From NCBI GenBank assembly GCA_016210005.1, contig JACQVA010000069.1:1-64000 (forward strand): DNA of 64,000 bases, in the 5' to 3' direction. Numbering within the stretch: the first letter of the stretch is position 1; each line of letters begins with the position of its first letter. A program made the position numbers and the translations under genes. The DNA is from Deltaproteobacteria bacterium (GTDB lineage Bacteria; Desulfobacterota; Binatia; HRBIN30; JACQVA1). Below the pieces are notes generated by a model. That model had not been told where the DNA came from, ran no database searches, and saw only the letters and a program-made list of their open reading frames with translations. Of the stretch, positions 1 to 64,000 are shown piece after piece.

Positions 1-183
1 CAGTCCCTGCGTTGCGCTGTTCTCCCTTGCCATTCGACAATTCTCCTCTCGTCGAGATGGCCGGGGAGGTTAGTCGAACGCGACGTCAGCGCGCATGCAT
101 GCTCACCGGAAGGACACAGATCAACCGCGCGGCGCTGTTGGCGCCGTCACCGGCAGCGGCGCGCACGGAAGTGGAGCTATCGG

Positions 184-400
184 ATGCCAGCGGCGAACTT
201 CCGCCTCACCCAGATCCTCAGCGCCGGCGCGAGCAACACCTGGTTGAGCCTCAACTACGACCAGTATCAGCACAACGGCTTGCTTAAGCACTTGAGCGAC
301 ACCGGCCCCAAGGGGGCCAACAACGCCATGGACAACACCGCCACGTTCACGTACGACGGGCTCGGCCGCTTGCGCGGCGTCGAGGGGCAGCAGGGGCTCC
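184..400 (+). pseudogene. Rhs/YD-repeat-like gene fragment
   Basis: An open stretch of about 70 codons ends in a phrase (TFTYDGLGRLRGVEG) typical of the YD repeats of Rhs/wall-associated polymorphic toxins. The preceding residues (NYDQYQHNGLLKHLSDTG) are also compatible with such repeats. Intact Rhs proteins are usually over 1000 residues. Here the similarity begins abruptly and ends near position 400, where the reading frame turns into unrelated sequence that runs into the rplU promoter. I read it as the decayed tail or an orphan scrap of an Rhs element. No start codon with a convincing ribosome-binding site is visible. The first 180 bases show nothing else recognisable. Confidence 0.4.
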
Positions 401-444
401 CACCGACCTCCCCCGGGCTCCGCTCCCAGGGCTGGTTGGCCTGG

Positions 445-477
445 TTGACAAGGTTGGGTGCGTTCAGTAGGTATTCT
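445..477 (+). promoter_or_regulatory. Putative sigma-70 promoter of rplU-rpmA
   Basis: A perfect TTGACA -35 hexamer lies at 445-450. A poor -10 candidate (TAGGTA at 468-473, or TATTCT at 472-477 with a long spacer) follows, about 30 bases before the rplU start. The -35 is convincing; the -10 is weak. Confidence 0.45.
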
Positions 478-503
478 CGTTCCTGTAAGCGGTGGAGAAC
501 TCA

Positions 504-836
504 ATGAACTATGCCATCATCCGCACCGGCGGCAAGCAGTATCGCGTAACCCCGGGCGACGTTATCCAAGTCGAGAAGCTGAGCGGTGACGCCGGCAGCC
601 CGGTCGAGTTCGGCGAGGTGCTGATGGCCTCCGGCGGGGGCAACGTGCAGGTCGGCAATCCCCTGGTAGCGGGGGCGCGAGTCACCGGCGAAATCGTGCG
701 GCAGAGCAAGAGCAAGAAGATCTTGGTGTTCAAGAAGAAGCGGCGCAAGAACTATCGCCGGCATCAGGGCCACCGCCAGCTGCAAACCAGCGTGCGGGTG
801 ACCGGTATCGAAGCGGGAGGAAGCCATGGCGCATAA
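504..836 (+). CDS. rplU: 50S ribosomal protein L21
   Basis: A 110-residue bL21 protein of normal length. The N-terminus ([15 protein letters not shown]) and the basic block [20 protein letters not shown]-like region near residues 72-95 are diagnostic. bL21 binds 23S rRNA in the large subunit next to bL20. The start at 504 was preferred over an in-frame GTG at 492 because the purine-rich GGTGGAG at 491-497 is a good Shine-Dalgarno for 504, and because family members start with this Met. The 3' end overlaps rpmA by 11 bases, so the two are translationally coupled. A C-terminal tail rich in Gly and Ala ([11 protein letters not shown]) extends slightly past the usual end. Confidence 0.97.
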
Positions 837-1080
837 GAAAGGTCAGGGCAGCACGCGCAACGGGCGCGACAGCAACGGACAACGCCGTGGGGTGAAGATG
901 TTCGCCGGTGAGCTGGCGCGTGCCGGCAACATCATCGTGCGCCAATTGGGCACCCGCATCCACCCTGGCAAGAACGTCGGCATGGGCCGTGACTACACGC
1001 TCTTCGCCAAGATCGACGGGCTGATTCAGTACGAACGGGTCGGGAAGGACCGCAAACAGGTCCACGTCTACCCCCTGTAG
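826..1080 (+). CDS. rpmA: 50S ribosomal protein L27
   Basis: An 84-residue bL27 protein of normal length. Its flexible N-terminus ([21 protein letters not shown]) reaches the peptidyl-transferase centre in the ribosome. This version begins directly with AHKKG and so lacks the N-terminal cleavable extension known from Firmicutes. The ATG lies inside the end of rplU after AAGCGGGAGGAAGCC, a strong Shine-Dalgarno. The order rplU-rpmA-obgE is the usual one in proteobacteria and many other phyla. Confidence 0.97.
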
Positions 1081-1089
1081 TTCCACCCT

Positions 1090-1113
1090 CCGACCGCCCC
1101 GCGGCGCGGTCGG
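1090..1113. other. GC hairpin between rpmA and obgE
   Basis: A perfect 8-bp inverted repeat (CCGACCGC / GCGGTCGG) with an 8-base loop lies in the 74-base gap. No T tract follows, so it is not a classical terminator. It could attenuate or stabilise the upstream ribosomal-protein mRNA relative to obgE. Confidence 0.4.
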
Positions 1114-1145
1114 CCCACCACGATTCAGCCGCTGACGCTGGCTGA

Positions 1146-3334
<2,189 letters not shown>

Positions 3335-3343
3335 GGCGCCCGC

Positions 3344-3757
3344 TCACCGGCCAACTTGCCGCGGATTGATCGGCTGGCCGTGGGAGAACTCGACCAAGTT
3401 GCCGTCGGGATCGCACAGCAAGCAGAAGTAGCCGACGATCGGCCCGGCATCGCGCGGCGCCTGCGCCAACACCCCGGCGACGGCGGCTCGGGCGGCCATC
3501 GCATCGACCGCGGCGCGCGAGGGCAGGTCGTAGCCGAAGTGCGCAAACGGCGCCGGCTGTGCCGCCGGTGCCGGCGCGATGCCGATGGCGACGATGACAA
3601 AATCGGGTTCGCTCGGGCGCTCGCTCAGCCAAACCACCCGCACGCCCTCATCGGTGCGGTCATGCACCACGTGCAAGCCGACGTAGTCGCGGTAGAACTC
3701 GACCGTGGCGGCCACCTCGCGCACGAACAGCGCGACGTGGGTCAGATGCGGCGGCAT
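3344..3757 (-). CDS. VOC-superfamily (glyoxalase/dioxygenase-like) protein
   Basis: A 137-residue small VOC protein. The N-terminus MPPHLTHVALFV has the His-containing first beta strand. The C-terminal part has CLLCDPDGNLVEFSHGQPI, whose DPDGN.VE signature carries the metal-ligand Glu. One VOC module of this size normally dimerises and binds a divalent metal, with substrates ranging from methylglyoxal adducts to catechols or fosfomycin; the substrate cannot be called here. An upstream in-frame extension overlaps the neighbouring gene in another frame and was discarded. It lies 11 bases after the flavin-binding-like gene, probably in the same transcript. Confidence 0.8.
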   Translation of the reverse strand: MPPHLTHVALFVREVAATVEFYRDYVGLHVVHDRTDEGVRVVWLSERPSEPDFVIVAIGIAPAPAAQPAPFAHFGYDLPSRAAVDAMAARAAVAGVLAQAPRDAGPIVGYFCLLCDPDGNLVEFSHGQPINPRQVGR

Positions 3758-3768
3758 CGGGCGCACGC

Positions 3769-4200
3769 TCACGCCGGCTGGCGCACCGCCGCGTGGCGGC
3801 TGTGGCCCAGCCCTTGTGTCCAGTCGATGATACGGATGCGCTGCGGCTCCAGCTTGGCGATCAGCAGTCGCTGGTCCGCCCACACGTCCGCCAGCTGCGG
3901 GAACTTCTGCGTCAGCAGATGCTGCCCGAGCACGGTTTCGTCCCCGGCGACAATCGAAGCGTCGCCCAGCAACTCGACGCCGTGCATCGGAATCTGAAAC
4001 CCGTCGTCGACCACCACCGACACCTGCGGGCGGGCGGCGATCGCCCGGTGCTTCTCGCTGTCCCGGAAGACGAAAAAGTACACGCTCAGCGGCTCGGCCA
4101 AAGCGTAGCAAGTGGTGGCCGCGCGCACCTCGCCTTGGAACTCGTAGGACAGCACCATCGAGCGGTGCGTGGCCAGGTAGGCTTCGACTTCGTCTTGCAT
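3769..4200 (-). CDS. Pyridoxamine 5'-phosphate oxidase-like FMN-binding protein
   Basis: A 143-residue split-barrel protein. It carries the typical opening 'YLATHRSMVLSYEFQGEVRAATTCYA' (paraphrased; residues about 6-31), then YFFVFRDSEKHRAIAARPQVSVVVDD and GVELLGDASIV, as in the general-stress/PNPOx-like flavin family. Many such proteins bind FMN or F420, or reduce small molecules; PNPOx activity itself is not implied. The ATG at 4200 was chosen because it is preceded by a GGGGGTGG run; the longer reading frame to 4266 overlaps the end of the radical SAM gene. It is 28 bases downstream of the radical SAM gene. Confidence 0.75.
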   Translation of the reverse strand: MQDEVEAYLATHRSMVLSYEFQGEVRAATTCYALAEPLSVYFFVFRDSEKHRAIAARPQVSVVVDDGFQIPMHGVELLGDASIVAGDETVLGQHLLTQKFPQLADVWADQRLLIAKLEPQRIRIIDWTQGLGHSRHAAVRQPA

Positions 4201-4228
4201 CCGTCCACCCCCGGAACGTTCGGCCGCA

Positions 4229-5470
4229 TCATGGCGCGGCGGCGTCGGGCTGGCAATGGGCGGCAAGCCGCCGGGCGAAGTAGGCCGCCACCGGCTCGGC
4301 GGTGCCGGCGGCCACCGCCTTGCGGTAGGGGCCGGGAACGTAAGCGCAGAAAGGATCCGACTCGAGGTAGTCTCCCGTCATGCTGAAGGCGCGCGCCCGC
4401 GAGCCACCGCAGACGTCGCGGAACTCACAGACGCCGCACTTGCCCTTGAGCTGCTGGTAGTCGCGCAAGGTGCGAAACAACTCGCTGTCGCGATAAATCG
4501 CCGCCAAGCGCTGCTGGCGCACGCTGCCGGCCGAAATCGGCAAGAAGCCGCTGGGGAAGACCTCGCCGGTGTGTGAAATGAACACGAAGCCGTTGCCGTC
4601 ATTGACGCTCTTGGGCGCGCGCGACTGCCCGTCCTTGATGGCGAAGCCGAGACCGCGGACCGCCGGCAGCGGGCGGCGCTGGCGGCGCGCGCCGGCGCGC
4701 CGCTGCAACAGAAAGCGCCGGTAGTGCGGCGCGGCCGTGCTCTTGATGTCGAACGGCACTTCTTGTGACAGAGAGAACATCTTGGCGAAGATCGCCTCGT
4801 ACTGCTCGGCGCTGATTTCGTCCTGTGGCCGCCCGCGCCCGGTCGGCACCAGGAAGAACACGCTCCAGAGGTCAATGCCCAGGCCGGTCATCAGCTCGGC
4901 CAGGGCGTCGAAGTCATCGAAGTTGAAACGGGTGACGGTGGTGTTCACCTGGGTCGACAGGCCGAGGCTGCGGGCGTACCCCAGCAGGTCGAGCGACCAG
5001 TCGAAGGAGCCGCGTACGCGCCGGAAGGCGTCGTGAGCGGCCGCGCTCGCGCCGTCGAGGCTGACGGCTATGCGCGCCAGGCCGGCGGCCTTGAGCCGGT
5101 CGATGACTGCGTGCGTCATCAGCGGCGTGCCCGAGGGCGTCATGGTCATGCGCAGGCCGGCGCGGTCACCGTAGCTGATGAGGTCGTAGATGTCCGGCCG
5201 CTTGATCGGGTCGCCGCCGGTGAGCACCAACAGCGGGCTGCCGAATTCGGCCACCTGCTCGAGCAGCTGGCACCCCTCGGCGGTGCTCAACTCGCGCGGG
5301 TCGCGCGCGGGCACGGCTTCAGCACGGCAATGCACGCAGGCGAGGTCGCAGGCGCGGGTGACTTCCCAAATGACGAGAAAGGGGGCGCGCTCGAAATCGA
5401 GGGTGCCGAGGTCGGTGCGGCCGCCGCCAACGGCGGTGTCGGCCGAGGCTGCAGTCGGTGTCGCAGACAT
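4229..5470 (-). CDS. Radical SAM/SPASM protein, NirJ/AhbD-like
   Basis: A 413-residue radical SAM enzyme. The cluster-binding motif is C41-x3-C45-x2-C48 (CDLACVHC), preceded by FLVIWEVTRA, the opening shared by NirJ, AhbC and AhbD and by an uncharacterised sister group (TIGR04053-like). The C-terminus has CGVCEFRDVCGGSRARA followed by FCAYVPG, a four-Cys site for an auxiliary 4Fe-4S cluster. NirJ and AhbC/AhbD act on the side chains of iron-coproporphyrin or sirohaem derivatives. A tetrapyrrole substrate is therefore a reasonable guess, but no other ahb/nir gene is in the window. The enzyme is cytoplasmic and oxygen-sensitive. The neighbours downstream are a flavin-binding-like protein and a VOC protein. 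Confidence 0.85.
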   Translation of the reverse strand: MSATPTAASADTAVGGGRTDLGTLDFERAPFLVIWEVTRACDLACVHCRAEAVPARDPRELSTAEGCQLLEQVAEFGSPLLVLTGGDPIKRPDIYDLISYGDRAGLRMTMTPSGTPLMTHAVIDRLKAAGLARIAVSLDGASAAAHDAFRRVRGSFDWSLDLLGYARSLGLSTQVNTTVTRFNFDDFDALAELMTGLGIDLWSVFFLVPTGRGRPQDEISAEQYEAIFAKMFSLSQEVPFDIKSTAAPHYRRFLLQRRAGARRQRRPLPAVRGLGFAIKDGQSRAPKSVNDGNGFVFISHTGEVFPSGFLPISAGSVRQQRLAAIYRDSELFRTLRDYQQLKGKCGVCEFRDVCGGSRARAFSMTGDYLESDPFCAYVPGPYRKAVAAGTAEPVAAYFARRLAAHCQPDAAAP

Positions 5471-5519
5471 CGCGGCGCAGCTTAGCGCAGGCGCACGGCT
5501 GGCGCCACCGCACCGCCGG

Positions 5520-6527
5520 CTAGAAGAACACCCCGGTGCGCTCGCGCAGGCCGCGTTCGAGCATGCTCTGGATCGCGCTCTTCACCTTGTCGACGTGGCG
5601 CTGGATGACGCGGTCCTCGTCGTGAGGGTTACCGGAGAACCGCATCGGCTTGCCGAAATAGATGCGGTACTTCGCCGGCAGCGGGATCAAACCGAGCGGC
5701 CCGAGCCATGGCCAGGTGAGCGTGACCGGGAAGGCGGGCATGCCGAGCAGGCGCGCCAGCCAGCGCACGTTAGCGATCGCCGGGGCTTGTTCCTCCGAGC
5801 CCACCACCGCCACCGGCACGATCGGCGTTTTGGTCTCGAGCGCCAAGCGCACGAAGCCAAGGCCGAACTCCTGCAGCTGATAGCGCTGGCTGAAGAGTTT
5901 ATTCATGCCGCGCACGCCCTCGGGAAACACCAACACCGCTTCGTCGTTGTTGAGCAGGTCAACGCAGTTCTTCGGCGTGCCGACCACCGAGCCGATGCGG
6001 GCGAGCAACTCGCTGACAAACGGGACGGTTGGCAGCCAATACTCACCCATGGCGCGCAGGATGCGCGGCGGGTCGCCGTAGAGGAAGGCGGCGGTGGCGA
6101 TCATCGTGCCGTCGATAGCTATCTGGCCGGCGTGGTTGGCGATGAGCAGCACGCGCCCGGGCGGCAGGTGTTCGATACCGCTGGCCTCGGCGCGGAAGTA
6201 GTAGCGGTAGAACAGCGCCGTAACCTGCAGCGCGCGCCGGGCGCTGTCGACGTGAAAGCCCCAGGGGTCGTAGCCGTAGCGATTCAACCGCACCGGCACC
6301 TTGTGCATGCGGTGCGCGATCTCGTCGTTGAGACGGGCGATGACATCAGGATTGACGGCGTTGCCGAGCTGGTGCACGAACTCCACCAGACGTTCGAGCC
6401 CGTCCGGCGCCGCGGTGGGCCGGCGGGCGACGCGAGCCTTGGCCGCTGGCCCCTGCTGGTCGCCGGTCTTGGCGCGCCGGCCCGTCTGCCGGCGGTGGTT
6501 GTCCAGTGAGGCAACGCGCGCAGCCAT
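5520..6527 (-). CDS. PlsC/DGAT-like acyltransferase
   Basis: A 335-residue glycerolipid-acyltransferase-like protein. It has the catalytic block ANHAGQIAIDG (N131, H132, D139), which has H-x6-D spacing rather than the H-x4-D of PlsC, as in the LPLAT/MGAT-like branch. VFPEGVRG near residues 199-206 is the second conserved block. It most likely transfers an acyl group to a glycerol-phosphate or other hydroxyl at the inner membrane. The start at 6527 was chosen because AAGGAG lies 8 bases upstream; the longer frame to 6662 would overlap the preceding epimerase gene. The basic, Ala-rich first 45 residues look disordered. Confidence 0.85.
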   Translation of the reverse strand: MAARVASLDNHRRQTGRRAKTGDQQGPAAKARVARRPTAAPDGLERLVEFVHQLGNAVNPDVIARLNDEIAHRMHKVPVRLNRYGYDPWGFHVDSARRALQVTALFYRYYFRAEASGIEHLPPGRVLLIANHAGQIAIDGTMIATAAFLYGDPPRILRAMGEYWLPTVPFVSELLARIGSVVGTPKNCVDLLNNDEAVLVFPEGVRGMNKLFSQRYQLQEFGLGFVRLALETKTPIVPVAVVGSEEQAPAIANVRWLARLLGMPAFPVTLTWPWLGPLGLIPLPAKYRIYFGKPMRFSGNPHDEDRVIQRHVDKVKSAIQSMLERGLRERTGVFF

Positions 6528-6594
6528 ACACATCACTCCTTGCGCAGAATCATCCCGTTGGGTTTCCGGCGGTGGTCGTCGCTCGGCTACGCGC

Positions 6595-7512
6595 CTAACT
6601 GCGCAGGCTGGCGAAGATCTCCTCGAGCCCGAAGCGGGGCTTAAAGCCGGTGGCGGCGGCAAAGCGGCTGCCGTCGAGCGTGCACGGGTACTTGACGAAA
6701 TCGATCGCCCCGGGGGGAAAGGGATAGAGGCCCAGGCGAAACATGGTTCTCACGGCCGGCCGCGCCAGCACTTCCGGCAGCGGCACCGCCGTCCCACCGG
6801 TTTCCGCGATCGCCACTTTGAGCGGCACCGCCCCCGGCCCGGTCAAGTTGAACACTCCGCGCGCACGCCGCTCAATGGCCAGCGCGATGGCCTCGGCAAC
6901 GTCCTGCTCGTGGATGAACTGCATCATGGGGTTGAAGCCCATCGCCGTCGGCACGTATTCCAGTTGCAAATAGCGGCCGATCGCACTGTGTACGGAGTAG
7001 CCGAGCACATTTACAGGTCGAATAATCGTGACCGCGATCTCCGGGTACTGCCACAGGTAGGCGCTGGCGAGGGTGTCGACCTCCACCAGATCGCGCACGT
7101 CGGGATAGGTGCGGCTGCCGTTGAGCGGATAGCCCTCGTCCATGTAGTAGGGGTTCTCGGGCAGCGCTCCGTAGACGTAGGCGCTGGAAAAAACCACTAA
7201 TTGTTTCACGCCGTAAGTGACGCAACACTCGAGCACGCGTTTGGTACCGGCCAGGTTGACCTGGTGCCGAACCGCCGGGGCCTCCTCGAAGTGGCGAATG
7301 AAGGCCAGGTGCGCGATCGCGTGCGGGCGCTCGCGGCGCACCACGTCCTCGAAGCGCCGTTTGCGCAAGTCGAGCTGGTAGAAGCGCAGCTCGCGCGGGC
7401 GCTCCTTCCAGGGAGTGCGGTCGGCGCCGACGATCTCGTAGGCACGAGCCAGGCGGCGGGCCACCAAATTCCCCTGCCCGCCGGCGACGCCCGTAACCAA
7501 CACCTTGTCCAT
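6595..7512 (-). CDS. NAD-dependent epimerase/dehydratase (extended SDR)
   Basis: A 305-residue extended short-chain dehydrogenase. The Rossmann motif near the start is GVAGGQGNLVARRL, a GxxGxxG variant. The catalytic Tyr is likely in SSAYVYG (YVYGALPENPYYMDE). IIRPVNVLGY and the later substrate-binding part match sugar-nucleotide or sterol-type epimerase/dehydrogenases. The substrate is unknown. It lies 67 bases upstream of the acyltransferase on the same strand, which suggests a lipid- or envelope-related role, but this is only context. Confidence 0.85.
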   Translation of the reverse strand: MDKVLVTGVAGGQGNLVARRLARAYEIVGADRTPWKERPRELRFYQLDLRKRRFEDVVRRERPHAIAHLAFIRHFEEAPAVRHQVNLAGTKRVLECCVTYGVKQLVVFSSAYVYGALPENPYYMDEGYPLNGSRTYPDVRDLVEVDTLASAYLWQYPEIAVTIIRPVNVLGYSVHSAIGRYLQLEYVPTAMGFNPMMQFIHEQDVAEAIALAIERRARGVFNLTGPGAVPLKVAIAETGGTAVPLPEVLARPAVRTMFRLGLYPFPPGAIDFVKYPCTLDGSRFAAATGFKPRFGLEEIFASLRS

Positions 7513-7608
7513 ACGGCGGCAACTGTAATCCGCCGCTCAGCGCAGAGCAATGGCCGCGACCAGCCGGTGCCCGCAGCCCGCCCGCAGCCCCCCGGCAGGC
7601 GGGTCGGC

Positions 7609-8667
7609 TCAATTGCTGCCCAGGTGCGCGGCCAGTGCGGCGTAGGGATCGGCGGCGCCGGCGGCGACTTGCAACACCTGGGCAATCGCAGCAGCCAGGT
7701 TGCCACGAGCGCGTGCCTGCATGGCAGCGAACAGCTCCAGCCGCTCGTTGTACATCGCATAGTGCAGCAGGCTGGCGTTATTGAGTGGAGCGCGAGCGAA
7801 GTCGGCATAGAGATTGGTTTGCAGGGGCAAGGCGCGAAACTCGGTCTGGCCGCGGCTGAGCCGCCGCCGCCGCTCGCTGTCATCGATGCCGCTGGCGTAG
7901 GCTGCGCGCATGCTGGCGGTCAGCCGGCCAAGAAATGCCGAGAACGCCAGCGCGTCCTGCCACAGCTGTTCGGCGCGCGCGGCGTTGTCGCTCTCGCCCC
8001 GCGCGGTGAAAAACGCCACCGTGCCGCTGTAACCAACGAAGTTAGCGAACGACTCGTTAAAGGCGCCGTGGCCGGGCAGGTAGCGGGTGTTGTGGGTCAG
8101 CTCGTGCATGATCACCGCTGCCAGGCTCACCCGATCGAGGCGCAACAAATTCGACAGCAACGGATCATCGAACCAGCCGAGGGTGCTAAAGGCTACCGAC
8201 GGCTGCACCACGGTATCGTAGCCCTCGGCTTCCAGCTCCGCCGCCGCGGCGTGCGCCTCGGCCTGGTCAAAAAAGCCGCGGTACGGCACCCGACCCACGA
8301 TCGGAAACCACCAGGTAACCAGCTCCAGCCGCTCGCGATAAGCCGCCAGCACCACGTGCACCACCTGATCGGCGTCCACCCGCGCGAAGCTGCTGAAGCT
8401 GCCGGCGGCCCGCAGCCCGAGTCGGTCGCGGGCAAAAGCGCGGGCATCGAGCGCTAGCGCCAGCTTGCTCTTGGTGTCGGCGTCAAGCAGCGGGTCTGCC
8501 AGTAACTCCTCGATCGGTTGCCGGCGCCACAGGATGCGTGCTTCCTCGTAACCCGCGCGCAGCACGTACAGCGGCGAGCAGCCGGCGAGCAAGCAGCCGC
8601 CGGCGGCCAGCGCTACCGCCCAAGCGGCGGCCGCGGCCAGCCGGCGCCAGCGCTCACTTCGCCGCAC
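7609..8667 (-). CDS. Zinc aminopeptidase-like lipoprotein (PF10023 type)
   Basis: A 352-residue predicted lipoprotein. The signal peptide ends in a lipobox (LLAGC) near residue 30. HELTH at 188-192 is the zinc-metallopeptidase motif, and an ESFAN motif about 20 residues later supplies the likely third ligand. The overall layout is that of the 'putative aminopeptidase' family PF10023. It probably works on peptides in the periplasm. The GTG start at 8667 was chosen because GGAGGT lies 8 bases upstream; the longer frame starts with a TTG. The gene overlaps the stop of the ABC exporter gene by 14 bases, so it is coupled to it. Confidence 0.85.
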   Translation of the reverse strand: MRRSERWRRLAAAAAWAVALAAGGCLLAGCSPLYVLRAGYEEARILWRRQPIEELLADPLLDADTKSKLALALDARAFARDRLGLRAAGSFSSFARVDADQVVHVVLAAYRERLELVTWWFPIVGRVPYRGFFDQAEAHAAAAELEAEGYDTVVQPSVAFSTLGWFDDPLLSNLLRLDRVSLAAVIMHELTHNTRYLPGHGAFNESFANFVGYSGTVAFFTARGESDNAARAEQLWQDALAFSAFLGRLTASMRAAYASGIDDSERRRRLSRGQTEFRALPLQTNLYADFARAPLNNASLLHYAMYNERLELFAAMQARARGNLAAAIAQVLQVAAGAADPYAALAAHLGSN

Positions 8668-10507
8668 CGCTGCCCACCTCCGCCGCCGGCGCCGGGGCGG
8701 CAACCGGACGGTACTGCAACTGATGCAACCGGTAGTACAAGCCGCGGGCGGTCAGGAGCTGGGCGTGCGTGCCGCACTCGCGTAACTGGCCGTGATGCAT
8801 CACCAGAATGCGGTCGCTGTGCTCGATGGTGGAGAGCCGGTGAGCGATCACCACCGCGGTGCGCTGGCGCATGAGCACGGCGAGCGCGTCCTGGATCAGC
8901 AACTCGGTTTCGGTATCGACACTGGCGGTCGCTTCGTCGAGCACAAGAATCGGCGGATCGCGCGCCAGGGCGCGGGCAAACGCCAGCAGCTGGCGCTGGC
9001 CGGTGGAGAGGTTGCTGCCACGTTCGCGCAGCTGTGCGTGGTAGCGCTCGGGCAGCCGCTCGATGAAGTGGTGGGCGTTGACCAGCGTCGCCGCCCGCTC
9101 GACGACGGCGGGGGAGATCTCCGGCCGGCCCAAGGTGAGGTTGTCGGCGATGGTGCCGGAGAACAGGAAGACGTCCTGCAATACTACGCCGATGCGCGCC
9201 CGCAAGGCGTGCAGATCCCACTGGCGCACATCACTGCCATCGACCAGCACTCGGCCACGGTTAGCATCGTAGGTGCGATTGAGCAGCTTGATGACCGAGG
9301 TCTTGCCGGCGCCGGTGGCGCCGACGATGGCGATCTTCTCGCCCGGTTCGATCACGAAGGAAACGTCCTTCAGCACCCAGTCCTCTTGTTTGTAGGCGAA
9401 CCACACGTGATCGAACTCGATCCGGCCGCGGGTGGCCGCCGGCCGCTTAGCCGCCGGTGGGCTGGCAATCAGGGCGGGGGTGTCGAGCAATTGAAAGACG
9501 CGCTCGGCCGAAGCCATGGCCGATTGCATCACCGCATACTTGGTCGAGAAATCGCGGATCGGAACGAAGAACTTCTGCACATACTCGATAAAGGCGACCA
9601 GGGTACCAAACGCCAAGGCGCCGGCCAGGATTTCGCCGCCGCCGTACCAGACGATGAGCGCGAAGGAGATCGCGCAGACCGCTTCGACCAGCGAGAACAG
9701 GGCCGCCTCGTAGATATTGGCCCAGTGATTGGCCAAGCGGTGGGCGTCGTTGAGACCCTCGAAGCGGCGATAAGTCTTGGCCTCCTGGGCGAACAGTTGA
9801 ATGACGCTCACGCCCGAGATGGCCTCCTGCAGGTAGGCGTTGAGGCGCGCGATGCGTTCGCGGATGGCGCGGTAGCTCTCGCGCGCTTTGAGGCGGAAGA
9901 AGTTGATGGCCAACACCATCACCGGCAACAGCGCCAGTGTTACCAAGGCCAGGCGCCATTCGATCGCCAGCATGATGGCGACGATTCCCAGCAGCGTGAC
10001 CACATCCATCAGGATCGTCATCGCCCCGGCGGCGAACATCTCGCTGATCACATCGACGTCACCGGTGAGCCGGGTAACGGTGCGGCCGACCGGGTTGCGG
10101 TCGAAGAACGACGCCGGCAGGGTTTGCACATGCGCGAACAAGTCGTGGCGCAAGTCGGCCAGGCTTTTCTGCGCCACCACCATGGTCAGGTAGTACTGCA
10201 CGTACAGGCAGACGAACTCACCGGCCAAGCTGCCGGCATAGAGCAGCCCCATATGGCCGAGACCGCTGAGGTCGCGAGCGGCGACGTAGCGATCGATGGC
10301 GAGTTTCAGGATGTAGGGTTGGGTCAAGGCGAACAGCGAGGTTAGCGGCAGCGAGGCCAGCGCCAAGAAGAACAGGCGGCGGTAGGGCCGGATGTAGGCC
10401 CACAGCCGGAGCATCAGCCGGGCGTCGTAGGCCTTGCCGAGCGCGGCTTCCTGATGCAACGAAGGACCGGCGGCGGTGCCGGCCGTTGTCACTGGCGGTG
10501 TGCTCAC
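8654..10507 (-). CDS. ABC exporter half-transporter (MdlB/MsbA-like), second subunit
   Basis: A 617-residue half-transporter. A six-helix ABC_membrane domain covers about 30-330 and an ATPase domain about 360-600. Walker A is GATGAGKTS, Walker B is ILVLDEATASVD with the catalytic Glu, but the signature motif is LSTGQ instead of LSGGQ. The gene overlaps the partner gene by four bases. The pair probably forms a heterodimeric exporter in the inner membrane for lipids, drugs or peptides. The cargo is unknown; the zinc peptidase lipoprotein gene downstream is coupled to it. Confidence 0.9.
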   Translation of the reverse strand: MSTPPVTTAGTAAGPSLHQEAALGKAYDARLMLRLWAYIRPYRRLFFLALASLPLTSLFALTQPYILKLAIDRYVAARDLSGLGHMGLLYAGSLAGEFVCLYVQYYLTMVVAQKSLADLRHDLFAHVQTLPASFFDRNPVGRTVTRLTGDVDVISEMFAAGAMTILMDVVTLLGIVAIMLAIEWRLALVTLALLPVMVLAINFFRLKARESYRAIRERIARLNAYLQEAISGVSVIQLFAQEAKTYRRFEGLNDAHRLANHWANIYEAALFSLVEAVCAISFALIVWYGGGEILAGALAFGTLVAFIEYVQKFFVPIRDFSTKYAVMQSAMASAERVFQLLDTPALIASPPAAKRPAATRGRIEFDHVWFAYKQEDWVLKDVSFVIEPGEKIAIVGATGAGKTSVIKLLNRTYDANRGRVLVDGSDVRQWDLHALRARIGVVLQDVFLFSGTIADNLTLGRPEISPAVVERAATLVNAHHFIERLPERYHAQLRERGSNLSTGQRQLLAFARALARDPPILVLDEATASVDTETELLIQDALAVLMRQRTAVVIAHRLSTIEHSDRILVMHHGQLRECGTHAQLLTARGLYYRLHQLQYRPVAAPAPAAEVGSGAAK

Positions 10508-12255
10508 AGCTCGGCCAGCTCCTCTTCCAGGCTCTGCTGGCGGTAGAGATCGGCGTAAAAGCCGGCGCGCGCCAGCAGCGCGTTGTGGTCGCCGACCTCG
10601 ACGATGCGGCCGTCGTCGACGACTGCGATCATGTCGGCGTCCTGAATGGTGGAGATGCGGTGAGCGATCACGATGCTGGTGCGGCCGTGCAAGATCTCGC
10701 GCAGCGCCCGTAGGATGCGCCGCTCGGTGCGGGTGTCGACGCTAGCGAGCGCGTCGTCGAGCACGAGGACCTGCGGGGCGGCAGCGATGGCGCGGGCCAG
10801 CGTCAGGCGCTGGCGCTGGCCGCCGGAGAGCGTGATGCCGCGCTCGCCGATGATGGTGTCGTAGCCGTAACGAAAGGCGGCGATCTCGTCGGCGATACCC
10901 GCCGCCTGTGCCGCTCGCTCGACGGCGGCCTGATCAACCGGGTCGAGCACGAAGCCGACGTTGTCGGCAATGGTGTCGGAAAACAAGAAAGGGTCTTGCG
11001 GCACAAAGGCGATGCTGCGGCGCAGCTGCTGCAGCGGCAGTGTGCGGATATCGCGGCCATCGAGCAGGATGGCGCCGGCGCTGACATCGGCCAGGCGTGG
11101 CAACAACCGGGCGATGGTCGATTTGCCGCTGCCGGTGCGGCCGACCAAAGCGAGCTGCTGTCCCGGCTCGACGGTAAAGCTGATGTTGTCGAGCACCTGA
11201 TGGCCGTTGTGCGGCGTGTGGTAAGCGAAATCGACGTTGCGGAACTCGATGCGGCCGCGCACGAGCGGTAGCGGCGCAGCATCGGGGGCATCGCGGATCT
11301 CGGGCACAGCCGCGAAGATGTGTTCGAGCCGCTGTAATGCGGCGCGGCCACGCTGGAGCACCGACAGCATCCAGCCCAGCGCCATGGTCGGCCACGCTAG
11401 CAAGGCCAAGTAGCCGATGAACGCCACCAGATCGCCGAGGCTCAGCCGGCCGCTAATCACGTGCGCCCCGCCGTACCACAGCACCACCAACGTGCCGAGG
11501 CTGGAGGCCACCTTCATGGCTGGAAACATCCGGCCGCGCACCTTGGCCAGCTCTATACTGTCGGCGAGGAAGCGCCGGTTGATCTGCTCGAACTTAGCCG
11601 TCTCGGCCGCTTCGGCGACGTATGACTGCACCACGTGGATGCCGCTCAAGTTCTCCTGCACCGCGCTGCTCACCTCCGCCAGCCGCTCCTGCACGTGCAG
11701 TGTCCCTTCCATCAACTGGCGGCTGTAGTACTTCACCAGCCAGAGCAGCAGCGGATAGGGTAACAGCGCCATGAGCGTGAGCGTGGCATCGAGCGACAGC
11801 ATGATCGACACGGCGTAAACGTAATAGATTGGAGTGTTGACGAGATTGAGAATGGCCGGGCCTAGCAGCAGCCGCACCGCGGTGACGTCGTTGACCAGCC
11901 GGGACATGAGGTCGCCGGTCTGTTGCGCGTGATAGTAAGACTGCGGCAGCCGCTGCAGGTGCGCGAAGAGATCATTGCGCAGGTCGTACTCGACGTCGCG
12001 GCCGGCATTGAAGATGAGTACCCGCGAGCAGGTGCGCACCAGCCCCTGGACCAGCGCAATCGCGATGATCGCAGCCGCGAAGACCAGTACGTTGCGGTAG
12101 GGTTGCCCCTGCTCGACGGCGTCGATCGCCTGCTTGAGCAGGTAGGGGACGCTCATCGCCAGCGAGGCAGTGACGAGCAAGCAGGCACCACCGGCGAGGT
12201 ATCGCCGCCGGTAGCGCCACAGATAACCCCGCAGTCGCCCCACGGGGGCCATCAT
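10504..12255 (-). CDS. ABC exporter half-transporter (MdlA-like), first subunit
   Basis: A 583-residue half-transporter. The membrane domain covers about 15-300, and the ATPase domain has Walker A GRTGSGKST and signature LSGGQRQR. Its Walker B ends LVLDDALASVD, with Asp where the catalytic Glu normally sits. Together with the LSTGQ signature of the partner this gives one canonical and one degenerate ATP site, as in known heterodimeric exporters. It is the first gene of the pair and overlaps the second by four bases. A 108-base gap separates it from the FG-GAP lipoprotein gene upstream. Confidence 0.9.
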   Translation of the reverse strand: MMAPVGRLRGYLWRYRRRYLAGGACLLVTASLAMSVPYLLKQAIDAVEQGQPYRNVLVFAAAIIAIALVQGLVRTCSRVLIFNAGRDVEYDLRNDLFAHLQRLPQSYYHAQQTGDLMSRLVNDVTAVRLLLGPAILNLVNTPIYYVYAVSIMLSLDATLTLMALLPYPLLLWLVKYYSRQLMEGTLHVQERLAEVSSAVQENLSGIHVVQSYVAEAAETAKFEQINRRFLADSIELAKVRGRMFPAMKVASSLGTLVVLWYGGAHVISGRLSLGDLVAFIGYLALLAWPTMALGWMLSVLQRGRAALQRLEHIFAAVPEIRDAPDAAPLPLVRGRIEFRNVDFAYHTPHNGHQVLDNISFTVEPGQQLALVGRTGSGKSTIARLLPRLADVSAGAILLDGRDIRTLPLQQLRRSIAFVPQDPFLFSDTIADNVGFVLDPVDQAAVERAAQAAGIADEIAAFRYGYDTIIGERGITLSGGQRQRLTLARAIAAAPQVLVLDDALASVDTRTERRILRALREILHGRTSIVIAHRISTIQDADMIAVVDDGRIVEVGDHNALLARAGFYADLYRQQSLEEELAEL

Positions 12256-12363
12256 CCCACAACGTGGCGCTGAAGCAACGCGGCCGGCGCCTGCCGAATT
12301 ACAGAATACAGACGACTACTGTGAGCGCGCGGACGGCAGCGATAGCGCCGGCGCGCAGCGTAC

Positions 12364-13710
12364 TCAACGGCTGATGCGCCCGCGCCAGACCTCGATGGAG
12401 CCGAAGCGGCCACGCTCTGGCCCTTGGGACTTGGGGTCGAGCTTGGCTTTCGGGTCGAACTTGGTGTCGGCTTTCTGGTCGCCCGCCTTCTTGGCTGCGT
12501 CTTTCTTGCCGCCAGTGCGGTATGTCGGCGAAAGCACGTCGCCGAAAGCTACACCGATATCGAGGACGCCGTCGCGATCGACATCGGCCAAGCCGACACC
12601 CCAGGTTCGCTCGCGACCAGTCAGCGGCAGCGTAGTGGTTTCCACCAGCTTCCAGTTGCCCTGGCCGTCACCCAAGAACGGGAACACGCCGTAGACGCCG
12701 CCGATTTCCTCCAGATTAGTCTTACCGGCGACGACTAGGTCGGTCTTGCCGTCGTTGTTCAGATCGCCAAAGGCGACGCCGAGCGCGTTCATCGGCATCA
12801 AGCCGGTGCTCGACACTTTCCACTTGCCGTTGTCCCAGAGAAACACCTCTATCCCCGGCACCGCACTGGAAGCGGCCAAGTCCAGCTTGCCGTCTCCGTT
12901 CACGTCGCCAAGGGCGATCCCAAACATGTACAACCCGTGCACGTCGGGAGCCGGCAGACCTTCTGAGCCTTCGCGGAAGCCCCCTTTGCCGTTGCCGAGC
13001 CACACCCGCGGGCCGGCAGAGTAGGCCGCGGCGATATCCAGATTACCGTCGCCGTCGACGTCACCCACCGCCAGCGCATTACCCCACTCGTTTTGAGGCA
13101 ACCCTTCGGTTCGTTCCCGCCACGTTCCCTTACAATCGCCGCGGAAGGTGCGAATACCCTCCTCGGACGCGGCGATAACAACCAGATCGGCGCAGCCGTC
13201 TTTATCGAAATCACCGATGGCGACATCCTCGCATCCGATGGTCGGCAAACCGGATGAGGCGGCCTTCCAATTGCCGGCTCCGTCGCCGAGGAAGACGTAT
13301 ACCCCCTTGCAGTGATCGGCAACGGCTACGTCCGTCTTGCCGTCGTTGTTGATGTCGGCGAACTCCACGCCGCCGCCGCAGAAGGTCTCGCGCGGCAGTC
13401 CGTTCGAAGCGTCGGTCCAGTGACCTTTGCCGTCGCCAGCGAAAATGAACGGGCCATCGGCCAAACGGGTGACAAAGCCAATGTCCGGATTGCCGTCGCC
13501 ATTGATGTCGCCGAAGCTGATCTGCGACTTGAAGATCTTGCCGCTGGGCAACCCCTGGCGGGCCGGTTCGTAGGTCAGCGGCGACGACACCGCCACCGGG
13601 GCCGCGGGCTCGGCGGGCGCTGTCGCCGGCACTGGCCGAGTTGCCTGACACCCCGCGATCAGCCCTAGAGCTACCGCCGCGCACAGCAGTTGCGTTCTCG
13701 ATTCCGTCAT
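12364..13710 (-). CDS. FG-GAP/VCBS-repeat lipoprotein
   Basis: A 448-residue secreted protein. The signal peptide ends in a clean lipobox (LIAGC), so it should be lipid-anchored. About seven FG-GAP-type blades follow, each with a calcium-binding DxNxDGxxD-like loop (for example DINGDGNPD and DVDGDGNLD), forming an integrin-alpha-like seven-bladed propeller. The C-terminal 60 residues are low-complexity and Lys/Asp-rich (KKDAAKKAGDQKADTKFD). No enzymatic residue is visible; such proteins act in adhesion or protein-protein contact. The ATG at 13710 has GGGAGGT just upstream; the longer frame to 13917 is not supported. It may be expressed with the downstream ABC exporter. Confidence 0.85.
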   Translation of the reverse strand: MTESRTQLLCAAVALGLIAGCQATRPVPATAPAEPAAPVAVSSPLTYEPARQGLPSGKIFKSQISFGDINGDGNPDIGFVTRLADGPFIFAGDGKGHWTDASNGLPRETFCGGGVEFADINNDGKTDVAVADHCKGVYVFLGDGAGNWKAASSGLPTIGCEDVAIGDFDKDGCADLVVIAASEEGIRTFRGDCKGTWRERTEGLPQNEWGNALAVGDVDGDGNLDIAAAYSAGPRVWLGNGKGGFREGSEGLPAPDVHGLYMFGIALGDVNGDGKLDLAASSAVPGIEVFLWDNGKWKVSSTGLMPMNALGVAFGDLNNDGKTDLVVAGKTNLEEIGGVYGVFPFLGDGQGNWKLVETTTLPLTGRERTWGVGLADVDRDGVLDIGVAFGDVLSPTYRTGGKKDAAKKAGDQKADTKFDPKAKLDPKSQGPERGRFGSIEVWRGRISR

Positions 13711-14079
13711 GATCCCAAACCTCCCCCGTTTCGCGTGTGCCGTATATGACCGCCGAGCGCGGCAAATATTCGGAGTGCCAAAAAAACGTGCCGTCCTGTA
13801 CCAGAGCGATTCCGCAGCGTCAAGGACGCCCGCGCCGGCACTCCGGCCCCGCCAGCCGGGGCGGAATCGCCGTATTTTTGAAGACTTCCGTCGCTCGATT
13901 GGGCAATAATCGGCCATTTTCCGCTTGACAACATAGACCGCTTCAAGTATCTCAACGGCGCTTCCCGCCCACTTGCGTGAAGGGGTGGCGGTAGGCGCTC
14001 GCAGGCATCGGCTTGCGGGCTGGGTGGTCAGGGCTCAGGGTGAGCGGTTAGTTTCTCCGCAACGGAAAGGAGAAAGAAG
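13711..14079. other. Divergent intergenic region
   Basis: This 369-base region separates the FG-GAP lipoprotein (-) from the tandem secreted proteins (+). Apart from the putative promoter listed separately, I see no gene, tRNA or clear structured RNA. The stretch 13980-14050 is G-rich. Confidence 0.5.
13925..13953 (+). promoter_or_regulatory. Putative promoter of the tandem secreted-protein genes
   Basis: A perfect TTGACA (13925-13930) is followed after 17 bases by TATCTC, a partial -10. It would give a leader of roughly 120 bases before the first of the two genes. The -35 is good and the -10 is weak. Confidence 0.4.
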
Positions 14080-15231
14080 ATGAGTTCTCGATTGGGGAAG
14101 CGGCGACTGGCGGGTCTGGCTGTAACGCTGGCGACGGCGCTCCTAGTAACAACGGCGGGACGCGCCAAGGCGGCGGACCCCCTGACGAATTCCGGGGTCA
14201 CCGTGGATCAGCCGGGCGCGATTCTCGTGTTCCCCAAGGTGGTGTACAAGGCGAACCCGACCACCGGTGAGGTTCGTGACACCATCATCCAAGTTGCCAA
14301 CACCTTCAATTCCGCGGTGCGGGCGCGTTGCTTTTACGTCAACGCTCAGCTGACGAATCCAACGCAGCCATTTCACCCCACCCTGAATCCGCGGCTGTGG
14401 CAGGAGACTGATTTCTCCATTCTCCTAACCCGCCAGCAGCCGACGCACTGGGTGGCCAGCCTCGGCCGGCCGGTTAATCCCGGGGACCCGCTGGGTTCGG
14501 GCAACGCCGGACTCGATCCAGGTGGGGTGCCGCCGGTGACGCTGGGCTTCGAGGGCGAGTTGCGCTGCGTTACGGTCGACAACAGCGACGCGGCCCTGGG
14601 CGCCAACTACCTCAAGGGTGAGGCGACCCTGCGCAGTAGCACTTACGACGTGTCCAACTACAACGCCATCGCAATCCGCGGCGGAGAGTTAGCACCCGAA
14701 AACCCAACCGAATTGTGGCTAGACGAAATCGGTAAAGATACCGGCCTGCATTACAACTCTTGCCCCGACACCCTCCTGCTCGACTTCATTGCCTTTGGCG
14801 AGCCGGACCCCGTCGTCTCGGACCTCGGGCTGTGTACCGCTCCGGCGGATTGCGCGGTTGAGACTACCTTGACCCTGGTGCCGTGCAGTGCCGACTTCGA
14901 GAACGTGCAGGGCGGCAGCGCCGTCGTCAACTTCGACATCACCAACGAGTTTGAAGAGCGCCTCTCGCGCGACGGTGTGCCGGTGGACTGCTGGCTGGAT
15001 TCCCCGTTGAATGCTCTGGGCAGCAACGCGTTCAATGCTGGGGTTCTCGGCTCCATCACCGGCTTCGCTCGCATTACGCCGGCCTCAGGCTCCGGTGGCA
15101 TACTGGGGATTGCCGAAGAAACCCGCTCCGATTCCGCAGCCAGCCTTGGGCGGGCCGCATTCAGCCTGCAACACGAAGGCTCTCGTGCCGCCTCGGAAGC
15201 CCCCGATGTCATCGTCCTCTCTGCACCGTGA
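14080..15231 (+). CDS. Secreted protein of unknown function (paralogue 1)
   Basis: A 383-residue protein with a classic signal peptide (basic start, hydrophobic 12-25, cleavage near GRAKA-ADP). The mature part opens with DQPGAILVFPKV, then DTIIQVANT and ARCFYVNAQ. It contains paired Cys residues and ends in PDVIVLSAP. I recognise no catalytic motif or named domain. It is clearly paralogous to the next gene over its whole length (ILVFPK, DTI.QV.NT, CFYVNA, ELRCV, LKGEAT, EFE.RFS/LS). An AAGGAG Shine-Dalgarno precedes the ATG. The next gene starts 68 bases after its stop, so they are co-transcribed. A surface or matrix role is possible but unproven. Confidence 0.8.
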   Translation: MSSRLGKRRLAGLAVTLATALLVTTAGRAKAADPLTNSGVTVDQPGAILVFPKVVYKANPTTGEVRDTIIQVANTFNSAVRARCFYVNAQLTNPTQPFHPTLNPRLWQETDFSILLTRQQPTHWVASLGRPVNPGDPLGSGNAGLDPGGVPPVTLGFEGELRCVTVDNSDAALGANYLKGEATLRSSTYDVSNYNAIAIRGGELAPENPTELWLDEIGKDTGLHYNSCPDTLLLDFIAFGEPDPVVSDLGLCTAPADCAVETTLTLVPCSADFENVQGGSAVVNFDITNEFEERLSRDGVPVDCWLDSPLNALGSNAFNAGVLGSITGFARITPASGSGGILGIAEETRSDSAASLGRAAFSLQHEGSRAASEAPDVIVLSAP

Positions 15232-15299
15232 TCGGTGACGCTGAGAGCGGGAGTGGACCAGACGGACTTTGTCCAGCGGTGAGGAAAAGGAGACAAGCG

Positions 15300-16616
15300 A
15301 TGAGCACGAACAAGGGGCTTAGGCGGCGGGTGGTGTTGGGGATCGTGGCAGGGATGGTGGCGACAGCCGGAATGGCCCGCGCGGATGTGGTGACGGACCA
15401 GGCCGCAGCTATCCTGGTGTTCCCCAAGATCAAGGTCGATACCGCCGGCACGCCGGCAACCGACACGATCGTACAGGTCACAAATACCTCGCCCTTCCTA
15501 TCGAAGGCACACTGCTTCTACGTAAACGCCAATTCCCATTGCAGCAACGCAAACCCACCGGCTGTCCCGCTCACCTGCCTCAGCAACGCCGATTGCAATC
15601 CCGGTGGGCTCACCGGTGGTGTCTGCGTGCCCGGCTGGAACGAGCGTGACTTCCAACTCACTTTGACCAAGCGCCAGCCGCTGTCGTGGCGCGCCAGCCA
15701 AGGGCTCGCCAATCCCTGCCCCGCCGGTTACAGCAACGATGATTGTAGCGGTTCCTACGTGCCCCTTAGCGGCGGGCGGGTCTCTCGCGACGGTCAGAGC
15801 AACGGCGACACCAAGGTGCCGCCAGTCGAAGAGAACCCCTTCATCGGCGAACTCAAGTGCGTGCAGGTCGACATCGGCACGGATCAGCCGATCGATCGCA
15901 ACGACCTCAAGGGCGAGGCGACCATCGTCTCGACCACTGACGTCGGGGGAGTCGACGCCAGTAAATACAACGCGGTCGGCATTCAGGCCATCGAGGGGGC
16001 GCAGGACGGCGACCCGGCAACACTGCGCCTCGGCGGACCGGACCCCGAGTACAACGCCTGCCCGCGCATCAACTTGCTCGATCACTTCTTCGATAGCTTC
16101 GATGAGCTGGACGCCGCTGGTGGCGTAGGCACCCATAATGACGGCACTGGCGCCGCCAGTGTGGTCGAGCGGGTCGCGACCGATATCGTCGTCATCCCCT
16201 GCAGCGAGGACTTCCTCAACCAAGACCCCACATTCGGCGCCGCCATTCTGCAGTTCCTGATTTACAACGAGTTCGAGCAGCGCTTCTCCACCGCCACTCG
16301 GGTCAACTGCTTCAAGGAAGTCCAGCTGTCAGACATCGACACCCGCTTCGGGGTGGCTGACAACAACGGGTCGATATTCAACGCCGCGGTGCAAGGGACG
16401 CTCACCGGTCAGACGCGCATTCGGCCGGTAGTCGGCAGCTCCCGCGCCAACCGAGTGTTGATCCTGGCCCAGGAGCGCTGGCGCACGGGCGGCGGGCCTC
16501 TGGAATACATGAGCACGGCGCGTAACGTGCAAACCATCCAAGAAGTCAACCCAAACGAACCGCCGGACATGATCCTGCTGACTTGCCCGGACGGCTCCGC
16601 GCCGCCGTGCTTCTAG
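15300..16616 (+). CDS. Secreted protein of unknown function (paralogue 2)
   Basis: A 438-residue paralogue of the preceding gene. The signal peptide runs to about residue 28 (AGMARA-DVV). The mature part has AAILVFPKIKVD, DTIVQVTNTS and CFYVNANSHC. It carries a Cys-rich insertion (residues about 95-150: CSN, CLSNADCN, VCVPGWNERDF, CPAGYSNDDC) that is absent or shorter in paralogue 1. The C-terminus is PPDMILLTCPDGSAPPCF, with two more Cys. Many disulphides would fit an extracytoplasmic location. The start at 15300 has AAGGAG 9 bases upstream. A strong terminator follows the stop. Confidence 0.8.
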   Translation: MSTNKGLRRRVVLGIVAGMVATAGMARADVVTDQAAAILVFPKIKVDTAGTPATDTIVQVTNTSPFLSKAHCFYVNANSHCSNANPPAVPLTCLSNADCNPGGLTGGVCVPGWNERDFQLTLTKRQPLSWRASQGLANPCPAGYSNDDCSGSYVPLSGGRVSRDGQSNGDTKVPPVEENPFIGELKCVQVDIGTDQPIDRNDLKGEATIVSTTDVGGVDASKYNAVGIQAIEGAQDGDPATLRLGGPDPEYNACPRINLLDHFFDSFDELDAAGGVGTHNDGTGAASVVERVATDIVVIPCSEDFLNQDPTFGAAILQFLIYNEFEQRFSTATRVNCFKEVQLSDIDTRFGVADNNGSIFNAAVQGTLTGQTRIRPVVGSSRANRVLILAQERWRTGGGPLEYMSTARNVQTIQEVNPNEPPDMILLTCPDGSAPPCF

Positions 16617-16637
16617 GCCGAACTGTTTAACGCAAGC

Positions 16638-16673
16638 AAAAAGGCCGGGAGGAATACCTCCCGGCCTTTTTTT
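16638..16673. terminator. Bidirectional rho-independent terminator
   Basis: A run of A (16638-16642), a perfect 10-bp GC stem (16643-16652 with 16657-16666), a loop AATA and a T7 tract (16667-16673). It is positioned to stop both the tandem secreted-protein transcript (+) and the lptD transcript (-), which converge here. The A/T flanks extend the stem to 15 bp. Confidence 0.95.
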
Positions 16674-16695
16674 CGCCCAGTGCCCGTTGCCGGTG

Positions 16696-18981
16696 CTAGC
16701 GTGAAGTTGCGGGCCGCAGCTCGCCGGCCGAGCCCAGCCCGACTAGCGTGAATTGCACCCGGGCCTCGACTTCCTCCGGGTTTGACTTGTCCACCACGGC
16801 GAACTCAAAGCCCCAGCAGTCACATTGCGACAAGAGCCGGACACCGAAGTAGTTCTCGAGAAAGCGGTTGTTCTGCACATCAACGCGGCCGGCGTAAACA
16901 AAGCCCAACGTGTCGGTGAGGCGCAATTGCACCGTGCTGTCGATTTGCTGCAGTAGACTGCGGGTAATGAACCGATAGGTCACCCCCAGTGCGTTGCGGG
17001 TCTCCAGGCGCACGGAATCATCGCTGTCAGCTCGGCCCGCGCCGCGCACGCGAAAGCCGACACTGGCCGACGACACATCCGCCACGCTGGTGTCATAGTC
17101 CGTATGCGCCCGCAGCGACAGCGCCGAACTGGGCTGCACCCGCAGGCCCAGAGCCACGTCGGAAAAATGGTCGGCCGTGCCGGCCGTGCCCTGTCCTGTC
17201 ACCGGCTCGATCTCGCGCTCAGTGTCAAAGCTCTGCGTCAGCGACAATCGCGCCAGTTCCGCAACGCTGTTTGCCGACACGTTCCGCGCGGCAGAGCCGG
17301 GCGCCGCGGCTACGGTTGCAGCGGGCTCCGGCGCGTGTTTGGCCAGCAGGCGGCTCACCACACCGTAGGTGAAGAGGCTTCGCCGATTATCGCGGTCTTC
17401 GCCGTCGAAGACCGGTAACTCGTCCTGGTCGACGCCGGGCACGAACGTGTACTCGACCAATGGCTCGATGGTGTGCTTGAGCTTGCTGACTCCCATGTGC
17501 TCGAAGGCATAGACGCGGCTGAGCGAGGTACCGGCCTCGGCGCTGAGATGGAACAGCTCGCGCGTTCGATTCGCCGGTAAACGAACGAACTGGCCAGGCT
17601 GTGTTCCGTTGAGGCCATCTGCCGATTCGGTTTGCGTCAGATGATAGGCGGTTTCACGCAAGCCCGCCCGCACCGAACCAAAGAACCCTGCTCCCAGCGG
17701 GAGCGGCAGCGCAGCTTCGGGATGAACATCGAGACGCAGACCGTCGATGCCGTCGCGGCGCTGGAAATCCGAGCCGCTCACGTTCATTTGGGCCAACAGC
17801 CGGCCGCCGAATACCTGCTGTCCCCACCACTCCACGTCCGGGAGCCGTTGCACGGTCAGGCCATCGCGCTCGACCAGATCCTGGTAAAAGGTGCCCTGCA
17901 CGCGCAGTGCCGAACGCTGCCACGATTGCAGCGCGCCGACGCGCGAAGCGGTGAACGGCAGCGTCCGAATCGCGACATCGCGCGAGCGGTCGAAAGTGAA
18001 GGTGTTGATTTCGCGCAGAAAGGAATCGTCGCCCGTCAAGAACAGATCAGCGTAGACCTTGGCCGAGCCGATCCCATTGGTGTGCTCGGCAACCAAGCTC
18101 CAGCGATCGTTCGGGATGTCCGGGTCGGCGATGTTGCGGCGCACCGTCTTAGTGCTGGCGCCGCGAAAGAACTCGTTGAAGTACGAAGGGCTGATCTCAC
18201 CGGCGAAGTCGCGGCTCAACGCGTAACGGTACTCGCCCACCAGGCCGGTGCGCGCCCCGGTTTCGAAGTCGGCCGCAAGGGTTAGATCCTGGCTGCGATT
18301 GATCGCCCAGTAGAATGGCGCCAGCACCTGAAACCCACGCCGGCTCGAGGCACTGAAGCGGGGCAATAGAAGACCCGACTGCCGTTCTCGGCTGACCGGA
18401 AAGGCCGCGCGTGGCACATAGAATATCGGCACGTCGAGGATGTTGAACGTTGCGCCGCGCGCGGAGCCGTAGCCGCCCAGTGCTACCTCCACTTCCTTAC
18501 CGGCAATGCTCCAGCTCGGTGCGCCTTCGTCGCATTGGCAGGTGGTGAACTTGCCGTTCTCGATGCGGTAGCTCTGCCCCAGCCCCTTCTCGATCAGGTC
18601 GCCACTCAAGGAGTAGCGCAAGCGGTTGGATTTCACCGAGCCCTGCCTCAGCACACCGGTTTCCTCGTCCAGGTTGAGCCGTAACTCCTGGGCGAAAAGC
18701 ACGCCCTCGGGGTCGCTCACCGCCACGCCGCCGGTGGCGAAGACCTCGTTAGTGCTGCGATTAACGCGCACGGTTTCGGCGCGGACTTCGGTTTCTCCGC
18801 GCTTGATCACCACGCCGCCCCGCGCCGTGACGGTGTTGCTGGGTTGGTCGTACGACAGCGCCTCGGCGTCGATGGCGATTTCCTCGCCGCTACCATCACC
18901 CAACGCCGGCAGCTGCGCTCGCGCCGGGGCGCCGAGCGTTGCTGCAATCAGCCCGGCAGCCACCAGCCGGCGCATGCGCAT
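16696..18981 (-). CDS. lptD: LPS-assembly outer-membrane protein LptD
   Basis: A 761-residue outer-membrane protein that inserts LPS into the outer leaflet. The signal peptide covers 1-22 (PARAQL). The N-terminal OstA/LptA-like jellyroll follows (IAIDAEALSYDQPSNTVTARGGVVI). The large C-terminal beta-barrel has alternating aromatic strands. The neighbouring Cys pair CQCD (residues about 148-150) and CDCW near the C-terminus are the candidates for the inter-domain disulphides that activate LptD. It lies 15 bases after folC. Its presence is the best evidence here for a diderm, LPS-bearing envelope. Confidence 0.93.
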   Translation of the reverse strand: MRMRRLVAAGLIAATLGAPARAQLPALGDGSGEEIAIDAEALSYDQPSNTVTARGGVVIKRGETEVRAETVRVNRSTNEVFATGGVAVSDPEGVLFAQELRLNLDEETGVLRQGSVKSNRLRYSLSGDLIEKGLGQSYRIENGKFTTCQCDEGAPSWSIAGKEVEVALGGYGSARGATFNILDVPIFYVPRAAFPVSRERQSGLLLPRFSASSRRGFQVLAPFYWAINRSQDLTLAADFETGARTGLVGEYRYALSRDFAGEISPSYFNEFFRGASTKTVRRNIADPDIPNDRWSLVAEHTNGIGSAKVYADLFLTGDDSFLREINTFTFDRSRDVAIRTLPFTASRVGALQSWQRSALRVQGTFYQDLVERDGLTVQRLPDVEWWGQQVFGGRLLAQMNVSGSDFQRRDGIDGLRLDVHPEAALPLPLGAGFFGSVRAGLRETAYHLTQTESADGLNGTQPGQFVRLPANRTRELFHLSAEAGTSLSRVYAFEHMGVSKLKHTIEPLVEYTFVPGVDQDELPVFDGEDRDNRRSLFTYGVVSRLLAKHAPEPAATVAAAPGSAARNVSANSVAELARLSLTQSFDTEREIEPVTGQGTAGTADHFSDVALGLRVQPSSALSLRAHTDYDTSVADVSSASVGFRVRGAGRADSDDSVRLETRNALGVTYRFITRSLLQQIDSTVQLRLTDTLGFVYAGRVDVQNNRFLENYFGVRLLSQCDCWGFEFAVVDKSNPEEVEARVQFTLVGLGSAGELRPATSR

Positions 18982-18996
18982 GCCTACCGTCTCCGC

Positions 18997-20286
18997 CTAG
19001 GGATATGCCGGCACCGGCAGCTGCGGTCGCGGTGCAGCTGCGCCCGAGACCGCGCCCACCAGATACAACGAACCCGTCACCAGCACCGCTGCATCCGGCG
19101 GGACGCGCGCGAGTATTGCCGCTAGCGCTGCGCGCGGATCACTGATGGTTTCAACCGGGCAGAAACGCCTGAATTCGGCTGCCACCCGTTCGGGCGGCTC
19201 GCCCCGCGGAGGGAGCACCGAGGTAACGGTCGCCGAGCGCACCACTGGCCCGAGCCGCTCCACCATCGCGTGCCAGTGCTTGTCCCGCATCACCGCAAAC
19301 AGCAGGTGCAGCGGCCGCGCGCCGATCAGCACCGGCAGCTCAGCCACCACCGTGGCGATCCCGTCCTCGTTGTGCGCGCCGTCAAGAATCAACAGCGGTG
19401 CGGTCGAAACCACCTCGAGCCGGCCGGGCCAGCGCACGCCCGCCAAGCCGGCTCGCACCGCATCGGCGGTCACCCCAAAGCGCTCACGCACGCTGGCGGC
19501 TGCTGCCAGAGCGGTTGCGGCATTCTCGATCTGGAAGCGCCCGCGCAGGCCCAGCTTGATGCCGGCAACATCCCAGCCCAGGCCACGAAGCCGCAGCGTT
19601 CCGGTTCCGCCCACCTCGATCGCCTCGCTGGCATCAACCAGCGAAGCGCCTCTTTGCGCGGCGAGGTCGCGCAGCACCTGTTTGGCGGCAGCCGGCATCC
19701 GGCCGATGACAACCGGGCGGCCCGGCTTGATGATGCCGCCCTTCTCTGCCGCAATCGCCGTTATCGTATCGCCGAGATACTCCTGGTGATCACGCCCAAT
19801 CGTGGTGATCACCGCCGCCTCCGGGTCGATCACGTTGGTGGCGTCCAGACGACCACCGAGTCCGACTTCGATCACCGCGCAATCCACCGCGCGGCGGGCG
19901 AAGGCGAGGAGGCCGATCGCGGTGACGAACTCGAAGAAGGTCAACTCGATTCCCCGAATCGTGGCCGCGCTGTGGATCTCGCGGGTGTAGGCCACGACCT
20001 CGGTTTCGCTGATCTCCTCGCCGCCGATGCGAATCCGCTCGGTGAAGCGCAGCAGGTGCGGCGAGGTGTAGAGGCCGACCCGATGCCCCGCCGCCTGCAG
20101 GATGGCGTGCAGCATCGCCGCCACCGACCCCTTGCCGTTGGTGCCGGCGACATGGAGGCAGGGGTACTGGTGCTGGGGATCACCGAGCGCGCGCAAGGCC
20201 AAGGCCACACGCTCGAGCTTGAAATCCATGCCGCGCGCCGCTTCGAGGCGATACAACCAGGCGAGGGTGTCGCTGTACTCGCTCAT
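18997..20286 (-). CDS. folC: Folylpolyglutamate / dihydrofolate synthase
   Basis: A 429-residue Mur-ligase-like enzyme that adds glutamate to dihydropteroate and folates. The P-loop is HVAGTNGKGSVAAML, the folate loop region is YTSPHLLRFTERIRI, and ENAATALAAA and LILDGAHNEDG mark the central and C-terminal domains. The start at 20286 (MSEYSDTLAWLY) matches the family; a longer frame from a TTG at 20325 overlapping the trpA stop is possible. It follows trpA directly. In many proteobacteria accD sits between trpA and folC; here it is missing. Confidence 0.94.
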   Translation of the reverse strand: MSEYSDTLAWLYRLEAARGMDFKLERVALALRALGDPQHQYPCLHVAGTNGKGSVAAMLHAILQAAGHRVGLYTSPHLLRFTERIRIGGEEISETEVVAYTREIHSAATIRGIELTFFEFVTAIGLLAFARRAVDCAVIEVGLGGRLDATNVIDPEAAVITTIGRDHQEYLGDTITAIAAEKGGIIKPGRPVVIGRMPAAAKQVLRDLAAQRGASLVDASEAIEVGGTGTLRLRGLGWDVAGIKLGLRGRFQIENAATALAAAASVRERFGVTADAVRAGLAGVRWPGRLEVVSTAPLLILDGAHNEDGIATVVAELPVLIGARPLHLLFAVMRDKHWHAMVERLGPVVRSATVTSVLPPRGEPPERVAAEFRRFCPVETISDPRAALAAILARVPPDAAVLVTGSLYLVGAVSGAAAPRPQLPVPAYP

Positions 20287-20321
20287 TGCCGTACGAATGC
20301 CTACCGCCAACAGCGCCGCCG

Positions 20322-21155
20322 TCAAAGTGATCCGGTGGCGCTTTGCGGTGCTTGGCCACGACGCGTCGCCGCCTTGAGGCGGCCGATAAAATCTGCCACC
20401 TGGTCTACGAGATCGGCAGCACCCCCGCGCTCCTCGACGATGCGCATTATGGCCGAGCCCACTACCACCGCGTCGGCAAACTCAGCCACCGCCGCGGCTT
20501 GCGCTGGTGAGCTGATGCCAAAGCCGACTCCGACCGGGAGCCGCGTCTGGCGCTTCACCTTCTCAACCATGAGCCGCACCTCGGCGGGATCGATGGGGCG
20601 CACCCCAGTGACGCCGGTGACCGAGACGTAGTACACGAACCCGCGCGCGTGTCCCAAGACTTTGCGCATACGGGCGGCGTCGCTGGTGGGTGCCAGTAAG
20701 TGGATGATGTCGATCCCGGCGGCATCGGTGTGGCGGCGCAGCTCGGCATCTTCTTCCGGCGGCAGATCTACTACCAGCACGCCGTCAACGCCGACCGCCG
20801 CCGCATCGCGGGCAAAGCGCTCCGGGCCATAGCGAAAGATCGGGTTGTAGTAGCCGAACAGCACCACCGGCACGACCAGGGCGTGCTGCCGCAGTTCGTG
20901 CACCAACTCCAGCACCCGCGGCAACGACACGTTCTGCACCAAGGCGCGCTGCGCCGAGCGCTGCAGCACTGGCCCGTCAGCCGTCGGATCGGAAAACGGC
21001 ACGCCCAGTTCGATCAAATCCGCCCCCGCCTCCTGCGCGGCCAGCACCAGCGCCCGCGTTCGTCCCATGTCGGGATCACCGGCCATGATGAATGGGATGA
21101 GCGCCGCCTCGCCGCGCGCGCGCACGGCGGCGAACCGCTCCGCGATACGACTCAT
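20322..21155 (-). CDS. trpA: Tryptophan synthase alpha subunit
   Basis: A 277-residue TIM-barrel subunit that cleaves indole-3-glycerol phosphate and passes indole to TrpB. Conserved blocks: FIMAGDPD, ADLIELGVPFSDPTADGPVLQ-type loop (with the catalytic Glu and Asp), VLFGYYNPI, DGVLVVDLPPEE and a VGFGIS phosphate loop. Length is normal. It begins 7 bases after the trpB stop. Confidence 0.96.
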   Translation of the reverse strand: MSRIAERFAAVRARGEAALIPFIMAGDPDMGRTRALVLAAQEAGADLIELGVPFSDPTADGPVLQRSAQRALVQNVSLPRVLELVHELRQHALVVPVVLFGYYNPIFRYGPERFARDAAAVGVDGVLVVDLPPEEDAELRRHTDAAGIDIIHLLAPTSDAARMRKVLGHARGFVYYVSVTGVTGVRPIDPAEVRLMVEKVKRQTRLPVGVGFGISSPAQAAAVAEFADAVVVGSAIMRIVEERGGAADLVDQVADFIGRLKAATRRGQAPQSATGSL

Positions 21156-21162
21156 GAGCGGC

Positions 21163-22362
21163 TCACTCTCCCAGCGTCACACCGAGATAGGACGCGACCG
21201 TGTTCATGTCCTTGTCGCCACGGCCGGAGAGGTTGACGATAATGATCTGCTCGCGGCTCAAGCTCGGCGCCAACTGGGCGGCGTAGGCAATCGCATGCGC
21301 GCTTTCGAGCGCCGGAATGATGCCCTCGCTTTCCGCCAGTAAGCGCAAGGCGTCGACCGCCTGCTGGTCGTTGACCGCGACATAGGCCGCCCGGCCGGTG
21401 TCTTTCAGGTAGGCGTGCTCAGGGCCGACACCGGGGTAATCCAAGCCCGCTGAGATCGAGTGCGCGGGGCGGACTTGCCCGAGTTCGTCCACCAGCACAT
21501 AGGTCTTCTTGCCGTGTAAGACCCCGACCTGTCCCGCGCTGATCGAGGCCGCGTGGCGGCCGCTGTCGAGCCCCTCGCCACCGGCTTCAACTCCCACCAT
21601 CTTGACCTCGGCGTCGTCCAGAAAGGGATGAAACAGACCCATGGCATTGCTGCCGCCGCCGACACAGGCGATCAGGTAATCCGGCAGCCGGCCTTCGCGC
21701 TGGCGGATTTGGCGGCGGGCTTCGAGGCCAATGACCGACTGGAAGTCGCGGACGATCATGGGGTAGGGATGCGCCGACATGGTTGAGCCGACCAAGTAGT
21801 AGGTTGTGTCGACATTGGTGACCCAGTCGCGCAGCGCCTCGTTGATGGCATCCTTGAGCGTGCAACTGCCGCTTGCCACCGGGTGCACGGCGGCGCCCAA
21901 CAGCTTCATGCGAAAGACGTTCAGCGACTGGCGCTGCACGTCTTCGCTGCCCATGAACACCTCGCAGCGCAGCCCCAGCAGCGCGCACACCGTGGCGGTA
22001 GCCACCCCGTGTTGGCCGGCGCCGGTTTCGGCGATGATGCGCGCCTTGCCCATACGTCGCGCCAGCAGCGCCTGGCCGAGGGCGTTGTTGATCTTGTGCG
22101 AGCCGGTGTGACAGAGGTCCTCGCGCTTGAGATAGATCTTGGCGCCGCCCAGCTTCTCGCTCAGCCGCGCGGCCAAGTACAGCGGCGTAGGCCGGCCGGC
22201 GTAATCGGCCAGCTGCGACTTCAGGTCGCGGTGGAAATCGGCATCCCGCCGCAGCCGGCGGTAGGCCGCCTCGAGCTCCAGCAGCGCCGGCATGAGTGTC
22301 TCAGCGACGTAGCGGCCACCGTAGACACCAAAGTGGCCGTGCGCATCAGGCAGTCTGTGCAT
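21163..22362 (-). CDS. trpB: Tryptophan synthase beta subunit
   Basis: A 399-residue PLP enzyme that joins indole and serine. [13 protein letters not shown] near the N-terminus, [13 protein letters not shown] with the PLP Lys, and the phosphate-binding GGGSNAMG are all present. The ATG at 22362 ([12 protein letters not shown]) was preferred over a TTG six bases further upstream. It overlaps trpF by 17 bases. It is the TrpB1 type that pairs with TrpA. Confidence 0.96.
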
Positions 22363-22954
22363 TCGCAATGAACCTTCGTACCAGTTCCGGGTCCTTCACT
22401 CCCGGGCGCGTTTCCACCCCGCTAGCCACATCCACCGCCAGCGGCCGCACCAGCCGCACCGCTGCCGCCACGTTCTCCGGCGTTAGCCCGCCGGCCAGAA
22501 TCAGCCGCGAGCGATCGCAGCCAGCGCTCAGCTCCCAGGCAAAGCGCCGGCCGGTACCGCCGGCCTGGCCCTCCACATAGGCATCTAGCAGGACGAAATC
22601 AACGTCATAGGCGGCCGCGGCCGCAAGTGCGGCGGCGTCGCGCACGCGCAGGGCTTTGATGACCTTGAGCGGCCAACCGCGGCAATCAGCCGGCGATTCG
22701 TCGCCGTGGAACTGCAACGCTCGCAGGCCCACCGCCCGCGCGATCTCGGCCACCCGCGCCCGGGCTTCGTTCACGAACACACCCACGGCACAGACCTGCG
22801 GCGGCAGCGCCGCTACGATCGCCCGCGCCGCCTCGGGGTCGAGGCAGCGAGGGCTCGGCGGGTAGAAGTTCAGCCCGATCGCCGCCGCGCCCGCCGCCGC
22901 CGCGTGCAGCGCGTCCGCGACATTGGTGATCCCGCAGATCTTCACTTTGACCAT
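22346..22954 (-). CDS. trpF: Phosphoribosylanthranilate isomerase
   Basis: A 202-residue TIM-barrel isomerase of the tryptophan pathway. It opens with [10 protein letters not shown], which contains the catalytic Cys. LQFHGDESP and [11 protein letters not shown] (the phosphate-binding end) follow. The ATG at 22954 matches the family start; the longer frame overlaps trpC in another frame. It starts 20 bases after the trpC stop and overlaps trpB. Confidence 0.95.
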
Positions 22955-22974
22955 CAGAGCAGTCTTGCGCGCGC

Positions 22975-23769
22975 TCAGCGTCTCGGCGCCGGCTCGCGCT
23001 TGCGGCCGCGCAGCTCGTCGAGCTTGGCGCCCGGGTCGGGGGCGCGCATGCAAGCTTCGCCGATGAGAAACGCCTGCGCCCCTGCCCGCAGCAATCGCTC
23101 AACGTCGGCCCGCGTCTCGATGCCGCTCTCGGCCACCACGATGGTGCCGGCAGGAATCAGCGGCAACAGCCGCTCGCTGGTCGTCAACGAGGTACGAAAG
23201 CTGTGCAGGTCGCGGTTGTTGATGCCGATGAGCCGCGGCTTCACTCGCAGTGCACTTTCGAGCTCAGCTTCATCGTGCACTTCAACCAAGGCCTCGAGCC
23301 CCAGTGCCAGCGCCTGGGCGTGGAGGTCGGCGAGCAGGCTGCGGTCGAGCGCGGCGACGATGAGCAGAACGGCATCGGCCCCGCAGGCGCGCGCCTCGAG
23401 CAGTTGAAACGGCTCGATCACGAAGTCCTTTTGCAACAGCGGCAGGGTGACTGCGGCGCGGATTGCGGCGAGATAGTCGAGGCGGCCTTGGAAGAAGCGC
23501 TCGTCGGTCAGCACCGAGATGGCCGCCGCCGCATGGGCGGCGTAACAGCGCGCGATTGCGACCGGATCGAAATCGGCGCGGATTAGGCCTTTCGAGGGCG
23601 ACGCCCTCTTGACTTCAGCGATGATGGCGCCCGGGGGCTGCAGCGCGCCGGCAAAGTCGCGCCGGGCGGCGTGGAACAACGGCTGGTCACGTAGCGCCTC
23701 TGGCGGTGTAGCGCGCCGGCGGGCGCTCACCTCAATGCGTTTATGTGCCAGGATGTCGTCGAGAATCAT
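22975..23769 (-). CDS. trpC: Indole-3-glycerol-phosphate synthase
   Basis: A 264-residue TIM-barrel enzyme. Its N-terminal helix MILDDILAHKRIEV, AEVKRASPSKG with the catalytic Lys, LLQKDFVIEPFQ, INNRDLHSFRT and VVAESGI are all family signatures. The C-terminal 20 residues (DELRGRKREPAPRR) are basic and not conserved. It overlaps trpD by four bases. Confidence 0.96.
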   Translation of the reverse strand: MILDDILAHKRIEVSARRRATPPEALRDQPLFHAARRDFAGALQPPGAIIAEVKRASPSKGLIRADFDPVAIARCYAAHAAAAISVLTDERFFQGRLDYLAAIRAAVTLPLLQKDFVIEPFQLLEARACGADAVLLIVAALDRSLLADLHAQALALGLEALVEVHDEAELESALRVKPRLIGINNRDLHSFRTSLTTSERLLPLIPAGTIVVAESGIETRADVERLLRAGAQAFLIGEACMRAPDPGAKLDELRGRKREPAPRR

Positions 23770-24782
23770 GCTTGCGTAAACCGCACCAGCGCCTCGAGCT
23801 TGGCCCGCGCGCGGCCGCTAGCCACTGCCTCACGCGCCAGCGCCAGCCCCGCGCGCACGCTCGGGGCGCGATCGCCGGCGTAGATGGCGGCGGCGGCGTT
23901 GAGCAGCACCACCTCGAGCCGCGGCCCGGGGGTGCCGTCGAGCACCTGTCGCAGGATCTCCCCGGCCGCTGCCGCGGTCGCGGCGCCGCGCAGGTCGGTC
24001 AGATAACAGCGCGCCAGCCCGCATTCCTCGGGAGTCAGCCGGAACGAGCGCACCTGGCCCCCATGCCACTCGGCCACGGTCGTGCCCGCTGCCAGCGAGA
24101 TTTCATCGAGACCATCATCGCTGTGCACCACCAGCGCGTGCGCGCTGCCGAGCTCACCGAGAGCGTATGCCAGCGGTTCGACCCACTCGGGCGCGAACAC
24201 GCCCACCACTTGATGACGTGCCCCGGCCGGGTTCGACAACGGGCCGAGCAGGTTGAACAACGTGCGCACGCCGAGTTCGCGGCGCGGGCCGGCGGCATAC
24301 TTCATCGCCGGGTGAAACACCTGTGCGAACAGAAAGCCGATGCCGACCTCATCGATGCAGGCGGCCACCCGCTCCGGCGCGAGATCGAGATTGACCCCGC
24401 AAGCTTCGAGCACGTCAGCGCCGCCGACGCTGCCTGACATCGCCCGGTTGCCGTGTTTGGCCACGGTCAAGCCGGCCCCCGCCACCACGAACGCGGTTGC
24501 GGTCGAGATGTTGAAGGTGCCGCTACGATCGCCGCCGGTGCCGCAGGTATCGACCACCACCGCCGCGCGCGGCTGGATGCGTCTGGCCTCGGAGCGCAGG
24601 GCACGCACCGCGCCGGTAATCTCGTCGACCGTCTCGCCCTTCATGCGCAGCGCCACCAGCAGCCCGCCGATCTGCGCCGGCGTCGCCTGCCCCTGTATGA
24701 TCGCGCGCATCACCGCTTCCATCTCCGCCGCCTCGAGGTGGCGGCGCTCGACCACTCGGGCGATTGCGTCCCGCAGTTCCAT
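23766..24782 (-). CDS. trpD: Anthranilate phosphoribosyltransferase
   Basis: A 338-residue enzyme that joins anthranilate to PRPP. VDTCGTGGDRSGTFNIST (pyrophosphate loop), AKHGNRAMSGSVGGADVLEACG and FLFAQVFHPAMKYA are diagnostic. The start at 24782 (MELRDAIARVV) matches the family; 17 extra residues upstream are not supported. It is a separate gene, not fused to trpG. A 94-base gap separates it from trpG. Confidence 0.96.
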   Translation of the reverse strand: MELRDAIARVVERRHLEAAEMEAVMRAIIQGQATPAQIGGLLVALRMKGETVDEITGAVRALRSEARRIQPRAAVVVDTCGTGGDRSGTFNISTATAFVVAGAGLTVAKHGNRAMSGSVGGADVLEACGVNLDLAPERVAACIDEVGIGFLFAQVFHPAMKYAAGPRRELGVRTLFNLLGPLSNPAGARHQVVGVFAPEWVEPLAYALGELGSAHALVVHSDDGLDEISLAAGTTVAEWHGGQVRSFRLTPEECGLARCYLTDLRGAATAAAAGEILRQVLDGTPGPRLEVVLLNAAAAIYAGDRAPSVRAGLALAREAVASGRARAKLEALVRFTQA

Positions 24783-24876
24783 CTGACTACGCCCTCGCTC
24801 TACCGGCAACGCCGGCACCGTGCATGACCACAAGCTCCCGCTGACCGCCGCGCTGCTGCTGTGACGAATTGCCGTC

Positions 24877-25452
24877 CTATTGCCGTCGCGCCAGCAGCAG
24901 GAAATTCTTCAGCAGCACCTTGCCTTCGATGGTTAGGATCGACTCCGGATGGAATTGGATGCCTTCAACCAGCAACTGGCGATGGCGCACGCCCATGATC
25001 TCGCCTTCGGCGGTCCAGGCGCTGACTTCCAGACACTCCGGCAGCGTCTCCCGCTCGATCAGCAACGAGTGATAGCGGGTGGCCTGGAACGGATTCGGCA
25101 GCCCCCGAAATATGGTGCGGTCGTCGTGCAGGATCGGCGAGGTCTTGCCGTGCATGATGCGTGCAGCTCGCACGATGTTGCCGCCGAAAGCAGCGCCGAT
25201 CGACTGGTGCCCCAGGCAGACCCCGAGCAGCGGGATGGTGCCGGCGTAGCGTTGAATCACCTCGACCGAGATGCCCGCCTCCTTCGGCGTGCATGGCCCG
25301 GGCGAGATCACGATCATCTCCGGCGCCAGTTCGGCGATCTGCGGCAGCGCCAGGGCGTTGTTGCGAAACACGCGCACCTCCTCCCCCAACTCGCCGAGGT
25401 ACTGCACGAGGTTGTAGGTGAAGGAATCGAAGTTATCGATCATCAGCAGCAT
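24877..25452 (-). CDS. trpG: Anthranilate synthase glutamine-amidotransferase subunit
   Basis: A 191-residue class I amidotransferase. The nucleophile is in [10 protein letters not shown], the oxyanion region is VISPGPCTP, and the His-Glu pair is in [11 protein letters not shown]. It supplies ammonia to TrpE. It may also serve para-aminobenzoate synthesis, since no pabA is visible here. It starts 15 bases after trpE. Confidence 0.95.
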
Positions 25453-25467
25453 GGTTCAGCACCCACG

Positions 25468-26940
25468 TCACATCGCTTCCGCCAGGCGCAGGGCTTGCAC
25501 CAGGGCGCGCGACTTATTGACGCACTCGGCGTGCTCGCGCTCGGGTACGGAATCATAGACGATGCCGGCACCGGCCTGGATGTACACCGTATTGCCGGTC
25601 ACCACCAGCGTGCGGATGGCGATGCAGGTGTCCATGTTGCCCGAGAAATCGAAGTAGCCGACCGCGCCGCCGTAGACGCCGCGGCGCACCGGCTCCAGCT
25701 CTTCGATGATCTCCATCGCCCGGATCTTGGGCGCGCCGGTGAGCGTGCCGGCCGGAAAGGTGGCGCGAAAGGCGTCGAAGCAGTCGAGCCCGCCGGCGAG
25801 CTCGCCGCGAACGTTGGAAACCAGGTGCATCACGTGCGAATAACGTTCGACCGCCAGGCGGTCGGTGACCGCCACCGTGCCGATACGAGCTATGCGGCCG
25901 ACATCGTTGCGCCCGAGATCGACCAGCATGATGTGCTCGGCGATCTCCTTCGGGTCGCTCACCAGTTCGCGCTCGAACTCGGCGTCTTGCTTCTCTTGGG
26001 TACCGCGCGGCCGCGTGCCGGCGATCGGCCGCACCGTCACCTCGCGCCCTTCCAGCCGCACCATCACTTCCGGTGAGGCGCCGAGCACGGTGTGGCCGCC
26101 GGTGCGCAGGAAGAACATGTAGGGCGAGGGATTCACCGTGCGCAGGCAGCGGTAGATGTTGAACGGCTGGGCCCGCAGGGGCGATTCGAAACGCTGCGCC
26201 AGCACCACCTGAATGATGTCGCCAGCGACGATGTACTCCTTGGCGCGCCGCACGATCGCCTCGTACTGCTCTTGGGTGAAGTTGGAGTCCAGCGGCGCCG
26301 CCGCCCGCGGCGCCGGCGCCGCCGGTACCGCCACCGGCTGGCGCAGCCGCTCGATCACGCGCTCCACCTTGGCGCAGGCGGCATCGTAGGCCGCCCGCAA
26401 GTCGGCGCCGCCGTCGAGATGCGCGTGCGCGACGACTTTGATCTTCTGCGCCATGTTGTCGAAGATCAGCAGCGTGTCGGCCAGCAACAAGTACAAGTCC
26501 GGCATGCCGAGGTCGGCGCGCGCTTGCTCCGGCAAGCGCTCGAAGAAGCGCACCAGGTCGTAGCCGAGGTAGCCGACCAAGCCACCGGAAAACCGCGGCA
26601 GCCCGGGCACCGGCACCGGCTGGTAGCGGTGCAGAAGGTCACGAACCGCTGCCAGCGGATCGCCGGCCGGTTGCGAGTCGGGCGGCCGGCCGGCGCGCTC
26701 AACTGTGACAATGTGGCCCTTGCTGTGCATCACCAGTTCGGGCGCCGCGCCGAGAAAGCTGTAGCGCGCCCACTTCTCGCCGCCGACGACGCTTTCAAGC
26801 AAGAAGGCGTCGCCGCCCTCGTCGATTTTGAGGAAGGCCGTAACCGGCGTCTCCAGGTCAGCGAGAATCTCGCGATAGACCGGGACCAGGTTCCCGCGCT
26901 GTGCCAGCACGCGGAACTCGTCGAACTCAGGCGTGTACAT
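25468..26940 (-). CDS. trpE: Anthranilate synthase component I
   Basis: A 490-residue chorismate-utilising enzyme. The N-terminal domain carries the LLES element (DAFLLESVVGGEKWARYSF) that binds tryptophan for feedback inhibition. The chorismate-binding domain has DIIQVVLAQRFE, GASPEVMVRLEG, PIAGTRPRG and GAPKIRAMEIIEELEP. Length is normal. It is the first trp gene, 91 bases after the SPOR-protein gene. No tryptophan-rich leader peptide or obvious attenuator is visible in that gap. Confidence 0.96.
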   Translation of the reverse strand: MYTPEFDEFRVLAQRGNLVPVYREILADLETPVTAFLKIDEGGDAFLLESVVGGEKWARYSFLGAAPELVMHSKGHIVTVERAGRPPDSQPAGDPLAAVRDLLHRYQPVPVPGLPRFSGGLVGYLGYDLVRFFERLPEQARADLGMPDLYLLLADTLLIFDNMAQKIKVVAHAHLDGGADLRAAYDAACAKVERVIERLRQPVAVPAAPAPRAAAPLDSNFTQEQYEAIVRRAKEYIVAGDIIQVVLAQRFESPLRAQPFNIYRCLRTVNPSPYMFFLRTGGHTVLGASPEVMVRLEGREVTVRPIAGTRPRGTQEKQDAEFERELVSDPKEIAEHIMLVDLGRNDVGRIARIGTVAVTDRLAVERYSHVMHLVSNVRGELAGGLDCFDAFRATFPAGTLTGAPKIRAMEIIEELEPVRRGVYGGAVGYFDFSGNMDTCIAIRTLVVTGNTVYIQAGAGIVYDSVPEREHAECVNKSRALVQALRLAEAM

Positions 26941-27031
26941 GGGAGCGACCCGGGTCAGCGCCCCTAGCTAGACGAACGTTGCAGTACGGCTCGGCCCAAG
27001 CTCGCCGGTGAGGGTGCGGGGGTTTCATTGC

Positions 27032-27727
27032 TCATTGCGCGGTAACGTAGGCGGCTTCTAGGTTCTCCAGCTTCTTGAGCCGCTGCTCCATTTCCTTGGC
27101 CTTGTCGTGGCTGGTGAAGCGGCCGACGCGCACGCGGTACCAGGTCTGCCCGCGCATGGGCGCTTGCAGGGTGTAGGCATCGTAGCCCTTCGCCAGCAGG
27201 CGGCGCGCCAGCGCGGTGGCTTGATTCGGGTCGGTGGTGGCGTACACCTGCACGGTCCAGCCAGCGTCGGCCCATTCCTCAGCCCGTCCGGCGCGTGCCG
27301 GCGTGGGCGAGGGCGTGGGCCGCGTTACCGCGGCGGTGGCCACTGCTGCTGCCTTTGCGGTTACGGTGGCGGTGGCCCGCTCCAGTGTCGGCGTCGCGAT
27401 CGCAGCCGCCCGCAACGCCACCGTGGTCGGTACGGCGACCACCGCCGGGGCTGAGGTCACGGCGGTCGCGGCGGCAGCGGGCACAGCGGCCTTGGGCGGC
27501 GCCGGAGCCGTCGCCTCGATCTCTCCCGCCTGCCTCTCGGGCAGCATCCGCTCGGCCGGCTTGCGGACCACGCGTTCTTCTTGCGCTAGGCGGCGCTCGA
27601 CCAGGTCCTTGCCGACCCAAATTCCGAACACGAAGATCAACAGCGACGCCACCAGGAAGCCCAAGGTCAGCACCAGCACGGCACCGATGCTCAAACCTGC
27701 GGAACTGCTTTTGCTCTTCTTCGGCAT
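27032..27727 (-). CDS. SPOR-domain inner-membrane protein
   Basis: A 231-residue bitopic protein: a short cytoplasmic start (KKSKSSSAG), one membrane helix at about 13-36, a long Ala/Thr/Pro-rich linker, and a C-terminal SPOR domain (about 153-231: WTVQVYATTDPNQATALARRL, WYRVRVGRFTS). SPOR domains bind denuded septal peptidoglycan, so a role in cell division or septum remodelling is likely (DedD/FtsN-like architecture). In other proteobacteria such a protein sits next to folC; here it lies between argS and trpE. Its stop overlaps (ATGA) a 23-codon open frame that may just be chance. Confidence 0.85.
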   Translation of the reverse strand: MPKKSKSSSAGLSIGAVLVLTLGFLVASLLIFVFGIWVGKDLVERRLAQEERVVRKPAERMLPERQAGEIEATAPAPPKAAVPAAAATAVTSAPAVVAVPTTVALRAAAIATPTLERATATVTAKAAAVATAAVTRPTPSPTPARAGRAEEWADAGWTVQVYATTDPNQATALARRLLAKGYDAYTLQAPMRGQTWYRVRVGRFTSHDKAKEMEQRLKKLENLEAAYVTAQ

Positions 27728-27772
27728 CGTCGTCTCCAGCCTCCAAACCCGCGCTGCCCGCCGTCGCCCGCG

Positions 27773-29428
27773 CTACATCGTCTCCGGCGCGCGCACCCCC
27801 AAGAGCCCCAGCCCGCTCTGCAGCACCCTTTGCACGGCGTGCGCCAGATAGAGGCGAGCGGCGCTGCGCTGGGGATCATCGGTGAGCACCCGGTGATGGT
27901 TGTAGAAGCGATGAAACTCGCTCGCCAAGTCGATCAGAAAAAAGACCACGCGGTGCGGCTCCAACGCTCGCGCCGCATCTTCTACCATATCGGTGTAGCG
28001 CGCCAGCAGTTTGACCACCGCCACGGCTTCCGCTTCGGCCAGGGTTTCGAGGTGGGCGGCGGCGGCCGGCGGGCGTGCCCCGCCGGCCGCCTGCGCTTGG
28101 CGAAAGAGGCTGCAGATGCGCGCGTGCGCATACTGGATGTAAAAGACCGGATTGTCCGCCGACTGTTTCTTGGCCAGATCGAGGTCGAACTCGAGGTGGC
28201 TGTCGGCCTTGCGGGTGAGGAAGAAGATGCGCACCACGTCGCTGCCGACCTCGTCGAGCAGTTCATCGACGGTGACGTACTCGGCGCGCCGGGTCGACAT
28301 CTTCACCTGTTCGCCACCGCGAGTGAGGGTGACGAACTGATAGATGACCGGCTTGATCTTCTCGGCCGCCTGCCCCAGGGCGCGCAGGGCGACGCGGACT
28401 TCTTCGTTCTCGGCAATGTGGTCGGCACCGAGCACGTCGACGATCAAGTCGAAGCCGCGCCCCAGCTTCTGCACGTGGTAGGCAATGTCGGGCAAGCGGT
28501 AGGCGGGCTCGCCGCTCGACTTCACCAGCACCCGGTCCTTGTCGAGGCCGAGCGCCTCGCCCCTCAGCCAGACCGCGCCGTCGCGCTCGCAAGCCAGATC
28601 GCGCGCCCGCAGCTCGGCCAGCACGGCCTCGATCTGGCCTCCGGCGTAAAGCGAATCCTCGTTGAAATACACGTCGAAGCGTATACCCAGCCGCTCGAGC
28701 GTACGTTCGATATCGGCGAAGATGGCGCGCTCGGCGGCCTCCTTGAACGGGCCGCTCGCCGGCGTCTGGCGCAATTGCTCGCCGTGCTGCGCCACCAGCG
28801 TGCGGGCGATCTCGACGATATACTGGCCGCGATAGCCTTCCTCCGGCAGCGCGAGCGGGTCACCGAGCAGCTCGCAGTAGCGCGCTTTCACCGACTCGCC
28901 CAGCAGGGTCATCTGCCGGCCGGCGTTGTTGAAGTAATACTCGCGGGTGACCTGGTGGCCGGTGGCTTCCAGTAGACGGGCGATAGCGTCGCCCAGCACC
29001 GCGTTGCGGCCGTGGCCGATGGTGAGCGGCCCGGTGGGGTTGGCGCTGACGAACTCGACTTGCACGCGCTTGCCCGCCCCGAGGTCGGCAAAGCGCAGGG
29101 GCCCCTGGGCTTCGCCGATGGCGGCCAGGGTTTGTGCCCAAAACGCCGGCGAGAAGCGGAAGTTGAGGTAGCCGGGTCCCTCGATCTCGACGGCCGCCAA
29201 GATACCCTCGGGGTCGACGAGGTGGGCCTTGATGGTCTCGGCGATCTGTCGCGGTGGGCGGCGTTCGGCGCGGGCGAGCGCCAGGGCAACAGTCGAGGCC
29301 AAGTCACCGAAGGCTGGGGTCTTCGGTACTTCCAAAAGCAAAGGGGGGAGGCTCGTGGACTGCAGCGCTCCCCCCTTCATGGCTTGCGAAAGTGCGTGCT
29401 GAAGCAGCCCTTCAAGTCGGGTCTTCAT
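27773..29428 (-). CDS. argS: Arginyl-tRNA synthetase
   Basis: A 551-residue class I tRNA synthetase. The N-terminal Add-1 domain covers 1-90. The HIGH-type motif is in SANPTGPLTIGHGRNAV. The KMSKS-like motif reads VKMSTRRAEYVTVDEL. The C-terminal DALR anticodon-binding domain ends in LGVRAPETM, the usual ArgRS ending. A promoter-like pair of hexamers lies about 90 bases upstream. It is the first gene of the argS-SPOR-trp-folC-lptD run. Confidence 0.96.
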   Translation of the reverse strand: MKTRLEGLLQHALSQAMKGGALQSTSLPPLLLEVPKTPAFGDLASTVALALARAERRPPRQIAETIKAHLVDPEGILAAVEIEGPGYLNFRFSPAFWAQTLAAIGEAQGPLRFADLGAGKRVQVEFVSANPTGPLTIGHGRNAVLGDAIARLLEATGHQVTREYYFNNAGRQMTLLGESVKARYCELLGDPLALPEEGYRGQYIVEIARTLVAQHGEQLRQTPASGPFKEAAERAIFADIERTLERLGIRFDVYFNEDSLYAGGQIEAVLAELRARDLACERDGAVWLRGEALGLDKDRVLVKSSGEPAYRLPDIAYHVQKLGRGFDLIVDVLGADHIAENEEVRVALRALGQAAEKIKPVIYQFVTLTRGGEQVKMSTRRAEYVTVDELLDEVGSDVVRIFFLTRKADSHLEFDLDLAKKQSADNPVFYIQYAHARICSLFRQAQAAGGARPPAAAAHLETLAEAEAVAVVKLLARYTDMVEDAARALEPHRVVFFLIDLASEFHRFYNHHRVLTDDPQRSAARLYLAHAVQRVLQSGLGLLGVRAPETM

Positions 29429-29765
29429 CCTCCGTCCAACGATGCCAACCGGCCCCCATCTGCGCCACCATGGCAGAGCTGCTGCAAGTCTCCGTAACGA
29501 AAAGTCGGCGCGAGCTATAGCCCGCCCCTGCCCAGCGAGTCAAGGCGAGAGAAATCACAGGCGAGGAAATCAATCGGCACATGATGGCGTACCCAAGGCG
29601 TAGCAACCGGCCCGGGACGGTTCGCAGCCACCGGGTACTTTTTCCCGCCGGAGCGAGGCATCTTTCCCCCGCTGCCGGGGCGATATCCCGATGGTGCATG
29701 CGGCTGCCGCGATTTATGAATAGGACCGGATGGAACGAGAACCAAAACCCACAGGAGGTGCAATA
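29429..29765. other. Divergent intergenic region argS / small membrane protein
   Basis: This 337-base region holds a putative argS promoter on the minus strand (listed separately) and, close to 29752, an AGGAGGT Shine-Dalgarno for the plus-strand gene. I see no RNA gene or T-box-like structure with confidence. Confidence 0.5.
29514..29543 (-). promoter_or_regulatory. Putative promoter of the argS-trp transcript
   Basis: On the minus strand TTGACT (29543-29538) is followed after 18 bases by TATAGC (29519-29514). These are good matches to sigma-70 hexamers and imply a leader of about 80 bases before argS. Confidence 0.55.
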
Positions 29766-30071
29766 ATGACTCGCTATCACGGCAACGAAGTGGTCAAGGC
29801 CGGCTTCTATTGGAGCCCGGCGCGCTGGGAGATCGTACCGATCGCCAAAGGCGGCGGCATGCTGCCCGGAACCGCGGATAACCGCTACATCCGGCTCCCC
29901 CTGCTGCTGCTGATGGCTGTGGGGCCGTTTATGGGCGCGCTGTACGTTATGTTCCTGCCGCTCCTCGGGTTCGCCATGCTGTTCGGGTTCGGTGGGAAGA
30001 AGCTCTACGGTGCCGTCCGGAACATCGCCGGCAACCCGGCAAGGACCGCCGAGGCGGAACAGGAGAACTGA
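29766..30071 (+). CDS. Small membrane protein of unknown function
   Basis: A 101-residue protein with a soluble start (RYHGNEVVKAGFYWSPARWEIVPI), then two hydrophobic helices at about 40-75 (LPLLLLMAVGPFMGALYVMFLPLLGFAMLFGF) and a short polar tail. No known domain recognised. The ATG has a perfect AGGAGGT 7 bases upstream, which argues it is translated. It is 12 bases from the next gene on the same strand, so the two probably work together at the membrane. Confidence 0.7.
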   Translation: MTRYHGNEVVKAGFYWSPARWEIVPIAKGGGMLPGTADNRYIRLPLLLLMAVGPFMGALYVMFLPLLGFAMLFGFGGKKLYGAVRNIAGNPARTAEAEQEN

Positions 30072-30083
30072 GGCGTCGGTGGT

Positions 30084-30782
30084 ATGACGGAAATGCCGCT
30101 AGGCATCTATTTGCCGTCCGTTATTGGGGGCGAGCCTAGCGGCTGGCTTCGCGGCGCACTGGAACGGCCGTTGCTGTTCGTTGCGCCGATGCACCGGGAA
30201 GCCGAGGCCATCAAGCGGAAGCAAACGTTTCTGTTCTGTCGCTACGTCCTGATTCTCGCCACCGGGGCCTTGGCGTTCATCGAAGTCAACGGCGAGGTTT
30301 CACCCGCGCCGGTGGCTGTGGTTATGGTTCTGGCGATTCTTTCCAACGTGGTGCTCGGCCAGGTGTCGCCGTTTGCTTTCTTCGATGCCTGGACCCAAGC
30401 GCCGGTGCTGGTTTCCGATACCGCGATGATCTCGGCCTGTTTGGTGCTGACCCGCGCCAGCCAGGAATTCTTCTTTTTCTTCTTCTTTGTGCTGATCATG
30501 GCGGCGAAACTGGAGAACCTTTCGGTGCTCGCTGCCGGCGCGGCGCTCATCGGCTTGGCCAGTTTTCTTACCACCGATCTGAGCGCCGGTTGGATCTCGC
30601 CGGCGCTGATGCGAATCCCGTTCTTCTTCGCCACCGGTATCTTCTTCGGCTACGTGGTGCTGCCCGAGCGTACTGGGCAGATGCAGGGCTTTAGTCGCCC
30701 CCGCGGTCCGTCGTACATCCGCCCGCCGGCCCCGCGGGTGACCAAGCGCCCGTCCGTCGGCGAGTCCGCGCTCCGGATCTAG
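30084..30782 (+). CDS. Six-helix membrane protein resembling a detached sensor domain
   Basis: A 232-residue protein with about six membrane helices between residues 48 and 205, a cytoplasmic Arg/Pro-rich tail and no effector. The pattern (RKQTFLFCRYVLILAT at the start of helix 1, SNVVLGQ, then a helix pair) resembles the N-terminal membrane input domains of histidine kinases and diguanylate cyclases, but no kinase, GGDEF or EAL domain follows. A run of seven Phe (residues about 129-136) lies inside helix 4. Function unknown. It probably pairs with the small membrane protein gene 12 bases upstream. Confidence 0.65.
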   Translation: MTEMPLGIYLPSVIGGEPSGWLRGALERPLLFVAPMHREAEAIKRKQTFLFCRYVLILATGALAFIEVNGEVSPAPVAVVMVLAILSNVVLGQVSPFAFFDAWTQAPVLVSDTAMISACLVLTRASQEFFFFFFFVLIMAAKLENLSVLAAGAALIGLASFLTTDLSAGWISPALMRIPFFFATGIFFGYVVLPERTGQMQGFSRPRGPSYIRPPAPRVTKRPSVGESALRI

Positions 30783-30923
30783 CCCACCGGCATTGGCGCC
30801 CCGGCGCCGTTGACCGATCTCGGACTATGGCGGCGCAACTCGCTGCCGCCGATCTGAAGCAGCTACGCGCCGAGGTGGTCAGCTATCGTCATGTCATTGT
30901 CTACAGCTGGCGCTGAGAGCTTG

Positions 30924-33900
30924 CTACCCCGCCACGTGGCGGGTGTTCCAGGTGCGCTGGTACTCTCGGTGCTCGGGGGTTTCGGGCGCAGGTCTTGCCG
31001 GCGGATAGTTCTCCATCGCGTGGTACGGCAGCGGAGCGACGGTGTCGGGGAAGGCGGTGTAGAGGTCCATGTCTTTGCAATAGCCGTCGGCGTGAAGCAC
31101 GACGGTGCGGCTTTGGCCGGCGGGCAGGTTCGGAAGCTGCCTGGCGTCGAACTCCAGCGCGATCTCTTCGCCGCGGCCGAAGATGACGTAGCGATCGTCC
31201 GCGGCTTCCAGTAGCGGGCGCACGTCGCCGAAGCGGGTGTAGTCGCCGGTGAGGTTCTTGAACGGCACGCCTTGATCGACCCGCTGGTAATCGTACAGCG
31301 TGGGGTTGGCGCCGTCGGGCGAGTACTCGCGCGGATAGCCGAGCTGGCGCAGCTCGGCCACCGCCGGGCGCAACGTGTGCCCTTGTAACGTAGAGCCGGC
31401 CACGTCTTCGCCGATGAAGATCTGATCCCAGTACACTTCCATGTTGCTGCGGATGCGGAAGCGGCCATGCTCGCGCACCGGCAGTGACGAAATGTCAAAC
31501 GTCATCATGCGCGGCAGGCCGCCGGGATAGCCCATCTCCGGCACCGCCACCTGCCAGCCGCCCTGCCCGTCCGGCACCTCGATCGACGGCGACTGCATCT
31601 TCAAGCCCGCCTGATACGCGGCGTAGTTCACGTGCGAGTAGGTGTACTCGACCCAGCTGTACAGGTAGAGCACCAGGCGCGCGTTCGCCGGCAGCTTCGC
31701 CAGCTGCCGTCCGAAATCGAGTTCAATCCAGTGGTCGGCGGCGTAACCCACGAAGCGCCGGTCCATCGGCGGCTCGACGTAGCGGCGATCGATCTGCATC
31801 ACGCGATCGCGAACGCCGTTGGCATGCTCGTCGCGCGCCGCGACCGGAAAGATCTTCTTCGCGACCGCCAACGGCCGTCCCGTCGGGAACGGCGCGGAAC
31901 CGGTGAAGCGCTCGTCGGGATACACTTCCCAATTCGCCGGATGGTCGTAGGCATGGAGGTGCAGCTCGTCGAGGTAGGTGATCTCTTCGAGCGGCTCGGC
32001 AATGCGCAACGCGTAGCGCCCGTCGCGCGGCTTGATCAGCTCGGGCGGAATGCGCACGTCCTCGGTCGGATCGGGCGGCGCGTACTCGCCCGGCGTCATG
32101 AAGAAGCCGAGGCCGCCGACGCCGAGGAAGTCGGTGACAAACGCGAAGGCGCTGCCGTCCCACGCAAACAGCAGCGGACACGACGACGGCTTGCGAAGCA
32201 CCTTGGTGACGCGCCAATGCTGATCGGCGGCGACTTCCAACTCGCTTTGCAGCACGGCGTCGGGCCACGCCAGGCGCACGTAGTCCGCCTTCGCGTGCTC
32301 GCCGAGGCCGAAGTGCGCGCGCTGCGGCGTGCCGCCCAGATAACCGGCCGACGCTCGCACGCTGGCCACTTGCAGCCGGCGGCCGGTCTTCGCCTCGACC
32401 TGCAAACCGACGGCGGTGGGATCGACCCATTGCGCTTGACCTTCGCTGGCCTTGGCCGGAATCACTTCGAGCCAATGCCGGCCCGCCGGCACCGGCGCGC
32501 GCCACAGCTCGGGCCGCGCCGCTGCGCGTGCCACGACCACTTCAAGTGAGCCGTCGCCGTTGAAGTCCGCCGCCACCGCACCGCGGGCATCCGGCACCGC
32601 GCGTTCGCTTCCGAGCGCGACCGGTGGCGCGAAGGCTCCCGCCCCTTTGTTCATCAGAATCCGATGCTGGCCGTTGCCGCCCGTGCCGAGCAGCACCAAG
32701 TCGAGGTCGCCGTCGAGATCGAGGTCGCCGAGCACACCGCCCGCTGCGCCACCGACGGAGCGCGCGATCGCGGCCAAGGCTTGATCTTCGACGAAGCGAC
32801 CACGCTCGGTTTGCAAGAACAGGCGCGGCGGCTCCGGACCGCGCAGCAGGAGCAAGTCCTCACGGCCGTTCAGGTCGATATCGCCTGACAACGCGCCGGT
32901 GCCGCCGCCCGCATTCGCCAGCTCGGCGTAGCGCGCCGACGCGTCGGTGTACTGGCCCACGCGGTCGTTGAGAAAGACGTGGTTCGGGCTGCCGGAGTTG
33001 ATGACGTACAGGTCGAGGTCGCGATCGTCGTCAAGATCGACGAACAGGACGCCGACGCTGGCGGTCTCACCGCCGTCTATCTTCGCGCCCGGTGCCACGT
33101 CGGCGAACGTGCCGTCGCCGTTGTTACGGAAGAGCGCGTTGGGCGCGCCAGGCTTCGCTGCGGCGTCCATGCCCGCGAAGTTCGCGACGTAGATGTCCAG
33201 ATCGCCGTCGTGATCGGCATCAGCCCAGGCCGCGCCGACGCCGAGCACTGCGCCGCCGGCTGTGCCGGTGGCCGCGCTGACGTCGGTGAAGCGCGCGTTG
33301 CCGTCGTTGCGATAGAGCCGGTTCGGGCCGGCGCAGGTGAGATACAAATCCGGATCGCCGTCGCCGTCGTAGTCGCCGAAGAACGCGCCGACCGCGTTGC
33401 GGCCGTCGATGCCCGAGTCGGGCACAGCGGCGAAACGCCCTCCATCATTGCGGTAGAGCACGCCACGCCCGTCAGGGCCGAGGCTGGGAATGTACAGATC
33501 GAGATCGCCGTCGCCGTCGATGTCGGCAGCCGCCACGCCCGGCGCAAACGCCGCCGCGCTGCCGGCGGCAGCTTGTCCGGGCCAGCCCGCCGCGCCCGTT
33601 GCGGCAAGCTGCAGGCCGGCTTCTTCCGCCACATCGGCGTACGCAGGCGCCGCGTCAGCTTCACCACCGCCGGCGAGACCGGGGAAGGCACGGATGACCT
33701 CGGCGTAGCGCCCCATCTCGCCGTACTTCATGCCGGAGAACGCGCCGGCCTTGGCCGCCTTGAGGGCGCGAAAGCGCGCCATCAGCTCTTCCGCCTTCTG
33801 CTTCTCACCCGCCTTCACCAGCAGTGACTGCAACCGGTAGCAGGCCGACTCGTGGTGCGGAATCTTCGCCAGCGTCTTCTCCAAATGCCAGCGCGCGGCC

Positions 33901-34403
33901 GCGGCGTCCTTGTCCATGACCAGGATGCCGAGCTGGTAGTGGGCGTCGGCGTCCTCGGGATCGATCTTCAGCACCGCCTCGAATTGCGCCTTGGCGTCCT
34001 CGAAGCGGGTGAGGTGGCGCAGCAGCATGCCAAGCGCGTAGTGGCCGTACGGGTTTTCGGGCGCCTGCGCGATCACCTTCTTCAGCTCGACCTCGGCCTT
34101 GGCGTAGTACTCGTCGGTCTGCCCGTTGAGCAGCGCGATACCGTAGTTCAGCCGTCCGAGCGTCCAGTTCGGCGCCAGCGTGACGACCTCTTCGAAGGCC
34201 TTGATCGCTTCGACCGGCTCGTAGCGATCCATCGAGCCCACACCCTTATTGAACAGCGTGACGATACGATCGAGCTGCGCGGGCGGCACGCCGGTTACGG
34301 CCGCGGGCGCGGCGGTTTGCTGGGCGGGCTGGTCGGATTCCTGGCGGGAGCAAGCGGCGAAGAGAGGGAGAGCCAGCGCGAGCGCAGCAAGAGTTGCGAG
34401 CAT
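30924..34403 (-). CDS. TPR - FG-GAP/ASPIC-UnbV protein with large C-terminal domain (CRTAC1-like)
   Basis: A 1159-residue exported protein. A signal peptide or weak lipobox (LFAAC) covers 1-17. TPR repeats cover about 40-210 (NPYGHYALGMLLRHLTRFEDAKAQFEAVLKIDP-type units). FG-GAP blades with DxDGDxD calcium loops cover about 270-600. An ASPIC/UnbV-like segment (ASAGYLGGTPQRAHFGLGEHA) lies near 690. A C-terminal part of about 430 residues, opening with CPLLFAWDGSAFAFVTDFLG, has no domain I recognise. The start at 34403 was chosen because the longer frame to 34877 crosses palindromic repeats. It is the last gene of cluster A, separated by 398 repeat-bearing bases from the hydrolase. Confidence 0.82.
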   Translation of the reverse strand: MLATLAALALALPLFAACSRQESDQPAQQTAAPAAVTGVPPAQLDRIVTLFNKGVGSMDRYEPVEAIKAFEEVVTLAPNWTLGRLNYGIALLNGQTDEYYAKAEVELKKVIAQAPENPYGHYALGMLLRHLTRFEDAKAQFEAVLKIDPEDADAHYQLGILVMDKDAAAARWHLEKTLAKIPHHESACYRLQSLLVKAGEKQKAEELMARFRALKAAKAGAFSGMKYGEMGRYAEVIRAFPGLAGGGEADAAPAYADVAEEAGLQLAATGAAGWPGQAAAGSAAAFAPGVAAADIDGDGDLDLYIPSLGPDGRGVLYRNDGGRFAAVPDSGIDGRNAVGAFFGDYDGDGDPDLYLTCAGPNRLYRNDGNARFTDVSAATGTAGGAVLGVGAAWADADHDGDLDIYVANFAGMDAAAKPGAPNALFRNNGDGTFADVAPGAKIDGGETASVGVLFVDLDDDRDLDLYVINSGSPNHVFLNDRVGQYTDASARYAELANAGGGTGALSGDIDLNGREDLLLLRGPEPPRLFLQTERGRFVEDQALAAIARSVGGAAGGVLGDLDLDGDLDLVLLGTGGNGQHRILMNKGAGAFAPPVALGSERAVPDARGAVAADFNGDGSLEVVVARAAARPELWRAPVPAGRHWLEVIPAKASEGQAQWVDPTAVGLQVEAKTGRRLQVASVRASAGYLGGTPQRAHFGLGEHAKADYVRLAWPDAVLQSELEVAADQHWRVTKVLRKPSSCPLLFAWDGSAFAFVTDFLGVGGLGFFMTPGEYAPPDPTEDVRIPPELIKPRDGRYALRIAEPLEEITYLDELHLHAYDHPANWEVYPDERFTGSAPFPTGRPLAVAKKIFPVAARDEHANGVRDRVMQIDRRYVEPPMDRRFVGYAADHWIELDFGRQLAKLPANARLVLYLYSWVEYTYSHVNYAAYQAGLKMQSPSIEVPDGQGGWQVAVPEMGYPGGLPRMMTFDISSLPVREHGRFRIRSNMEVYWDQIFIGEDVAGSTLQGHTLRPAVAELRQLGYPREYSPDGANPTLYDYQRVDQGVPFKNLTGDYTRFGDVRPLLEAADDRYVIFGRGEEIALEFDARQLPNLPAGQSRTVVLHADGYCKDMDLYTAFPDTVAPLPYHAMENYPPARPAPETPEHREYQRTWNTRHVAG

Positions 34404-34504
34404 AGTGCGGCGACGTCGGAAGCCCTCACCCTGGAGAGGGAATTGATCGGATGTGCCGGCTCGTCTCGGCGCGAGGACCAAGCGCGCTGCGTGCGCGCAA
34501 TTTG

Positions 34505-34548
34505 CCCCCTCTCCCCGGACCTTGCGGGGAGAGGGTTGGGGTGAGGGG
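34505..34548 (+). repeat. Palindromic GC-rich repeat, copy A1
   Basis: A 10-bp perfect stem (34507-34516 with 34526-34535, CCCTCTCCCC / GGGGAGAGGG) is followed by a GGGGTGAGGGG tail. Its tail faces copy B1 about 90 bases away, the geometry of a REP/BIME pair. A second facing pair lies near 41.7-41.8 kb. Confidence 0.8.
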
Positions 34549-34638
34549 TCCATGACTTGGCCGGCTGGGTCGTAAAAACCGAGCCGGCGTTGGACGCGAT
34601 GGAGACTGCGCTGGTGCGAGCGGTCGAGGCTGCTCGGG

Positions 34639-34680
34639 CCCCTCACCCCGACCCTCTCCCCGCAAGGTGCGGGGAGAGGG
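34639..34680 (-). repeat. Palindromic GC-rich repeat, copy B1
   Basis: Inverted copy of A1: the tail CCCCTCACCCC comes first, then a perfect 12-bp stem (34652-34663 with 34669-34680) with an AAGGT loop. Confidence 0.8.
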
Positions 34681-34801
34681 AGGTATGTGTGCGCGTGCGG
34701 GAGCTTGCTCCCGCTCTGGAATGGCACGAGGCGCCGCCGTAAGGCCCGAAAGCGGCGGCGAGCCGCCGCACTCCAAACGGTGAGTCCGGCTCTCCGGTGA
34801 T

Positions 34802-35800
34802 TCATCGCAGCCTCTTCTTCGCCGCGTCGATGGCGTCGTTGGTCTTCTGCACGTCGAGGTCGGGCTCGGTGGTCCACTGGCCGGGGGGAAAGAACGTTTG
34901 GCGGTAGACCGGGTACGCTTCCGTGCGCAAGTGAGCTAGCATGTGATGGCCGCGGCGCACGCTGCGCTCGTGCCGTAGCGCGCCGATGTCGATCGGCGCC
35001 ACGACGATCTTCTCACCCGGCCCCGGATCGGCTTGCGCGAGGATGCGGCCGTCGTAGTCGACGATCATGCTGCCGCCCGGCCACGAGAACGGCGGATAGT
35101 GCGACAGACTAGCGGCCTGATTGGCCGCAACCACGTAGGCGATGTTCTCCAGCGCGCGGCAGCGGTTGACCACCGTCCACCAGTCCATCGGTGCGGTCGC
35201 GCCCCACGGGTCCATGTACGCCGAAACACGAATCAGCACCTCGGCACCGTTGGCGGCGAGTTGCCGCAGAGCCTCCGGAAAAATCCAGTCATAGCAGATC
35301 GCCACGCCGAGATTGCCGATCGCCGTGCGCGCCACCGGGAACATCTCTTCCTTGTAGCCATCGAGGTCGTGGGGGCTGGCGTTGACCTCCCACGGAATCC
35401 AGGTGTTGACCTTGCGATACTTGGTGAGCAGCCCTTCGGGGCCGACCAGGCACGTGGTGTTGAACACCGCGTGTGGCCAGGCCGGGTCTTCTTCCAAGAA
35501 CGTCCCGGTCTGGATGTAGACATCGAGCTCGCGGGCCACCTCGGCGTAGCGCTCGGTGTGCTCGTTAGGGATCGGCACGGTGAGATGCCGGCGCAGCTCG
35601 GCGGCGGTGGGATACACCGGCGCGGCGTGTCCGAACTCGGGGAACACGATCAGCTTGACCGGCAGAAATGGCGCGTAGCCTTCGACCGCGTGCCGGATCA
35701 TGCCGATCATGTGATCGACGCGCTTGACGATCTCGCCGCGGCCTGTCGGGTTGGGCAGATCGAACTGGCAAGCGGCAGCGGCGTAGCGGAGTGTGCTCAT
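34802..35800 (-). CDS. Carbon-nitrogen hydrolase (nitrilase/amidase superfamily)
   Basis: A 332-residue CN-hydrolase. The catalytic triad is visible: Glu in LIVFPEFGHAA, Lys in LTKYRKVNTW and Cys in GVAICYDWIFPEAL. A second Glu lies in the EVNASPHD region. The length and the insertions after the Lys motif resemble aliphatic amidases or formamidase-like members more than short omega-amidases; the substrate is unknown. No signal peptide, so it is cytoplasmic. The ATG at 35800 (MSTLRYAAAACQFDL) was chosen as the natural family start. It lies 8 bases after the CRTAC1 gene in cluster A, so it is co-transcribed with exported redox proteins, which is unexpected. Confidence 0.85.
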   Translation of the reverse strand: MSTLRYAAAACQFDLPNPTGRGEIVKRVDHMIGMIRHAVEGYAPFLPVKLIVFPEFGHAAPVYPTAAELRRHLTVPIPNEHTERYAEVARELDVYIQTGTFLEEDPAWPHAVFNTTCLVGPEGLLTKYRKVNTWIPWEVNASPHDLDGYKEEMFPVARTAIGNLGVAICYDWIFPEALRQLAANGAEVLIRVSAYMDPWGATAPMDWWTVVNRCRALENIAYVVAANQAASLSHYPPFSWPGGSMIVDYDGRILAQADPGPGEKIVVAPIDIGALRHERSVRRGHHMLAHLRTEAYPVYRQTFFPPGQWTTEPDLDVQKTNDAIDAAKKRLR

Positions 35801-35804
35801 TGCA

Positions 35805-35837
35805 GCCCTCACCCCTGCCCTCTCCCAGGGGAAGAGG
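35805..35837 (-). repeat. Palindromic GC-rich repeat, degenerate copy
   Basis: CCCTCACCCCTGCCCTCTCC followed by AGGGGAAGAGGG is a degenerate B-type copy. It spans the CRTAC1 stop codon, so the last residues of that protein (PSSPGRGQG) are encoded by the repeat. Confidence 0.6.
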
Positions 35838-37638
35838 GAGAAGGATGTACTACCCGCACTTTGCCGGCGGGCACGTTGGTTAGCGTGGTCTCTTTACCAT
35901 CGGCCCACTTGACGTGCACCTCCTCGGCCGCTTCGCTCCGGCCGAGTCCGAAGATCATCTCGGCGGCGTGCATGCCGAGGAAGGTCACGTCGGCCCCCCA
36001 CCAGCGATACTGGCGCCGGCCGTTAACGACCACCTCCACCTTTGCGCCGAAGCACTCCGATGGGCGTCCTTTCAGCGTGACGGTCAGTCCGCGGTTGGCG
36101 GTCTCTGTCTCGTTATGGAGCAGCATTGGCTGGCCGCGGTTGATGGCGACGGCGAGGTCGACCTTGCCGTCGTCGTCGTAGTCCGCCGCGGCGAGGCCAC
36201 GGGCATCGTGCGACGCGGCGAGCGTTTCGCCCGCTGTTGCCGCGACGTTGTGAAACTGCTTGCCGTCGTTCCAGAAGACAAACATCGGCTCGGCGATCAG
36301 CTGCTGCGGGTTCTCCTTGTGCTCCAGCGTGCTGCCGTTGGCAACCACCACGTCGATCCAACCATCGAGGTCGAGGTCCATCAGGCCGCTGCCCCAGCCC
36401 ACCGTCTCGATGGAAATCTCGCCGAGCCCGTACTGCCGGGTCTTGTCACGATACTCCAGATCGCCGCCCGAGGTGATGATGCTCTGATAAAAGGCGTTTT
36501 CCTGCGCGACCCAGTGGGTCAGGAACATGTCCGGCAGACCATCGGCCTTGCCGCCCATCTCGTTGATCTCGCCGACCGACAAACCCATTGAGGCGCGTGG
36601 ATCGGCGGTGCCGGTCATCGTCGAGAGGTCGGCGAAGGCAACCAGGTCCTTGCCGCCCATGTCGCCGATCATGTTGCGAAAGAGCTTGTTCTCGGAGACG
36701 TCGTTGTTGACGTAGAGATCAAGCCAGCCGTCGCCATCGAGGTCGACGAAGGAGGCATTGAGACTGCGGCCTTCCGGGCTGGTCACACCGAGTTTTTCCG
36801 CGACGTCTTCGAACGTGCCGTCGCCGCGGTTACGGTAGAGGCGATTGGGCACGGGATCAAACGAATTGGGATTGAGCGTGAACGGCACCGCGTAGTTGCC
36901 GCCGCCGCGCGGTAGCGTGACCTCGGGGCCGATGCCGGTGTCGTCGTAGCGGACATAGTTGCAGACGTAGAGGTCGAGGTGGCCGTCGCGATCGAAATCA
37001 CCCCACGCCGCGCCCGCCGACCACAGCGGATCGGCGACGCCGGCCTTCTCGGCAACCTGTTCAAAGGTGCCGTCGCCGCGGTTGTGGAAGAGCCGGTTCG
37101 GGCCGTAGTTGGTCACGTGCAGATCGAGGCGGCCGTCGGCGTCGTAGTCGGCGAAGGTAGCGCCCATTCCGAAACCGTCCGGATCACCCACGCCGGCCGC
37201 ATCGGTCACGTCGGTGAAGCGATCGCCGTCGTTGCGGTAGAGATGATTGGTGGCGGTGGGATCGGGCGGGCCGTGCAATGGCCCGGGGAAGTTGACGACG
37301 TAGAGATCCCAGTCGCCGTCGCCGTCGTAATCGCCCCAGGCGATGCCCGAGCCGGTGTCTTCCGGCAACGTTCGGCCGCGCTGCCCCGATCCGTGTTGCA
37401 TGACCACGCCCATCGCCTGCGCAACCTCGTGAAACTTGATCGGCGGCGCCGCGCTGGTACCGCTGCCCTTGAACTGGGCGGTGACGCCCGCGGTGGGGTC
37501 AGCCAGGTCGGTCTTGCGCCGCGCCTCCACCCAGAGCGCGAACAGCGTCAGGCCGGCGGTTCCGAGGACCGTAAACCAGACAGCAAGCCATACCTTACCT
37601 TTGCGCGAGAGCCCTTTGCCGGCCCGAAACCAACTCAT
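35809..37638 (-). CDS. CRTAC1-type FG-GAP/ASPIC-UnbV protein
   Basis: A 609-residue exported protein. An N-terminal hydrophobic helix at about 16-38 (VWLAVWFTVLGTAGLTLFAL) serves as signal anchor. Seven or more FG-GAP blades follow, with loops such as DYDGDGDWDLYVVN, DFDRDGHLDLYVCN and DLDLDGWIDVVVAN. An ASPIC/UnbV domain (about 515-590: RPSECFGAKVEVVVNGRRQYRW) closes it. Such proteins are annotated CRTAC1 family; their function is not established and they are thought to bind partners on the cell surface. The ATG at 37638 lies 16 bases after the cytochrome stop. Confidence 0.85.
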   Translation of the reverse strand: MSWFRAGKGLSRKGKVWLAVWFTVLGTAGLTLFALWVEARRKTDLADPTAGVTAQFKGSGTSAAPPIKFHEVAQAMGVVMQHGSGQRGRTLPEDTGSGIAWGDYDGDGDWDLYVVNFPGPLHGPPDPTATNHLYRNDGDRFTDVTDAAGVGDPDGFGMGATFADYDADGRLDLHVTNYGPNRLFHNRGDGTFEQVAEKAGVADPLWSAGAAWGDFDRDGHLDLYVCNYVRYDDTGIGPEVTLPRGGGNYAVPFTLNPNSFDPVPNRLYRNRGDGTFEDVAEKLGVTSPEGRSLNASFVDLDGDGWLDLYVNNDVSENKLFRNMIGDMGGKDLVAFADLSTMTGTADPRASMGLSVGEINEMGGKADGLPDMFLTHWVAQENAFYQSIITSGGDLEYRDKTRQYGLGEISIETVGWGSGLMDLDLDGWIDVVVANGSTLEHKENPQQLIAEPMFVFWNDGKQFHNVAATAGETLAASHDARGLAAADYDDDGKVDLAVAINRGQPMLLHNETETANRGLTVTLKGRPSECFGAKVEVVVNGRRQYRWWGADVTFLGMHAAEMIFGLGRSEAAEEVHVKWADGKETTLTNVPAGKVRVVHPSPSSPGRGQG

Positions 37639-37654
37639 CAGTGCCGCATTTCCC

Positions 37655-39793
37655 TCACCGCGGTTCCAGCATGGCCATCGGGGTGCCGTCAATCAGGGCG
37701 ATGCGCTTCTCGGTGGAATCCTGCGGCACCGTGAACTGGTAGACCCCGCTGTCCTTCTCCATCGTGGGCACCACCAAGTCGAGGAACTGCTGGCGGTAGC
37801 GGCGGAAGTTGAGATCGGCCTTGACGGTGATGGGCCCGGCCGTGCCCGCCGGCACGCGAAACTTGTACACCTGGTTGTCGGAGTAGCGCGGGAAGATCAC
37901 GCGCGCGCCCTTGCCGCCGGCCGACATCCAGAGTTCGTGCTTCAGTAGCGGCACGCCCTCGCGGTTCATCGGCAGGCCTTCGAGCACCATCGTGCCCTGA
38001 TCACGCGGATTGCCGATTTCATGCAGCTTACCCGGCTCGTCGGTGATCCAGCGCGTCGCAGGGTCGATGGCGCCCCACTCGGCGAGAACATTCCCGACGC
38101 CGTCGAAGACGCGCAGATGCACCCACACCCGCATGAAGTCGAGCGGGCCGGTGATGAGATTGTGGCCGGCCTTGCGGTTCATGACGATGGCGCGCAGCAC
38201 GACTTCCTCGCCGGTCTTGATCTGCTCCGGCCCCAGCAGTTCGATCGACCCGACCGGCCCTTCCGGCCAGACGTGGGCGATCTCCGGGATCACCGTCTTG
38301 CCCTCGATCCACTCGCGGGTGAGCTGCACCTGCTTTTCCCAGTTCGGCAGCTTCATCACCGCGGGCATGAACATGTTGGTACCGATCATACCGTGGTGGC
38401 GGTGGGCGCCGTCGGCGGCGGCGCGGCGCTGGTCGCCGGCTTCACCCCGCCCGGGATCGCCGGAATTGTGCACCAAGCGCATGTGGCAATCGCGGCAGGC
38501 AAGGTCCTTTTGCGCATCGGTCTCGACGTGCCAGCTGCTCTTGCGCCACTCGTCGAACTGGTTCTGGCTGGGCGCCAGGCCGAAGCGGTTGAGCGCCTCG
38601 GGAATGAACTGCTTGTGACACGCGCCGCAGAACTCCGGCGTACGCATCAGGTTGCGGTCGTAGTCGGCGAGGTGCTGGTGCGGATAGGCGCGAATCAGGA
38701 AATCCGACACCGCCTTCTTCCAGCCCTTGGTCGACTCCCAGAGGTACTTGGTCGGCGGCGTCAGCACGTAGTCGGCGTTGCCGCGCTGGTCGACCTTTGA
38801 GATGGAGTGGCACACCGCGCACGAACTGCCCTCCTGCATGCCGGGGGCGGCGAGATCGAGGTTGTGAATGTCCTTGGCGCCCGCGAACAGGGAGATCGGA
38901 TCGTGACAGCCGGCGCAGTAACGGGTCTCGGCCGGCTCGCGGTCGGTGGCAAACAGCTTCTGCGCCGCCTGAAATGGCGGGTTCGCCGCCGAGAAGCGGT
39001 GCGCGCTCGGCTGCCACTCGGCCAGGATCTGCTCATGACAACCGGCGCTGCCACACGATTCGGAGTGCGCGAGAACGTCCGGGTTGATCAGCTTCAAGTT
39101 GTCGGTGCGCGCGTAAGTGGGTGCGAACGGGTTGCCGCGATACTCGTCGAACTGCTCGATGAACTTCGACAGGCCGTAACCCTGCGGCACCGGCATCTCG
39201 ATCTGGTGCGCGGGCCAGAACGGCGCAACGGCGACAACCGCGACGGCGGCGAGTCCCACCCAGGCCACTTCCCAGCGCACGAATCGGCGCACCGCCGGCG
39301 CGAACTCGGGCGTGCGCGTGCTGCCGGCACGCCGGCGCGTGTAGGCCAGCACCAGGTGAACGGCCACGAGCACAAACGCGACGATGCCGGTGACCAGATG
39401 GATCAGGTCCCAGACCGGCGAGCGCTTCGGTCCAAACGCTGCTTCCCAGGTGAGCACCACGCCGCTGACCGAGCACAGGATCACCAGCGCCCCCAGCACA
39501 TAGCCGAGCATCATGACCACCGTGACCGTTTGCCGGTACCAGACCAGGAAGTGCCGCACCTGGTAGTAGGCGTACGGAATCAGCACTACCAAGCCGGCAG
39601 CGGTGTGGAGCAGCACCTGGAACTGCGAGGCCGCTGAGAACGGCGCCAGATAAATCCACAGGCCGGTGATCGACTCGATCAGCAAGAACGCCGTGACGAA
39701 TACGGCGAGCCGTGACGTCCAGCCTTCGGTGGCGAGATCTTGCGTGCGAAGACCGCTGCTCTTTTCCCCGTTCCCCTGCGGCCGTTCGTCCAT
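37655..39793 (-). CDS. Cytochrome b - penta-heme cytochrome c fusion
   Basis: A 712-residue membrane cytochrome. Residues 25-195 hold about five helices with histidines at 63, 81, 132 and 146; the H132-x13-H146 spacing is that of b-type cytochromes, so two haem b are plausible. The exported part carries five haem c motifs: CGSAGCH (CX4CH, 247-253), CAGCH (293), CAVCH (325), CGACH and CRDCH (about 380 and 425). An EWQPSAH-type segment follows the first, as in multi-haem c proteins. The C-terminal 250 residues form a beta-rich domain. I infer a quinol-oxidising membrane module passing electrons to periplasmic haems. It lies between two CRTAC1 genes, with gaps of 16 and 25 bases. Confidence 0.85.
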   Translation of the reverse strand: MDERPQGNGEKSSGLRTQDLATEGWTSRLAVFVTAFLLIESITGLWIYLAPFSAASQFQVLLHTAAGLVVLIPYAYYQVRHFLVWYRQTVTVVMMLGYVLGALVILCSVSGVVLTWEAAFGPKRSPVWDLIHLVTGIVAFVLVAVHLVLAYTRRRAGSTRTPEFAPAVRRFVRWEVAWVGLAAVAVVAVAPFWPAHQIEMPVPQGYGLSKFIEQFDEYRGNPFAPTYARTDNLKLINPDVLAHSESCGSAGCHEQILAEWQPSAHRFSAANPPFQAAQKLFATDREPAETRYCAGCHDPISLFAGAKDIHNLDLAAPGMQEGSSCAVCHSISKVDQRGNADYVLTPPTKYLWESTKGWKKAVSDFLIRAYPHQHLADYDRNLMRTPEFCGACHKQFIPEALNRFGLAPSQNQFDEWRKSSWHVETDAQKDLACRDCHMRLVHNSGDPGRGEAGDQRRAAADGAHRHHGMIGTNMFMPAVMKLPNWEKQVQLTREWIEGKTVIPEIAHVWPEGPVGSIELLGPEQIKTGEEVVLRAIVMNRKAGHNLITGPLDFMRVWVHLRVFDGVGNVLAEWGAIDPATRWITDEPGKLHEIGNPRDQGTMVLEGLPMNREGVPLLKHELWMSAGGKGARVIFPRYSDNQVYKFRVPAGTAGPITVKADLNFRRYRQQFLDLVVPTMEKDSGVYQFTVPQDSTEKRIALIDGTPMAMLEPR

Positions 39794-39818
39794 CGTTGCC
39801 TCCGTGACGTCCTCCCGA

Positions 39819-41672
39819 TCACTTCCGCTTGCGTACCTTCTTCGCCGGCTTAGCCTTCTGCGCCTTCGCCGGTTTCGGCGGCTGCGAGACCTTGGCTGCC
39901 GGGGCTGGCGCGCCGGCGGCCTTCTGCGCCGCCGGGCGGACCTTCTCCTCGGCCTTTGGCTCCGCCGACTCCTCGATCACGGTCAGGGTGGCAGCGCGGG
40001 CAGTGTGTACCGAGCGCTGCTTTGACGGCCAGATCACGTCGACATTCGCCTCGTTGATGCCGGGCTTAAGGCCGACGTGAATGGTCGGGTCGCTACTGCT
40101 CAGGTAGGCCGGGGTGTAGCGCACCTCGGTGTTCAGCGTGCGGTCGCCCAGCCGGATGGCGACTTTGGCACCGATGGCGTCGGTATTCGGCGCCTTGCCC
40201 TTCAACCGGATCTTCAGCCAGCGGTCGTTGCGCGGCAGGTCGTTGCGCAGCAGCTCGGCATGTTGGCCGGAGTTGGACATGAGGATGTCGATGTCGCCGT
40301 CGTTGTCGAAGTCGGCAAACGCGCCGCCGCGACCGACGCGCTTCCTGCGCATGACCTCGCCGCACTCGTCGATCATGTTCTTGAAGCGGCCGTCAGCATT
40401 GCCAAGAAAGAGCATGCGCTGCTGCGGGTAGGTGATGCTCTGCGAGAAGCCTTCGACGTAATCGACCACGTGGCCGTTGGCGACGAAGCAGTCGAGGTTG
40501 CCGTCGTGGTTGAAGTCCTCGAAGCGGGTCGCCCAGCCCACGTGGCGGTAATTGTCCTGGTCGAGACCGAGCGTGCGCGTGGTGTCTTCGAAGCTCATGC
40601 GGCCCTTGTTCTGATAGAGGTTGTTGAACTCGAAGATCATGTTGGTGACGTAGAGGTCTTGCAGGCCGTCGCCGTTCACGTCGGCAACATCGACGCCCAT
40701 CGCGGCGGTCTCGACGCCGTCGGGATCGTAGGCGACGCCCGCTTCCGTACCAACCTCGGTGAACTTGCCGCCGTCGTTGCGGAACAAGAAGTTGGGCGAG
40801 GCGTCGTTGGCGACAAAGACATCCTGGTCGCCGTCGTTGTCGAAGTCGGAGGCGACCACGTTCAGGCCCTTGCCGCCCTCGGCCGCAGCGCCGGCTTCTT
40901 TGGTCACATCGGCAAAGGTGCCGTTGCCGTTGTTGCGGTAGAGCGAGTGGGCCTCCGCTTGGTAGTCGCGGGGACCGGGGAAGAAACGGAATCCGGTTTT
41001 CTGTGACAACGAGGAGGCGTGGACGCCGCTCATGGCGGGCTTGAACTTGACGTAGGTGCTCACGTACAGGTCGAGGTCGCCGTCGCCGTCGTAGTCAAAG
41101 AACGCTGCGCCGGCGTGCCAGCGATCGCCGCCGCCAACGCCGGCGCGGTCGGTCACGTCCTCGAAGGCGAGGTTGCCGCGATTGCGGTACAAGCGATTGG
41201 GGCCGTAATTCGTAATGAAGAGATCGACGAAGCCGTCGCCGTCGAAATCGGTGCAGGTGACGCCCTGACCGTACGACGGCTGGGCGAGACCGGCCGCTTT
41301 CGTGACGTCTTCGAACTTGCCGTTCTTCAGGTTGCGATACAGCGCATGCGTCGTGAACTTGTCCGCGCGCGGCTTGCCGTCGGCGTCGAAAAAGGTGCCG
41401 TTGACCAGGAAGGCATCGAGCCAGCCGTCGTTGTCGAAGTCGCACAGCGCGGCGCCACTGCCGGTGGTCATCAGCACGTTCTCCAGCTTGTCGGCGCCGA
41501 AGTTGTGCTTGAAGCGAATGCCGGCGGCTTCGGCCACGTCGGTGAACTGCGGTGGGGTGGGGGACTCGGCAAAGGCGGGCGTGGCGAACGCGACGGCAAT
41601 CGCGAGGCCTATCACGGCGAGGGCGGCAGCAGTGCCCCCTGACCTGAAACTCGCCCGCTGTGTCCCCGCCAT
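39819..41672 (-). CDS. CRTAC1-type FG-GAP/ASPIC-UnbV protein with basic tail
   Basis: A 617-residue secreted protein. The signal peptide ends AFATPAFA-ESP. FG-GAP blades run through about 60-440 (DFDNDGWLDAFLVN, DYDGDGDLDLYVST, DFDNDGDQDVFVAN). An ASPIC/UnbV domain covers about 475-560. The C-terminal 50 residues are Lys/Ala/Pro-rich (KAQKAKPAKKVRKRK), perhaps binding an acidic polymer or membrane. The ATG at 41672 was chosen because the longer frame runs through palindromic repeats. It precedes the cytochrome b/c gene by 25 bases. Confidence 0.85.
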   Translation of the reverse strand: MAGTQRASFRSGGTAAALAVIGLAIAVAFATPAFAESPTPPQFTDVAEAAGIRFKHNFGADKLENVLMTTGSGAALCDFDNDGWLDAFLVNGTFFDADGKPRADKFTTHALYRNLKNGKFEDVTKAAGLAQPSYGQGVTCTDFDGDGFVDLFITNYGPNRLYRNRGNLAFEDVTDRAGVGGGDRWHAGAAFFDYDGDGDLDLYVSTYVKFKPAMSGVHASSLSQKTGFRFFPGPRDYQAEAHSLYRNNGNGTFADVTKEAGAAAEGGKGLNVVASDFDNDGDQDVFVANDASPNFLFRNDGGKFTEVGTEAGVAYDPDGVETAAMGVDVADVNGDGLQDLYVTNMIFEFNNLYQNKGRMSFEDTTRTLGLDQDNYRHVGWATRFEDFNHDGNLDCFVANGHVVDYVEGFSQSITYPQQRMLFLGNADGRFKNMIDECGEVMRRKRVGRGGAFADFDNDGDIDILMSNSGQHAELLRNDLPRNDRWLKIRLKGKAPNTDAIGAKVAIRLGDRTLNTEVRYTPAYLSSSDPTIHVGLKPGINEANVDVIWPSKQRSVHTARAATLTVIEESAEPKAEEKVRPAAQKAAGAPAPAAKVSQPPKPAKAQKAKPAKKVRKRK

Positions 41673-41702
41673 CGTCCTACCCGGATCGCTTGGCGTGGCG
41701 CT

Positions 41703-41747
41703 CCCTCTCCCCGCATGTTTTTGCGGGGAGAGGGCTGGGGTGAGGGG
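41703..41747 (+). repeat. Palindromic GC-rich repeat, copy A2
   Basis: A perfect 13-bp stem (41703-41715 with 41722-41734) with a TGTTTT loop, followed by the GGGGTGAGGGG tail. It forms a facing pair with copy B2 about 50 bases on. Confidence 0.8.
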
Positions 41748-41796
41748 TTCATCGTTCGACCTCTTCGCATCCTTCGTGCTGCCAGAAACGCACGAG

Positions 41797-41841
41797 CCCC
41801 TCACCCCGACCCTCTTCCCGCGAAATGATGCGAGGAGAGGG
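41797..41841 (-). repeat. Palindromic GC-rich repeat, copy B2
   Basis: Inverted copy: CCCCTCACCCCGACC tail, then an imperfect stem (CCCTCTTCC / GGAGAGGG) with a longer loop. It shares the layout of copy B1. Confidence 0.7.
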
Positions 41842-41874
41842 AGCCGTTGCTGTGATCCCATCACCAGCGCTCGC

Positions 41875-43077
41875 CTACTGGCCGTAGTATACCAACGTGA
41901 GGAAAATCTCATGATCATCCTTACCCATCGAGCGATTGACGTCGGCGCGATAGTCCAGCATGGCGGACACCTGCGTGAGAATGGAGTAGCCAATCTCGAA
42001 GATGCCCGCCGTGTCGTCGGAGTTCGAGGTGCCAAGATCGCGGATGACCGACTCGAATTGGACCGCGAAACGGAGATCCTGGTGCATCGGGACGATCCAG
42101 TCGGCCCACGCCAGGCCGCCGAATACCTCCGCGGTCTCACCGCCGGTGATGCCGACCAGACGGCCGTCGCCTTGGAAGCCGTCCTGGCCGAAGGTCATTT
42201 GTGTTCCCATCATCAAGTACGTGCCGTACTTGTACAGCTGATCGGCGCCGAGGCGCCAGCGCGAGATGGAACGGTCGTCCATCACCTTCACCGCCCGCAC
42301 GGTCGGCAGATCGCCGTAAAGGAACGAGAGGCCATATTGCAGGTCCCAGTAAGTCGGCGTGCCGAAGCGGCCGGTGAGCAGATACGTGCGATCCTCGGCG
42401 CCGCCGAACCAGTCGGGGGAGTGCACCGCCTCGCCGGACCCGATGGTGGCGGCAACCTCCCAGTCGTATTCAGCCGCGGGACCTTTGAGGCTGACGCCCC
42501 AGTCCCACTTGAGCCCCAAGTCGGTGCCCTCGAGCGGCAGCAGGAAGCGCTGGCGCGGCGCCATCACCGGGTTCATGCCGTAGGGAATCACGAACTCGCC
42601 GACCCGCAGCGTGAAGCGGTCCATCCCTTCCGGGTTGAAGCGGAACCAGAAATCCTGCGGCGCGAACTTGATCGGCTCCAGGCCGGTGCCGTCCTCCATG
42701 CGGTCGTAGACCAGCCGCGGATGCAGATCCATCGCGGTCAACGGGAACCAATCGGGCAGCGCCTGGCGATTGATCCACGACTGCGCGTTGAACGTCTGGA
42801 CATAATCCGCGCCGATGTAGTTGCCCGGCGGCCGGGGCGAAAGCTCGAAGTGGTCCTTCGTCATGTCGCCCGGCGGCACGCCCCGCGTACCCTTGGGGGA
42901 GTAAAAGGCCGAGAAGACGGCTTCCTTGTAGAAGAAGGATCGGCCGGGGCTTTCGTCCTCGTCGTGCGTTTCGGCGGCGATGGGCAGCGCTGGCAAGAGC
43001 ACCACCGTCAGGGCTACCACCCCCACGCGTAACCATAAACCCTTTGTGCGCGATGGCTTACCTAAGACGAGATCCAC
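41875..43077 (-). CDS. Outer-membrane porin-like beta-barrel protein
   Basis: A 400-residue exported protein. A signal peptide ends near residue 35 (LPALPIAAE). The rest is a series of alternating amphipathic strands (YDWEVAATIGSG, YWDLQYGLSFLYG, LRFAVQFESVIRDLG, HEIFLTLVYYGQ), typical of an outer-membrane barrel. It is not a match I can name. The GTG start at 43077 was chosen because GGAGGA lies just upstream; the longer frame starts without support. It is the first gene of cluster A, with a CRTAC1 protein and the cytochrome following. The arrangement recalls porin-cytochrome conduits, in which a barrel houses multi-haem cytochromes, but this is inference. Confidence 0.65.
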   Translation of the reverse strand: MDLVLGKPSRTKGLWLRVGVVALTVVLLPALPIAAETHDEDESPGRSFFYKEAVFSAFYSPKGTRGVPPGDMTKDHFELSPRPPGNYIGADYVQTFNAQSWINRQALPDWFPLTAMDLHPRLVYDRMEDGTGLEPIKFAPQDFWFRFNPEGMDRFTLRVGEFVIPYGMNPVMAPRQRFLLPLEGTDLGLKWDWGVSLKGPAAEYDWEVAATIGSGEAVHSPDWFGGAEDRTYLLTGRFGTPTYWDLQYGLSFLYGDLPTVRAVKVMDDRSISRWRLGADQLYKYGTYLMMGTQMTFGQDGFQGDGRLVGITGGETAEVFGGLAWADWIVPMHQDLRFAVQFESVIRDLGTSNSDDTAGIFEIGYSILTQVSAMLDYRADVNRSMGKDDHEIFLTLVYYGQ

Positions 43078-43316
43078 CCCTTCCTCCTCCTGCTCCCGGG
43101 TAGAGCACCGACTTGCATAACATCCGGAGCCACAGGAAGCACGGCTCAAGCCTGACCGCGGTCACTCTATGGGCTGACCGCTGCCGATTCGGCCGGGGGA
43201 CAAACGGTGCCGCCGGGGCTTGGGGCCAACAACGAACGAGGCTGCGGCCTTGCTTCCCATAGCCTGCGATTGTGCCCATACTCGGTCGCGCGGGCCGGCC
43301 GGGCGGCGCCAGCACG

Positions 43317-43754
43317 ATGGCAGCAGAGCAGAGCAAGATCGCACGAACGGCGCTGGAGCCGTGGCAGCAGCCGCGGCCGTTTCCGGGCGTGCGCGCCGTT
43401 CGCATAGCGTTGCGCACGGCCCACCTGCTGGCCTTCGGGGCGTTGTATGGCGGCCACATCTATGACGTGGCGCCGCAACGGCTGAGCGCGGCACTCTGGG
43501 CCACGGTGGCCACCGGCGCAGCCCTGATGGCCGTGGAGATGTACCGCTCGCCACTGTGGCTGATGCAGGTGCGGGGCCTGGCCGCGATGGCCAAGATCGT
43601 GATCGTCGCAGCCGTGGCAGTCAACTGGGAGCTGCGGGTGGCGCTGCTGAGCGCGGCCGTAATTATCGGCGGCATATCGTCACATATGCCCGGCCGCCTT
43701 CGCTATTACTCGATCGCCCACGGCCGGGTCGTCGGCAGCCAGGAGGCGGGGTGA
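43317..43754 (+). CDS. Small polytopic membrane protein
   Basis: A 145-residue protein with about four hydrophobic segments (RTAHLLAFGALYGGHIYDV, LWATVATGAALMAVEMY, MAKIVIVAAVAVNW, VALLSAAVIIGGISSH). It is the only plus-strand gene between the two redox clusters and is divergent from the porin-like gene. The second His and the conserved-looking YGGHIYD recall small membrane haem or copper proteins, but no family is recognised. The 3' end lies 4 bases from the convergent membrane protein gene. Start at the ATG 43317; a GTG at 43272 is an alternative. Confidence 0.6.
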   Translation: MAAEQSKIARTALEPWQQPRPFPGVRAVRIALRTAHLLAFGALYGGHIYDVAPQRLSAALWATVATGAALMAVEMYRSPLWLMQVRGLAAMAKIVIVAAVAVNWELRVALLSAAVIIGGISSHMPGRLRYYSIAHGRVVGSQEAG

Positions 43755-43758
43755 AGGT

Positions 43759-45279
43759 CTATTGCCTCAGCGGCACGAATACCAGAAAGCTCTCGTCACG
43801 AAAGACCAGCTGATAGCTCTTGGGATCGAGGGCGAGAACATTACCCAAGGCGTGCGTGGCCGGAATCACCAGCACGTCGGGACCCCAGCGCTTCAGCGTG
43901 TTCAGCCAGTCGTTCTTCACGTTCATGACATCGTAGGCCCGCAGGAAGTGCTCGGCCGGCACCCACTGTGTGCGACCGTCAGTGGTGACGCGGAAGTCGA
44001 GATCCGGCCGCTGCTGGTACAAGATCCAGCGGCACCAGCCGCCGTGGTTGAAGTGTGTCAGCACCCGCAGGTGCTCGCGCGGCGGCCGCGGGCTGAGGTC
44101 GAGAGTCGTGATGTGCCGGCAAGCGGCCACTGGCAGCATCGCGGTGATGTACTCGTCATTATCGTGGAGCCAGGGGAAGTGGCGAGCGGCATGTACCGCG
44201 GCGCCCAGCAATACCAGCGCCACGATCGCGCTGGCCACCGGCCGCTCCCAGCGCCGGACCCGACCCAGCGGCACGTGCGCCAGTAGCTGCAGCTGGCGCA
44301 CGAAGTAGGGCAGTCCGGCCACCGCAAATACCGCGACGAATTTGAGACTGCCGATTGCCAGCAGGACAAACACAACCGCCGACAGCCCCGCGCCGATCCG
44401 CGCCACCAAGCGGCGCCAGCTGAAGGTGCGCGCCACCACGATGACGTAAAGCAGGATCAGCCACGGGGTGAAGCCTTCGGTTGCAAGCGCGCCGCGAAAC
44501 TCGCCAATGGTCGTCTTCAGCTCGGCCGGCATGGTGAAGTAGTCCCACAACAGGGCATAGTTCATGAACAGAGACGGCGGCATGAATCCGAACGGCAGCA
44601 AGCCGTAAGGCGAAATCAGTCCCGCCCCACTCAGCAGCACCGCCCCGCCCCAGGCGTAGGCGGCGCCGAACCTATCACTGCCGGTGAAGCGCGGGGCGCA
44701 ACGGTAGAAGAACCACAGCGCCGGGATCAACGCCCAGTAAACGTGAACATTCACCAGCACCACGGTTAGCCCCAGCAAGTACGGCAGCTCCCAAGCGGCC
44801 GCCCTCTGAATCAGCCGGCGCACCGCCAGCGCCACCAGGCACAGCGACAGCATTTGCGGCCGCACCGACACGACGTGGCCGATGAGGGCCATGGCGCCGA
44901 AAAAGGCCGCCAGGGTGACGGCCATCGGCTGGCGCCGCGGCGACTCCAGCAGGACGATGTCCAGCACCACCGTGGCGAGGTAGGCCAGCAGCAGCCCGAG
45001 TGCCAGCCGCAAGCCCTGGTAGTGCCCGAGGCAATAGATCCCGTAGAGCGCTAGCTGCCCGAGCCAGTGATAATCATGCCAGAACGGGTTGAACGAGTTG
45101 ACGAAGTCGTACGACGGCAGTGCGCGATGGTCGGCGATCCATGCGCCACCGGCAAGGTGCCAGCCCAAGTCCGGATCATGCGCCGGGTGATACCAGAAGG
45201 TCAGGCCGTAGATCGCCGCGGTGAGGTACAGCCACACGCGGCGACTGCGCTGCCTCTGATCTTCCTTGCCATCTCTCAT
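43759..45279 (-). CDS. Polytopic membrane protein, GT-C glycosyltransferase-like
   Basis: A 506-residue protein with about ten membrane helices. The first periplasmic loop holds HDPDLGWHLAGG, a layout (acidic residues just after helix 1) seen in GT-C lipid-linked sugar transferases and related uncharacterised membrane families. A C-terminal extramembrane domain of about 120 residues (WILYQQRPDLDFRVTTDGRTQW) follows. A glycosyltransferase role is a guess from topology. Its ATG overlaps the TGA of the multi-haem lipoprotein gene by four bases, so the two are co-translated. Confidence 0.6.
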   Translation of the reverse strand: MRDGKEDQRQRSRRVWLYLTAAIYGLTFWYHPAHDPDLGWHLAGGAWIADHRALPSYDFVNSFNPFWHDYHWLGQLALYGIYCLGHYQGLRLALGLLLAYLATVVLDIVLLESPRRQPMAVTLAAFFGAMALIGHVVSVRPQMLSLCLVALAVRRLIQRAAAWELPYLLGLTVVLVNVHVYWALIPALWFFYRCAPRFTGSDRFGAAYAWGGAVLLSGAGLISPYGLLPFGFMPPSLFMNYALLWDYFTMPAELKTTIGEFRGALATEGFTPWLILLYVIVVARTFSWRRLVARIGAGLSAVVFVLLAIGSLKFVAVFAVAGLPYFVRQLQLLAHVPLGRVRRWERPVASAIVALVLLGAAVHAARHFPWLHDNDEYITAMLPVAACRHITTLDLSPRPPREHLRVLTHFNHGGWCRWILYQQRPDLDFRVTTDGRTQWVPAEHFLRAYDVMNVKNDWLNTLKRWGPDVLVIPATHALGNVLALDPKSYQLVFRDESFLVFVPLRQ

Positions 45280-48200
45280 TCCACTCCACGCGCCCGCGCC
45301 GGCCGCCGCCCGGCCGCCGGCAGCGCCGGCGCGATCGGTGCGCGCGAGATGCGCTCGATCTCGGCTCGGGTGAACGGGCGAGCGCCGGGGTGCGAGTTGT
45401 CTTTGAGCTGACGGCCGTCCTCGTCCACCATGCGGTCGAGCAGCACGCGTTCGAGGTCGATCCCGCGGCTGACCGCCACCGGCAGTGTCTTCAACACTGC
45501 CGGCGCGTTCACGTCCGACACGTCGATGATCGCCATGCCGCCGGCCGCGAGCCCGGCGTAAACGTAGGCCTTGTTCTTCGGCGGCTCGAAGGCGTTGGCC
45601 ACCAGCAGATCAGACACCGCCCCCGCCGAGGTGAACGCCGTCACCACAACCGGTGATTCCGGATTGCTGACCCGGGCGATTACCAGGCCGCCGGCGCCGT
45701 CGGCCACGTACAGGTACTCGCGTTCGAGCGACCTCTGCGTGCTCGAACCCGGATCGTAGTGCGACTTGGTAAAGAGCGCGTGGGCGTCGGTGGTCGGCAA
45801 GGTCGCCGCCACATAGGGTGCGGTGGGATCATCGAGATTGACGATGCGCACGCCGCCCGCGCCGTCGGCCACATACGCCATCATGTTGAACGGCTTGGTG
45901 CCCTCCGTCACCGGGTCGGAATACCGCGGCCACGCCGCCACGTCGCGGGCATCGTTAGCGGCTGGGTCGGCCCCGTTCAAGTCGAGAGTGGCCACGACGC
46001 TGGCGGCGTTGGGGTCTTTGACGTCGATCACCAGCAAACCGCCGGGGCCGTCGGCCACCAGCACATACAACCCGTGCACCGCCAGCGCGCGCGCGTCGGT
46101 GGTGCGCAGGCAGCCGAGGAACAGCGGGTGCAACGGGTCGGCCAGGCTATAGGTCATCAAGCCGTCGGCACCGCCGGCAACTAACAGGGTCTTACCGGCG
46201 ACCGCGACTTCGTGTCCGTTCGCAACCGGCGTGGTCGACACCACTTGCGGATTCGTCGGATCAGCCAGGTTCACGACCACCAGCCCTTGGGTGCCATCGG
46301 TGACGTAGGCGAGCTTGGCCAAGCCATCGACTTGATCGGTAACCACGGCCAGCCCTCGCGGATCGGGCAGGGCCAGCGTGCCAACCACGCCGGCTGCGCC
46401 CGGGTCCTTGCGGTTGATCACCGTCAGCGCTCCCTCCGGTGCCGGCGAGAGCGTGAACAGATACGTGCGTGAGAGATTGAAACCGTCGGTGCCCAGCCCC
46501 AGGGCGGCCGGGTTACGGTGGCACTCGAGACAATAGCGGGCATTCTTGCGGGTGGTGTGGGGCTGCACCGGGTTCATCGCCAAACCGGAGATGCCGGCTG
46601 CTGTCAGCGGCAGCTCCTGGTGCATGATCTGCTGGCCGGCGGCGTCCTTGACAGTGGTCAGCACCTGGCAGCCGGTCACAAACGGTGCGATCTTGCCCTC
46701 GGCGTTGTAGCCCATGTGGAAGTTCTTGAAGTTTACGAAGTACTTGTCATCGAGCACCGGCTTGCCCGGGGTTTGCGCGCCGGCGACCATATCGAGCGCG
46801 CTCTGGCTGAGGTCGCGGTTGAAGTGACAGCCGTAACAGTTGTTCTGCCACGCGGAATGGCAGGTGTAGCACTCGAGGCCGCCGCTTTCCTTGATGTGGT
46901 TGGCGTTCATCGCCGTAGCCGCGATCGGGTTGTGGAACGGGCTCTCCGGGTTGACGATGTCTTTGACCTGCTTGACCACGTGCTTCTCACCGGTGACCTT
47001 CGAGGTCAGCATCATCTGCCCGTCTTCCCAGGCCAGATTGGTCAGCGGCGAGCCGCGCGTGCTGACCATCGAGCCGTAGGCGGTAAGCGAGCCGTGGCAG
47101 TTCTCGCACTCGATCTCGGTGGCCTGATCCATGTGCCCGTAAATGTTGCCGTCGCCCATGACTTCGCGGCGCACGTGGCAGTCGATGCAGTGCAGGTTGC
47201 GTTCGTGATGAATGTCGGGCGGCGTCACCTGCGGGTCTTGCACGTAGTACGCGCCGTGGAGCTTGCGCGGCGTCAGCCCGGGGTAGTCGTCGCCCATCGG
47301 CGTTCCCGGCGGGGTTTGTGCCAGCCCGCGGAAACTGAGGCCGATGCGCGCACCGCGGATGTGGCAGTGGGTGCACTGGTCGGTCGGGATCTTGCGCGTG
47401 AGCTGGTGAATGCGCGGATGGCCGACCTCGGTCTTGTTGATGGTGTGGTCGCCCGACTCGCTCAACGCGGCGTTGGTGTACGGCATGTGACAGGCGGCGC
47501 AGCCTTCGGAGCGGTAGTTGCCTTCTTGGCCGGCTACGCCGCGCACCGCCGCGCCGCGCGACCACAGGTGGCAGCGGGTGCAGATCTTGCGCGGAACATC
47601 GCCGTAATGGCGCTGGACGGAGTCGAGCGGCCACTCCTCGTCCTCAGCCGGCACTTGACTGAGCGAAGCCAGCGCGCCGCGCTCGGCGGGGATATCGCCG
47701 TCTTCGTCGCTCACCGGCATGTTACCCCAGATCGCGGTGCGATCCGGTAGGATGCCGTTCTGGTAGGCGCCGCCGGTGAGATGGCCGGTGGTGGAGGCCA
47801 TCATCGACTTCATCAGATCGTCGACGTATGGCGCGTGGCAAGCGCTGCCGCCGAGGCCGTCGCGGCCGCAAGTTGAGCGCACCACCCGCAGGTTGCTCGG
47901 GTTCAAGAACTGCAGGTAATCGCGGTCGGCATAGTCCTGCGGCAAGATGGTCGCGTTTTGCGGCAGCGGCGCTTGCGCCTGCACGTGCGCGCCGTCCTTG
48001 GTCGTCGCCTGCGGATTGCCGGTGTGACAGTGGGTACAGCCGAGGGCTAACTTAGTGTGTGCCGTCTCAATGCCGGCGTGACAATCAATGCAATGGCCGG
48101 TCGCGGCCGCCACCGCATCGGTGGGCGTGGCGGTCGGCGTCTCGGTCGCGGTGGCCGTCGGCGTCGCCGTGGCCGTCTCGGTCTCAGTCTCGGTGGCAGT

Positions 48201-48434
48201 TGCGCTAGCAGTGGTGGTAACCGTCGGGGTCAGCGTGGCGGTCGCCGAGTTGGTCGGCAGCGGCGTAAGCGTCGGCGTCGCGGCCGGTGTTTGGCTGGCG
48301 GTGCCGGTCGGTGTGGCCACTGGCGTGGGCGTTGGCCCCGGCTGCCCGTCATCACCGGCACAGCCCGCCACCAGTGTCACCGCTGCGATCACCAGCAGTG
48401 AGTAGGTAGCTGTCAGCAGACGTGCGCGAGCCAT
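45276..48434 (-). CDS. Deca-heme cytochrome c lipoprotein with Thr/Pro stalk and LVIVD-like propeller
   Basis: A 1052-residue lipoprotein (lipobox LVAGC, lipid Cys at 25). Residues 32-106 form a Thr/Pro/Ala-rich stalk. The haem region (115-640) has ten CXXCH motifs (CIDCH, CTHCH, CTRCH, CAACH, CTHCH, CIDCH, CENCH, CYTCH, CYGCH, CLECH) plus a CX9CH near residue 188 (CGRDGLGGSACH). Residues about 665-1010 are repeats such as YVTDGTQGLVVVNLADPTNP, matching LVIVD-type propeller blades. It probably sits on the outer face of the outer membrane and carries electrons outward or inward. The ATG at 48434 has AGGAG upstream. It is coupled to the GT-C-like gene. Confidence 0.88.
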   Translation of the reverse strand: MARARLLTATYSLLVIAAVTLVAGCAGDDGQPGPTPTPVATPTGTASQTPAATPTLTPLPTNSATATLTPTVTTTASATATETETETATATPTATATETPTATPTDAVAAATGHCIDCHAGIETAHTKLALGCTHCHTGNPQATTKDGAHVQAQAPLPQNATILPQDYADRDYLQFLNPSNLRVVRSTCGRDGLGGSACHAPYVDDLMKSMMASTTGHLTGGAYQNGILPDRTAIWGNMPVSDEDGDIPAERGALASLSQVPAEDEEWPLDSVQRHYGDVPRKICTRCHLWSRGAAVRGVAGQEGNYRSEGCAACHMPYTNAALSESGDHTINKTEVGHPRIHQLTRKIPTDQCTHCHIRGARIGLSFRGLAQTPPGTPMGDDYPGLTPRKLHGAYYVQDPQVTPPDIHHERNLHCIDCHVRREVMGDGNIYGHMDQATEIECENCHGSLTAYGSMVSTRGSPLTNLAWEDGQMMLTSKVTGEKHVVKQVKDIVNPESPFHNPIAATAMNANHIKESGGLECYTCHSAWQNNCYGCHFNRDLSQSALDMVAGAQTPGKPVLDDKYFVNFKNFHMGYNAEGKIAPFVTGCQVLTTVKDAAGQQIMHQELPLTAAGISGLAMNPVQPHTTRKNARYCLECHRNPAALGLGTDGFNLSRTYLFTLSPAPEGALTVINRKDPGAAGVVGTLALPDPRGLAVVTDQVDGLAKLAYVTDGTQGLVVVNLADPTNPQVVSTTPVANGHEVAVAGKTLLVAGGADGLMTYSLADPLHPLFLGCLRTTDARALAVHGLYVLVADGPGGLLVIDVKDPNAASVVATLDLNGADPAANDARDVAAWPRYSDPVTEGTKPFNMMAYVADGAGGVRIVNLDDPTAPYVAATLPTTDAHALFTKSHYDPGSSTQRSLEREYLYVADGAGGLVIARVSNPESPVVVTAFTSAGAVSDLLVANAFEPPKNKAYVYAGLAAGGMAIIDVSDVNAPAVLKTLPVAVSRGIDLERVLLDRMVDEDGRQLKDNSHPGARPFTRAEIERISRAPIAPALPAAGRRPARARGVE

Positions 48435-48520
48435 AGCCCTCTCCTGTTCCGCGACCAAGACGGCCGCTACCTCGAGACAGCGCCGGCAGCGAAGCCGGCC
48501 GCAGGCTCTTTAGTCGCTTT

Positions 48521-49726
48521 CTACTGCCGAGGCAACGCGGCCACGGCTTCCATTTCACAAAGGAGGTTGGCGCGGCAGACCGCGGCATTGACTATGGCAT
48601 TGGGGAACCCTTCGACGCCGTGATGGCGAAGGATGTCGCGCAGGCGCGGGGCATCGCCGGCGTGCTTGACATACGTCACCGCCGAGACCAGGTCGCGCAG
48701 CGACGCGTTCTGCGCCGTCAGCAGGGCCTCCACGTTGATGATCATCCGCTCCACCTGGCGCTCGAAGTCGCCGACGTGGGCGGTGTGCCCTTCTTCGTCC
48801 ACGCTCGCGGTTCCCGAAACGTAGAGCGCGACCTTGTTGGCCTCGACGACCTTCAGCCCGCGCGAGAAATCGGCGCCGTAAGTCCACGCCTCGTTGAGCG
48901 TGGGCGTGGTCATCACCCCGACTTCCAGCGGCGCGGGCGACTTGATGGCATAGAGGGACATCGAGAAATTGTGCCGGCCCGCGAACGGTGCCCCCCCGAT
49001 GCCGGTGCTGGCCGGGCGCAGACTAATGCCGCTGCGGCGGAAGAACTCCCTGCGGGCGCGGTTGAACTCGGCGTAGTCGCGGTCGATGTCGCGCAAGTGG
49101 ATCCAGGTGCGGACCACTTCGCCGAAGCTCAGCCCTTGCGCCCGCAAGAGCTGCTCGGCGGCGAGCAACATGCCGAAGGCTTCGTCGAACGCGCTGCCGT
49201 CGCTGCCGAAAATGTTGCCGGCATAGAGGTATTCTTGCGCCCCCAGGCGAACCACCCGCGCCGCAAAGCGCGCACTGGCGGCGCAGCCGCAGGTGGGCGC
49301 GCTCCACACCGTGCGCCCGAACTTCTGCGCCCGCTGGCGCGGAATCACCGCCAGCGCGGCGATCTCAACCCGCGCACGTGGGTCCAACGGCGGCTGCTCG
49401 ATGCAGGTCGAAGCCGGCCGGCAAACTCGGCAGCTGAGCTCGCCCAGCACCTCTGTACGCACGCGCCGGAATGCGGCTAGGTCGCGGCCGATGTCACGGA
49501 AGAAGATGGTTTCGTGCACGACGTGACGTACGCCGCCGCCAGCCGCGGCCAGCGCCTGGTGGAGCCCCCGGTAAAGCGAGCGTGTCTGGCCGGCGACATC
49601 GCCCGCCGCCGCCCGCGCCGGCGCGCAGAGAATGAAGAACTCATCGGCCTCCGGGCCCGCAAAGCGGCGCATCGTGCACTTGCTGTCGTTCGAGTTGATC
49701 GTCAGTTGTTGCTCGCCGTACATCAT
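48521..49726 (-). CDS. Three-domain Rid/chorismatase-like protein
   Basis: A 401-residue protein in which I see three Rid (YjgF/UK114)-like units: about 20-135, 140-260 and 275-401. Units 2 and 3 resemble FkbO/Hyg5-type chorismatases (VVRTWIHLRDIDRDYAEFN, PASTGIGG, LYVSGTASVDEEGHTAHVGD, CRANLLCEMEAVA). The Arg that RidA uses to bind its imine substrate (P-A-R-S/T-x-V) is replaced in all units (PASTCIE, PASTGIG, PNAIVN), so classical imine deaminase activity is unlikely. No signal peptide, hence cytoplasmic. It sits 12 bases after the substrate-binding protein gene. A role on chorismate or another small aromatic acid is a possibility, not shown. Confidence 0.65.
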   Translation of the reverse strand: MMYGEQQLTINSNDSKCTMRRFAGPEADEFFILCAPARAAAGDVAGQTRSLYRGLHQALAAAGGGVRHVVHETIFFRDIGRDLAAFRRVRTEVLGELSCRVCRPASTCIEQPPLDPRARVEIAALAVIPRQRAQKFGRTVWSAPTCGCAASARFAARVVRLGAQEYLYAGNIFGSDGSAFDEAFGMLLAAEQLLRAQGLSFGEVVRTWIHLRDIDRDYAEFNRARREFFRRSGISLRPASTGIGGAPFAGRHNFSMSLYAIKSPAPLEVGVMTTPTLNEAWTYGADFSRGLKVVEANKVALYVSGTASVDEEGHTAHVGDFERQVERMIINVEALLTAQNASLRDLVSAVTYVKHAGDAPRLRDILRHHGVEGFPNAIVNAAVCRANLLCEMEAVAALPRQ

Positions 49727-49738
49727 GGCTCACCCCTT

Positions 49739-50929
49739 TCATCGACACGCCGCCAGCTCGACTGGCGCTGCCGCAGCCCGATCGCGGTTAAGGCCAAGCG
49801 CTTGCAAACGGCCGCCTGTCACGCGGGCGAGCGGCGCCGGCCCGGCGCGGTTACCCGCGGCATCAAACTCGATCCACCCGCTCAGCCCGTGACACCGTGT
49901 TGCCGCCAGCGCTGCCCGCGGGGATGCGCCCGCCCTGTCGGATTGCAGCGCCGCGAGCAACACCCGCGCGCCATCGTAACCGTAAGCCGCGGCCGCGCCC
50001 GGCTCGTGCCCGTAGGCCGCGATGTACTCGGAGCGAAAGCGCTCGGCCGCCGGCCCTGCCGGCGCGGGCGCGGCCAACACCATGCCTTCCGCCCCCTCCC
50101 CCGCCACCGCCAGGAAGGCCGTCGTGGCCAGCGCCAGGGGACCGAAGAAAGGCAAGCCGACACCCGCCCGGCGCAGCTGGCACACCACCCGCGCCGCCGC
50201 GCCGGCGGGCTGCAAGAAAAGCACCGCCTCGGCGTCTCCGGCACGCACTGCCTCCGCTACCCGGTCACCGTTCGCCTCGTTTTCAGCCACCGCGATCACC
50301 TGCGGCACGGCTGCGCCCCGAGCACTGAGCACCCGCGCAAACGTTTCGAATGCCACGCGCGAGTCGTACTGCGACTGCGCTAGCACCACCGCCAGGCGGC
50401 GCACGCCGTATAGCTCCTCGAGCAGCGCAGCAGCCTGCTGGCGATCATCGGGAACCAGGCGGAAGAACCACGGCACCTTGATCCGCGTCAGAGTCGAATC
50501 GGAGACCCACGGGGTGAGCAGCAGGAAGCGCCCTTTGCCGCGCGTCACTACCTGTTCGGCAAGGTGTGCGCTGCGGCCGTCAAGCGGACCGAGCACGGCC
50601 TGTACGCCCTCGCCGTACACCAACCGCACCAACTCGCCGGCGCCCGCGCTCCACTGGCCGGCCCCCGCCGCCGTCACCGCGCGGCACGCGAGCGGGCATT
50701 GCTGCAGCGCCAGCTCGGCGCCCCGGCCCACCTCCGCCGCTGCTGCCGCGCCCGCACCATCGGCGGCGAAAAACATCCCGATGCGCGCCTCACCCCCGCC
50801 AGCGGCCCCACCCGGCGCCGCTAAGATACATGCGATGAGCGCGGTGAGAAGACGGAAGCGGGGGTTACAACGAATCAAACGGATCAAGAGAATTGAGACC
50901 AACGGATGGGCGGGCTGGGAGGTCCCCAT
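49739..50929 (-). CDS. ABC-type substrate-binding protein (Leu/Ile/Val-binding fold)
   Basis: A 396-residue periplasmic binding protein of the Peripla_BP_6/LivJ fold. Hydrophobic signal segment (LLTALIACILAAPGGAAG), then IGMFFAADG, GVQAVLGPLDGRSAHLAEQVV, FRLVPDDRQQAAALLEELYGVRRLAVV and AYGYDGARVLLAAL, all standard for the family. The ligand is probably an amino acid, amide or aromatic acid. No permease or ATPase gene is nearby. The start is uncertain: the frame is open to 50980, but the upstream part is an AT-rich intergenic-looking segment with repeated ATCCGC/AATCGG phrases; the ATG at 50929 was taken. Confidence 0.75.
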   Translation of the reverse strand: MGTSQPAHPLVSILLIRLIRCNPRFRLLTALIACILAAPGGAAGGGEARIGMFFAADGAGAAAAAEVGRGAELALQQCPLACRAVTAAGAGQWSAGAGELVRLVYGEGVQAVLGPLDGRSAHLAEQVVTRGKGRFLLLTPWVSDSTLTRIKVPWFFRLVPDDRQQAAALLEELYGVRRLAVVLAQSQYDSRVAFETFARVLSARGAAVPQVIAVAENEANGDRVAEAVRAGDAEAVLFLQPAGAAARVVCQLRRAGVGLPFFGPLALATTAFLAVAGEGAEGMVLAAPAPAGPAAERFRSEYIAAYGHEPGAAAAYGYDGARVLLAALQSDRAGASPRAALAATRCHGLSGWIEFDAAGNRAGPAPLARVTGGRLQALGLNRDRAAAAPVELAACR

Positions 50930-50986
50930 CCGGCCAATCCGCTTAATCGGTTCAATCCGCTGTAAAAGTCCTTGATCCACAAGCGC

Positions 50987-53410
50987 CTACTGCTTTTGCG
51001 CCGGACGGAAGTAGTGGAAGCGGCCGTCTTTCACCTCGGCCAGCCAGGGCTGGCGGACGTTGTTCAGTGTCGAGTCGAACTCGATCGTGCCGGTGACACC
51101 TGCGAAGGTCTTATTGGCGAACAACGCATCGCGAATGCGCGCACGATTGAGCCCGGCGCGGCGAATGGCGGCGATGATCAGATTGGTGCCATCGTAGGCG
51201 TGGGCACTGAACGCCGTCGGCTCTTCACCGAACCGCTCGCGATAGCGGCGCTGGAAATCGAGCCAGGCCGGATCGTTCCGCTCCGGGTTGAAGGTCGCGC
51301 TCGCCACTACCCCCTCTGCGGCGGCGCCGGCGGCTGCAAGAAATTCCGGATGCACGGCGCGGTCGGAGGCAAAGATCGGCAGTATCAGGCCGCGCGCCCG
51401 AACCGCCTTGACGATCAACCCCAGCTCGCGCGGGTTGCCGAGCAGGAACAGCGTCTCAGCGTTGCTGCGGGCGATGTTATCGAGCTGCGCGGAGAAATCC
51501 CTGTCGCCGTTTTTGAAACGTTGCTCGATTACGACCGGATGGTTGAGCCGGCGCATCGCCTGAACGAACTCGGCCACCCCCACCCGGCCGTCGCGGTCGT
51601 TGACACGCAGCAGCGCCACCCGCGCAAGGCCGCGGCCGCGCAGGATGTAATCGGCGAGCAGATAAGCGCTCTGGCGATCATCGCTCATCACCCGCGCGAT
51701 CCAGGGGATCGCGTGCTCCAGCAGCGTGGGGTCGGAGGAGCCGGCGTTAACGATCGGGACCTCGGCTTTCAAGGTGGCCCGGGCAAGTACGTGCTGGTGG
51801 TTACTCTCGACGCCGCTCAAGATCGCCCACACGCCGTCGGCGTAGGCGAACTGCGCCAGCTCATTCGAGGTCTGACCCCATTGCACCAGGTCGGTGCGGC
51901 GCACCAAGGCAAACGGCTGGCCGTTAAAACCGCCGGCGCGGTTGGCGTCTTCAACCGCAAGCTGCGCGGCGCGCAGCATCGGGCGCCCGAACAGCTCGGC
52001 CTTGGGATCGCCTTGTACCCCCGAACGCAATCCGGGCGGGAGCGTGGGCCGGTCCTGATCCTCGAGCGGACCGATGAAACCGATCCGCACCTCAGTGACC
52101 GGCAGGGCCGGCTTCTCCCTCCCGACACCGAGGAACTCGGGCGCGGTGGTGAAGAATTCGTGGTAGACGCCGAGGTGGCGATAGGGCAGGAGTTCCTCGG
52201 GCGTGTTGGCGTAGTGAAAACGCGCCGGAACCGCGGCGGGCGCGGCGGGCGCCGGCAGCGCTGCCGCGCCCGCCGCGGGTATCGGCGGGATCGTCAGATG
52301 CGGATCCGGTTGGCCGCGGCTGACGCCCTGCTCGGTGGCGAGCCAAAGCATGTCATCCTGGAAGTCCACCCCGAGCACGAAACTATGGGCCATCGCGCTC
52401 TCGGTGACGAGCGTAGCCGCGGGCTCTCGGCCGCGGCTGAAGCGGACCTCGCCCCGGCCATCTTCAGCACGCCGGTAACTCACCCAATTGGCGCCGTCAG
52501 TGGCACTGAGCCCCTTGTCCGTGGCGCACCACGCGACCCGGCCGCGCGCCCGCACGAACTGGACGAAGTTGCTGGCCAAGCCGCTGTCTTCGGCGAAATA
52601 GCTGCGCCAGGCGCGGCCGTCATAGCGCGCCAGGCCGAAGTAGCTAGCCTGCCACAGCAGGCCGTCCCTGAAGTCAACACCCGCAGTGACATCATGCACC
52701 GGGCCGTCGTCAGGCAGCAGATCGATCTCCATCTCCTTGTCGGGATCACGGTACTCGCGCCAGCGCTGGGTGGTCTTTTCCAGCTCCAGCACGCCGCCGC
52801 CCCAGGCGCCGAGGTAGACCTTGCCGCGCTCGATGGCGGCCGAATAGGTCCAAGGCTCGGCCATCGGCGTGTTCTGCTCGGTGAAAACCGTCCAGGCGCC
52901 GGTGCGTAGGTCGAGCCGGCTGGCGCCCATCGCCGTGGCGGCCCAGATCTGGTCCTCGTCGGGATCGCATTCGACGTCGTTGACGAAGTCGTTGGAAAGT
53001 CCGCTGGAAAGTTGGGTGAAGGCATCGAAGCGCCCGCCCGAAAAGCGCGCCAAGCCGCCCATCGTGCCGATCCACAGATCACCAGTGCGCGGGCTGACAT
53101 CGAGCGCGAGCACGACCGGATGCGGCAGCCCGTCCTGCACACCCCACGAGCGCCAGCGCCCATCTTCGTAACACGCCAACCCCGACTCGGTGCCGGCCCA
53201 GACCCGGTCGCCGTCAACCCGGATGGCAAGAACTTTCTGTGACGGCAGACCAGCGGCGACGGAGAAGTTGGTCCACCGCCCGATCACCGGGGCACTCAAG
53301 ACATCGACCTCTGCGGCCTCGACCCCGCGCGGCGGGCCAAGGCCAACGAGCAGTAGGGCGCAGAGCGCGCGCAACCAGCGCGAACACCAGGCACTCGGGT
53401 CCATGCTCAT
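50987..53410 (-). CDS. Fusion of Reg_prop-like propeller and substrate-binding domain
   Basis: An 807-residue exported protein. Signal peptide to about 33 (LLLVGLGPPRGVEAAE). Residues 40-375 are propeller blades of the two-component-regulator type (GLPSQKVLAIRVDGDRVWAG, GDLWIGTMGGLARFSGGRF, DQIWAATAMGASRLD). Residues about 445-800 are a complete Peripla_BP_6 domain (VRIGFIGPLEDQDRP, AAQLAVEDANRAGGFNGQP, VWAILSGVESNHQHVLA). Reg_prop repeats normally sit on histidine kinases and this fold normally stands alone or on receptors, so the pairing in a single secreted protein is unusual. It lies 9 bases after the tri-haem protein gene and precedes a second binding protein. Confidence 0.8.
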   Translation of the reverse strand: MSMDPSAWCSRWLRALCALLLVGLGPPRGVEAAEVDVLSAPVIGRWTNFSVAAGLPSQKVLAIRVDGDRVWAGTESGLACYEDGRWRSWGVQDGLPHPVVLALDVSPRTGDLWIGTMGGLARFSGGRFDAFTQLSSGLSNDFVNDVECDPDEDQIWAATAMGASRLDLRTGAWTVFTEQNTPMAEPWTYSAAIERGKVYLGAWGGGVLELEKTTQRWREYRDPDKEMEIDLLPDDGPVHDVTAGVDFRDGLLWQASYFGLARYDGRAWRSYFAEDSGLASNFVQFVRARGRVAWCATDKGLSATDGANWVSYRRAEDGRGEVRFSRGREPAATLVTESAMAHSFVLGVDFQDDMLWLATEQGVSRGQPDPHLTIPPIPAAGAAALPAPAAPAAVPARFHYANTPEELLPYRHLGVYHEFFTTAPEFLGVGREKPALPVTEVRIGFIGPLEDQDRPTLPPGLRSGVQGDPKAELFGRPMLRAAQLAVEDANRAGGFNGQPFALVRRTDLVQWGQTSNELAQFAYADGVWAILSGVESNHQHVLARATLKAEVPIVNAGSSDPTLLEHAIPWIARVMSDDRQSAYLLADYILRGRGLARVALLRVNDRDGRVGVAEFVQAMRRLNHPVVIEQRFKNGDRDFSAQLDNIARSNAETLFLLGNPRELGLIVKAVRARGLILPIFASDRAVHPEFLAAAGAAAEGVVASATFNPERNDPAWLDFQRRYRERFGEEPTAFSAHAYDGTNLIIAAIRRAGLNRARIRDALFANKTFAGVTGTIEFDSTLNNVRQPWLAEVKDGRFHYFRPAQKQ

Positions 53411-53419
53411 GCCATTCCC

Positions 53420-55399
53420 TCACAAGGTCTTCAGGTACTCGATCAGGTCGTTGAGATCGCTCTTCGACATGTCGATGGTGACACCGTGAGTGTCGTAGGG
53501 GTTGAAGCGGGTCCAAATCTCCTCCAGCGAGGCGGCTTTGCCGTCGTGGAGGTAGGGCGCCGACTGGTAGAGGTTGAGTAGCTGCGGCGTGTCGAACTCC
53601 TTGTGATCGTCGGTCGTGGAGGCCGAGCCGACATCGAACCGCTGCCGGCCGGTGAACCGCGGCGGCGGGTGGCAAGTGATGCAGCGGTCCTTAGCCTCGA
53701 TCGGCTTACCGTTGCGCATGGTGCCGCGCTCGAACAGCGCTCGGCCGCGCGCTTGCGCCGGGGTCAGGGCGCCGCCCGGCGAACGGTGGCGGTTGGGCGG
53801 GTTGCGCAAGGAGCGCATAAACGCCACCAGGGCGTTGAGATCGGCGGGCGAGAAGGGCTCGACGCGAGTGAGAAAGCGGGCGAAGCGGATGCCGCACTGC
53901 ATGTACATGCTGGTGTTCTTACCGTCCCATTTGAACGGGGCGGTGCCGTCGATTCCGAGCAGGGTGCGGTTGTCGACCAGGTTGCGGCCGAGGCCGTCGG
54001 GCTCGAAGTCGTACTGCAAGCGGTCGACGTGATTGTTGGGGTGACAGCTGCGGCAACTGAACTGGCCCTGGAACGTGCGCGCGGCACTGTTGAACAGCCG
54101 CTCGCCGCGCCGCAGCACGGTTTCACTCTCAGTGACGCCAACGTCGATCGTCTCCGCCACCACCAGCCGCTCGAGGTCGATCACGGCGATGCGGTCGGCG
54201 AGCCGCTCGGCAACGTAGAGCCACCTGCCGTTGGGCGCCACCGCCAGCCCCTTTGGGTTGGCGCCGACGGCGATGCGCGCGCGCACGTAGCGCCGGCTGA
54301 GGCCGAGATGGTTGGCGAAGGTGGCCAGATCATCGGCCGAGGCCGAGGTCAGCAGGGCACGGAGTCGTTCGACGTCGATGACCGTGATCACGTCCACCCC
54401 GGAATGACTGACAAACGCGAGTCGACCATCGGGCGTGATGACGACGTCGCAGGGATCGGCGTAGAAGGCATTGGGTTCATCGAGCAGCACCTGCGCCACA
54501 CGGCCAGTCTTGAGATCGATGACGCCAAGGCCGTTGGTCATCATCCAGCCGCGGGCCACCTGAATGGCCGGCAGCAGATTCTTCGGCCGCACCAGTGTGA
54601 ACAGCGCCAGGTCGCCTTGCGGCGCCACCGCGATTCCTTCGAGCAGGTGCGCGTTCACCACCGCGCTGCGGGTCGCCACCACGCGCCGCTCGACATCGAT
54701 GACCGTGACCTCGGAGACCGGCGGCTCGGGACGGCTCTTGGGGTACGAGAGCTGGCCGGTGACCAGCAGGCGTTTGCCGTCGGGCGTGAGCGCGACAGCG
54801 TACGGGTTGCTACCGGCCGGCAGCCGCCTAACCTCGGCGCCGCGGGCCAGCAGGACCACGCTGATGTCGTTGCTGAACCAGTTCGCGACCAACAACGTCC
54901 CGCCGTCGCCTGTGAGCGCGAGCCCGGCGGGCTCATCACCGACCGCGATGGTAGTGCTCACAGCGCCGGCGTCGAGATCGACAACCACAACCGAATCTTC
55001 GCCTGCGTTCGAGACGTACGCGCGGTGTCCGTCAGGAGCCAGCGCGACGCTGTGCGGCTTGGCGCCGACTGCGATCGTCCGCCGCAGCCGCCGGGAGTCG
55101 AGGTCGACTTCGAGCAGGGCGCCGGCTTGCATCGCGGTGGCGTAGAGCCGCCGGCCGTCGGCGGACACCGTGAGATTGAGGGGGGAGCGGTAGCCGGGGC
55201 GGGCGAGACGGTCGCCGAGGGTGCCGCCGTAGCCGACGTAGTGGCAGGAGAGGCAGCCGACCGCGGCCGGCTCGGCGCCGGTGTAGAAGCGGACGTGCTC
55301 GCTCGCGCCGCGGTACGCGGCCGCGCCGGCGAAAAGCAGCACCAGCACCGCCAGCGCAGCGCGGCCCAGCTTGTGCCGTATGCCTCCTCTCCAGCTCAC
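53420..55399 (-). CDS. Tri-heme c protein with YVTN-type propeller (cytochrome peroxidase-like)
   Basis: A 659-residue exported protein. The N-terminal helix is a signal or anchor (AALAVLVLLFAGAAAY). Haem motif CLSCH at 49-53 is followed by seven YVTN-like blades (about 70-420, e.g. HSVALAPDGHRAYVSNAGEDSV). Two more haem sites, CRSCH (449) and CITCH (573), lie in a di-haem peroxidase/MauG-like C-terminal part. The closing SDLNDLIEYLKTL resembles that family. It probably passes electrons and might reduce peroxide or modify a partner. It overlaps the mono-haem gene upstream by four bases. Confidence 0.85.
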   Translation of the reverse strand: MSWRGGIRHKLGRAALAVLVLLFAGAAAYRGASEHVRFYTGAEPAAVGCLSCHYVGYGGTLGDRLARPGYRSPLNLTVSADGRRLYATAMQAGALLEVDLDSRRLRRTIAVGAKPHSVALAPDGHRAYVSNAGEDSVVVVDLDAGAVSTTIAVGDEPAGLALTGDGGTLLVANWFSNDISVVLLARGAEVRRLPAGSNPYAVALTPDGKRLLVTGQLSYPKSRPEPPVSEVTVIDVERRVVATRSAVVNAHLLEGIAVAPQGDLALFTLVRPKNLLPAIQVARGWMMTNGLGVIDLKTGRVAQVLLDEPNAFYADPCDVVITPDGRLAFVSHSGVDVITVIDVERLRALLTSASADDLATFANHLGLSRRYVRARIAVGANPKGLAVAPNGRWLYVAERLADRIAVIDLERLVVAETIDVGVTESETVLRRGERLFNSAARTFQGQFSCRSCHPNNHVDRLQYDFEPDGLGRNLVDNRTLLGIDGTAPFKWDGKNTSMYMQCGIRFARFLTRVEPFSPADLNALVAFMRSLRNPPNRHRSPGGALTPAQARGRALFERGTMRNGKPIEAKDRCITCHPPPRFTGRQRFDVGSASTTDDHKEFDTPQLLNLYQSAPYLHDGKAASLEEIWTRFNPYDTHGVTIDMSKSDLNDLIEYLKTL

Positions 55400-56424
55400 G
55401 GCGAGTGAGCCTCGGATTGCGAGTCGGCCGCCGCCAGCGGCGTGGCCGGGCGCGATAGCGCCCGCACCACGCGGTTGTCGGGCGCCAGCTCGGGGTCCTC
55501 GTGACAGCCGATGCAGCCGCGGTTCTCGTTCGGCCGCACCCAGAAACCGCTGTGATCTGCTGCCCGCACGCCGGTGCCGTCGAGCAGCTCTAAGTGCAAG
55601 GGCTGGTCGGCCGGCACCTCGATGAAGAACGAGCCGTCGTCTTCCACCGGGGCCTCGCCCAGCACCGTGCCGCCGGCCGCCAGCACGCGCACGGCCCGCA
55701 CCACGCCGCCCGTGGCCGCCGCCATCGTCGCCAGGCGTGAAGCGTAAACATCAAGGCAGAGCAGCGTGCCGCTGGACTTGCGCTCGTCGACCACGCTGGT
55801 GAGCCTGAGCGGCCGGGGCTGCGGCGCCGCCGCCTGCGCCGACTTGCCGAAGCTCACCGGCGATCCGCGCGCCTCCGCGCCCCCGTTTGCGCCGCCGGCG
55901 AGGATCGCGCGCTCGCCCAACGGCTGGTGGGGCGAGACCGAGACGAGCCGCTCGCTCGCGCCTTCGCCGATCTTCTCGGTGAACAGCACGTGCCCGTCGT
56001 GCAGCCACGGCCCGCCTTCGATCGAAGCGCGGTCGGCCGGCGCGCTGAAGAGCTGCAGCCCGGTGCCGTCCGGATTGACCACGAACAGGCGGCCCGGGGC
56101 CGCGCCCTCGAGCGGGTGGCGCCGAAAGACGATACGGCCGTCGGGCAGCAGCGCCGGCGCCCGGTCCCGTGCTTCACCGAAAGTGATACGACGCGCCTCC
56201 CGGCCATCAATTGGCGACACGTAGAGGGCGCTGGCCGCGCCGCCGGCAGCGCCGGCGGGCGCGCGCGCGAACACGCGCCGCCCGTCGGGTAGAACAAGCG
56301 TATCGGCGCCGTCGGCGCCGCGGCTAGCCACCGTGGGCGCGGACCACAGGCGAGCCAACACGAGAGCAGCGAGCGCCAGGGCCGCGATCACTGTTTGCCG
56401 GCCGCTCGTGGCGGCCCTAAGCAT
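55396..56424 (-). CDS. Mono-heme PD40-type secreted protein
   Basis: A 342-residue exported protein with an N-terminal signal helix. WD40-like/PD40 phrases (RRITFGEARDRAPALLPDGRIVFRR, GRLFVVNPDGTGLQLF) form a partial propeller. A beta-rich domain (DDGSFFIEVPADQPLHLELLDGTGV) precedes the haem motif CIGCH at 304-308, followed by EDPELAPDN. The order PD40, then SFFIEVPAD, then RGCIGCHE recalls the middle/C-terminal region of hydrazine-synthase alpha-like proteins, but the protein is too short to be one. It overlaps neighbours on both sides (8 and 4 bases). Confidence 0.78.
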   Translation of the reverse strand: MLRAATSGRQTVIAALALAALVLARLWSAPTVASRGADGADTLVLPDGRRVFARAPAGAAGGAASALYVSPIDGREARRITFGEARDRAPALLPDGRIVFRRHPLEGAAPGRLFVVNPDGTGLQLFSAPADRASIEGGPWLHDGHVLFTEKIGEGASERLVSVSPHQPLGERAILAGGANGGAEARGSPVSFGKSAQAAAPQPRPLRLTSVVDERKSSGTLLCLDVYASRLATMAAATGGVVRAVRVLAAGGTVLGEAPVEDDGSFFIEVPADQPLHLELLDGTGVRAADHSGFWVRPNENRGCIGCHEDPELAPDNRVVRALSRPATPLAAADSQSEAHSP

Positions 56425-58171
56425 CGGGCTCCTCGACGCTCAGCACCTGCCGCACGGCTGTATCACTCAGCACTTGAGCCTTGCCCGAGGGCCAGCGGAT
56501 CTCGATGCGCTCGACCAGTTCGGCCGACCCCAGGCCGAAGTGCAAGCGCGGATCGTTCTGCGAGAGATAGCCTGCACTCGAGCGGCGGGCGGCGGCCTGC
56601 GTGCGCCCGCCGGCGGTTATCGTGACTTTGGTACCGAGGCCGTCGCGGTTCGAGCGCGGCGCGGCGCCCTTCGGCTTACGTCCCATCGCGCCGCGCAGTT
56701 GCAGGTCGATCCAGGCGTTGCGGTTGCCGCCGTCGTTGCGTAGGAGCACCGCCGGGCTGTTCAAGTTGACAACGATGACGTCGAGGTCACCGTCGTTGTC
56801 GTAGTCGGCGTAAGCGCTGCCGCGCGCCATCCACTCGTGCTGAAAGAAGTCGCCCCAGTGCTCGGAGACATCGCGGAATTGGCCCAGCTGGTTCTCGAAC
56901 AGCTGGCCCTCCTGGCCGAAGAGGCGCGAGAGGTCGGCGTTGACTTTGAAGATGTCGGGGTCGGCGTCGTTGTCGAAGTCGAAGAAGAACGAACCCCAGC
57001 CGACGAACTGCGCACTGTGCCGGCCGACGCCGGCCGCGACCGAGACGTCGCTGAAGCGGCCTTCGCCGTCGTTGTGAAAGAGCGAGGAGAGCGAGCTGTC
57101 GGAGACGAAGATGTCGACGCGGCCGTCACCGTCGTAATCACCGAAGTCGACCGCCATGTGCGCGGTGGAGTCACCGGCGCTGTTGTAGGCGACGCCGGCC
57201 GGCAGCGCGGCTTCGCGGAACTGCTTGCCGCCCTGGTTGAGGTAAAGGAAGTTCTCCATCGCGTCGTTGGAGACGTAGACGTCGTCAAACCCGTCGTCGT
57301 CGAGATCGGCAACCGCCACGCTCATGGCGCGGCCGGCGCCGTCGATGCCGGCGCGCTCGGTCACGTCCTCGAAGGTGCCGTCGCCGCGGTTGCGGTAGAG
57401 AAGGTCGCGCTCGCCGGCGTAGGCCAGTGGTCCGGGAAAGCCGTCCGGGGCATAGTACAGGTTGTATTTGGGATCGAACTGAATGTAGTTGCCGACGTAA
57501 AGATCGAGCCAGCCGTCGCGGTCGTAGTCGAGCCAGGCGGCCGCCGCCGAGCAGCGCGGATCACCGACCCCGGCACGCGCGCTCACGTCCTCGAAGCTGC
57601 CGTCAGCGCGATTGTGAAACAGAACGTTGGGGCCGTAATTGGCGACGTAGATGTCGGGGAAGCCGTCGTTGTCGTAATCACCGGCAACCACTCCCATCGA
57701 ATAGCAGCCGGCGCAGCCGACACCGGCAGTGACGGTCACATCGTCGAAGGTGCCGTTGCCGCGGTTGTGGAAGAGCCGGTTGAGCCAAGCCCCGCGCGGG
57801 GCGTCGCCCTTCGAGATCGCCTGGTGATGTTTCCCGGTGGCGAGGTAGAGATCGGTGTAACCATCCTGATCGTAATCGAGCCAGGCGGCGCCGCTGCCCA
57901 CGGCTTCGACGAGGTTCGAGAACAGTTCGTCACCGAAGGAATGGACGAAGTCGATCCCGGCGGCCGCGGTGACATCGACGAATGCCGGCGTGCCTTCGGC
58001 GGGCAGCGCCGGTCGCGACGCCGCCGGCGGCGAGCGCGGCGGGCCGCGGTCGCATCCTATGATCGCCATCAGCGTGAGAACCAGCGCCGCCGCGAGCGCG
58101 GCGTTAACGGGCGTACCGACAAGCGCCACCGCTCGCTCTCGCCGCCGGCGCCACGATGACCGTGTCATCAT
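56417..58171 (-). CDS. CRTAC1-type FG-GAP/ASPIC-UnbV lipoprotein
   Basis: A 584-residue lipoprotein (lipobox AIIGC near residue 40 after a basic, hydrophobic start). FG-GAP blades cover about 65-460 (DYDQDGYTDLYLAT, DYDNDGFPDIYVAN, DYDGDGRVDIFVSD, DYDNDGDLDVIVVN). An ASPIC/UnbV domain (about 480-560) follows. It is the first gene of cluster B and overlaps the mono-haem gene by eight bases. As the promoter-proximal lipoprotein of the cluster it could anchor the complex at a membrane. Confidence 0.85.
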   Translation of the reverse strand: MMTRSSWRRRRERAVALVGTPVNAALAAALVLTLMAIIGCDRGPPRSPPAASRPALPAEGTPAFVDVTAAAGIDFVHSFGDELFSNLVEAVGSGAAWLDYDQDGYTDLYLATGKHHQAISKGDAPRGAWLNRLFHNRGNGTFDDVTVTAGVGCAGCYSMGVVAGDYDNDGFPDIYVANYGPNVLFHNRADGSFEDVSARAGVGDPRCSAAAAWLDYDRDGWLDLYVGNYIQFDPKYNLYYAPDGFPGPLAYAGERDLLYRNRGDGTFEDVTERAGIDGAGRAMSVAVADLDDDGFDDVYVSNDAMENFLYLNQGGKQFREAALPAGVAYNSAGDSTAHMAVDFGDYDGDGRVDIFVSDSSLSSLFHNDGEGRFSDVSVAAGVGRHSAQFVGWGSFFFDFDNDADPDIFKVNADLSRLFGQEGQLFENQLGQFRDVSEHWGDFFQHEWMARGSAYADYDNDGDLDVIVVNLNSPAVLLRNDGGNRNAWIDLQLRGAMGRKPKGAAPRSNRDGLGTKVTITAGGRTQAAARRSSAGYLSQNDPRLHFGLGSAELVERIEIRWPSGKAQVLSDTAVRQVLSVEEPDA

Positions 58172-58223
58172 TGGGACCCGCCGCTCAGATTTCGGACATT
58201 CCCATCTGCCACCGCGCTCTCCC

Positions 58224-58247
58224 GCCGGCAGGACCGGCCCTGCCGGC
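58224..58247. other. GC hairpin between the SMR gene and cluster B
   Basis: A perfect 8-bp inverted repeat (GCCGGCAG / CTGCCGGC) with an 8-base loop lies in the 171-base gap. No T tract follows on either strand, so any terminator role is weak. Confidence 0.35.
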
Positions 58248-58342
58248 TGCCGCCGCGATATATGCAGCGGCTAGCGCTCGGCTGGCAAGAGAAAAAGTCT
58301 GATGCGGCGGTGAAGGCGCGCTGATCCAGTGCGAGCCGCGGC

Positions 58343-58654
58343 TCAGCTCAAGTTCACGGCCACCACGCCGATGATAATCAAGCCCAGCGCCGCCGCTTTC
58401 AACGCCGTCAGCGGCTCGCCGAACCAGACGATCCCGATGGTGGCGATGATCGCGGTGCCCAGCCCGGACCACACCGCGTATGACACGCTGATGTCGATGT
58501 GTTTCACCGCCAGCGTCAGCGAGACGATGCTGAGCAGATAGAAGATGAAGATCAGGGCCGATGGCCCCGGCTTGCTGAAGCCGTGCGACAGCTTCATGCA
58601 GGTGGTGCCCGAGACCTCCAAGAGAATCGCCAACACCAGGTAGACCCAGCTCAC
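58343..58654 (-). CDS. Small multidrug resistance (SMR) transporter, EmrE-like
   Basis: A 103-residue four-helix SMR protein. LAILLEVSGTTCMKLSHGF carries the essential membrane Glu at residue 13. HIDISVSYAVWSGLGTAIIATIG and LGLIIIGVVAVNL match EmrE/QacC. It exports cations or guanidinium-like compounds in exchange for protons as a dimer. The guanidinium exporter subtype cannot be excluded. No riboswitch was recognised upstream. Confidence 0.9.
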   Translation of the reverse strand: MSWVYLVLAILLEVSGTTCMKLSHGFSKPGPSALIFIFYLLSIVSLTLAVKHIDISVSYAVWSGLGTAIIATIGIVWFGEPLTALKAAALGLIIIGVVAVNLS

Positions 58655-58691
58655 ACCACACCCCCGCGTGACGACTCAGTGAAACTTCGAC

Positions 58692-59495
58692 TCACTTGCG
58701 GCGCGCGATGAAGCGCCCCTGCGCCACTTTGCCGGCGTGCGCCAATTCGCGGATGAACATCATTTCGCCGGCCAGCGCCCCCATCACCTCGGCATTGAAA
58801 CCGATGATGCGCAGGGCGTCGTAAGTGAGCTGCATGTCGATCATGCTGAGGTAGAGGTCCATGTACGGGGCGAACCGGCCGGTGTCGTCCGCCGCCTGCA
58901 CGGTGCAGCCGTTGTCGGCCAGCGCGCGGGCGTAGCCGGGGATATCTTGCAGCGTGGGGAATTTCATGAAGCGCATGAAACGCTCGGCTTCGGCGTCGGT
59001 GAGCCCCTTGGGCCCCTCGACCCAGTCGGTGAAAGCGATCGTGCCGCCGGCTTTGACGACGCGCGCCGCTTCGGCGACGAGCTTGGCCTTGTCGGTAACG
59101 TAGCACCAGGCGTCTTCGCCCCAAACGAAATCCGCGCTGGCGCCGGGCAGACCGCTGTTGCAGACATCGGCCTGCACGAAGCGAATGCGGTCGGCCAAGC
59201 CTTCTTGCACACAACGCTCGCGGCCGCGCTCGACCACGGTGGTGGTGGCGTCAACGCCGGTCATCGCCGCGACGTTGCGAAATCGCACCAGGAAGCGCAT
59301 GCCGGCGCCGTTGCAGCAGCACAAGTCGACACCGTTGAGGCCGGCGCCGATACCTGCGCTCTCGGCCAGATCCAGCGACGACTTGAAGCCGCCGATGTGG
59401 ATCTGCTGGCCCATGATGAGCTCCCACAGATCACCCTCATGTCCGTCGTAGACCGCGTTGACCTCGGCCAGACCAATGTTGGCAACGGATTTCAT
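58692..59495 (-). CDS. SAM-dependent methyltransferase
   Basis: A 267-residue class I methyltransferase. Motif I is the unusual VDLCCCNGAGMRFL (three Cys where LDLGCG is common). Later motifs are GVDATTTVVERGRERC, ADFVWGEDAWCYVTDK and VVKAGGTIAFTDWVEG. YDGHEGDLWELIMGQQIHIGG at the N-terminus and the WGEDAW block resemble the sarcosine/dimethylglycine-type methyltransferases, but the acceptor is not known. The ATG is followed by KSVANIGLAEVNAV. It is 37 bases upstream of the SMR gene on the same strand. Confidence 0.82.
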   Translation of the reverse strand: MKSVANIGLAEVNAVYDGHEGDLWELIMGQQIHIGGFKSSLDLAESAGIGAGLNGVDLCCCNGAGMRFLVRFRNVAAMTGVDATTTVVERGRERCVQEGLADRIRFVQADVCNSGLPGASADFVWGEDAWCYVTDKAKLVAEAARVVKAGGTIAFTDWVEGPKGLTDAEAERFMRFMKFPTLQDIPGYARALADNGCTVQAADDTGRFAPYMDLYLSMIDMQLTYDALRIIGFNAEVMGALAGEMMFIRELAHAGKVAQGRFIARRK

Positions 59496-59853
59496 TAGGC
59501 CCTCCTGTGCGCGTTACGCGCCGTGGGTACGGCTACCGCCGTGGCGTTGGTCGGGCAAGCGACAGCGTCAGTGCTCAGCTCTTTCGCTGATGCGCGTCAT
59601 GCCCAGCCTGCCCGCCGCCGGCCGGCATCAGCCACGGCGGCGCGCCGTTGCGCGCGAGCGGTGCGCTTGCGGCGCTGCTCCGCCGCTGCCGGCTGGGCCT
59701 CGGCCAGTGCGCGCCGGCGCGCAAAGCCGCCGCCGAGAACCGCGGGCCGCGCCTCTGGGCTGGCGATCGACGCCCCCGTGTGGCAAGTTGCCCGAGGCTT
59801 GTTGACGTTCGACTGCGCGGCCTTGAACGGCCGGCCGAGGTTGCGATACGCAG
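59496..59853. other. Divergent intergenic region
   Basis: This 358-base gap lies between the methyltransferase (-) and the MMPL exporter (+). It carries no gene or RNA that I recognise. A TTGACG at 59802 lacks a matching -10. Confidence 0.45.
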
Positions 59854-62160
59854 ATGGAACGTTACGTTCGATTGGTTGTGCGCTACCGCGTCGCGGTGGT
59901 GATCGCGGTGCTGATCGTCACGGCTGCGCTCGCGACGCAGGCCCGTCACGTGCATTTGGAAATCCGCCGGCGCGCGCTCGAGCCACAGCAGCATCCGTAC
60001 GTGCAGATTCACAATCGCATCACCGAGCTGTTCGGCGGTGGGACGATTGCCATCGCCGGGGTCATCGCGAATCAGGGCGACATCTATACGCCGGAGGTGC
60101 TGGGCAAGATCTATCGGATCACACAGGGCCTGCGTGAGGCACCCGGCATCATCGAGGCCAACTTGTTCAGCATTGCCGCGCCGAACGTCAAGGCGGTGGT
60201 CACGGGCCCGGATGGCACGATGGAGGTCCACCCGCTCATGGAGGCGCCTCCCACCACACCCGAGCAGATTCGCGCGCTGCGGGACACGGTCCGACAAGAC
60301 AAGCTGTTCCGAGGCAACCTGGTATCCGCCGATGAGACCGCCACGGTTATCGTGGCGGATTTCGACGACACGCGGGCGAACGACGTCGCCATCATGCAGA
60401 GTTTCGAGAAAGTGTTCGCACCGGAGCGCGACGCGAGCGTGACGATTGCGTTGGCTGGGGTACCCATCTTGCGCGCGTGGTTGCGCCACTACACCGGACT
60501 GATCGGCGTGCTGTTCCCGCTCGCCGTGGTGGTGATCGGCCTCGTGCATTACGACGCGTTCCGCACTGCCCAGGCGGTCTTCCTTCCGCTGGCCACGGCC
60601 CTGCTGAGCGTCATCTGGGCGCTGGGGATCATGGGCTTGGTGGGGCGCCCGATGGACACCTGGAGCGCGATGACCCCGGTCGTCATCCTGGCGGTGGGTG
60701 CGGGCCACGCCGTGCAAATCCTCAAGCGGTACTACGAAGAATACGCGCTGGTGGGCGAGAGCCAACAGGCGGTGATTCGCGCGGTGACAGCCGTGGGGCC
60801 GGTGATGCTGACCGCGGGCCTGATTGCTGCCGCAGGGTTCGGCTCCCTCACCACCTTCGGGATTGCCAGCGTGCGCGCGTTCGGCCTGCTGCTGGCCTCG
60901 GGGATCTTGAGCGCGCTGGTGATCGAACTGACCTTTACGCCCGCGTGTCGCTGCCTCTTGCCGCCGCCACGAAAGCGCGAGCTGCGGCGTGAAGAGGAAT
61001 CGCGCTGGCTCGATCGGATGCTGGAGGGTCTCGCAGCCGTTGTCACCCACCGGCCGCGGGTTGTCTTGGCCTGTGCCCTGCTCACGGCCGTGCTCGCGCT
61101 CGCCGGCGCCTCGGCCGTTCAGGTGGATAACAGCCTGCGGTTCTGGTTCGCGCCCTCGACGCAGGTGCGGAAGGACGACGCCTTGTTGAACGAGAAGCTC
61201 GCCGGCACCTCCACGCTGCGCCTCCTCGTCGATGGCGACCGAGACAACGTCTTGCAGGAGCCGCGCGTGCTGGAAGCGATCAGCGATCTGGAGCGCTTTA
61301 TGGAGACGGATGACCGCATCGGCGGCGTGACCTCGATCGCCGATCACCTCAAGCGGATGCACCAGGCGATGAACGGTGGCGATCCTGCCTTCTACGCCAT
61401 ACCGGACAACGCGCGCCTGATCGCGCAGTACCTTCTGTTGTACGACATGGCCGCCGGTCCAGAGGGCTTGAGCGCGTTTGTCGATGGCACGTATCGGCGG
61501 GCCGTCATCCGCGCGCTGAGCAAGACCGACGAGGCGGCATTCTCGCGCGGCATTCTCAAGCGCTTGCAGGACTTTGCGGCCGAACGATTCCGCGGTTTAC
61601 CGGTGCAGGTCGACATCGCCGGGGGCGCGCTCGGGGTGCTAACAGCGATGAACGAGGTGGTCGTGCGGGAGAAGATCGTCAACGTGTTGCAGATCGCGGC
61701 GATCATCTTCGTGCTATCCGCCGTCGTCCTGCGCTCGCTGGTCGGCGCGGTCTTTGTCCTGACTCCGCTCGCCATGGCGGTCGGCATCACCCTCGGCCTC
61801 ATGGGGTGGACCCACACCTGGCTCGACATGAGCACGGCGGCGATCACGGCCATGGGCGTCAGCATCGGCGCGGACTTCGCCATCTACCTGATCTTCCGGA
61901 TTCGCGAGGAGTTCGTGCGAACGGCGTCCTTGGAGGAGGCGATTCGCGGCAGCCTGCGGACATCGGGGAAGGCGATCTTCTTCGTGTCCTCGGCCGTGGC
62001 GCTGGGTTATATGGTGTTGCCGCTCTCCGGCTTCAGCATCTGGATTCGCCTCGGCGTGCTGACGGCCATCATCATTTCAGCGAGCGCACTGGCAACCTTC
62101 ACGGTGATACCGGCGCTCGCCCTGGTCACAAACCCACGGTTCCTGCGTCATAGACCGTGA
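59854..62160 (+). CDS. RND/MMPL-family exporter
   Basis: A 768-residue inner-membrane transporter with duplicated halves: helix 1 (13-30), a large periplasmic domain to about 210, five or more helices to about 370, a cytoplasmic loop, a helix at about 395-415, a second periplasmic domain and a second helix bundle to the end. The MMPL arrangement and GVSIGADFAIYLIFRIREEF in the second half fit proton-driven lipid or hydrophobic-compound exporters (HpnN/MmpL-like). The cargo is unknown. The ATG at 59854 follows GAGGTTGCGATACGCAG. No RND adaptor or outer-membrane channel gene is adjacent. Confidence 0.85.
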   Translation: MERYVRLVVRYRVAVVIAVLIVTAALATQARHVHLEIRRRALEPQQHPYVQIHNRITELFGGGTIAIAGVIANQGDIYTPEVLGKIYRITQGLREAPGIIEANLFSIAAPNVKAVVTGPDGTMEVHPLMEAPPTTPEQIRALRDTVRQDKLFRGNLVSADETATVIVADFDDTRANDVAIMQSFEKVFAPERDASVTIALAGVPILRAWLRHYTGLIGVLFPLAVVVIGLVHYDAFRTAQAVFLPLATALLSVIWALGIMGLVGRPMDTWSAMTPVVILAVGAGHAVQILKRYYEEYALVGESQQAVIRAVTAVGPVMLTAGLIAAAGFGSLTTFGIASVRAFGLLLASGILSALVIELTFTPACRCLLPPPRKRELRREEESRWLDRMLEGLAAVVTHRPRVVLACALLTAVLALAGASAVQVDNSLRFWFAPSTQVRKDDALLNEKLAGTSTLRLLVDGDRDNVLQEPRVLEAISDLERFMETDDRIGGVTSIADHLKRMHQAMNGGDPAFYAIPDNARLIAQYLLLYDMAAGPEGLSAFVDGTYRRAVIRALSKTDEAAFSRGILKRLQDFAAERFRGLPVQVDIAGGALGVLTAMNEVVVREKIVNVLQIAAIIFVLSAVVLRSLVGAVFVLTPLAMAVGITLGLMGWTHTWLDMSTAAITAMGVSIGADFAIYLIFRIREEFVRTASLEEAIRGSLRTSGKAIFFVSSAVALGYMVLPLSGFSIWIRLGVLTAIIISASALATFTVIPALALVTNPRFLRHRP

Positions 62161-62182
62161 CCGATCGCGACAGACGCCCCGC

Positions 62183-62380
62183 TTACCCGAGCGGCCGGTA
62201 CTTGTTGCCACCGAGGCTGAACACGACCCGGCCATCCCGCAAGATGCTGGCGCTGCGGAAATCGCCCTTCACGTCCGCCGGCGTGCTCCAATCGGCTCCG
62301 AGCGTGTGCCAGTACCACGCAAAAATCGGCGGCTTGGCATCCTCGTACCCTTTCTGTGGCACGCTATAGGCGCGCGGCAT
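62183..62380 (-). pseudogene. Truncated HigB/RelE-type toxin remnant
   Basis: A 65-residue frame (PPIFAWYWHTLGADWSTPADVK followed by SASILRDGRVVFSLGGNKYRPLG) matches the core of HigB mRNA interferases, in which the phrase normally reads ...GRVVFNIGGNKYRLVV and then continues for about 25 residues. Here a stop comes right after GGNKYRPLG and no continuation is found in other frames. No higA antitoxin gene is adjacent. I call it a degraded remnant. Confidence 0.6.
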
Positions 62381-62473
62381 AGACGTATCGAAAATTACTA
62401 TTGGACAGGAATACCTCGTTGAACATAGGGTCGTCGAGGAGATGGCCATCGACTCTCACAGAGGAGGAAAGCA

Positions 62474-63205
62474 ATGACGCAGCCTATCAGCGTGCCGTGG
62501 TCCGCGCCCGCGTTTACGCCCCCGCCACATCATTGGCCGGGCGTGCGGGTCATGGTGTTCCCGTTCGAGCCCAAGCCCGGCGCCGTCGAACGCATCCTGC
62601 CGCCGGGAATGGAGCCGGGCACGGGCCCCGCCCTGATCACCATGCTCAGCTATCCGCAGACGCCGATCATCCACCCGTTCAAGGAACTGGTAGTGATGGT
62701 ACCGGTGCGGGTGGGCGAGGTCGAGGGCAACTACGTGCCTTACATCTACGTCACCACCGACGAGGCCCTGATTCCGGGTCGCGAGATCGCCGGCTTTCCC
62801 AAGAAGATCGCCGACGTCGTCTGGGAACGCGACGGCAATCATTTCCACGGCTCAGCCACGCGCTGGGGCAAGCGTATATTGTCACTCGAAGGCAGCATCG
62901 CCGGGCCGATGCCGGCCGAGATTGCCGCCGCTCAGGCCGAGGGCGCGCGGCGCCCCGCGATCAACTACAAGTTGATCCCAGGACCGGCCGGCGAAATCGA
63001 GATCGAGGAGATCACCGCGGTGCAGCTCGAACTCAAACAGCACTCGGTGGAAATGGGCCAAGGCAGGGTGCGCTGCGAGTTCTCCGAGCTCGACCCGCTG
63101 GCCGAGCTGGTGCCCGACGGCGACGGGCCGCTGCTGGCAATCCTCTCGGACAACACCATTCCGGCCGGCCGGGTGTTACGGCGCATCGACCGCCGCGGCC
63201 GCTGA
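62474..63205 (+). CDS. Acetoacetate decarboxylase-family protein
   Basis: A 243-residue ADC-family protein (PF06314). The Schiff-base Lys lies in GREIAGFPKKIADV, the conserved REIxGFPKK block. VPYIYVTTDEAL and the C-terminal IPAGRVLRRIDR also fit. It may decarboxylate acetoacetate or act on another beta-keto acid; many family members are functionally divergent. The ATG has GAGGAAAG 5 bases upstream. It is followed after 54 bases by an acyl-CoA dehydrogenase gene on the same strand, suggesting a fatty-acid or alkanoate degradation operon. Confidence 0.88.
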   Translation: MTQPISVPWSAPAFTPPPHHWPGVRVMVFPFEPKPGAVERILPPGMEPGTGPALITMLSYPQTPIIHPFKELVVMVPVRVGEVEGNYVPYIYVTTDEALIPGREIAGFPKKIADVVWERDGNHFHGSATRWGKRILSLEGSIAGPMPAEIAAAQAEGARRPAINYKLIPGPAGEIEIEEITAVQLELKQHSVEMGQGRVRCEFSELDPLAELVPDGDGPLLAILSDNTIPAGRVLRRIDRRGR

Positions 63206-63259
63206 GCCGAGCCGCAGTCGCTTTCATCACTGATAGTGTTTGAGAACCAGGATATACCG

Positions 63260-64000
63260 ATGATCGACCTCACCCCCGAGCAACACGAAATCCAGCAGTG
63301 GGCGCGCGAGTTCGCCCGGCGCCACATCGTCCCGCGCGCGCTGGCGCTCGATCAGCAGCCCGAGAGCCCGCTGCGCGAGGAATTGCTGCGGGCCGCGGCC
63401 CAGAACGGCCTGCTCGGCGCCTCGCTGCCGGAATTTCTCGGCGGCATGGGACACGACCCGCTGACCTCGGCGCTGGTCACCGAAGAGATCGCCGCGGCCT
63501 GCTCCGGTTGCGCCGTGCTCTTCGGTGCCACAATGTTGGGTCTCACCCCGATCCTGCTCTCGGGCGATATCGACGCGATCATGCGCTTCGTGCCGCCGCT
63601 GGTGGCGTCGTGGGCCACCGATCAACCGCAGCTGGCAGCGCTGGCCGCCACCGAGCCGGACGCCGGCTCCGATTTCATCAACGGCAACCCCGCCGGCCGG
63701 ATCCGCACGCGGGTAGAAAAGAAAGCGGGCGGCTACCTGATCAACGGCCGCAAGGTCTTCATTTCCAACGGCTCGATCGCCAGCCTCATCACCGTGTTCG
63801 CCTCGCATGATCCCAGCCGGCCGCTGCGCGAGCACATGAGCTGCTTCGCCGTACCCGCCGGCACACCCGGCTTCTCGGTCGGCCAGATCTTTCACAAGAT
63901 GGGCCAGCGCGCCGCGCCGGCGGCCGAGCTGGTTTTCGACGATGTCTGGGTGCCCGAGAATCACCGCATCGGTGCCGAGGGCGGCGGCTGGGCGTTGAAC
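63260..64000 (+). CDS. Acyl-CoA dehydrogenase (5' part; runs off the window)
   Basis: The first 247 codons of an acyl-CoA dehydrogenase. It opens with MIDLTPEQHEIQQWAREFARRHI, the all-alpha N-terminal domain. LAATEPDAGSDF is the FAD/substrate motif, GGYLINGRKVFISNGSIA and FDDVWVPENHRIG follow as in family members. The frame is open to the last base of the window. It oxidises acyl-CoA to enoyl-CoA, transferring electrons to ETF. The catalytic Glu of the C-terminal domain lies outside the window, so the chain-length class is not known. Confidence 0.9.
   Translation, partial: MIDLTPEQHEIQQWAREFARRHIVPRALALDQQPESPLREELLRAAAQNGLLGASLPEFLGGMGHDPLTSALVTEEIAAACSGCAVLFGATMLGLTPILLSGDIDAIMRFVPPLVASWATDQPQLAALAATEPDAGSDFINGNPAGRIRTRVEKKAGGYLINGRKVFISNGSIASLITVFASHDPSRPLREHMSCFAVPAGTPGFSVGQIFHKMGQRAAPAAELVFDDVWVPENHRIGAEGGGWALN

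Follow-up and report, generated by a model that had tools for sequence, protein, structure and literature searches.

A clade III hydrazine synthase-like operon with a predicted chorismatase gene at its end

Hydrazine synthase (HZS) is the key enzyme of anammox. We are aware of no characterised relative of this enzyme, and of no substrate for the HZS-like operons found outside anammox. The 64,000-nucleotide stretch of DNA analysed here (the window) carries genes of this kind within a run of eight co-directional reading frames on the minus strand, from 58171 down to 43759. All eight frames are open, and the gaps from P0001 to P0008 are -8, -4, 9, 6, 12, 62 and -4 bases; the 62-base gap between P0006 and P0007 becomes ~86 bases if P0007 starts at an internal ATG. 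These measurements agree with the initial annotation, which described eight co-directional genes with gaps of -8 to about +86 bases, and its count of propellers in five of the eight products and haem c in three was borne out by domain and CxxCH searches (one motif in P0002, three in P0003, ten in P0007).

56417..58171, minus strand: gene 1, P0001, CRTAC1-type exported lipoprotein with FG-GAP repeats and ASPIC/UnbV (Pfam PF13517, PF07593; lipobox IIGC)
55396..56424, minus strand: gene 2, P0002, HZS-alpha-like protein with one haem c and a shortened propeller (PF18582)
53420..55399, minus strand: gene 3, P0003, fused HZS-beta-gamma-like protein with a YVTN propeller, three haem motifs and a di-haem CCP/MauG-type region
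50987..53410, minus strand: gene 4, P0004, fusion of a two-component-type propeller and a periplasmic binding protein (Reg_prop and Peripla_BP_6, 1.8e-48)
49739..50980, minus strand: gene 5, P0005, another periplasmic binding protein (Peripla_BP_6, 2.8e-23), start codon uncertain
48521..49726, minus strand: gene 6, P0006, three Rid-fold domains, predicted chorismatase (G242, G305, C384, R385, E391)
48459..48520, minus strand: 62-base gap with hairpin-like sequence GCCGGC-TTCGCT-GCCGGC
45276..48458, minus strand: P0007, neighbour outside the core, deca-haem lipoprotein with an LVIVD propeller, ExtM-like multihaem
43759..45279, minus strand: P0008, neighbour outside the core, multi-pass membrane protein of no family

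The annotated start of P0005 is a GTG that probably lies too far upstream, since the relatives of this protein begin nearer the signal peptide.

Gene order elsewhere separates the first six genes from the last two. The order P0001 to P0006 was found in two Planctomycetota genomes (L021, L022) and, split over two contigs, in a genome of the window's own order (G008). In L021 and L022, gene 1 orthologues stand first in the operon (71-76% identical), gene 4 orthologues have the same propeller-binding-protein fusion (72-73%), and gene 5 orthologues are 53-55% identical. At all three loci the gene 6 orthologue is the last gene of the operon. The conserved gene order in distant genomes that the initial annotation proposed as support therefore holds for genes 1-6 and fails for genes 7-8, and its eight-gene unit had to be rejected. 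Two further genomes from the order have partial homologues of P0007, which lie on different contigs from those with Rid3. P0008 has no Pfam or NCBIfam match; of 38 relatives, 3 gave a match, weak in each case. By these comparisons P0007 and P0008 are local neighbours rather than part of the conserved core, and the 62-base gap after gene 6 is the probable end of the unit. The repeat in this gap could form a hairpin; it has no T run and was not scored as an intrinsic terminator.

The initial annotation knew of no described counterpart or named system for these genes; the same gene set was published in 2025 as the clade III HZS-like operon, in which a CRTAC1 gene lies upstream of alpha, alpha lies upstream of a fused beta-gamma gene, and two ABC binding proteins follow downstream (Hagglund et al. 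2025, PMC12758564). Window genes 1-5 match this arrangement gene for gene. They also carry the residue-level features reported for the clade (PMC12758564): one extra beta-gamma haem, absence of alpha-II, a gap at Tyr591, and Trp at the position of His144. Gene order and residue features together support reading genes 1-5 as a clade III HZS-like operon. The window departs from the published description in the propeller fused to its first binding protein and in keeping Cys165, which was noted for clade I (PMC12758564). The text of that paper makes no mention of a chorismatase-like sixth gene, of DAHP synthase, or of a case of horizontal transfer in the window's order. In non-Brocadiales Phycisphaerae, an HZS-like hzsA immediately upstream of a fused hzsBC has led to a proposal of possible anammox (PMC10732223); the window shares this placement of alpha directly before beta-gamma, whereas the portion of that report available to us describes neither a chorismatase nor binding proteins. 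An orphan binding protein and a YVTN propeller also recur among the accessory genes of PQQ-dependent alcohol dehydrogenases (TIGR03863, TIGR03866), but the window proteins score under both cut-offs and the operon has no PQQ enzyme.

How close these proteins come to HZS itself was judged from profiles, structure and residues. P0002 matches PF18582, the HZS_alpha middle domain, at 1.4e-16, above that family's cut-off, and reaches 23 bits against the 800-bit cut-off of the curated HZS model. Its single CxxCH (CIGCH, 304-308) is followed soon by the end of the chain, as in relatives that end ~30-50 aa past the motif, and it has no haem alpha-II domain. In the residue alignment, the position of alpha-Tyr591, the axial ligand of haem alpha-I, is a gap in P0002 and its relatives, and in P0002 the gap takes in Ser590; the SY pair is present in the genuine HZS of L093. 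P0003 has an extra N-terminal haem motif (CLSCH, 49), a gamma-I-type motif (CRSCH, 449) accompanied by W491 and C502, and a gamma-II-type motif (CITCH, 573). It scored 229 bits (8e-68) against NF052342, for which the cut-off is 1250, while the genuine HZS in L093 scored 1639 and 1622 bits against the curated models. Its PDB sequence matches were 5c2v_B (6e-42) and 5c2v_C (1.7e-22). The best structural match of its predicted model was also 5c2v_B (TM 0.89 on the target), with a model that is unreliable past residue 450, the haem part, and was built on an alignment in which one row is a genuine HZS.

Set against Kuenenia HzsABC (PDB 5c2v), the window thus shares an alpha protein with propeller and haem, the beta propeller, and a CCP-like di-haem gamma part in which Cys502 aligns with gamma-Cys165, the third covalent haem bond of HZS. 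It differs in its extra N-terminal haem, in a reversed gene order, in Trp491 replacing gamma-His144, and in the loss of Asp168, in addition to Tyr591 and haem alpha-II. At the level of sequence or structure, P0002 and P0003 are related to HZS and lack its hydrazine-forming features. The homology of both subunits and the conserved cysteine would be expected of an unrecognised anammox-type enzyme, but the Tyr591/Ser590 gap, the absent haem alpha-II, the changes at His144 and Asp168, and the P0003 score leave a functional hydrazine synthase exceedingly improbable; we rejected HZS identity on the loss of alpha-Tyr591, haem alpha-II and gamma-His144. A ~1015-aa protein in L078, L079 and L133 was considered as an HZS-alpha and also rejected; it is a propeller and di-haem protein without PF18582. 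A pair of Rid3 and DAHP synthase genes at these three loci accompanies the beta-gamma-like gene only.

Gene 6, which the initial annotation called a three-domain Rid protein, looks closer to chorismatases. The best Foldseek matches of P0006 in the PDB were 5a3k/5ag3 (Hyg5, 3e-17; TM 0.68 on the target, whole chain) and 4bps (FkbO, 2e-15), over ~365 columns, compared with 1e-8 for single-domain RidA. The equivalents of chorismatase Gly173, Gly240, Cys327 and Glu334 are G242, G305, C384 and E391; the two Gly and the Cys are specificity residues of CH-Hyg5, and Glu334 is the catalytic Glu of chorismatase (PMC7170507). Cys384 and Glu391 are kept in every aligned row (42 proteins). For the catalytic Arg of Rid proteins (RidA Arg105), neither column checked in the C-terminal domain holds an Arg in these 42 proteins, and an alignment of P0006 with 2dyy likewise shows no Arg at the Rid catalytic position. 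Gly305 and Glu391 are also common to RidA, which leaves Cys384, Gly242, the lost Arg and the fold as the diagnostic features. P0006 shares with Hyg5 and FkbO two C-terminal Rid-fold domains, and differs from them in a third, N-terminal Rid domain and in its score against the chorismatase model TIGR04444 (49 bits, cut-off 325); the general Rid model scores higher, at 69 bits. Fold and residues thus fit a predicted chorismatase, yet one that lies outside the TIGR04444 subfamily by score. This reading of gene 6 is new here, and our search of one literature collection found no link of a chorismatase or Rid protein to HZS.

The association recurs beyond the window. Among 43 Planctomycetota genomes with a Rid3 profile match, 16 have Rid3 on the same contig as beta-gamma, within ~7 kb. 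Loci fetched with a beta-gamma profile contained a Rid/chorismatase-like gene in 13 of 28 cases and a DAHP synthase in 7 of 28; in such relatives this DAHP synthase lies in the operon itself, and in most cases it is additional to copies elsewhere in the genome. Neither the window operon nor its closest relatives include a DAHP synthase, two related SBP-type operons (L065, L066) show no Rid gene in the part of the locus that was covered, and Rid3 also occurs without HZS-like genes.

Because HZS-like genes accompany a predicted enzyme for conversion of chorismate to hydroxybenzoate, we suggest a small aromatic compound as the target of HZS-like enzymes outside anammox. For the window we tentatively favour, at slightly less than even confidence, an exported haem system in which genes 1-6 serve a chorismate-derived hydroxybenzoate. 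P0006, for which no signal peptide is evident, would convert chorismate in the cytoplasm, giving 3-hydroxybenzoate if the Hyg5-type residues mean the same as in Hyg5. The hydroxybenzoate or a derivative would reach the periplasm, for which we identified no exporter, and be captured there by P0004 and P0005. The tri-haem P0003, which is MauG/peroxidase-like and has Trp where HZS has His144, might then oxidise or reduce it, working together with the mono-haem alpha-like P0002 and the CRTAC1 lipoprotein; the role of the compound would be that of redox mediator, cofactor precursor or signal. Since the operons examined lack genes for a permease or an ATPase, the likely task of the binding proteins is sensing or delivery, not the supply of an ABC importer. 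Their nearest solved relatives are of branched-chain amino-acid type, with weaker matches to aromatic binders. The earlier idea of exported redox proteins coupled to a small molecule fits this scheme.

A Rid-type imine/enamine hydrolase offers another account of gene 6: the HZS-like proteins would oxidise a periplasmic amine, and Rid would clear reactive imines. All three P0006 domains match Rid profiles, and the propeller of P0003 counts quinohemoprotein amine dehydrogenase beta among its structural relatives, a family that also gave a weak match. We nonetheless consider this unlikely, given that the Rid Arg is absent from both columns in the 42 relatives, that the full-length structural match is a chorismatase, and that P0006 is predicted to stay in the cytoplasm, away from the exported haem proteins; the neighbouring DAHP synthases would also go unexplained. 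A further alternative is MauG-like maturation, in which the di-haem part of P0003 would modify a partner protein by radical chemistry, with the binding proteins and CRTAC1 as partners or targets; it accounts for neither the chorismatase nor the DAHP synthase. CCP_MauG, TTQ_mauG and MbnH-family matches and the Trp at the MauG-type position speak for it, but the operons show no quinoprotein or small peptide substrate, and we give it a slim chance. Just as slim is the initial proposal of one surface electron-transfer chain of all eight genes coupled to ligand sensing. Short gaps run through all eight genes, binding proteins and propellers are present, and P0007 resembles selenite/tellurite ExtM (NF040943, 223 bits, under the cut-off of 800). 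This proposal depends mainly on the deca-haem P0007, which, like P0008, is missing from the operon at the three orthologous loci and follows the hairpin-like sequence.

The conserved chorismatase-like gene, together with DAHP synthase in several relatives, is the first concrete lead on the substrate of non-anammox HZS relatives. A wider claim, which we think fairly unlikely, is that these haem proteins form a widespread periplasmic class dedicated to a chorismate-derived aromatic made by the DAHP synthase/chorismatase pair, and that HZS arose by recruitment of an aromatic or phenolic redox enzyme. Gene 6 would then be a clue to the ancestral substrate of the HZS lineage.

The operon is patchy in the window's order, being present in 2 of 15 genomes. 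Assembly contamination from Planctomycetota was ruled out: the flanking ObgE and RND protein on the same contig are 73-78% identical to their own family versus 28-51% to Planctomycetota, and G008 has the same operon. Because the distribution is patchy and the contig genuine, genes 1-6 are probably a single operon acquired horizontally from Planctomycetota. In a tree of the sequences from this analysis, the window falls with SBP-type operons: the window, G008 and the two Planctomycetota group together with 100/100 support, and the 15-row SBP-type clade has 100/99.

The eight co-directional frames that the initial annotation had grouped as one exported redox/propeller operon were all open, with intergenic gaps of -8 to +62 bases. 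Its CxxCH counts (one in P0002, three in P0003, ten in P0007) and propeller-type repeats in five of the eight products were also confirmed.

43759-58171, minus strand: P0001-P0008 (genes 1-8), encoding CRTAC1, hydrazine synthase (HZS)-alpha-like, fused beta-gamma-like, propeller-substrate-binding protein (SBP), SBP, three-domain Rid (Rid3), deca-haem lipoprotein and membrane proteins
48521-58171, minus strand: the functional unit, genes 1-6
55396-56424, minus strand: P0002

The eight-gene extent did not hold when the order was compared across genomes. Two groundwater genomes of Planctomycetota (L021, L022) keep genes 1-6 in this order, at 45-76% identity per gene, and the order was shared with G008, a genome of the window's own order in which the operon is split across two short contigs: C317 carries alpha and beta-gamma, and C27 carries propeller-SBP, SBP and gene 6. 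The co-directional run terminated after gene 6 in all three loci. Two further genomes of the order encode partial P0007 homologues, located on contigs separate from their Rid3 genes, and for P0008 all matches were weak and confined to 3 of 38 relatives. Between gene 6 and P0007, the 62-base gap includes GCCGGC-TTCGCT-GCCGGC.

For P0003, the match to the HZS beta-gamma fusion model reached 8e-68, at 229 bits against a curated cut-off of 1250, and those to the solved Kuenenia subunits were 6e-42 (5c2v_B) and 1.7e-22 (5c2v_C). P0002 contains PF18582, the middle domain of HZS_alpha (1.4e-16). Because of these matches we consider the operon HZS-like. The predicted P0003 propeller, from a model whose haem part is unreliable and whose alignment included one genuine HZS row, had 5c2v_B as its top PDB match (E 5.7e-34, TM 0.89 on target). 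HZS-like gene pairs outside anammox fall into four clades (Hagglund et al. 2025, PMC12758564). In clade III, CRTAC1 lies upstream of alpha, alpha upstream of the fused beta-gamma, and two ABC binding proteins downstream; beta-gamma has one extra haem motif, haem alpha-II is absent, Tyr591 falls in a gap and Trp replaces His144 (PMC12758564). The window operon agrees on every one of these points, so the initial claim of "no described counterpart" was wrong: the operon type is already published (PMC12758564), and genes 1-6 are very probably an operon of the clade III type. The chorismatase-like sixth gene and the DAHP synthase link described below are absent from the text of that paper, and a search of the available literature found neither linked to HZS-like operons.

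Genuine HZS in L093 (genome G688; 1639 and 1622 bits, above the cut-offs) served as reference. It has Ser-Tyr after the haem motif, whereas P0002 has a gap after CIGCH and ends soon afterwards; in P0003, Trp491 occupies the His144 position, Asp168 is lost, and the third haem cysteine, Cys165, aligns to Cys502. The gap and early end of P0002, together with Trp491 and the loss of Asp168, led us to reject hydrazine synthase identity, the same verdict as that published for clades I-III (PMC12758564). P0002 also lacks several propeller blades retained in relatives, possibly because the alpha-like subunit has eroded since its transfer.

P0006 was initially read as a three-domain Rid protein, but chorismatases were closer in fold than single-domain RidA. 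With Foldseek, the model (pLDDT 85) matched Hyg5 (5a3k/5ag3, 3e-17) and FkbO (4bps, 2e-15) best, over about 365 columns, compared with 1e-8 for RidA. The catalytic residue of Hyg5 is Glu-334, and Gly, Gly and Cys mark the 3-hydroxybenzoate-forming chorismatase subfamily (PMC7170507); the P0006 equivalents are E391 and G242, G305 and C384, the 5a3k sequence having Ser at the Cys position. In a set of 42 Rid3/Rid proteins collected from the retrieved loci, every aligned row retained C384 and E391, and no Arg occupied either of the two columns checked for the Rid catalytic arginine. Since ordinary RidA, as control, also has the G305 and E391 positions, the diagnostic features are the two residues C384 and G242, loss of the Arg, and the fold. 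P0006 scored 49 bits against the chorismatase model, below its cut-off of 325, and we therefore do not file it in that subfamily.

The beta-gamma profile retrieved 28 Planctomycetota loci, mostly top matches and not a random sample. A Rid/chorismatase-like gene was present in 13 of these loci, and a DAHP synthase, assigned above the curated cut-off, in 7. Rid3 profile matches occurred in 43 of 392 Planctomycetota genomes; in 16 of the 43, Rid3 and a beta-gamma gene share a contig and lie no more than about 7 kb apart. We estimate that chance would place a DAHP synthase within 20 kb at roughly 1-2% of loci (2-5 copies, about 5 Mb). The DAHP synthase loci are spread over three or more distinct branches of the tree (L067; L070-L073; L078/L079/L133), and since the gene is usually additional to other genomic copies in the seven genomes (the second copy in G396 being weak), it looks dedicated. 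L078, L079 and L133 share a conserved Planctomycetota cluster of a mono-haem cytochrome, a beta-gamma-like protein, a ~1015-aa propeller di-haem protein, two FGE/EgtB-fold proteins, Rid3 and DAHP synthase.

Rid3 also lies beside haem proteins without HZS-like genes, and thus seems linked to exported haem proteins generally. Rid3 and DAHP synthase stand beside PSCyt2/PSD1/DUF1501 genes, without HZS-like genes, in L114, L115, L117 and L122, and in L149-L154, from the window's own order, Rid3 adjoins a PD40, single-haem and TPR protein of about 800 aa and cytochromes. Several of the latter loci have a NosD-like beta-helix protein, along with a multihaem cytochrome of the paired CxxCH type; the chorismatase-like Rid3 in PSCyt2/PSD1 and DUF1501 secreted-protein clusters recurs in L123 and L125.

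Homology, gene order, residues and fold are shown; activity, product, substrate and export are all putative. On the most likely reading, gene 6 would convert chorismate to a hydroxybenzoate in the cytoplasm. The product would reach the periplasm, where both binding proteins would capture it, and its redox conversion would fall to the tri-haem, MauG-like beta-gamma protein acting together with the alpha-like protein and CRTAC1. We offer the whole chain tentatively, at slightly short of an even chance.

Of 15 genomes in the window's order, 2 have full-length P0003 relatives. In a set of 297 genomes from the phylum, the one that contains the window was alone in having them, whereas among 392 Planctomycetota genomes 42 did. 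PF18582 occurs once each in G000 and G008, and 11 and 23 times in Planctomycetota genomes G058 and G059, where it is a large paralogous family. In the maximum-likelihood tree, the window, G008 and two Planctomycetota rows (L085, L086) grouped at 100/100, nested in a 15-row SBP-type clade (100/99). The contig is genuine, because its ObgE (78% identity within its own family, about 50% to Planctomycetota) and RND protein (73% versus 28%) are nearer their own family. The simplest reading is that the operon was acquired from Planctomycetota. Elsewhere on the contig, ribosomal proteins with obgE (184-2195) and a trp operon (20322-26940) are ordinary housekeeping genes.

The neighbouring stretch (30924-43149, minus strand) encodes three further CRTAC1-type proteins, of which one has TPR, together with a nitrilase-fold amidase, a tetra-haem membrane protein and a possible porin without a family match. 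Relatives of the TPR-CRTAC1 protein occur in L066, adjoining an HZS-like operon, and in L120, adjoining a Rid3 gene.
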